Of a stretch of 27,868 bases of DNA, positions 1-27,868 are shown piece by piece; position 1 is the first letter of the stretch, and every line of letters begins with the position of its first letter. The DNA comes from Gemmatimonadota bacterium (lineage in GTDB: Bacteria > GCA-2686955). Made by a program: the position numbers and the translations under genes. The notes under the pieces are model-generated. The model was not told the DNA's origin and searched no databases. It saw only the letters and a list, made by a program, of their open reading frames with translations. The DNA lies in the NCBI GenBank assembly GCA_002686955.1, contig NYZA01000136.1, positions 1-27,868 of the forward strand, read 5' to 3'.

Positions 1-729
1 CGCGCGGCCTATCTGCTGGTTTCGGCGGCACAAAGAGGGGGCGCGGCCCGAGACTGGGCATCGACCCTGGTGCGTATGTATCGGCGCTGGGCGGCCCATC
101 GGGGCTACGGGATCGAGCTCTTGGGGGAGCGACTCTCGTTGGGAGCAGAGGGTCGGGCGGCGGTTCTGAGAATCGATGGACCGAACGCCTTCGGCCTGCT
201 CCAAGGCGAAACCGGCACGCACAGGCGGATCGCGGGGAACCCGAAGACCGGTGCGCGGGAGGTGACCAGTGCGAGGATTCTGGTCCTCCCCGATCCGGCC
301 CGCGCCGAGGGGCGGATCGAGCCGGATTACCGCACGCAGAAGGCCGATGAGCTCTGGTTTCTGGAGGAATCGTGCGGGGTTGTAACGATCGAGGCCCTTG
401 GAAAGGAGTGGCGGATTCACACCCCACTCCCGCGCCGAGAGGCGATCGAGCTCGGTCGCGATCTGGCGCGGGCTTTGCTGGAATGCCGCGCTTCGCTCGG
501 ATCATCTCTGGGGCGAATTGTGCGAAACGTCGGTTTGTCGAAGCGGCGCTACGCGAAGGACCCTCGCACTGGGCATCAGGCGACCGATGTGGCCGCGGTG
601 CTAGACGGAAAGATCGACGATTTCATACTGGCCGCGCTTCTCGAGCTGAGAAGCGGTGCCGAGGAAGCGAGCGCTGATGGCCCCGCGTCCGGGGACAAAG
701 CCGGGCGCGGAGCGAAACGATCAGGGTGA
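1..729 (+). CDS. RF2-like protein lacking the SPF and GGQ motifs (5' partial)
   Basis: The frame is open from base 1, so the start lies upstream. The visible 242 residues follow the peptide chain release factor 2 fold. The PCRF stretch DWASTLVRMYRRWAAHRGY (about bases 52-108) matches the family's DWAxMLxRMYxRWAExRGF, ETGTHRR matches its ETGVHR, and the end (KDPRTGHQATDVAAVLDGKIDDFI) matches the RF2 C-terminus KDxRTGVETGNxxAVLDGxIDxFI. The two functional tripeptides are missing. The position of the stop-reading SPF holds Asn-Pro-Lys (238-246), and the GGQ-loop region (about 340-420) contains no GGQ and is shortened. It therefore cannot hydrolyse peptidyl-tRNA by the known mechanism. I infer a ribosome- or RNA-binding paralogue; plastid PrfB3 is a precedent for an RF2 relative that lost both motifs. 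The tail after residue 220 is low-complexity. The stop overlaps the convergent protease gene by 9 bp. Confidence 0.82.
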   Translation, partial: RAAYLLVSAAQRGGAARDWASTLVRMYRRWAAHRGYGIELLGERLSLGAEGRAAVLRIDGPNAFGLLQGETGTHRRIAGNPKTGAREVTSARILVLPDPARAEGRIEPDYRTQKADELWFLEESCGVVTIEALGKEWRIHTPLPRREAIELGRDLARALLECRASLGSSLGRIVRNVGLSKRRYAKDPRTGHQATDVAAVLDGKIDDFILAALLELRSGAEEASADGPASGDKAGRGAKRSG

Positions 730-2613
730 GGAGATCGTCCAGGCGCCGGCGACGTATTCACTCTCTCCGGCCCATGTGCGGTAGCTGAGCCGGACTCGGT
801 AGATGCCGGCGGTGGTCACGTCCACATCGACGACTTCGTAGCTGTTGTCGTAGGAGCTCGACGAGGCGATCACCGCGCCGAGAGGATCGATCAGATCGAG
901 GTCGATATCGGCTTCGAGCGGATCGTCGGTGTATCCGGCGTTCGGATTCGAGTCCCAACACACGACCACCTTGAGCCGTTTGCCCGCCGAGACATGGCCA
1001 ATCGCCTTCTCGAGGTGCCCGCCGGAGAAGTCGGCCGCTTCGAGCACACCGCCCTTCCATCGGCCTGCGACGGCCGAGGTCGCCGCGACCGTGCCGTCCA
1101 CTCCACCGGTGCCGTCGAGCTCGCTCAGACGTCGATCCCCTTCGATGTTGTGAACTCCGGAAGCCATCAGCAGCGCCTTGAGCGCCTCGGGCCACAACTT
1201 GAGTCCCGGATCGGCCTCCATGCAGATCGCGGCGATGCCCCCGATGACCGGGGCGGAATAGCTTGTGCCGCTTCCCACCGAAGAGGTGGGACAGGTGCCC
1301 GGACTCGCCAGAGTCAGGCTCGTGATGTTGGTCCCTGGACCCGCCACTTCGGGCTTCTCACGATCCCCGTTGGGAGAGATCGGATCCCGTCCCGAGGACG
1401 AGGAGCTCATGATGTCGTCGACTCCGTCGCAAGTGTTGCGATCATCGTAGTTCGCGACAGTGCATATGTTGAAGCCGTTGCCCGGACTGGTGAGATAGTT
1501 GCTGTTTCCGGAGTTCCCGGCGGAGTCGTCGGCGAACACCCTGGCATTGCGGACGATGTAGTCGATATGTCTGTCGTGCTCGTTGAGTTGGCCGTTCGTC
1601 GTGAATCCCCACGAGTGGCTCTGAAGATCGGCGTTGGCGGCGCCCGCATCGATTGCTCCGGCCATATCGGAATCGCTGTAGCTTCCACCGTTGGCGCTGT
1701 AGAAGCAGGCGCCGTGCGCGATCCCCTTGTAAGTGATGTTGCTCGAGACCATCATGCCGGTGCATGCGGTGGAATGCTGGTCGACATTGATGTGGGTCGG
1801 CTTGTTGGCACCCATATCGCAGACAAGGCATGTGTTGTCGCGATCGGCGCGGCTGTCTTCGACATGTGCGACGACGACGCCGGCCCCGGTGAGGCCGTAG
1901 GCCCAAACACCCGGGTCGACATTGGTGGCGCAAGACTGAATGTCGAGCTCATCGGCGTTGTCGCTCCACGCATCGTAGAGATGATCGATCGATTCGTCGC
2001 TCTCGACCTCGGCCACCGCGGCCGCGGGAAGATCGACGTAGATCAGTGGGGCCAGGGCGCTGGCGTAGCGGATCTCACCGCCGAGCATCCGCAGGCGAGA
2101 GGTGATCTCGCGCTGGGCCTCTTCGGCGGTGGTGCGAAGCTCCGCCAAGCGGAACTCCTTCTCGTGTCGGGTTTCCGCATCGCTCGCTCCCGGCAGTTCC
2201 CGGGCAGGCAGAGCGATGGAGATCGGGTCGGCATGAAGCCAAATGGCCACCGGAATCGTCTCGTCGGGGGCCGCTTCGGTGAGTCGGGCGGCGAGGACCG
2301 GAGTCTTCTTTCCCAGGCTTGCGCGCCGCGCGGCCGCCTCGGCTCGCAAGACCTGCTCGGCGTCGACCGCGCGCCCGGTCGCGTCCCAGGCCACATCGAT
2401 GAGCAACTGAGTCTCGGTGTCGCGCACCTTCGCACGTCGAAAATCGCGCCCGGTTCGCGGCAGGCTGACCTCTACCTCGTGCTCGGAAACCAGCCGGGCG
2501 GCATCGAGAGCGTGGAGATGCGCGGCGACCGAAACCGCGTCGGGCTCGGCCTCCGGACGCGATGCGCCCGCGGCGAGCGATAAGCTGAGAGTAAGCGGGA
2601 TCGAGATGTGCAC
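721..2613 (-). CDS. Secreted subtilisin-like serine protease (S8 family)
   Basis: This is an exported S8 peptidase with an N-terminal signal, a propeptide, a catalytic domain and a C-terminal beta-sandwich. I prefer the GTG at 2613 because GAGGAG lies 6 nt upstream and a hydrophobic signal stretch (ISIPLTLSLSLAAGA) follows directly. An ATG at 2652 would add 13 residues that contain arginines and also give a plausible signal peptide. Numbering from that ATG: a propeptide-like region at about 130-230; the catalytic acid region HVEDS at 263-267; catalytic His293 in HSTACTGM; oxyanion Asn380 in AGNSGNS; and catalytic Ser464 in GTSYSAP. Residues 555-643, with ADIDLDLIDPLG, resemble the KP-43-type C-terminal domain. 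The acid motif is unusual, with Glu-Asp where DTG is normal. The likely role is extracellular or periplasmic proteolysis. The gene is divergent from the SNF2 gene and convergent with the RF2-like gene. Confidence 0.88.
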   Translation of the reverse strand: MHISIPLTLSLSLAAGASRPEAEPDAVSVAAHLHALDAARLVSEHEVEVSLPRTGRDFRRAKVRDTETQLLIDVAWDATGRAVDAEQVLRAEAAARRASLGKKTPVLAARLTEAAPDETIPVAIWLHADPISIALPARELPGASDAETRHEKEFRLAELRTTAEEAQREITSRLRMLGGEIRYASALAPLIYVDLPAAAVAEVESDESIDHLYDAWSDNADELDIQSCATNVDPGVWAYGLTGAGVVVAHVEDSRADRDNTCLVCDMGANKPTHINVDQHSTACTGMMVSSNITYKGIAHGACFYSANGGSYSDSDMAGAIDAGAANADLQSHSWGFTTNGQLNEHDRHIDYIVRNARVFADDSAGNSGNSNYLTSPGNGFNICTVANYDDRNTCDGVDDIMSSSSSGRDPISPNGDREKPEVAGPGTNITSLTLASPGTCPTSSVGSGTSYSAPVIGGIAAICMEADPGLKLWPEALKALLMASGVHNIEGDRRLSELDGTGGVDGTVAATSAVAGRWKGGVLEAADFSGGHLEKAIGHVSAGKRLKVVVCWDSNPNAGYTDDPLEADIDLDLIDPLGAVIASSSSYDNSYEVVDVDVTTAGIYRVRLSYRTWAGESEYVAGAWTISSP

Positions 2614-2619
2614 GGCTGG

Positions 2620-2625
2620 CTCCTC
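2620..2625 (-). promoter_or_regulatory. Ribosome binding site deciding the protease GTG start
   Basis: The reverse strand reads GAGGAG here, 6 nt before the GTG at 2613. The upstream ATG at 2652 has only a weak AGGT before it. This supports starting the protease at the GTG. Confidence 0.55.
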
Positions 2626-2722
2626 ACGAGTAGATCGGGACGATGGCGGCATCCGGACCTAGCGTGTCTGGTCGATCCGCGTGCGCGCACCTCAAGGGTA
2701 AGCGCTCTCTCGACCCATCTCT

Positions 2723-2753
2723 CTCTCGATCGAGAGCGCGATAGGCGCCTATC
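2723..2753. promoter_or_regulatory. Paired 14-bp palindromes in the divergent promoter region
   Basis: In the 264-bp gap between the divergent protease and SNF2 starts, two perfect inverted repeats sit almost back to back: CTCTCGATCGAGAG at 2723-2736 and GATAGGCGCCTATC at 2740-2753. Their centres are 17 bp apart. A gap between divergent genes is a natural place for operators, so they may bind a dimeric regulator; that is inference. The rest of the gap (2614-2722 and 2754-2877) shows no further structure I can defend. Confidence 0.35.
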
Positions 2754-2877
2754 CACTATCGACAGCCCGCACGCCCGGAATCACCGCTCTCCTGAAGCTC
2801 GCGAAGCAGCGAGCATCGACGCTGTTGGGCTACTCTTGGCGGTCGCCCGATCCGATGACTCAAACCGAGCCGCACCG

Positions 2878-5772
2878 ATGTCGACCACGACCATACGCTC
2901 TCTCGATACCGCGATCCTCGATTCACTCAGCGTCGAGGCGAGTGACAAGATCATCGTTCGAGCTCTCGATCTGCTCAAACGGGGCCGAATCGATCGGCTC
3001 AGCGCGAAGGGCGACCGGATCGAAGCCCGGGTGTCGGGCTCGAGCTCGCGTCCCTATCCAGTGACGGTCTCGCTGACCTCCGATGGGATCGCCGTCGATT
3101 GTGGATGTCCCTTCGATTGGGAACCGATCTGCAAGCATGGAGCGGCGGTGATCCTGGCGGCGAGCGACGAACGAGAGGTCGCGCGACTGGCAGGGAGGAT
3201 CGGTGGAGAAGAAGCCGGTCGCGACGACGAGCCCGACGGCGCTGGGACCGCGGAGACCGGCGCCGAATCGTATCTCGCGATCAGAGAGCAAGAGATTGCG
3301 GTTCGAGTGCAACGCGGGCGACACGAAAAAATGCGAATCCGTCGCATCGAAGGGGGAATGGTCTTCGGGCGTTTTCGCGTAGAGGGTCCGGATGGCGAGC
3401 GTTCCTACGACGTGCAGATCCGCGATGCTCTTATCCCCGTGAATCGGTGCAGCTGTCCCGATTTCCATGTGAATATGCTCGGCACTTGCAAGCACATCGA
3501 GGCGGTATTGCATCGCGCTAGAAAGAGCGCCGGACGCAAGTTCGACAAGCTTTCCCGCACTCGACCCGAGATCGCCCGCGTCGCGGTTCGCAGAGACGAT
3601 CATCCACGTGTCGTTCTGCTGCCGGCGGCCCGGCCATCGCCCGAGCATCGGCGAATCGAGGGACGTTTCTTCGACGCGGGGGGCGTGCTCGCGAGCGATC
3701 CGCGAGTGGCGATTCCGAGAATCCAGGAGTGGAGTCGCCGCATCCCCGATCTCGTCGTCGACGAGGATGTACGTGTCTACCTCGATCAGATCCTCTGCGA
3801 CGATTCGAATGGCAGCAGGGAAGAGGAGATCCGCCGTGAAGTCGCCGCGGCGGGCAGCCGACTGAGAGGGTTCCGGGGGCAGCTCTACCCCTATCAGGTG
3901 GAAGGGGCCGCCTTCCTCGCCGGGCGCGGCTCGGCTCTGCTGGCCGACGACATGGGCCTCGGCAAGACAGTGCAGGCGATCGCCGCTGCGTTGCACCTTC
4001 GAGGCCGCGGCGATGTGGAAAGGGTGCTCATCGTGTGCCCCGCTTCGCTCAAGCACCAATGGGCGAAGGAGATCGAGCGTTTCGGAGGCATCGAGCCATG
4101 CGTGATCTGGGGCGGGCCGAAGGAGCGGCGGCACCTCTATGCACGACGCGCGCCCTTTACGATCGTCAACTACGAGCTCGTCATTCGAGACGAGAAGCTG
4201 GTCGCTGAGCTCGATCCCGACCTGCTGATACTCGACGAAGCGCAACGGATCAAGAACTGGCGCACAAAGACGGCGGATCGAGTGAAGCGGATTCCGGCGC
4301 GACAGGTTTTCGTGTTGACCGGCACGCCTCTGGAAAACCGTCTCGATGATCTCTACTCATTGTTGCAAGCGGTCGAACCTCGGGTGCTGGGGCCGCTCTG
4401 GGCCTTCAACCACCGTTTTTTCAAACCGGTCGAAAGCCGCGCCGGAAATGCGAGAAAGCGTCCGCGGGGGATCGGGCACAGAAACTTGGACGAGCTTCGC
4501 AGGCGGATTCGGCCGATTGTGCTTCGCAGAACACGCGAGAAGGTGCTCACCCAGCTCCCCGAGCGGATAGAGAACCGTTTCTATCTGGAGCTCACCCCCG
4601 CACTGCGAAGCTTCATGGAAGAGGGCGTGCAGGCCGCGGCGACAATCGCCGCGCGAGCGGAGAAGCGCCCACTGACACCGGCGGAGGAGAAACAGCTTTT
4701 CGCCGCGATTCAGCGCGCGAGACTCGCCTGCAATGCCGGTTCGCTCGTGGATGACGAGTGCCTCGATTCTCCAAAGCTCGATGAGCTGACCCGAATTCTA
4801 GAGGACTTCGCGACGAACGGAACGCGAAAAGCGGTGATCTTCAGTGAATGGGAGCGGATGATCCGCATGGCGGCGGAAAAAGCGCGCGAGATCGGGCTCG
4901 GTCACGAGCTGCTCTGCGGGCGAGTGCCGACGAAGAAGCGAGGTGCGCTCCTGGACCGGTTCCGCGACGACCCGGACTGTCGCTTGCTATTCTCTACCGA
5001 CGCGGGTGGAGTGGGCTTGAATCTCCAGTGCGCCGACACCGTGATCAACCTCGAGCTGCCCTTCAATCCGGCACGGCTAGATCAACGGATCGCGCGGGTT
5101 CACCGGCTGGGACAGAAGAGGCCGACGCACGTGATTCTTCTGATCTCCGAGCGCTCTATCGAAACGGGAATCGAGAGGAGTTTGACGCGGAAGAAGGAGC
5201 TCTTCGAAGAGGTGCTCTCGGAGAATGCGATGGCGACGGAGCTCGATTCCGTTCCGGGCCTGCTGAGGGCGATTCGCCCCGTTCTGGAAACGCTCGACCC
5301 CGAATCGTTCCCACCCGACGCTGAGGAGAGGCTCGACGCGGCACGCGACGACGATCTGAGTGAGGGCAAAGAGGCGCCGCCTCGAACGGAACAGGAGAGA
5401 CGCGAAGGCGAAAGAGCGGCCGAAGGGTTGTTCCGTAATGCCTATAGGAAGCTGGCGGCGGCCAATGCACTGGTCGACGCGGGGATCCCAGGCGAAGCGT
5501 TCGGTCGCGTACGCGAATCGCTCGAAGCGGCGATTCGGGCGGTGGCTCCCGAAGGGGCGGAAGAGCTGCCACCTACGCGGCTCCTTCACGAAGTGTTGCT
5601 ACCGGCGGGGTTGGTGAGCTTCGATGCCGCGGCCCTCTTGGCTAGTGCGATCGAAGTTGAGCGAGCCTATGGTGCTTCAGATGCACAGCCGCCCACCACA
5701 CTGGTATCGCAGATGCTCGATAGAGCGTCGGCGCTTCTGGCCGATCTCCCCGATGGACCGCGAGCGCGGTGA
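2878..5772 (+). CDS. SNF2-family DEAD/DEAH-type helicase with two SWIM zinc fingers
   Basis: This 964-residue Swi2/Snf2 ATPase is predicted to translocate on duplex DNA and remodel protein-DNA complexes in the cytoplasm. Two SWIM fingers come first: C75-x-C77...C85-x-H87 and C191-x-C193...C204-x-H206. The helicase core follows from about residue 335. It has Walker A DDMGLGKT (Lys363), motif II DEAQ (453-456), motif III LTGTPLENR, and motif VI QRIARVHRLGQ (from Gln736), which are hallmark SNF2 sequences. Residues beyond about 790 form an acidic then helical tail (around KLAAANALVDAG) that I cannot assign; a HEPN-like fold is possible but unproven. The frame is open back to 2608, but ATG 2878 fits the family N-terminus. 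No strong ribosome binding site precedes it. Tandem SWIM fingers are unusual. The tail ends 28 bp before the glycosyltransferase gene. Confidence 0.9.
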   Translation: MSTTTIRSLDTAILDSLSVEASDKIIVRALDLLKRGRIDRLSAKGDRIEARVSGSSSRPYPVTVSLTSDGIAVDCGCPFDWEPICKHGAAVILAASDEREVARLAGRIGGEEAGRDDEPDGAGTAETGAESYLAIREQEIAVRVQRGRHEKMRIRRIEGGMVFGRFRVEGPDGERSYDVQIRDALIPVNRCSCPDFHVNMLGTCKHIEAVLHRARKSAGRKFDKLSRTRPEIARVAVRRDDHPRVVLLPAARPSPEHRRIEGRFFDAGGVLASDPRVAIPRIQEWSRRIPDLVVDEDVRVYLDQILCDDSNGSREEEIRREVAAAGSRLRGFRGQLYPYQVEGAAFLAGRGSALLADDMGLGKTVQAIAAALHLRGRGDVERVLIVCPASLKHQWAKEIERFGGIEPCVIWGGPKERRHLYARRAPFTIVNYELVIRDEKLVAELDPDLLILDEAQRIKNWRTKTADRVKRIPARQVFVLTGTPLENRLDDLYSLLQAVEPRVLGPLWAFNHRFFKPVESRAGNARKRPRGIGHRNLDELRRRIRPIVLRRTREKVLTQLPERIENRFYLELTPALRSFMEEGVQAAATIAARAEKRPLTPAEEKQLFAAIQRARLACNAGSLVDDECLDSPKLDELTRILEDFATNGTRKAVIFSEWERMIRMAAEKAREIGLGHELLCGRVPTKKRGALLDRFRDDPDCRLLFSTDAGGVGLNLQCADTVINLELPFNPARLDQRIARVHRLGQKRPTHVILLISERSIETGIERSLTRKKELFEEVLSENAMATELDSVPGLLRAIRPVLETLDPESFPPDAEERLDAARDDDLSEGKEAPPRTEQERREGERAAEGLFRNAYRKLAAANALVDAGIPGEAFGRVRESLEAAIRAVAPEGAEELPPTRLLHEVLLPAGLVSFDAAALLASAIEVERAYGASDAQPPTTLVSQMLDRASALLADLPDGPRAR

Positions 5773-5786
5773 GCGAAGTTCTTGTC

Positions 5787-5792
5787 AGGAGG
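5787..5792 (+). promoter_or_regulatory. Perfect AGGAGG supporting a TTG start
   Basis: AGGAGG ends 8 nt before the TTG at 5801 and decides that unusual start for the glycosyltransferase. Confidence 0.65.
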
Positions 5793-5800
5793 ATCGCTAG

Positions 5801-7264
5801 TTGAAATCGATTGCAGCGGTTGTCACCCAGATTCCGGGCGAAGTGCTCAATGACACGCTCAATGATCTGAGGCGATCGCCCCTGATCGCGGCGATCTGCA
5901 AGGTCGTGCCGGCGGAGGACGATGCCGGCGGGGGTGATGACCGCGTCACAGCGAACCAGCTGTGGACATCGGACACCTTGGCGAAGGTCGCTCAGTGGCA
6001 TCGAGAACAAGGCTCGCCCGATCTTCTGTGGATTCTGCCCGGTGCTCCGCGCTTGCCGGAGGATGGAATCGCCCGTCTCGCGCGCGCTCTGCATGAAGGC
6101 GGCGGGGCGATCGCATATGGGGACTACACGGAGATCTTGCCCGACGGGGAATCGCTCTCGCACCCGCTGGTCGCCTACCAGACCGGGAGCATCCGCGACG
6201 ATTTCGACTTCGGATCGGTGCTCCTCTTCTCGGGCGCTGCCATGAGCGAGGCGGAAGCGCGGATGGCGAAGGGGCTAAACCACGGAGCATTCTACGATTT
6301 GCGGCTGCGTGCCTCGGAAAGCGGTCCGGTTCTTCATCTCCCGGAACCGCTCTATTGGCGGAAGGCCATCGACGCCCGCGCCACCGGTGAGAGCATCTTC
6401 GACTATGTCGATCCGGCTCGGCGCGACTACCAGTTGGAAATGGAGAGAGTCGCAACCGAACACCTGAAGCGACTCGGGGCCTGCCTCCCAGCGACCGAAC
6501 GCCCACTCGTCGACGGCGGTTCCACCTTTCCGGTGGAGGCAAGCGTCGTGATTCCCGTACGAGATCGAGCTCGGACCATAGGAGACGCGATCCGAAGCGC
6601 CACGGCGCAGAAGACCGATTTCTCATTCAACGTGATCGTCGTCGACAACCACTCCACCGACGGCACAACCGAGTCGATCGCCGATTTGGCGCTCGATGAT
6701 CGGAAGATCGTCCAGCTGATCCCGGAACGCCGCGATCTTGGCATCGGCGGGTGTTGGAACCACGCCATCCACTCCGAGATTTGTGGTCGCTACGCGGTGC
6801 AGCTCGACAGTGACGATCTTTACCACGGCCACGACGTTCTTGCGCGCATCGTCGCCAAGCTGAACGAAGGGCCGTACGCGGCACTGATAGGCGCCTACAC
6901 GACCGTGGACTTCGATCTGCAACCCCTTCCGCCCGGGCTCGTCGATCATCGCGAATGGACGGACGCCAACGGACATAACAACGCTTTGCGCGTTCACGGC
7001 TTGGGAGCGCCACGAGCCTATCATGTCCCGACCCTGCGGACAGTAGGATTCCCCAACGTCAGCTACGGCGAGGACTACAGCGTGATGCTCGCCCTCTCGC
7101 GGCGCTACCGGATCGCCCGCATCTACGACTCGCTCTACTGGTGCCGCCGTTGGGAAGGCAACACCGACGCCGATCTGCCCCTCGATATAGCCAATCGGTA
7201 CGCCACCTACAAGGATCGGCTAAGGAGCCTGGAGATTGTGGCCAGGCAGAGAGGTCGGGCTTGA
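5801..7264 (+). CDS. Two-domain family 2 glycosyltransferase
   Basis: This protein has 487 residues and starts at TTG behind a perfect AGGAGG. The C-terminal half (about 246-450) is a classic GT-A/GT2 domain. It has ASVVIPVRDRA at its first strand, the nucleotide-sugar site VVDNHSTDGT, and the metal-binding DSDD at 336-339. The N-terminal half (1-240) looks like a second, degenerate GT2-type domain. It keeps an AYGDYTEI strand and the RDDFDFGSVLLF stretch seen in GT2 proteins, but I find no clear DxD. There is no signal peptide or membrane segment, so it acts in the cytoplasm. The donor and acceptor sugars cannot be told from sequence. It is the first gene of a coupled trio: its TGA (7262-7264) overlaps the TTG of the DUF4922 gene. 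A role in assembling a cell-surface or peptidoglycan-linked glycan is inferred from SpoIID in the same operon. Confidence 0.85.
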   Translation: MKSIAAVVTQIPGEVLNDTLNDLRRSPLIAAICKVVPAEDDAGGGDDRVTANQLWTSDTLAKVAQWHREQGSPDLLWILPGAPRLPEDGIARLARALHEGGGAIAYGDYTEILPDGESLSHPLVAYQTGSIRDDFDFGSVLLFSGAAMSEAEARMAKGLNHGAFYDLRLRASESGPVLHLPEPLYWRKAIDARATGESIFDYVDPARRDYQLEMERVATEHLKRLGACLPATERPLVDGGSTFPVEASVVIPVRDRARTIGDAIRSATAQKTDFSFNVIVVDNHSTDGTTESIADLALDDRKIVQLIPERRDLGIGGCWNHAIHSEICGRYAVQLDSDDLYHGHDVLARIVAKLNEGPYAALIGAYTTVDFDLQPLPPGLVDHREWTDANGHNNALRVHGLGAPRAYHVPTLRTVGFPNVSYGEDYSVMLALSRRYRIARIYDSLYWCRRWEGNTDADLPLDIANRYATYKDRLRSLEIVARQRGRA

Positions 7265-8217
7265 GCTGGGAGAAGCGCCTCATTGCGCGCCACTCACCCA
7301 GCGATCGGATCGACGCGGCGATCGACATGCTCTTCCGAAAGCAACGCCGAGACTGGCAACTTCTCCGAGAGAACGAAGCCACACTTGCGGGGGCTCGTGT
7401 TCGAAGGCTCGTCGATGGCCCCGACAGTGTTATCGCACAGGAGAATCCTGGTAGACACGGTTCGGTCAGCGCAAAGGTCGACACCGCATCGGTCGCAAGC
7501 AGGCCCTGCTTCCTCTGTGAGCACAATCTCCCAGAGCAGGAGCGGGCGATCGGATTCGGCTCCGATCTTTTCCTCCTGCCAAACCCGTACCCCATTGTTC
7601 CGCAGCATATTTCGATTCCCTCGAGGGCGCATGAAGCCCAAGCTATCGATGGACGGCTTCCGGACTTCCTGGCCTTGTCGAAGGCGATCGGGGGGGAACA
7701 CCTCGCTATCTACAACGGTCCCCGATGCGGAGCATCCGCGCCCGATCATTTCCATTTCCAGACGGGGCACATTCCCCACCCGCCCATCGAAACCGCAATC
7801 GAACGCGGCCGATCCAAGGGAAGGTGGACAGCAGTGGATAGCCTTGGCCGACGGGCCGTTGTGTTGCGCACACCCGACGCGGATGAAGCAGAGCGGAAGC
7901 TGCGCCTCGCGATCAAGGAGCTCGCAACGATCAACGACTCCGACGACGAACCGATGCTGAACCTCTTGGGCCGGTATCGCGGTGACGCCTACGAAGTGTT
8001 CTTCTTTCCCCGCGACCGTCACCGGCCGGACTGTTATTTCGCCGAGAGCGAGGAGCGGCTGCTCGTGAGTCCGGGCGCCATGGAGATGGCGGGCGTAGTA
8101 GTGCTTCCGCACGCGCGGGACTTCGAGCGAATCGACGCAGGTCAAGTGCGAGAGATCTTCGATCAGGTCACACTCGACAAGGACCGCTTCGAAGAATGGT
8201 GGGGGGAGCTTCGATGA
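7261..8217 (+). CDS. DUF4922 protein, GalT/HIT-like nucleotidyltransferase or phosphorylase fold
   Basis: This 318-residue protein starts at a TTG (7261) that overlaps the previous stop as TTGA and has GAGAGG upstream; ATG 7327 is a less coupled alternative. It carries CFLCEHNLPEQ (Cys83, Cys86), typical of DUF4922 and reminiscent of the zinc CxxC of GalT. It also has GASAPDHFHFQ (His163, His165, Gln167), an HxHxQ signature like that of galactose-1-phosphate uridylyltransferases and Ap4A phosphorylases, where the second His takes the nucleotide. I infer a covalent-nucleotidyl enzyme that may make or break a nucleotide sugar for the neighbouring glycosyltransferase. No substrate is known to me. 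It is predicted to be cytoplasmic. Its TGA (8215-8217) overlaps the ATG of the SpoIID gene, so the three products are probably made in fixed ratio. Confidence 0.8.
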   Translation: MSWEKRLIARHSPSDRIDAAIDMLFRKQRRDWQLLRENEATLAGARVRRLVDGPDSVIAQENPGRHGSVSAKVDTASVASRPCFLCEHNLPEQERAIGFGSDLFLLPNPYPIVPQHISIPSRAHEAQAIDGRLPDFLALSKAIGGEHLAIYNGPRCGASAPDHFHFQTGHIPHPPIETAIERGRSKGRWTAVDSLGRRAVVLRTPDADEAERKLRLAIKELATINDSDDEPMLNLLGRYRGDAYEVFFFPRDRHRPDCYFAESEERLLVSPGAMEMAGVVVLPHARDFERIDAGQVREIFDQVTLDKDRFEEWWGELR

Positions 8218-9551
8218 CATTTCTGCCGGCACGCGAACCGGATCTGAGCGTTGGGCTCGTGTCGAATGCGAAAGCGATCCGGTTGCGTCTGCTCGGCAGA
8301 TTCGATCTGGGTGGGCGGCGCGCGCCGGCCGGCAATTATGAGGTCAAGCTAACGGGCGGAGTCCTCTCCATCGCTCCAGCATCAATGGACGGCGATCCAC
8401 TCGCAACCGGTCGCGAGCTTCATCTCATTCCGCTGTCGGAGCTGGAATCACGATTCGAGATCGAAGCCACCATCGGTATCGGATTCCATTGGGAACAGAC
8501 CGAGCTGCAGACGTTTTGCGGCGCACTGAGGCTGTGCTACGGGAGCGACGGTCGCCTCACTGTAGTCAACGAGGTGCCTTTGGAGACGTACTTACGTTCC
8601 GTGGTCTGCTCCGAGATGAGCGCAAGTTCGCCAATCGAGTTGATCCGGGCACACGCAATCGTCTCTCGAAGCTGGCTGCTTGCACAATTGTCGCCTAAGC
8701 CATCGACCGGCGCCGTCGCGAGTCGGCGCGGTGAGATGATCCGAATCTACGATCGCGAGTCTCATGCCGATTTCATGGTCTGCGCCGATGACCATTGTCA
8801 GCGCTATCAAGGCATGGGGCGAATCATGCCGGACTCCGTGAGCGGAGCGATCGACGACACACGAGGAAGCGTGCTGGTTTATGGCGGCGAGGTCTGTGAT
8901 GCCCGGTTCTCGAAGTGCTGTGGTGGGGTCACTGAGGCCTATCGTGCTGCCTGGCAGGATCGAGATATTCCTTACTTGAGCCCGATCGGCGATGCAGCGG
9001 ATCGCAAGCTGCCAACGCCTTCGCTCTCCGACGAATCCGTTTTTCGTCGCTTTCTCACCGATCCTCCTCCCTCGTTCTGCAATTGCGACGATTCAGATCT
9101 GCTCCGCGCGCTCCTACCCCATTCCGATATCGAGACAGAGTTCTATCGCTGGCGAGAGCGACGAGAGGTGCATGAGCTGGCACGCCTTCTCGGCGAAAAG
9201 GGAAATATCGACATCGGCCGCCCGCTACGCCTGGAGCCGGTGGAGCGAGGCACCTCAGGACGATTGGTGCGCGTGCGCATCACTGGAGACCGCGGTGAGA
9301 TCGTGGTCGGCAAGGAGCTGGAGATTCGTCGCCTGCTCTCGCCCAGCCATCTCAGGAGCTCCGCGTTCCTTGCGGAGACGGTAGGCGATCCGGACAGTCC
9401 CGATGCGTTCATATTGCATGGTGCCGGCTGGGGTCATGGCGTAGGTCTATGCCAGATCGGAGCCGCGGTGATGGCATCGCGCGGCTATGGGCACCTGGAG
9501 ATCATGCGCCACTATTTCCAAGGGGTGAGCCTGGTTCAGGCCTATGAGTAA
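8214..9551 (+). CDS. SpoIID/LytB domain protein without a signal peptide
   Basis: This protein has 445 residues and starts at the ATG of an ATGA overlap, with GGGGAG 6 nt upstream; an ATG at 8196 is less well placed. The SpoIID core is VPLETYLRSVVCSEMS, where Glu134 matches the catalytic glutamate of the SpoIID lytic transglycosylase. It is followed by AHAIVSRSWLLAQL. Near the C-terminus is the signature GWGHGVGLCQIGA and then HYFQGVSL. SpoIID cleaves peptidoglycan glycan strands lacking stem peptides. The N-terminus (MTFLPAREPDLSVGLVSNAK) has no signal peptide or anchor, which does not fit a periplasmic enzyme. Nothing here implies sporulation, since SpoIID/LytB proteins are widespread in non-sporulating bacteria. 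Its stop is 1 bp from that of the convergent gene. Confidence 0.88.
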   Translation: MTFLPAREPDLSVGLVSNAKAIRLRLLGRFDLGGRRAPAGNYEVKLTGGVLSIAPASMDGDPLATGRELHLIPLSELESRFEIEATIGIGFHWEQTELQTFCGALRLCYGSDGRLTVVNEVPLETYLRSVVCSEMSASSPIELIRAHAIVSRSWLLAQLSPKPSTGAVASRRGEMIRIYDRESHADFMVCADDHCQRYQGMGRIMPDSVSGAIDDTRGSVLVYGGEVCDARFSKCCGGVTEAYRAAWQDRDIPYLSPIGDAADRKLPTPSLSDESVFRRFLTDPPPSFCNCDDSDLLRALLPHSDIETEFYRWRERREVHELARLLGEKGNIDIGRPLRLEPVERGTSGRLVRVRITGDRGEIVVGKELEIRRLLSPSHLRSSAFLAETVGDPDSPDAFILHGAGWGHGVGLCQIGAAVMASRGYGHLEIMRHYFQGVSLVQAYE

Positions 9552-9552
9552 A

Positions 9553-10497
9553 TCAGAAACCGTAGCCGACGGGTCCGTAGCCCGGGACGCTCACGTAGCC
9601 TCGGGTATTGCCCGAGTCGGAGTTGCCTGCACTGAAACGTGACGACCAGAAGTTGTCTCCACCGCCGCTCCCACCTCTGGCTCCAGCGGCATTGCGCTGT
9701 GCGGCGAGATAGAGATTGTCGGTTGGCTGCGGGAATCCCTCGTATCCCGTGTTCCCGTTGCCATCGAGCCAGTATGAACCCGGCATGATCGGATAGCCGA
9801 GAAGCGAGCTCCAGATCGCCCACTCCGTCCGAGGGAGCTCCCGGCCGTTTACAAATACCTTGGTGTCGCCCCTGGAAGCGCGGGGGTCGAGCTTCCCGTG
9901 GGTATGACCGGGCAGCATGAAGCCGAATGCCTGGTGGCCCCAGACACCATAGAGTCCGCTCTTGGCGTCGTACCAGTAGTTTCCTGGGCGGGGAGGCGCC
10001 CCATACGCCTGGGTCATCTCCTCGATCCGCGCGCGATCCAGCGTGCCCCCGTTGATGACCACCTTTCCCTCGTCGTGCAATGGGCTCGGCATCTCCGCCG
10101 AGGCCCCTTCGGCCGTCCCACCGCCATCGATCGTCTTCGTCGAGCGAACGAACACCAAGGTCTCGGAATCGGCGTTCGGCTCCCCCCCCGCCGCATCCCC
10201 CGCCAAGAAAACCAGGGTGATCGTTTCGTTCTCGAACCTGCCGGTGAAGGGAAGCTGCTCTCCCAGCGCGGTCATCACCCCGCTGATCTTCGACGATACC
10301 ATCTGAGCCTGAACCCGATAGATCATGCCGCCACCGCCCATCGTCCCAGACAATCCTCCGCTAGCATTCCGCTGCAACTCGAGAGAGATCGCCTCGCCCC
10401 CGAGGCTCGCCACATAGCTGCCGTCGATCTGCGTCGCGGTCCCTCGGCCGCCGGTCCCGGCCAGAATCGCAAGAAGGAGAAGTGCTCGAATCGCCAT
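9553..10497 (-). CDS. Secreted protein of unknown function with paired PGxYW motifs
   Basis: This protein has 314 residues. The ATG at 10497 has GGAGG 6 nt upstream and begins a clear signal peptide (MAIRALLLLAILAGTGGRGTA); the frame is open further upstream but that part is not protein-like. Residues about 22-130 look like a small beta domain (LQRNASGGLSGTMGGGG, then FTGRFENETITLVF). The C-terminal half has two related units, RPGNYWYDAKSGLYGVWG and MPGSYWLDGNGNTGYEG, separated by a GDTKVFVNGRELP stretch. I have seen this PGxYWYD...FINGREL pattern in other uncharacterised bacterial proteins but cannot name a function. The tail is Gly/Ser/Asn-rich and low in complexity. The product should be periplasmic or extracellular. 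The gene is divergent from the lamin-tail gene. Confidence 0.75.
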   Translation of the reverse strand: MAIRALLLLAILAGTGGRGTATQIDGSYVASLGGEAISLELQRNASGGLSGTMGGGGMIYRVQAQMVSSKISGVMTALGEQLPFTGRFENETITLVFLAGDAAGGEPNADSETLVFVRSTKTIDGGGTAEGASAEMPSPLHDEGKVVINGGTLDRARIEEMTQAYGAPPRPGNYWYDAKSGLYGVWGHQAFGFMLPGHTHGKLDPRASRGDTKVFVNGRELPRTEWAIWSSLLGYPIMPGSYWLDGNGNTGYEGFPQPTDNLYLAAQRNAAGARGGSGGGDNFWSSRFSAGNSDSGNTRGYVSVPGYGPVGYGF

Positions 10498-10569
10498 GTG
10501 AATCCTCCGCCCCACCGAATGCCGCCCGCGAAGATCATAGCCTGAGCTGAGCTCTCGGTCGCAGGGCGC

Positions 10570-10598
10570 GTGACATCTCTTTCGCGGAGGGTTATATA
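10570..10598 (+). promoter_or_regulatory. Possible sigma70-type promoter for the lamin-tail gene
   Basis: GTGACA at 10570-10575 and TATATA at 10593-10598 are 17 bp apart and match the -35 and -10 consensus at 5 and 4 of 6 positions. This A+T-rich patch stands out in the 164-bp divergent gap and would give a leader of about 55 nt. It is judged by eye only. Confidence 0.35.
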
Positions 10599-10661
10599 GG
10601 GCTGCATAGAGGGGGTTATAGTGAACAGCCGTCTCAAGATCTGAACAAGAAGGGCTCAAGC

Positions 10662-12245
10662 ATGCCGCTCGCCTCTACTCTGCTCGTCGCTCTCATTCCG
10701 GCCTCGAACGTCTCGGCTGAACCGCCGGCCGCTCTGGCGGGCAACATCTTTCTCAACGAGGCCATGGCCGACAACGTCACGACCATCGCCGATGGCTTCG
10801 GCCAATTCGACGACTACATCGAGGTCTACAACTCCAGCGCGGCACCGATCTCCCTCGATGGCTACGGTCTCACCGACAACATCCTCGTCCCGTACAAGTG
10901 GCCCCTGCCCGGCGCCGCGATCGTGCCCGCGGGCGGGTATTTGCTTCTTTGGGCGGACGGCGACCTTCCTCAGGGACCCCTGCACGGGCCCTTCGCCCTC
11001 AACAGCGGTGGCGAGACCCTGACCCTCACCGACGATATCGGATTCGTAGTCGACATCCTCAGCTTCACCGATCAGGCACCGGACGTTTCCTGGGGACGGC
11101 GCACGGACGGCGCTCCCCAGAAAGGCTACCTCGTCCCGACACCGGAGGGCCCGAATCCGGACAACGCACCACCGATCGTGTGGGACACCGACGCCTCGGT
11201 TGGCTTCCCTTCCCCCGGGCAGAACATCGAGGTGACCGCCGAGGTTCAAGAGGACGATGGCGATTCGGTCACGGTCACGCTCTACTACGATGACGGTGTC
11301 GGTTTCACGCCGGTTCCGATGGTCCTCGACAGCGATCTCTACACCTGTTCGGTTCCGGCCCATCCCTATGGTGAGACCATCTCTTACTATGTCGAGGCGG
11401 TGGATGAGCACGGCGCAGGCACCCTTCGCCCGCCCGATGCACCGGGCACTACACGGAATCACCAGGTTTTCGTGGGCATCACCGCGGTTCGTATCAACGA
11501 GTTCATGGCCGACAACGCCACGACCATCCAGGACGAAGAGCTGAAATTCGAGGACTGGATCGAGCTCGTCAATCTGGCGGATTTCGATGTCGATCTATCG
11601 GGCTTCTACCTCACCGACGACGCGGCGGATACGAAAAAGTGGCGCTTCCCCGATGGAACCGTGATCGATTCGAGCGGATACTTGCTCGTCTGGGCCGACA
11701 GCGACGATGGCGATCCGGGCCTGCATACGAACTTCAAGCTCTCGGCATCCGGTGAGCACATCGGGCTTCATGCGCCAGGCTACATGGCGAATATTGCGCT
11801 GGACGAAACCGACTTCGGGCCTCAGGCCACCGATATTTCGGAAGGACGAGATGTCGATGGTGCTGGCACGATCGTCACACTGGCATCGCCCACACCGATT
11901 GCCCACAACGGCGGCGGAGGTTGGGTAGCGGTGGGAGTGCCCGATGATCCCCCTGTGACGGTCGCTCCGGGCGGCAACTTCGATTGTTACGGCGCGGTCC
12001 TCAACAGGAACACGACAGCCCAAGCACGGAACGCATGGACAGCCGCCCTTCTGCCCTTGGGTGGAGAGGTGTCGCCGGTTCTCGGCCCCCTTTCGGTCAC
12101 GTTGGGCGGCCTTGGAGTAGCGGGGACGGGACTCCATCAGAGCGTGCCCCCTGGTGCGGCGGCCGGAAGCTACACCTACGAAGTGCGCGCGGGCAACTTC
12201 CCGACGGAGGAGGCGGCCGGCGGTTTCCCGGTAGAGGTAGAGTAG
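10662..12245 (+). CDS. Secreted protein with two lamin-tail domains
   Basis: This 527-residue protein starts at ATG with AGAAGG upstream and has a signal peptide (MPLASTLLVALIPASNVSA). It holds two lamin-tail domains (LTD). LTD1 (about 28-165) starts with IFLNEAMADN, then DDYIEVYNSS, with WADGDLPQGPLHGPFAL near its end. LTD2 (about 276-415) repeats the pattern with VRINEFMADN, EDWIELVNLA and LHTNFKLSASGEHIGL. An Ig-like spacer (about 168-275) joins them. A C-terminal beta domain (about 425-527) has the VPPGAAAGSYTYEVR stretch common in large secreted proteins of uncultured FCB-type bacteria. Bacterial LTDs are thought to mediate binding or adhesion outside the cell; the ligand is unknown. The gene is convergent with a CotH gene that also ends in an LTD, with stops 3 bp apart. 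Confidence 0.85.
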   Translation: MPLASTLLVALIPASNVSAEPPAALAGNIFLNEAMADNVTTIADGFGQFDDYIEVYNSSAAPISLDGYGLTDNILVPYKWPLPGAAIVPAGGYLLLWADGDLPQGPLHGPFALNSGGETLTLTDDIGFVVDILSFTDQAPDVSWGRRTDGAPQKGYLVPTPEGPNPDNAPPIVWDTDASVGFPSPGQNIEVTAEVQEDDGDSVTVTLYYDDGVGFTPVPMVLDSDLYTCSVPAHPYGETISYYVEAVDEHGAGTLRPPDAPGTTRNHQVFVGITAVRINEFMADNATTIQDEELKFEDWIELVNLADFDVDLSGFYLTDDAADTKKWRFPDGTVIDSSGYLLVWADSDDGDPGLHTNFKLSASGEHIGLHAPGYMANIALDETDFGPQATDISEGRDVDGAGTIVTLASPTPIAHNGGGGWVAVGVPDDPPVTVAPGGNFDCYGAVLNRNTTAQARNAWTAALLPLGGEVSPVLGPLSVTLGGLGVAGTGLHQSVPPGAAAGSYTYEVRAGNFPTEEAAGGFPVEVE

Positions 12246-12248
12246 GCG

Positions 12249-15200
12249 TCAGCGGGGGGAATACACGTTGGGTGCGCCGGGTGAGGGCGCATCCAGAGTC
12301 ACCCACGTTGCCTGTCCATCGGGATAGCGGCCAATCGAAATATCGGCCGTCTGGGGCCCAAAAACCCACCGGTCGATCAAGTACGAGGCACCAAAAACCA
12401 GCGCGACCTCCTCACCGCCGCCACCGAGCTTGAACGAGGCGTGGTAGGTGCCCTGCGCGAGATCGTTGTCGCACCAGATGATGAGCGTGGCCCCGGGAGC
12501 GAGAGTCGTGGTCGGAATGGCCCAGCGCTGTGGGGCGCCCGAGAAATCGTCGGTCAAATAGAGTCCGTCCAACACCATCTGTTGGCTCGTCGGATTGAGG
12601 ATCTCGACCCAATCGTCGTACTCTCCGGCCTCATCGGCCAATGTCGTGTCATTAATCGCCACTAGCTCGTTGATCACGGGGAAGCCGACCGGGGGACCTT
12701 CAAGGAAAACCTCTCGCGAGATCGACGCCCATTCGTCGTCCCCATTCACCAAGAAACGCAGGTCGAGTCGATAGCCATAAGGATCGCCCAGGCCGGAGGG
12801 TACAAAGGTGTTCAGCGCGCGCGAGATGATCCGCCCCGGAGGCAGCACGAGCTGTCGCGCGTAGAGGGCGGAATCCAAATGGTGGATTCCATCCCAGGTT
12901 CTCAATTCCAAGACAACATCGCCTCGAACGAGATCGGGGCCTGCGTTGGTGAGCTCAATGGTCACCTCGATCGGGTCTCCTTCGGCCACCACCTGGTCGC
13001 TGAGCTCCAGCTCCAGCTGAATCGGCTGTGTCCACTGATTCGTCGTTCCGGGAGTCCGTCCATCGAGCTGACGCCATCGCAACGAATTGTCGGGGTAGCG
13101 TCCGTAGCTTCTGATGCCGCTCAGTTGGGCCGGAAGTGTCACCGAATCGACGATCGTACCCTGCGGCGCACCGACATCCCGCCCGAGACCTACCCAGCTT
13201 CCCGCGGCGATCGGTGAAGGGAGTGTGAAGTAAGCAAGACCGTGGGCGAGGATTGTATCGGCTGGCAGCGACCAACGCAGAGGATCGCCGGGATCGTCTG
13301 AAATCGCAAAGTCCACGAACGCGAATGGGCGGGAAGCGAGGTTTCGCACTTCGAGGGCCACCACGGTATCTTGGGCGCCGGGGATCAGTTCGGAAATCTG
13401 AATCAGAACGTGCTCCGGCGGCTCGACGAGTGGGAGTTGGAGATCGATCTCGGTTCTTCGTCCATCGATAAATGTCTCGATATTGGCCAACTCTGCCTCG
13501 TATGGCCCCACGAACTCCAGGCCACGCTTGTGTACATCGCGCAGCGCATCGGCTCGCATCTCGGCGACACGAGCGTCAAGGACCGCCGCGATCGTGTCCG
13601 CCGCCAGATGCTGGTTGAGATAGGAACGAAGCGTTTCGGTGTAGCGACGCATGAGGGGGGGGATGCCCACGACCCGGTTCCAGAGGCGATTCCACTCGCC
13701 GTCCCACTCCGGATACGCTTCGGTGCCGAAAACGATCGGCAGGGAGAGTGACATCGCCGACCAGCTCTCTCCGACGTCCCATGCTACCCATTTCCAGGGG
13801 GACGACGGTCCCTCTCGATACAGATAATAGTCGTCCGACGCCCAATCGCGGTTGGCGCTCACGATCTGGTGGCAGACTACGCCGAGGAACTGCTCCATGT
13901 CGACTCGCTCCTCGAGCCATGGCAAAATGTCGGCATCCGGAATCCTCTCGAGCCCTTCGACGAGCTCCAATATGTCGGCCCGGTCCCAGTCGTCGGCGAG
14001 CTTGGGGGAGTAGAGAGCGCGATACTCTTCGATTCCGTCGAGGCGCTCCAGCGATGCGTCAACGCGGTAGAGTCGACCCGCTGGGCTCCAACCCTGGCGC
14101 GCCACGAAGGCTTCGTCCACCCGCTCCATCTCGATGTGGACGCCGCGATACTCGCCGTTGTGCTCGAGTCGGATCGGAAATGCACGTGTGTGCGCGAGGT
14201 CGGTGCGCTCCATCAGGTCGACCGAAAGCAGCTCCCGTTGAATTGTCGGATCATCCCAGTTCGATCGAATGATGAGATCGTCGGAGCCGTGCAGAATGAA
14301 GCCATCGAGGTCGATACTCCACGACTTCTTCGGGTACCAGCGCGAGGATTTTCCGCGGTATGAGAGGGTGACCGGATCGATGAGAATGCCGTCGGCGACC
14401 AGAAGCCCGGGTACATCGACATCGGCCGTAGGGTCTTCGTCCAAGAGCGTCAGGTCGAGGGGATCGAGGAAAATCTCGTATCTAGGTAGCAACGAATCGA
14501 ATCGATCTCGTGGCCCCGCCGGGAGGGAGAAGGTGGTGTCGGATTCGTTGCCGTATAGATCGAACGCCACTATTGCATAGTGGGTCGTCGTATCGGTCGG
14601 AACGACGCACGTGGCGATCCGTCGAGTGTCGTGAATGGTGCGCCAGCCGCCCGCCACCCGCTGAAGAACCCGGTAGCCCACGAGATCGGTCTCTCCAGCA
14701 CGGGTCCAGCGCAGCAGCACTCCGCCGTACGTATCGAGCGCCACGACCGAATCGGGAGCCGCGGGCGCGCTCGAATCGAAGAGGTCGGCGGGGCGCAATC
14801 CGATGGCCGCGATGTCGTGATCGCCGCCCTGACTGGCCAGATCGATATCACAGGCGCCGTCTCCCACTGTCACGAGCGCCCGAATATCCACCGGCCTTCC
14901 CTTGCTGGACTCGGCGATGTAGTCGTATGCCGCTACTACTGTGTCCGACTCCGCGACCAAGCTCAGTGGAGCGATCCCGATTCCGTCCCGCAGATAGGTG
15001 GCGATGTGAATGGTGAGCTCGTAGACGCCGTTCGGAACCTCCAAGACGTAGCCGGACGCGCCGGCGCGTTGCTCCTGGTAGAGCGCCAGCTCATCCTGCG
15101 GGCGGCCATCCTCGAGCACGTCGAAAAGCCCCTCCCCCGTGAATCCGCCGATCGCGCCGTAGCCGTTGTTCCCCGTGTAGATCTGATCCGCGCCGTAGAC

Positions 15201-15347
15201 CGAGCCGTCTGAGAGGACGAGATCCACGGGCGATCCACACGCCACGGCGGCGGTGGTCTGGCCCGAACATGGCTGGGATAGTGCCAGCGCGGCAAGAGAG
15301 GCAATAGCGGTGCCTGCGCGGTTCTTCATACTTCCCTTCATCTTCAC
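12249..15347 (-). CDS. Secreted malectin / CotH kinase-like / lamin-tail protein (leftward copy)
   Basis: This 1032-residue protein starts at GTG 15347, which overlaps the beta-helix stop as GTGA; ATG 15341 or ATG 15329 (AAGGGA just upstream) are alternatives. A signal peptide comes first, then a malectin-like carbohydrate-binding domain (about 33-188, VACGSPVDLVLSDGSVYGAD) and a fibronectin III-like domain (about 195-275). The CotH domain (about 285-635) has LSYRGKSSRWYPKKSW (328-343), NRDWASDDYYLY (499-510) and VAWDVGESW (521-529). After it come a degenerate LTD (about 645-790), an Ig-like spacer and a final LTD (about 905-1030, INELVAINDTTLADEAGEYDDW). CotH family members are atypical protein kinases in spore coats and fungal surfaces; here the role is extracellular and unknown. 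It has the same architecture and length as the gene at 18821-21916. Confidence 0.87.
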   Translation of the reverse strand: MKMKGSMKNRAGTAIASLAALALSQPCSGQTTAAVACGSPVDLVLSDGSVYGADQIYTGNNGYGAIGGFTGEGLFDVLEDGRPQDELALYQEQRAGASGYVLEVPNGVYELTIHIATYLRDGIGIAPLSLVAESDTVVAAYDYIAESSKGRPVDIRALVTVGDGACDIDLASQGGDHDIAAIGLRPADLFDSSAPAAPDSVVALDTYGGVLLRWTRAGETDLVGYRVLQRVAGGWRTIHDTRRIATCVVPTDTTTHYAIVAFDLYGNESDTTFSLPAGPRDRFDSLLPRYEIFLDPLDLTLLDEDPTADVDVPGLLVADGILIDPVTLSYRGKSSRWYPKKSWSIDLDGFILHGSDDLIIRSNWDDPTIQRELLSVDLMERTDLAHTRAFPIRLEHNGEYRGVHIEMERVDEAFVARQGWSPAGRLYRVDASLERLDGIEEYRALYSPKLADDWDRADILELVEGLERIPDADILPWLEERVDMEQFLGVVCHQIVSANRDWASDDYYLYREGPSSPWKWVAWDVGESWSAMSLSLPIVFGTEAYPEWDGEWNRLWNRVVGIPPLMRRYTETLRSYLNQHLAADTIAAVLDARVAEMRADALRDVHKRGLEFVGPYEAELANIETFIDGRRTEIDLQLPLVEPPEHVLIQISELIPGAQDTVVALEVRNLASRPFAFVDFAISDDPGDPLRWSLPADTILAHGLAYFTLPSPIAAGSWVGLGRDVGAPQGTIVDSVTLPAQLSGIRSYGRYPDNSLRWRQLDGRTPGTTNQWTQPIQLELELSDQVVAEGDPIEVTIELTNAGPDLVRGDVVLELRTWDGIHHLDSALYARQLVLPPGRIISRALNTFVPSGLGDPYGYRLDLRFLVNGDDEWASISREVFLEGPPVGFPVINELVAINDTTLADEAGEYDDWVEILNPTSQQMVLDGLYLTDDFSGAPQRWAIPTTTLAPGATLIIWCDNDLAQGTYHASFKLGGGGEEVALVFGASYLIDRWVFGPQTADISIGRYPDGQATWVTLDAPSPGAPNVYSPR

Positions 15348-16540
15348 TGCAGCCAGCCGTCAGCGCCTGGTCCACCGAAGGCACCCATGTCCGCCCTGGG
15401 GCCGTTCGGATACCACATCGGCCAGTCGATCCCGTCCTCGGCCAGAGGATCGCCCGCGTCGATGCAGGGCGATCCGGGCGCGAGCACGTGATCCATGCCG
15501 CCATAGGTTGCAAAAGTTGGATCGGAATCGATGTTTCCCTCGCCGGTCCAGCCATTCTCGATGTCGGAGTAGCTGAGCGCAGTGGTCGAGAGACTATCGA
15601 GATATACGCTGGCGGTGTCGGAATCGAAAATGATCGTGCTGATCACGGTTCCGCGCCCACCTCCGCCGCCGGGATCCTTCTCGTAAGCCCGTATTCCGAA
15701 CGAATTCGATACAAAGGTGTTGTTGCCGACGATCGGATCCGCACCGTCCTTGATGGCTAAGGCTGTGTGGCCCCCGACTACGATGTTGTTCTCGATCAAC
15801 GCGGAAACCCGTTGCACCGAGAATCCCTTGTCTTGCGCATTCTCGACCACGTTGTAACGGCAAGCAGTGAAAGAGGTCCGAGGACCGCCAAGGTCGATGG
15901 CATCATCTTCGCAGTCATAGAACCGACTGTGAACGATCTCACAGCTATCGGGACTGTCGAAATCGATTGCATCCAATTGGCGAATGAAAGTGCAATCTTC
16001 TACAATTGCGCGCGCGTACTTTACGTTCAGTCCATCGCCGCCCGTGTTGTCGCTAAATGTGCAAGAAGTGAGCGATACGTCGGCGAAATACGACACGAAA
16101 GCGCCGCTCGCTCCCAGGCTGTCGGCGAATAGCTTGCTGCTTCCATGTTCGAAGGTGCAGTGCCGCAGGACCGATCCGCCGGCCGTCTCGCCGGCAATCG
16201 CTACGCTGCCCCAGACCGAGCCCGGAACGAGCCAAGTGAAGATCACCGGTTCCGCCTCGGTGCCGAGTACGTGAAGGGGGCCGCGCGACAGAATCCCGAC
16301 TCCCGGCCCGATCGCGAGCGTCGCACCGGCGCGGATCACGACCGTCGTGGTGCTGTCGATCTCCACATCCGAGAGCAGCTCGTGGCGTCCCGGTGGAACC
16401 AGGAGAGTGTCGGCACGCACCAGCGAGCACGAGGCGAATCCCTCTAGCGCATTCACGGCGCCGCCATCGGCGTGGGCGATCGCCCAGACACAGCACGCGG
16501 CAGTCGCCGCCATCGTGCGCGGACAAGATCTGCTGGTCAT
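15344..16540 (-). CDS. Secreted right-handed beta-helix protein (leftward copy)
   Basis: This protein has 398 residues from ATG 16540 and begins with a signal peptide (MTSRSCPRTMAATAACCVWA). A TTG at 16558 would add six residues. The body is a parallel beta-helix: repeated short rungs such as VSLTSCTFSDNTGGDGL, AIVEDCTFIRQLDAIDF and ALIENNIVVGGHTALAI stack as in pectate-lyase-like proteins. I see no catalytic site I can defend. The C-terminus (SYSDIENGWTGEGNID, then SPCIDAGDP, then RADMGAFGGPGADG) matches that of the beta-helix protein at 17139-18809, so the two are paralogues. Its stop overlaps the start of the CotH gene (GTGA), so they form a co-translated pair. Its promoter would have to lie in or near the lamin-tail remnant. 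Confidence 0.83.
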   Translation of the reverse strand: MTSRSCPRTMAATAACCVWAIAHADGGAVNALEGFASCSLVRADTLLVPPGRHELLSDVEIDSTTTVVIRAGATLAIGPGVGILSRGPLHVLGTEAEPVIFTWLVPGSVWGSVAIAGETAGGSVLRHCTFEHGSSKLFADSLGASGAFVSYFADVSLTSCTFSDNTGGDGLNVKYARAIVEDCTFIRQLDAIDFDSPDSCEIVHSRFYDCEDDAIDLGGPRTSFTACRYNVVENAQDKGFSVQRVSALIENNIVVGGHTALAIKDGADPIVGNNTFVSNSFGIRAYEKDPGGGGGRGTVISTIIFDSDTASVYLDSLSTTALSYSDIENGWTGEGNIDSDPTFATYGGMDHVLAPGSPCIDAGDPLAEDGIDWPMWYPNGPRADMGAFGGPGADGWLQ

Positions 16541-16571
16541 CTCTCGTGGCACTCCCAATCACGACTGAAGT

Positions 16572-17018
16572 GAGGGGGGGGCTCTGCTCCTGCTCGATTC
16601 TAACCCCATCGTCGCGGACGAAAGGGGAGAGTTCGAGGACTGGGTCGAGATCGCCAACGCCGCCGATACGACGATCACCACCGCGCATCTCTATCTGAGC
16701 GATGACAAGGACGAAGAAGTACTCGGGTGGGCTCTGCCGGCGATCGATCTCGATCCGGGAGAGCGTTTGCTGATCTGGCTGGATGACGAGCCGACCGAGG
16801 GCCCCTGGCACGCGCCCTTCAAGCTGGATCGAGACGGGGAAGAGCTCAGTCTGGTTCGAGATGCCGCTGATTCGATCGTGGTTTTGGACTGGATCCCCCT
16901 CGGATACCAGGACAGCGATTGGAGCTTCGGGCGTTACCCCGATGCAGCCCCGAGCTGGGAGCTCTTCGACACCCCTACGCCGGCGGCGACCAACGCCGAT
17001 CCTGTGCTTCGCTACTAG
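16572..17018 (+). pseudogene. 5'-truncated remnant of a CotH/lamin-tail gene
   Basis: The frame ending in TAG at 17016-17018 encodes a near-complete lamin-tail domain: GEFEDWVEIANAAD, TAHLYLSDD, then RLLIWLDDEP, FKLDRDGEEL and WSFGRYPDAAPSWELFD. It is about 70% identical by eye to the last 130 residues of the CotH protein ending at 21916, including the shared terminus TPTPAATNAxPVLRY. Upstream, similarity stops at about 16578, just after a run of eight G at 16574-16581 and an in-frame TGA at 16566. The strand that should carry INEF is 4 residues short. No ATG or GTG precedes the domain and the first TTG is at 16767. I read this as the tail of a lost tandem copy. The following 120 bp (17019-17138) hold only the leader of the next gene. 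Confidence 0.75.
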
Positions 17019-17138
17019 GCGCCCGTCGCCGCACCGACCCGCTCGATTCCTTGATCGGGTGGCGGTTCCACGCTTTCTCGGTTACGGTGACTTGGGACAC
17101 GTAGCAGACGATCGGGCACAGCTCGGAGAAGAAAGCAA

Positions 17139-18809
17139 ATGGTCGAAAGATGGGCCAAGGTGCGACTATGGGTCGCGCTGGGCTGCCCCCCAACAGCTCT
17201 CGCGGCCACGATCATGGTCCCTTCGGGGCTCGAGTCGATCGAGGAGGCCATCGCGGTTGCCGCTCCCGGCGACACGGTCCTCGTCGCGCCTGGAACCTAC
17301 GTTCCGGGCGACACGGCCGGTATCTCGTTCCAGGGCAAGGCGATCACGCTGCTCTCGGAGGCCGGACCCTCGGTGACCATCATCGATGCGATGGGCGGCG
17401 GTCGAGGAATTCGCTTCGAAGATGGGGAGGACGCGGAGTCGATGCTGATGGGCTTCACCCTTACCGGCGGACGTTCGGAGCGCGGAGGTGGGATCTATTG
17501 CCGTCGCTCTTCGCCGACGATCACTAACTGCTCGATCCAAGGGAATACGGCCGATGGTCAGGATCACCGTGGTGGGGGCTTCTACCTCTCCGAGGCATCG
17601 CCCACGATCGAGAATTGCACCATCGAAGGGAACACCGCGGTCGGCGTCGACGGACACGGCGGCGGTGTCTATGCACAAGGCTCATCGGCCATCTTCAGGA
17701 ATTGCACGATCACCGCGAACGTGGCCCGATCCGAGAACGCCCACGGCGGAGGCCTCTTCTTCACGCAGTCCTCTCCAGCTTTGGAGGATTGCACAATCGA
17801 AGAGAACAGCGCTTACTCATCGGGCGGCGTGTTTTTCGGCGACTCCTTCGCCACGATCGCCCGCACATCGATCAGCAACAATGTCGCAGACAAGGGAGGC
17901 GGGGTCAGGGCCACCACCGGTGGGGCGCTGGTGTTTACCGATTGCGTCATCTCGGGCAACCGTGCCGAGGTGCGCCGGGGAGGAGGATTCAATTGCGGCG
18001 GAGGAACGGGATTGTTGTTGACGAATTGCACGATTTCGGACAACAGCAGCGCGCTCAGCGGCGGGGGATTCTACGCTCGGGATCTATCGGCGACACTGAT
18101 CGACTGCACCATCGACGGGAATGCGACATCGGACGGGGGGGGAGGCGTCTTCCTCATCACAGCGACCGCCTCGATCGAACGCTGCTCGATCGCCGACAAC
18201 GTCGCGATGGCCGGCGGAGGAGGTCTGCGTTGTATCGAGGGATCGGATCTGTCGATTCGAAACACACGGATCAGGGGCAACCGATCCGGGGGACGGGGCG
18301 GGGGATTGATCTGCGATGGCGCGAACTCGATCGGACTCATGAACTGCCTCGTATCCGCCAACATCTCCCATATGGATGGCGGCGGAGCATACGCGTTGGG
18401 AACCGACTCGCTCCTCATTTCCAACTGCACGTTCACTGAAAACAGTGCGGCCGGTGCCGGCGGAGGAGCCTTCTTCGATTCAACCGATGTGTCGATCGAC
18501 AATTCGATCCTCTGGGACGACGCGCCCCAGGAGCTGATCTCCCAATCCGGCCCCTTGGTCGTGCGTTACTCCAACGTCGAAGGGGCGTGGACCGGAGTCG
18601 GCAACATCGATCAGGCGCCTCGGCTCGCGGCGAAGCGCTTTTTCTATCCCCGTCGGTCCTCCCCGTGCATCGATGCCGGAGATCCCGAGCTATCGGATGC
18701 CGTCCACGACCAATTCCCTTGGTGGCCCGCCGGCTTTCAGGATGGAGAACGGGCCGATATCGGAGCCTACGGTGGCCCCGGCAATGCCGGGGGGCTACCC
18801 CTGTTCTAG
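17139..18809 (+). CDS. Secreted right-handed beta-helix protein, Pmp-like repeats (rightward copy)
   Basis: This 556-residue protein starts at ATG with GGAGAAG upstream and has a signal peptide ending near PPTALAA. The body is about a dozen beta-helix rungs of the form SPTIxNCTIxGNTA...GGGxY, for example SPTIENCTIEGNTAVG, SSAIFRNCTITANVA and LLISNCTFTENSAAG. Each rung ends in a GGG turn, like polymorphic outer-membrane and DUF1565-type helices. It is built for binding or adhesion, or for glycan processing; no catalytic triad is evident. The C-terminus (RYSNVEGAWTGVGNID, SPCIDAGDP, RADIGAYGGPGNAGG) matches the leftward paralogue at 15344-16540, but the helix is about 160 residues longer. It ends 11 bp before the CotH gene and is probably its operon partner. 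Confidence 0.86.
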   Translation: MVERWAKVRLWVALGCPPTALAATIMVPSGLESIEEAIAVAAPGDTVLVAPGTYVPGDTAGISFQGKAITLLSEAGPSVTIIDAMGGGRGIRFEDGEDAESMLMGFTLTGGRSERGGGIYCRRSSPTITNCSIQGNTADGQDHRGGGFYLSEASPTIENCTIEGNTAVGVDGHGGGVYAQGSSAIFRNCTITANVARSENAHGGGLFFTQSSPALEDCTIEENSAYSSGGVFFGDSFATIARTSISNNVADKGGGVRATTGGALVFTDCVISGNRAEVRRGGGFNCGGGTGLLLTNCTISDNSSALSGGGFYARDLSATLIDCTIDGNATSDGGGGVFLITATASIERCSIADNVAMAGGGGLRCIEGSDLSIRNTRIRGNRSGGRGGGLICDGANSIGLMNCLVSANISHMDGGGAYALGTDSLLISNCTFTENSAAGAGGGAFFDSTDVSIDNSILWDDAPQELISQSGPLVVRYSNVEGAWTGVGNIDQAPRLAAKRFFYPRRSSPCIDAGDPELSDAVHDQFPWWPAGFQDGERADIGAYGGPGNAGGLPLF

Positions 18810-18820
18810 AGGTCAGATCG

Positions 18821-21800
18821 ATGTCAATAGTTGCGTTGGCATTTGCTCTTCTCGTCGCGGCGACGGCAGCCAAGAGTACGGTCGCTTTCAACTGCGGCAG
18901 CCCGGATGGCTACGAGGTGAACGACGGCATCTACTACGCTCCCGACCAACCCTACACCCCGGGTTCGGGCGGGGGCCATATCGGCGGTGATTCCCTCTCC
19001 TGGGAAGGTCTGGGCTTGCACCACGATTGGGGATGGGTAGAGCACCGACTCTACAAGACGGTACGCACTGGCGATCACAGCTATATGTTCGAGACGACTC
19101 CGGGTATGCATGAGCTCACTCTGCGTTGGGTCGATGCGGAATCGAACGGACCGGAGGGACGAATCGTAGAAGCTCGAATCGACGGGCGTACGGTCGTTTC
19201 GAATCTCGATATCTATAAGGAGGTTGGTAAGAGCCGTAGCCTCGATATCCGCAGGGTGGTCTCGGTTACCGATACGACGACCCTGGTCGAGATCATCGGC
19301 CTGAAAGGTGGCTCTACTCTCGCGGGAATCGCTCTCGTGCCCTTCGTCCCGAACGACCCTCTGCCGGCCCCCTTCGGCCTCAATGTGCGACCGACCTACG
19401 GAGGGGCGCTTCTGACTTGGTACGTCGCGACCCAAGTGAATCTCGCCGGATACCGCGTCCCTCTGCTCGATCACGGCAGACACGCCGCCTTGTTGCGCGA
19501 TCGCTATGCCCCCTTTGCCGTCGTCCCCGGCGATTCCACAGCGACGCTACTAGTTCAGGCGCTCGACTCCAGAGGGCGGCCCAGCGCCGCCGCGACACTT
19601 CGAAACCTCGGCGCCCTGCCGCTCCCGGGCTCGTCTCCTCTTCGCCTCGCCCAGCTTTATGTCGATCCCGAAGATCTGCGTGAGCTAGAGGCAACTCTGC
19701 CGCAAAAAGTGCGCAGATCCGCGGACCTGTGGGTTGACGGCATCCGCCGAACCGGAGAGGTGAATTTCAGGGGTTACAATGCGTTGGAGCTGCCCAAGAA
19801 ATCGTACAAGTTCAGGATCGATGTCGGCCTCGACGTGAACGGATCCGATGTAGTATCGCTGTCGGCGAACTTCGTCGATCGAACGCTCGCAAAAGAGACA
19901 CTTTCAAACGAGATCCTCGCGGCTATCGGCCACCCGGCATACCAGACGAGCCCATGGCGACTGATGCTCAATGATGCCTATGCCGGCATATTCAACTATG
20001 TCGAGGAGCCGGATGAGATCTACCTCGAGCGGATCGGGCTCGACCCTCATGGGCGATGCTACAAGGCAACGCAGATATGCGCCAACGCCGATCGCGTCGA
20101 CGACTACATTCAACGATACGAGAACACGAACGCGGATGATCTCTATCGCCGCGACATTATTCGGCTGATGCATGAGCTGGACGCAACATCCGATGGGGAT
20201 TTCGAAGAATGGGTTCGCGGAACTTTCGATCTGGATCAGGTCTTGAACTGGTACTCTGGTCAGATCTTCATCGGTAATCACGATTACCTGTGCAACAATC
20301 AGATGCTCTATCGCGACCGTGCGGGCGGACCATGGAAGATGTTGGCGTGGGATATGGACAATGTTTTCCATGATGTTGCGGATCCCGCGAACTACGGGAA
20401 CCGAGAACACCCGAACGACACGGGCCAGTGGAGCCTGTTGATCGATAGAATGTTGTCGGTTCCTTCTCTGATGCGCCGTCACTTGGTGCATCTGGAAGAG
20501 TCGCTCGACGGACCACTTGCTACAACTCAGGTCCTCGATATGTTCGATCAGCTGATGACGACGATTATCCCCGACGCGGAAATCGATGTTGCCAAATATA
20601 CTCGGGAGCACAACGTTCGATTCCACAACTCCGTGGACGACCTTCGGGAGTTCCTCGAAGAGAGAGAGACGTACTTGCGCGCATCGATCGACGAATTGAT
20701 GCCACCACTGTGGGTCGACCTCACCATCAATGAGATCGCGAACCACGAAGTCTCGGAGGCCGCCAACGACGCGGCGACCCGCGGCTCCGTCGAGTTGCAC
20801 TATCGAGGTGTACAGCCGCTCTCCGCTACCGGTTTCTATCTCAGCAACGACACCGACTTGCCGCAAAAGTGGCCGATTCCGGCCCACAACTTCACCGAGG
20901 ATGAGATTCTCGCGCTCGACCTTCCAGAGAGGCTGGAACGAGGCAGCTGGGTCGGGTTGACCGTCGCCACTCCTGAAGACACTTTTGTCGTCGATTCCTT
21001 GCGCGTTTTCGGCTCACCGGGAGATCCGTCGATCGGTCGCTTTCCCGACGGTTACGGTCGCGTACGCGTCCTTCTGGAAGAAACTCTCGGTTCGCCGAAT
21101 CTATGGAGCGACCCGGTCACCGTCGTCCCAACGACCGTGAAGGAGATCTTCGACGAGGGGGAAGACGTGTGGGTTGATCTGCTGGTTGTGAACAACTGGC
21201 GGTCGAGCATCAATGTCGATCTCGAGGTGGATGTTGTGGGGCCGGGCGGAGTATGGTGGTTCGATGAACCGGTAGATATCGTGCCCATACAGAGGCTCGC
21301 GGCCGGTGACAGCGTCACCAAGAGCTGGCGCGGGAAGATTCCAGTGAACTTCTTGCCGGAAAACGCCGGCCGCTACGATCTGGTGTTCACTCCGATCGAG
21401 CGGAGAGCCGGACCACGCATGGCTTCCGGAACCGCCACGATCTACGCGCTAGGGGATCCGCTCGGCTCTCTGCTCATCAACGAGTTCTGCGCGAGCAACA
21501 GCTCGATCATCGCCGACGAGCAGGGGGAGTTCGAGGACTGGATCGAGATCGTCAATCCCGCCGATTCCGTGATCAGCACGGCGAACCTCTATCTGAGCGA
21601 CGATCTCGACGACGATCCCTTCGAGTGGGCTCTGCCTCTTCTCGACATGAGCCCCGGGGAGCATTTGCTCATCTGGCTCGACAACGAGCCGGCCGAAGGC
21701 CTCTTACACGCCACGTTCAAGTTGGACCGCGACGGGGAAGAGATCGGGTTCGTCCGAAGCGTCGCGGATTCGGCAGTCGTGCTGGAGCGAATCCCCTTCA

Positions 21801-21916
21801 GCTACCAGGACGGCGATTGGAGCTTCGGCCGATATCCCGATTCCGCGCCCAACTGGGAGCTCTTCGACACCCCTACGCCCGCCGCGACGAATGCCGGGCC
21901 GGTCTTGCGCTACTGA
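18821..21916 (+). CDS. Secreted malectin / CotH kinase-like / lamin-tail protein (rightward copy)
   Basis: This protein has 1031 residues. ATG 18821 has AGAGG about 9 nt upstream and begins a signal peptide (MSIVALAFALLVAATAAKS); the frame is open further upstream, but that part overlaps the previous gene. A malectin-like domain (about 22-175, FNCGSPDGYEVNDGIYYAPD) and a fibronectin III-like domain (about 182-265) lead into CotH (about 278-620). The CotH domain has FRGYNALELPKKSY (316-329), NHDYLCNNQMLYRD (486-499) and AWDMDNVF (509-516); the WDxDN is the expected metal-binding element. A degenerate LTD (about 640-770), an Ig-like spacer and a C-terminal LTD (about 895-1031) follow. It has the same domain order and almost the same length as the leftward protein, but the two are clearly diverged. 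It probably acts outside the cytoplasm; substrates are unknown. Confidence 0.88.
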   Translation: MSIVALAFALLVAATAAKSTVAFNCGSPDGYEVNDGIYYAPDQPYTPGSGGGHIGGDSLSWEGLGLHHDWGWVEHRLYKTVRTGDHSYMFETTPGMHELTLRWVDAESNGPEGRIVEARIDGRTVVSNLDIYKEVGKSRSLDIRRVVSVTDTTTLVEIIGLKGGSTLAGIALVPFVPNDPLPAPFGLNVRPTYGGALLTWYVATQVNLAGYRVPLLDHGRHAALLRDRYAPFAVVPGDSTATLLVQALDSRGRPSAAATLRNLGALPLPGSSPLRLAQLYVDPEDLRELEATLPQKVRRSADLWVDGIRRTGEVNFRGYNALELPKKSYKFRIDVGLDVNGSDVVSLSANFVDRTLAKETLSNEILAAIGHPAYQTSPWRLMLNDAYAGIFNYVEEPDEIYLERIGLDPHGRCYKATQICANADRVDDYIQRYENTNADDLYRRDIIRLMHELDATSDGDFEEWVRGTFDLDQVLNWYSGQIFIGNHDYLCNNQMLYRDRAGGPWKMLAWDMDNVFHDVADPANYGNREHPNDTGQWSLLIDRMLSVPSLMRRHLVHLEESLDGPLATTQVLDMFDQLMTTIIPDAEIDVAKYTREHNVRFHNSVDDLREFLEERETYLRASIDELMPPLWVDLTINEIANHEVSEAANDAATRGSVELHYRGVQPLSATGFYLSNDTDLPQKWPIPAHNFTEDEILALDLPERLERGSWVGLTVATPEDTFVVDSLRVFGSPGDPSIGRFPDGYGRVRVLLEETLGSPNLWSDPVTVVPTTVKEIFDEGEDVWVDLLVVNNWRSSINVDLEVDVVGPGGVWWFDEPVDIVPIQRLAAGDSVTKSWRGKIPVNFLPENAGRYDLVFTPIERRAGPRMASGTATIYALGDPLGSLLINEFCASNSSIIADEQGEFEDWIEIVNPADSVISTANLYLSDDLDDDPFEWALPLLDMSPGEHLLIWLDNEPAEGLLHATFKLDRDGEEIGFVRSVADSAVVLERIPFSYQDGDWSFGRYPDSAPNWELFDTPTPAATNAGPVLRY
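21470..21916 (+). repeat. Direct repeat of the lamin-tail remnant at 16582-17018
   Basis: The last 450 bp of the CotH gene and the remnant share same-strand similarity with exact runs such as GGGAGCTCTTCGACACCCCT (16957-16976 and 21856-21875). The repeat brackets the rightward beta-helix/CotH unit, as expected for a tandem duplication. Confidence 0.7.
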
Positions 21917-21946
21917 TCGTTCGCGGCTGACCGGGTATGCTGGGGC

Positions 21947-23065
21947 GTGTCCTCCTTCGCCCACCCCAGCCCGCGAGCTCTGCTGGCGCTTTTGATGATC
22001 GGTGTTGCTCCGGCGCCGACATCGGCCCAAGAAGCCCCTCCGTTGCGGCTCGGCTTCTTTCTGGGTGGCAAGACCTACGCTCTTTTCAGGGCCTTTCAGG
22101 ACGGCTCCTTGGAGAGCTCCGGCGCCGGCGTGGTTCTCCTGAGCAAGTACCTGGATCAAGAGGGATACACGTTGGTCCCGAAGGACTCCTGGAAGCTCCG
22201 AAAGATGCGCGACACCGGCAAGTTCGGAAAACTATCCGGCGTAGCTGTGCTTCGCGACATCGAATGGCGAATCGTAGATGGAGGTACGGCGGGGGAATCC
22301 TCGTTCGTACAGGGCGTGGTAACCGGTAGACCGGTCGTTGCGGTCGCGGCCCTTCAGCACGATCTGAAGGAAACGCCCGCGAAAGCGATTGTGCTTCGCA
22401 CCGGCATCAAGATCGAACGACCAGGAGATTTCGCGGGACTCACACTGGCCTCACGCCGTGGCGGACCGGGCGAAGAGATCATGCTCAGGGAGTTCCTGGA
22501 GACCCTTGGCGGCGACGTAAAGAGCAAGATCGATATCAGAAGTCAGGTGAGCGAAGGCGACATCGATCATCTCCTTGCTACCGGCGAGATCGACGGCGGT
22601 CTCTTCCATTTCACCACGATCTATCGAGTGTCGGCCGCCGGCACGGGCTATATCCACCGCAGAATGGACTGGATGAATCCAGAGCTGTCACAGGGGCTAC
22701 TGGTATTCAGAAAAGACATCATCGAGTCGAATCCCCGAGGCGTCGGCCGCATAGTCGAGGGGTATGTGCGACGGGTTCGATACGAAACGGGCCTAGCGTC
22801 CGGAGATCCGGAGTTGTTGCGTCCGCTCTATCTGAACCACACGGTGCCTGGAATGAGCCTGCCACGTGTAACGACACCACCGCGAGTACGAGTCGACCTT
22901 CTAGAAGAGGTACAGAGGTTGTTGTTGAAGTACGGCTACATCGCCCGAACCGTAGAATTAAGCCACTTCATCGACAATCGATTCGTTGATGGCCTCAGTC
23001 CATCTGACGCCGCACGAAAGTCGGAACCTCAAGATTCTCCGAATCGGATTCCCTCACGCCGCTAG
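21947..23065 (+). CDS. NMT1/SsuA-like ABC transporter substrate-binding protein
   Basis: This 372-residue protein starts at GTG 21947, 30 bp after the CotH stop, with a weak ribosome binding site. The signal peptide (RALLALLMIGVAPAPTSAQ) has no lipobox Cys, so a free periplasmic protein is expected. The body follows the type 2 periplasmic binding fold of NitT/TauT/NMT1 proteins: LRLGFFLGGKTYALFRAF, GRPVVAVAALQHD, then IERPGDFAGLTLASRRGG, the EGDIDHLLATGEIDGG ligand-lobe segment and GLLVFRKDIIESNP. The ligand could be a small organic acid, sulfonate, nitrate or thiamine precursor; I cannot choose. No permease or ATPase gene is in the window, so it is an orphan here. Its last 71 bp run antisense into the ftsZ 3' end, and that basic tail lies outside the fold. 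Confidence 0.78.
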   Translation: MSSFAHPSPRALLALLMIGVAPAPTSAQEAPPLRLGFFLGGKTYALFRAFQDGSLESSGAGVVLLSKYLDQEGYTLVPKDSWKLRKMRDTGKFGKLSGVAVLRDIEWRIVDGGTAGESSFVQGVVTGRPVVAVAALQHDLKETPAKAIVLRTGIKIERPGDFAGLTLASRRGGPGEEIMLREFLETLGGDVKSKIDIRSQVSEGDIDHLLATGEIDGGLFHFTTIYRVSAAGTGYIHRRMDWMNPELSQGLLVFRKDIIESNPRGVGRIVEGYVRRVRYETGLASGDPELLRPLYLNHTVPGMSLPRVTTPPRVRVDLLEEVQRLLLKYGYIARTVELSHFIDNRFVDGLSPSDAARKSEPQDSPNRIPSRR

Positions 23066-24353
23066 TGCCAGTCGCGTTCCCTCCGCCCGCGCGGATAAAG
23101 GCCGGAGTGTCGAGTGAACCCTCTCGCCCCATCTCCACCTTTGGATCCGGGACAATCGAGAGATCGAGTGAAGGCAAGCGTCGTCGTGGCTCACGATCCA
23201 AGTCCCTACCGGTTCGGATTTGCTTGTCGCCCACCGGTTGAAGCAGCTGAGATCGATCGTTCGCCGACGCTCGGGCTGGTTCGAGCTCGGATGGCAGGGG
23301 CACCGACGCAGCTTCCAGACGTTTCGCAATTAGATCCTCTTCTTCATCTTGGCGATCGATCTCTTCGATGCCGTTGAAACCTGTTGCGATAACCGTCACA
23401 TGAATCTCATCTTCCATTTCAGGCTTCACGACCGCTCCAAGAATGATGTTGGCTTCATCACCCGCGGCATCATGAATCACCTTTAGTGCTTCAGATGTAT
23501 CGATCAAGGTCATCGTTTCCGATCCGGTTACGTTGACCAGAACACCTCGCGCACCGGAAATCGATACATCTTCGAGGAGCGGACTGGATATCGCTTCCTC
23601 CGCGGCGCGCTTGGCGCGATTCTCTCCTGATTGAACACCGGTTCCCATCAGTGCATCGCCGCGTTCGTGCATCACTGAACGCACATCCGCAAAGTCGACG
23701 TTGATCACACCGTGGATCGTGATCAGATCGGCGATTCCTTTGGTGGCCTGATACAGAACGCCATCGGCGATCCTCAGGGCATCTACGAAGGTCACGCTCT
23801 CCTGCACGAGTGCCAACAATCGCTCGTTCGGAATGACGATCAAGGTGTCGACATACTGCCGTAGGAAAGCGATACCTTTAGCGGCCTGGGTCGCCCGACG
23901 CTTGCCTTCCATCCGGAAGGGTGTGGTAACAACGCCCACCGTCAGAGCACCGAGGTCGCGCGAGATCCCGGCAACAATCGGGGCGGCGCCCGTTCCTGTT
24001 CCGCCGCCTTCGCCACAAGTGACGAAGATCATGTCGGCGCCGTCGAGAGCTACACGAATCGCGTCTTCGTTCTCCTCAGCCGAAAGAAGTCCCTTGTTTG
24101 GATTCCCGCCGGCCCCCAGGCCTCGGGTCAACTCGACACCGATTTGTATCTTATTGTCGGCTCGAGAGTTCATCAAGGCTTGGGCGTCGGTATTCACCGC
24201 GATGAACTCTACTCCTGACAGCCCACCTTCGATCATTCTATTGACCGCGTTGCAACCGGCTCCTCCGACACCAACGACCTTGATGACGGCTCCCAACGGT
24301 TTTTCCGCTTCATCGAAATGGAACAACATCTGTTCCCGTGCTTCCTCAAACAT
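22995..24353 (-). CDS. ftsZ: Cell division protein FtsZ
   Basis: This 452-residue bacterial tubulin is the GTPase that polymerises into the division ring. ATG 24353 has GAGGGA 7 nt upstream. It contains the first nucleotide loop VVGVGGAGCNAVNRM (26-40), the tubulin signature GGGTGTG (116-122) and the catalytic T7 loop NVDFAD (Asn218, Asp220, Asp223). A variable linker (about 335-435) leads to the conserved C-terminal peptide EVPTFVRRQMD, which binds FtsA. One departure is Glu115 where most FtsZ have Met (GMGGGTGTG). It is the last gene of the dcw operon, 30 bp after ftsA. Its 3' end overlaps the convergent binding-protein gene by 71 bp, covering the C-terminal peptide codons. Confidence 0.98.
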   Translation of the reverse strand: MFEEAREQMLFHFDEAEKPLGAVIKVVGVGGAGCNAVNRMIEGGLSGVEFIAVNTDAQALMNSRADNKIQIGVELTRGLGAGGNPNKGLLSAEENEDAIRVALDGADMIFVTCGEGGGTGTGAAPIVAGISRDLGALTVGVVTTPFRMEGKRRATQAAKGIAFLRQYVDTLIVIPNERLLALVQESVTFVDALRIADGVLYQATKGIADLITIHGVINVDFADVRSVMHERGDALMGTGVQSGENRAKRAAEEAISSPLLEDVSISGARGVLVNVTGSETMTLIDTSEALKVIHDAAGDEANIILGAVVKPEMEDEIHVTVIATGFNGIEEIDRQDEEEDLIAKRLEAASVPLPSELEPARASANDRSQLLQPVGDKQIRTGRDLDREPRRRLPSLDLSIVPDPKVEMGREGSLDTPAFIRAGGGNATGTSGVRESDSENLEVPTFVRRQMD

Positions 24354-24383
24354 GATGTATTCCCTCTTCGGACCCGTGTGGGT

Positions 24384-25676
24384 TCAAAACCAGTTTTCCA
24401 TTACGCGCTGTGTCCATTTGACGACAGCCGTCAGCAGACCCTCTCCCGTCTCTGTCGCGTCGAGACGGGCGTCCCTGTGACGATTGCCATATTGAAGCAA
24501 CCCAATTCCGGTCGCGTGGGCGGGATCGAGCAAGCCTTCGGTGAGTCCTGAGACACCATGGGGTACACCCGGCCTCACCGGCACACCGAAAATGCCCTCG
24601 GCCATCTCCGCTACGCCGTGCAGCAGCGAGGCGCCACCCGTGAGCACCATTCCGCCGGAAGCGAGATCGAAATGCTCCGATCTTCGCAGCTCTCTCCTCA
24701 CCATCTTCAGGATCTCGTCCATCCGCGCTGAGATGATCTCAGCGAGAATCTGTTGTTTGATCATCCGTTCGACGCCAACTGCGTGCTCCAGTTTGCCGTT
24801 GCGCATCTGCTCCGTTACCCCCAAGCCGAGCTTCGGTACAATCACCGTCTCGTCCGGATCGACGGCATCGATCAAACAGGAGCCGGCTCGCTTTTTCAGC
24901 AGTTCCGCGTCCGCATGCGACGTTCGCAGTCCGTATGCTAGGTCACGGGTCACGTAGTCTCCGCCCACCGCCACGACACCGGAGTGTCGAACAGCTCCCT
25001 GATAGAAGAGCGAGTAGTCGGTGGTACCTCCTCCGATATCGAGCAGGATGACACCCAACTCCTGTTCATCAGCCGAGAGCACGGAATACGAGGAGGCGAT
25101 CGGTTCCAAAACCAAGTCGGCGACCTCGTAGCCGGCGCGACGCACGCATTTGAGGATGTTCGCGGCACTCGTCACGGAGCCGGTCACGATGTGGACGATC
25201 GCCTCAAGGCGAACCCCCGAAAGTCCGACCGGTTCGCGGATGCCCCCCTGGTCGTCGATGATGAACTCCTGGGGAATCGCGTGGATGATCTGTTGATCCC
25301 GTGGCAAACCGATCTGCCGAGCCGCCTGAACAACCCGATCCACGTCGTTTCGCACGATCTCGTTGTCTTCGTTGGAGACCGCGATCACACCACGCGAATT
25401 TGTGCTGCGGATGTGCTCACCGGCGATGCCCGCGTACAATCGATCAACGTGCATATCCGCCTGGGTTTCGGCTCTTTCCACGGCACGTCTGATCGAATTG
25501 ACGGTGTCCTCGAAATTGACGACCACGCCCTGCTTCAGACCCTTCGACGGAGATCGTCCGACTCCGATGACCTTGATTTGATTCTCATCTGTCGCCTCGC
25601 CGATCAGTGCGCAGATCTTGGTCGTACCGATGTCGAGGGCAACGATGATGTTCTCGCTTCGCGGCACGGTCTTCAC
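24384..25676 (-). CDS. ftsA: Cell division protein FtsA
   Basis: This 430-residue actin-like ATPase tethers FtsZ filaments to the inner membrane and recruits late division proteins. It has the phosphate-1 motif ALDIGTTKICALIG near the N-terminus, the phosphate-2 loop LLDIGGGTTDYSLF and the adenosine motif GMVLTGGASLLHG. The C-terminus VVKWTQRVMENWF forms the membrane-targeting amphipathic helix. The start is GTG 25676, overlapping the ftsQ stop as GTGA, with GAGAGGAA immediately upstream; GTG 25667, nine bases further in, has better ribosome-binding-site spacing and is possible. The length is typical of the family. Confidence 0.97.
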   Translation of the reverse strand: MKTVPRSENIIVALDIGTTKICALIGEATDENQIKVIGVGRSPSKGLKQGVVVNFEDTVNSIRRAVERAETQADMHVDRLYAGIAGEHIRSTNSRGVIAVSNEDNEIVRNDVDRVVQAARQIGLPRDQQIIHAIPQEFIIDDQGGIREPVGLSGVRLEAIVHIVTGSVTSAANILKCVRRAGYEVADLVLEPIASSYSVLSADEQELGVILLDIGGGTTDYSLFYQGAVRHSGVVAVGGDYVTRDLAYGLRTSHADAELLKKRAGSCLIDAVDPDETVIVPKLGLGVTEQMRNGKLEHAVGVERMIKQQILAEIISARMDEILKMVRRELRRSEHFDLASGGMVLTGGASLLHGVAEMAEGIFGVPVRPGVPHGVSGLTEGLLDPAHATGIGLLQYGNRHRDARLDATETGEGLLTAVVKWTQRVMENWF

Positions 25677-26569
25677 TTCCTCTCGTGACCGGAGTCCGAG
25701 GACCGGTCTATCTGGGCGCCGGGCAGAACCTCGACCACGTTTGGAAACCTCAGATCGATGATCGAAGACATCACATCGCTTTCGGAGATGTTGTCCAGCA
25801 CGACGGCCAGATGCTCAGCCTGTTTCTGGACGGGGTACCTGTTCGAGAACTCTATTCTCGTGCCCGTATCCACACCGGTCGCGACCGGGTAACCCGGATC
25901 GGAAACGTCGATTTCGCTCAACAACACTTCGAGACCCAGGCCGCGGAGAGCCCGCGCGATCGAGATCCCGGCGTGTATACCCGACGCGCCACCTTCTTCG
26001 GTTCCGGTCAGAAATACGAGGTCGTGGGGCACGCGATCCAGTCCGATCGGGAGATGAGTTCCGTCTCGGTCCACCTCTTCGAGATGGCCCGCATTCGTCA
26101 ACACCAATGCTACCGCGACTCTCTCCTCGACGCGAACATCGATCGATCGCATCAAGAGGTTTCGGGATACCTGCGCACTTCGAATCCTGGAGTGCTTTGA
26201 AATGTGCGCGGCCAAGCTGTCGACATCGACTGAAAGAATATTCGTACCCATCAGGTCGGGCAGGGAGGTCCGCACATCGCCCACCGACAGGTATTGAGTT
26301 CCGCGAACAGTGATTCCCTTCACCTTCAGCCAAGCTGCCGATCGCAACTCGGCAGAGACCGGCTCGTAGGCTGCATCCGCGACCGCGCCAAGGCTCACTC
26401 CGATCGCCACGACGAACCCGGCGACCGCCACGGAGCGCGAATTCGGCCGCCAGGCCGAAGCCCCCTTCGGCATTCGCCACCCCGCTCGTTTTCGAAACGC
26501 ACCGAACCGATTGCGATTCGAACGGCGCGGTCTCGCCATCGGCGACGTGCGGCCCCGGCGCGTCCTCAT
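25673..26569 (-). CDS. ftsQ: Cell division protein FtsQ
   Basis: This 298-residue bitopic membrane protein links the divisome to septal wall synthesis through FtsB and FtsL. ATG 26569 overlaps the murB stop (ATGA) and has GGAG 6 nt upstream. It has a long basic cytoplasmic tail (1-45), one membrane helix (about 46-64), and then the POTRA domain beginning with WLKVKGITVRGTQYL (80-94). The FtsQ domain follows with VEERVAVAL and LIDLRFPNVVEV near the end. The order murB-ftsQ-ftsA-ftsZ supports the call. No ddl lies between murB and ftsQ. Confidence 0.93.
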   Translation of the reverse strand: MRTRRGRTSPMARPRRSNRNRFGAFRKRAGWRMPKGASAWRPNSRSVAVAGFVVAIGVSLGAVADAAYEPVSAELRSAAWLKVKGITVRGTQYLSVGDVRTSLPDLMGTNILSVDVDSLAAHISKHSRIRSAQVSRNLLMRSIDVRVEERVAVALVLTNAGHLEEVDRDGTHLPIGLDRVPHDLVFLTGTEEGGASGIHAGISIARALRGLGLEVLLSEIDVSDPGYPVATGVDTGTRIEFSNRYPVQKQAEHLAVVLDNISESDVMSSIIDLRFPNVVEVLPGAQIDRSSDSGHERK

Positions 26570-27868
26570 CCGCCACTCCAAGCCGGGGGAAGCTCGCCAG
26601 GATCGAATCCCAACGGCTGGATCTCGAGCTCGAGTCCGATCTGGTGCTGGTCCCAAACCGCTTGGCGACACCGTTCGATCAGACCCGCGATTTCGCTCGC
26701 GGAACAGCCCTTCTCAGCGGTAAGGAAGTTCGCGTGTACCTCCGACACTCGTGCTCCGCCCACATTCACGCCCTTCAATCCCGAGCGATCAAGCAGCCGC
26801 CCCGCCGATTCACCGGGCGGGTTCTTGAAAACCGATCCAGCGCTGCGGACCTTGTGTGGCTGAGTTCTGTTCCTATAGTGGCGAATCTCGTAGGCACGTC
26901 TCGATGCGGCGACCGCATCGCCCTGTTCGAGAGTGAGCTCGATCTCGAGCAGAGTCAGCCCCAGCTTCGAGATTTGCGAGCTTCTGTAGGCGAAGTTCAA
27001 GTCCTTGCCTGCCACCTCGATCAATCTGCCCGTCCGATCGACCCCCCGTACGGCCACGATCAGCTCTCCGATCTCTCCGTCGCGCGTGCCCGCATTCATG
27101 ACCGCCGCACCGCCGATCGAACCCGGAATGCCCGCAAGCGTTTCCATGCCGACCCACCCACGGGCGATCGCCTGTCGCATCACTTTCGCCAAAGGCGCCG
27201 CCGCGCCGCAGAGCACACGTCCGTCGTTCTCGAATCGGATCTCGCCAAAGGCGGGCCCTGGAGAGAGTACGATCCCTCCAACACCCCGATCCGCGACTAG
27301 AAGATTCGTGCCACCTCCGATCGCGGTAACGGTGACTCCCTCGGAAATTGCACGGGCGATCGCTTCGGCGGCAGCCGCCTCCGACGAAGGAATGAAGACC
27401 ACTTCGGCCGGACCGCCGAGCCGGAAGGAGGTACATCGAGTCATTGGATGATCGACCTTCGCTTCCCCTTCGAGATCTGCGACGAGGTCGGCCGCGCTCG
27501 TGGCTCCCGATCGACCGACTGCTGGAGCCTCGATCGGTTCCGGTGGAGCTCGCCGCGTGTCGCTGGCGTGCCCGCGCAAGCGATGCAACAACGCCTCGCC
27601 GACCCTCCAGACCGATCCAGCACCCAGCGTTATCACGAGATCGCCGGAGCTCACTTGGTCCGCGAGCTCTTCGGCCAACGAGTCGAGCTCGCCCGCGACA
27701 TGCACGTCTTTGTGCCCATATGAGCGACATTTGTCGGCGAGCATCGAAGCGTCGACCCCCGAAATCGGCTGCTCCCCGGCTGGGTAGATCGGGGCGACTA
27801 CGACAGTGTTCGCGCCGTAGAAGGAGCGCCCGAACTCGTCGGCAAGCACTTCGGCTCTGCTAAAGCGA
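26566..27868 (-). CDS. murB: MurC-MurB fusion protein (5' partial)
   Basis: The frame is open to the window edge, so the start is outside. The first 105 visible residues are the MurC C-terminal domain (UDP-N-acetylmuramate-L-alanine ligase): FSRAEVLADEFGRSFYGAN, VVVAPIYPAGEQPISGVDA and LGAGSVWRVGEALLHRL. A linker of about 30 residues rich in Pro and Ala leads without a stop into a complete MurB (UDP-N-acetylenolpyruvoylglucosamine reductase). MurB starts with TSFRLGGPAEVVF, then the FAD loop IGGGTNLLVAD, GIPGSIGGAAVMNAGT, the catalytic Ser in GSVFKNP, and the catalytic Glu in VSEVHANF. Both enzymes act in the cytoplasm on UDP-MurNAc synthesis and its first amino acid addition, so fusion joins consecutive steps. 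An internal start making free MurB is possible. Confidence 0.93.
   Translation of the reverse strand, partial: RFSRAEVLADEFGRSFYGANTVVVAPIYPAGEQPISGVDASMLADKCRSYGHKDVHVAGELDSLAEELADQVSSGDLVITLGAGSVWRVGEALLHRLRGHASDTRRAPPEPIEAPAVGRSGATSAADLVADLEGEAKVDHPMTRCTSFRLGGPAEVVFIPSSEAAAAEAIARAISEGVTVTAIGGGTNLLVADRGVGGIVLSPGPAFGEIRFENDGRVLCGAAAPLAKVMRQAIARGWVGMETLAGIPGSIGGAAVMNAGTRDGEIGELIVAVRGVDRTGRLIEVAGKDLNFAYRSSQISKLGLTLLEIELTLEQGDAVAASRRAYEIRHYRNRTQPHKVRSAGSVFKNPPGESAGRLLDRSGLKGVNVGGARVSEVHANFLTAEKGCSASEIAGLIERCRQAVWDQHQIGLELEIQPLGFDPGELPPAWSGG

Follow-up and report, generated by a model that had tools for sequence, protein, structure and literature searches.

A conserved gene trio for a two-domain family 2 glycosyltransferase, a DUF4922 protein and a SpoIID-family protein, probably a module of peptidoglycan-fragment recycling

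A contig of 27,868 nucleotides from a Gemmatimonadota bacterium (NYZA01000136.1, here called the window) carries three overlapping genes that encode a family 2 glycosyltransferase (GT2), a DUF4922 protein and a protein of the SpoIID/LytB family. This trio is a genuine conserved module, and it is probably a cytosolic module of peptidoglycan-fragment recycling, in which the three enzymes would act on fragments imported by AmpG. Given that its members are retained or lost jointly and that recycling genes are found among its neighbours, the trio probably represents an uncharacterised branch of cell-wall recycling. The observations behind this reading are the module itself, its co-inheritance, the recycling neighbours, the lack of recognisable signal peptides and the conserved catalytic motifs; the folds are predicted by confident models.

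Layout and conservation of the trio

The three reading frames and the TTGA and ATGA overlaps that join them are as the original prediction described them (Table 1). The SNF2/SWIM helicase gene that precedes the trio could be part of a common transcript with it; no relative of this helicase was recognised adjoining the trio in other genomes.

Table 1. Features of the trio region and the murB gene in the window
Feature	Positions	Strand	Remarks
SNF2/SWIM helicase gene	2608–5772	+	ends 28 bases upstream of the trio
AGGAGG ribosome-binding site	5787–5792	+	8 bases before the GT2 TTG start; read in the sequence
GT2 gene	5801–7264	+	487 aa, TTG start
TTGA overlap, GT2 stop/DUF4922 start	7261–7264	+	
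DUF4922 gene	7261–8217	+	318 aa, TTG start at 7261
ATGA overlap, DUF4922 stop/SpoIID start	8214–8217	+	
SpoIID/LytB-family gene	8214–9551	+	445 aa, ATG start at 8214
MurB gene	26566–27849		

Among 247 Bacteroidota genomes, DUF4922 was found in 37, the trio-type SpoIID in 36 and the trio-type GT2 in 36; all three members are present in 35 genomes, one member is missing in only two, and no member was found in any of the other 210. In only 12 of the 35 genomes with the full trio are the three members within 15 kb, and in five genomes (G274, G326, G222, G278 and G214) they are more than 100 kb apart on one contig; the co-occurrence persists in genomes where the trio genes are unlinked. Of 80 loci examined, 73 have the GT2 orthologue in the vicinity of DUF4922, and for SpoIID the count is 57. 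The near-perfect co-occurrence in Bacteroidota and the frequencies at these loci bear out the expectation of an association above chance outside the host. One genome encodes a GT2::DUF4922 fusion protein of 830 aa. In the trees of all three proteins the Bacteroidota copies form one group, and in those of GT2 and SpoIID the window copy groups with copies from Myxococcota, KSB1 and Gemmatimonadota, apart from Bacteroidota. DUF4922 was detected in one of the 41 genomes nearest to the host, which is the host itself, and a genuine DUF4922 in one genome of a Planctomycetota sample of 205. The co-occurrence, the fusion and the shared descent indicate that the trio acts as one functional unit, as had been proposed.

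Features of the three proteins

The trio SpoIID matches PF08486 (E 7.6e-23, 81.4 bits, cut-off 23) and TIGR02669 (164.9 bits, cut-off 83.3), and with TIGR02870, the stage II sporulation protein D equivalog, it scores 126.4 bits, under the cut-off of 234.75. Judged by these profiles it belongs to the SpoIID/LytB domain family, yet is other than the sporulation protein. Its active-site motif is intact: the predicted catalytic glutamate of the SpoIID lytic transglycosylase motif, Glu134 in the SEM motif, does not vary among 25 homologues and lines up with VVASEM of 4rwr. Like the SpoIID structures 4rwr, 5i1t and 5txu, the trio copy has the SpoIID domain, the SEM glutamate region and a C-terminal GxGHGVGxxQxGA block, but it differs from them in having no signal peptide, an N-terminal FHWE block and a CADDHCQRYQG and FSKCCGG signature, of which CADDHC (residues 190–195) and FSKCCGG are conserved motifs. 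A hydropathy test revealed a signal peptide or N-terminal hydrophobic segment in none of the 57 trio-type SpoIID proteins from the loci; in the same test, a fraction of 0.72–0.94 of four secreted neighbour families used as controls scored positive, as did several SpoIID paralogues; of the intact paralogues in related genomes, most carry a signal peptide. By hydropathy, the trio SpoIID does not appear to be membrane-bound or secreted, as SpoIID lytic transglycosylases are, and it is likely cytosolic. In the host genome (assembly completeness 84.5%) the trio copy is the only SpoIID found.

In a profile search GT2 matched PF00535 (E 1.4e-16, 61.3 bits, cut-off 23.3). The protein includes an N-terminal GT-A domain (approximately residues 1–225) with a YSD-type motif, and a C-terminal PF00535 GT-A domain (approximately residues 245–487) with the motifs QLDSDD (DxD-type) and GEDY (acidic base motif), kept in 30 of 30 homologues. 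The profile match and both motifs being present, its sequence assigns it to glycosyltransferase family 2; no membrane segment was found by hydropathy. K4 chondroitin polymerase was the sole two-domain structural match of the GT2 model (403 residues, Z 24.6), aligned over residues 1–487 of GT2. This enzyme and heparosan synthase likewise combine two GT-A domains within a single soluble protein; the identity to GT2, in contrast, is 13–20%, and the overall rmsd to K4 chondroitin polymerase is 21.6 Å, which indicates that the domains of GT2 are arranged otherwise. The two-domain match favours a reading in which the trio builds and trims a glycan in the cytosol: GT2 would alternate two sugars as chondroitin or heparosan synthase does, SpoIID, whose active-site motif is intact and whose family acts on glycan chains, would cut the product, and DUF4922 would salvage or limit the sugar nucleotide, and amino sugars from recycling would end up in storage or in an oligosaccharide. 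We regard this as unlikely, given the other domain arrangement, and since export or polymer-related genes do not regularly lie beside the trio; furthermore, we know of no cytosolic polymer of this kind.

The DUF4922 protein matches PF16269 (E 7.4e-44, 149.7 bits, gathering cut-off 23.6). Its motifs CFLC (residues 83–86) and HFHFQ (residues 163–167) are invariant in 34 homologues, and the sequence GASAPDHFHFQ, with the HxHxQ catalytic motif, occurs in all 34. A sequence search of the PDB gave chance matches only, and the best fold match of the model was the yeast Ap4A phosphorylase Apa2 (4i5t, 4i5v and 4i5w; Z 22.7–23.2, 261–266 residues aligned, rmsd 2.9–3.1 Å), the values for 4i5t being Z 23.2, 266 residues and 3.1 Å. 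The overall fold and the HxHxQ motif are shared with Apa2; in contrast, the identity is 16–17%, and the match to Pfam Ap4A_phos_N (20.4 bits) is under the cut-off of 23.1. With GalT the protein shares the histidine-triad superfamily and the CxxC and HxHxQ motifs, but the fold match is far weaker (rmsd about 5 Å; Z about 7–8 for GalT entries, 8.9 at most for GalT-like uridylyltransferases). The earlier description of the protein as GalT-like stands with regard to the motifs, whereas its membership of GalT is weakened because the fold comparison favours Apa2 (Z 23 versus about 7 to 9).

A nucleotidyl-transfer fold and the conserved HFHFQ would also suit a nucleotidylyltransferase for MurNAc-1-phosphate or another sugar-1-phosphate, which would yield UDP-MurNAc directly, in place of MurU; in that reading SpoIID and GT2 would either provide MurNAc or use it. 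Tannerella forsythia must convert salvaged MurNAc to UDP-MurNAc, by a route that was under investigation in 2018 (PMC5790795); nonetheless, later papers credit AmgK and MurU. Given also that the fold is nearer to Ap4A phosphorylase than to GalT, and that the host, carrying MurB, is able to make UDP-MurNAc de novo, we consider this function quite unlikely.

Genomic neighbourhood and relation to known recycling routes

In several phyla the neighbours of the trio include genes for an AmpG-type importer, NamZ, a MurK-type kinase, MurQ, a NagZ-like GH3, Mpl, DgcA/DgcN, an amidase/golvesin protein and an AmiA-type amidase (PF07313); the AmpG-type permease (TIGR00901) lies by the trio in both Bacteroidota and Planctomycetota. 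The genomic association of the trio with peptidoglycan recycling extends over several phyla. Within the window no recycling gene adjoins the trio, which counts against the recycling reading.

The same trio (gtf, gtf, lytB) is located in T. forsythia between a gene annotated as xanthan lyase and ampG, and is co-transcribed with ybbC (NamZ) and murTKQ (Tanf_08345-08385; PMC5388701, PMC7670621). The operon forms one transcript, xanthan lyase-gtf-gtf-lytB-ampG-ybbC-murTKQ, where the label given to DUF4922 is glycosyltransferase and that of SpoIID amidase enhancer (PMC5388701); in contrast, the remaining operon genes do not accompany the trio in the window. No report of a function for the trio was found in the literature searched, papers on this operon included; hence the statements that it occurs in Bacteroidota without an assigned function and has no established role still hold, even though the operon has been described. 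The recycling context, the likely cytosolic SpoIID and the two-domain GT2 were not part of the original prediction, whose sugar-attaching pathway stays conjectural.

The T. forsythia operon was earlier named glycosylation related (PMC5388701), and a GT2 together with nucleotide enzymes is common in such clusters, which would fit a unit for polysaccharide or protein glycosylation with no tie to recycling, its SpoIID acting in the periplasm after export along a route that has escaped recognition. This is very improbable in view of the recycling neighbours in several phyla, the lack of signal peptides in all 57 trio SpoIID proteins and the fact that no flippase or polymerase gene was recognised among the neighbours of the trio.

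The recycling route of the E. coli type (AnmK-MurQ/NagZ-AmpG) resembles the one proposed for the trio in the importer type and the kind of fragments, and its genes for NagZ-like GH3, MurQ and Mpl are found beside trio copies. The difference is AnmK, a kinase of another fold, which is missing in T. forsythia (PMC7670621) and was not found in the sampled T. forsythia genome (G086), nor in the host genome, where, at 84.5% completeness, the failure to find it carries little weight. AmpG is present in the host as two contig-end halves with 47–56% identity to the type that neighbours the trio. Ignoring phylogeny, AnmK was found in 15 of the 37 Bacteroidota with the trio versus 155 of the 210 without it (p 1.6e-4), and in 7 of 7 genomes with DUF4922 and no trio SpoIID (p 0.003), five of which are Planctomycetota; these counts are only suggestive of a relation between the trio and AnmK. 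Because AnmK is present as well in about 40% of the genomes with the trio, the trio cannot be viewed as a mere substitute for AnmK, and a strict replacement was rejected. MurQ was not enriched with the trio (30/37 versus 148/210, p 0.23). An essential function in place of MurA/MurB was dismissed for the host, where MurB is encoded within the window.

Proposed pathway and its significance

In the recycling model, fragments would be cut outside the membrane by the amidase, NamZ and AmiA, would enter through the AmpG-type permease and would then be processed inside the cell by the three enzymes; in this scheme the sequence of steps, the nucleotide, anhydroMurNAc as the substrate and the placement in the cytosol are all inferred. 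Small glycans brought into the cell would be attacked at their MurNAc bonds by the SpoIID-family protein, our preferred guess being the 1,6-anhydroMurNAc end, and the MurNAc would feed either MurK/MurQ or the salvage of UDP-MurNAc. For its part, DUF4922 would form an intermediate at a histidine of HFHFQ and so transfer a nucleoside monophosphate; a sugar nucleotide would thereby be made, or one split with phosphate, and the two-domain GT2 would use or consume this sugar nucleotide directly with DUF4922. The trio could possibly cover anhydroMurNAc where AnmK is missing. More specifically, a third sugar-recycling route besides AnmK-MurQ and AmgK-MurU, in which the cytosolic SpoIID opens or rearranges the 1,6-anhydroMurNAc bond without AnmK and DUF4922-GT2 activates the product, is conceivable, if doubtful. 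The canonical SpoIID substrate is a polymeric glycan and the usual bond is MurNAc-GlcNAc, which is not in the imported GlcNAc-(anh)MurNAc disaccharide; this counts against the recycling reading, as does GT2, whose contribution to a recycling step the model does not explain.

T. forsythia cannot do without MurNAc salvage, and therefore the steps proposed for the trio could matter there. The recycling reading would name three enzymes for how T. forsythia and other bacteria lacking AnmK use anhydroMurNAc fragments, it predicts a SpoIID-family enzyme at work inside the cell, and it would give DUF4922, a domain of unknown function, a specific and testable role.

Organization and co-inheritance of the trio

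The three overlapping genes of the original prediction are present in the window sequence, where the open reading frames and the TTGA and ATGA overlaps were all found; their products were assigned to families with Pfam and NCBIfam. In the longer frames, which open at 7141 for DUF4922 and at 8196 for SpoIID, the additional part is an upstream extension, and the alignments of the homologues begin near the overlaps. No gene similar to the preceding helicase was recognised beside the trio in other loci.

Features of the trio and the rest of the window
Feature	Position	Strand	Remarks
SNF2/SWIM helicase	2608-5772	+	ends 28 bases ahead of the trio
GT2	5801-7264	+	TTG start preceded by AGGAGG; PF00535
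DUF4922	7261-8217	+	TTG start within TTGA; PF16269
SpoIID	8214-9551	+	ATG start within ATGA; PF08486/TIGR02669
368-aa frame	9553-10659	-	convergent with the trio; glycine/serine-rich C-terminus; no Pfam match
Lamin-tail protein	10662-12245		additional to the CotH-kinase pair
Large CotH-kinase protein	12249-15347	-	of the two, one has a lamin tail domain and one malectin
Right-handed beta-helix protein	15344-16558	-	one of two flanking the middle of the window
Right-handed beta-helix protein	17139-18809	+	second of the two; Chlamydia PMP-type repeats
Large CotH-kinase protein	18587-21916	+	see first CotH-kinase protein
dcw fragment (ftsZ, ftsA, ftsQ, murB)	22995-27849	-	about 13 kb from the trio; murB frame has a Mur ligase C-terminal match at its start

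Genome contigs were scanned for DUF4922, and the 80 loci obtained come from Bacteroidota, Deltaproteobacteria (a label taken from NCBI titles, part of these being Myxococcota), Planctomycetota, KSB1, Gemmatimonadota, Acidobacteriota and Ignavibacteria. Near DUF4922, 73 of the 80 loci carry a GT2 orthologue and 57 a SpoIID orthologue, which across phyla are 40-59% and 39-52% identical to the window copy, respectively. The catalytic motifs are intact across the homologues: QLDSDD and GEDY in GT2, CFLC and GASAPDHFHFQ in DUF4922, and SEM and CADDHCQRYQG in SpoIID. In the GT2 tree and in a quick tree of SpoIID, the Bacteroidota form a clade apart from the window copy, which groups with those of Myxococcota, KSB1 and Gemmatimonadota; the DUF4922 tree was read for its Bacteroidota group.

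Co-occurrence outside the host, proposed as a check in the original prediction, was borne out in one set of 247 genomes of Bacteroidota, for which a completeness of 90% or more was requested as filter: all three members are present in 35 genomes and none in 210, the individual counts being 37 for DUF4922 (E < 1e-30), 36 for trio-type SpoIID and 36 for trio-type GT2. The three genes lie within 15 kb in just 12 of the 35 full-trio genomes, no two members are linked in five, and in G274, G326, G222, G278 and G214 members on one contig are separated by more than 100 kb. Since the members are often unlinked, it is shared function and not physical linkage that explains the co-occurrence. One Bacteroidota genome carries a natural GT2::DUF4922 fusion of 830 aa (L107:671-3160), and its second GT2 copy adjoins SpoIID and an AmpG-type permease. 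The trio is a real and ancient module whose members are strictly inherited together, and its biological setting is clear.

Cellular location and genomic setting

N-terminal hydropathy was used as a proxy for signal peptides, with MurK and MurQ as cytosolic controls and four families of secreted neighbours. By this test a hydrophobic N-terminus is absent from all 57 trio SpoIID, 73 GT2 and 80 DUF4922 proteins; the controls were negative, and the secreted families positive in 72-94%. Six SpoIID-family paralogues of related genomes (L095, L096, L098-L101) have a clear hydrophobic N-terminus, further paralogues are cut by contig edges or ambiguous, and that of L094 starts with a different domain; no second SpoIID protein was found in the host genome, which is 84.5% complete. 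The hydropathy-negative N-terminus indicates that trio-type SpoIID probably acts in the cytosol.

The genes that regularly lie beside the trio in Bacteroidota encode an AmpG-type permease, a secreted protein of golvesin/fn3/amidase-like kind, NamZ, a kinase of MurK type, MurQ and a GHL10 glycosidase. In the Planctomycetota loci L004 and L006 they encode an AmpG-type permease and relatives of DgcN and of DgcA (or L-Ala-D/L-Glu epimerase), with a NagZ-like GH3 in L004; in L008 the trio is accompanied by Mpl, an amidase of AmiA type (DUF1460) and a GH3 that is close to NagZ. A DUF1460 gene, recognised by eye from its similarity to the L008 sequence, also lies upstream of GT2 in L003 and L038. Several of these scores fall under the NCBIfam equivalog cut-offs, so the names serve as family labels. 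AmiA of this amidase family, studied by Xu et al. in 2014, reportedly strips the peptide from GlcNAc-anhMurNAc-peptide. The host has an AmpG of the same type, which is split into two halves at contig ends and shares 47-56% identity with those of the trio neighbourhoods. A recycling role of the trio is well supported by genomic context.

Other genes were observed in these neighbourhoods. A double-GNAT acetyltransferase stands between DUF4922 and SpoIID in some Bacteroidota loci (e.g. L030:8917-9867, L080:5855-6778), and also near the AmpG-type gene of L006; it is a possible fourth member of the module. In 14 Bacteroidota loci SpoIID is followed by a secreted GH9-like protein whose C-terminal part resembles a deacetylase (cluster c16, L024:10463-12934 and relatives; domains assigned by eye).

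The original prediction saw in the trio a candidate for an undescribed system; its setting is partly known from a Tannerella forsythia operon in print. Tanf_08345-08385, contained in our locus L077, form one transcript under the control of GppX, in the order xanthan lyase, gtf, gtf, lytB, ampG, ybbC, murT, murK, murQ (PMC5388701); the two gtf genes and lytB correspond to the trio. The AmpG of this bacterium imports GlcNAc-anhMurNAc and GlcNAc-MurNAc, and its use of anhMurNAc was unexplained for the authors because no AnmK was predicted (PMC7670621). The route from MurNAc to UDP-MurNAc, still sought in 2018 (PMC5790795), was later credited to AmgK and MurU. Our literature search found no published function for the trio, and no report that it is co-inherited across phyla, that its SpoIID lacks a signal peptide or that its DUF4922 has an Apa2-like fold, nor any of the GT2::DUF4922 fusion or the relation to AnmK.

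AnmK, predicted folds and proposed function

AnmK, the kinase of anhydroMurNAc recycling, occurs in 15 of the 37 Bacteroidota with the trio vs 155 of the 210 without it (p 1.6e-4), and in 25 of 51 DUF4922 genomes reached via the loci. Six of these 51 are entirely without trio SpoIID; each of them has AnmK, as does G313, a genome of the Bacteroidota sample that likewise has DUF4922 without trio SpoIID. The resulting comparison (7/7 SpoIID-less vs 33/80, p about 0.003) ignores kinship, and Planctomycetota make up five of the seven. AnmK was not found in T. forsythia, nor in the host genome at its 84.5% completeness. The pattern suits, without proving, functions of SpoIID and AnmK that overlap in part.

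The proposal that DUF4922 is GalT-type stands as regards the CFLC and HFHFQ motifs, but the fold points elsewhere: the best match of the model (mean pLDDT 95.1) is the yeast Ap4A phosphorylase Apa2 (Z 23.2 over 266 residues, rmsd 3.1 A, 16% identity), with GalT-like enzymes far behind (Z about 7-9). The GT2 model (pLDDT 89.3) has two GT-A domains, the C-terminal one matched by many GT2 enzymes. Both align with K4 chondroitin polymerase (Z 24.6, 403 residues), but the rmsd of 21.6 A indicates that they are arranged otherwise than in that enzyme.

Most likely, the trio works in the cytosol on murein sugars that have been imported and carry no peptide, each chemical step being one that we infer. 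The target of SpoIID would be the MurNAc bond, perhaps the anhydro one; DUF4922, via its conserved histidine, would pass a nucleoside monophosphate either to a sugar phosphate or from one; and GT2 would form a glycosidic bond, or use one, with the sugar nucleotide of DUF4922, a shared intermediate that suits the GT2::DUF4922 fusion. Given murB in its dcw fragment, the host can make UDP-MurNAc de novo, and therefore the trio is there a salvage or turnover function.
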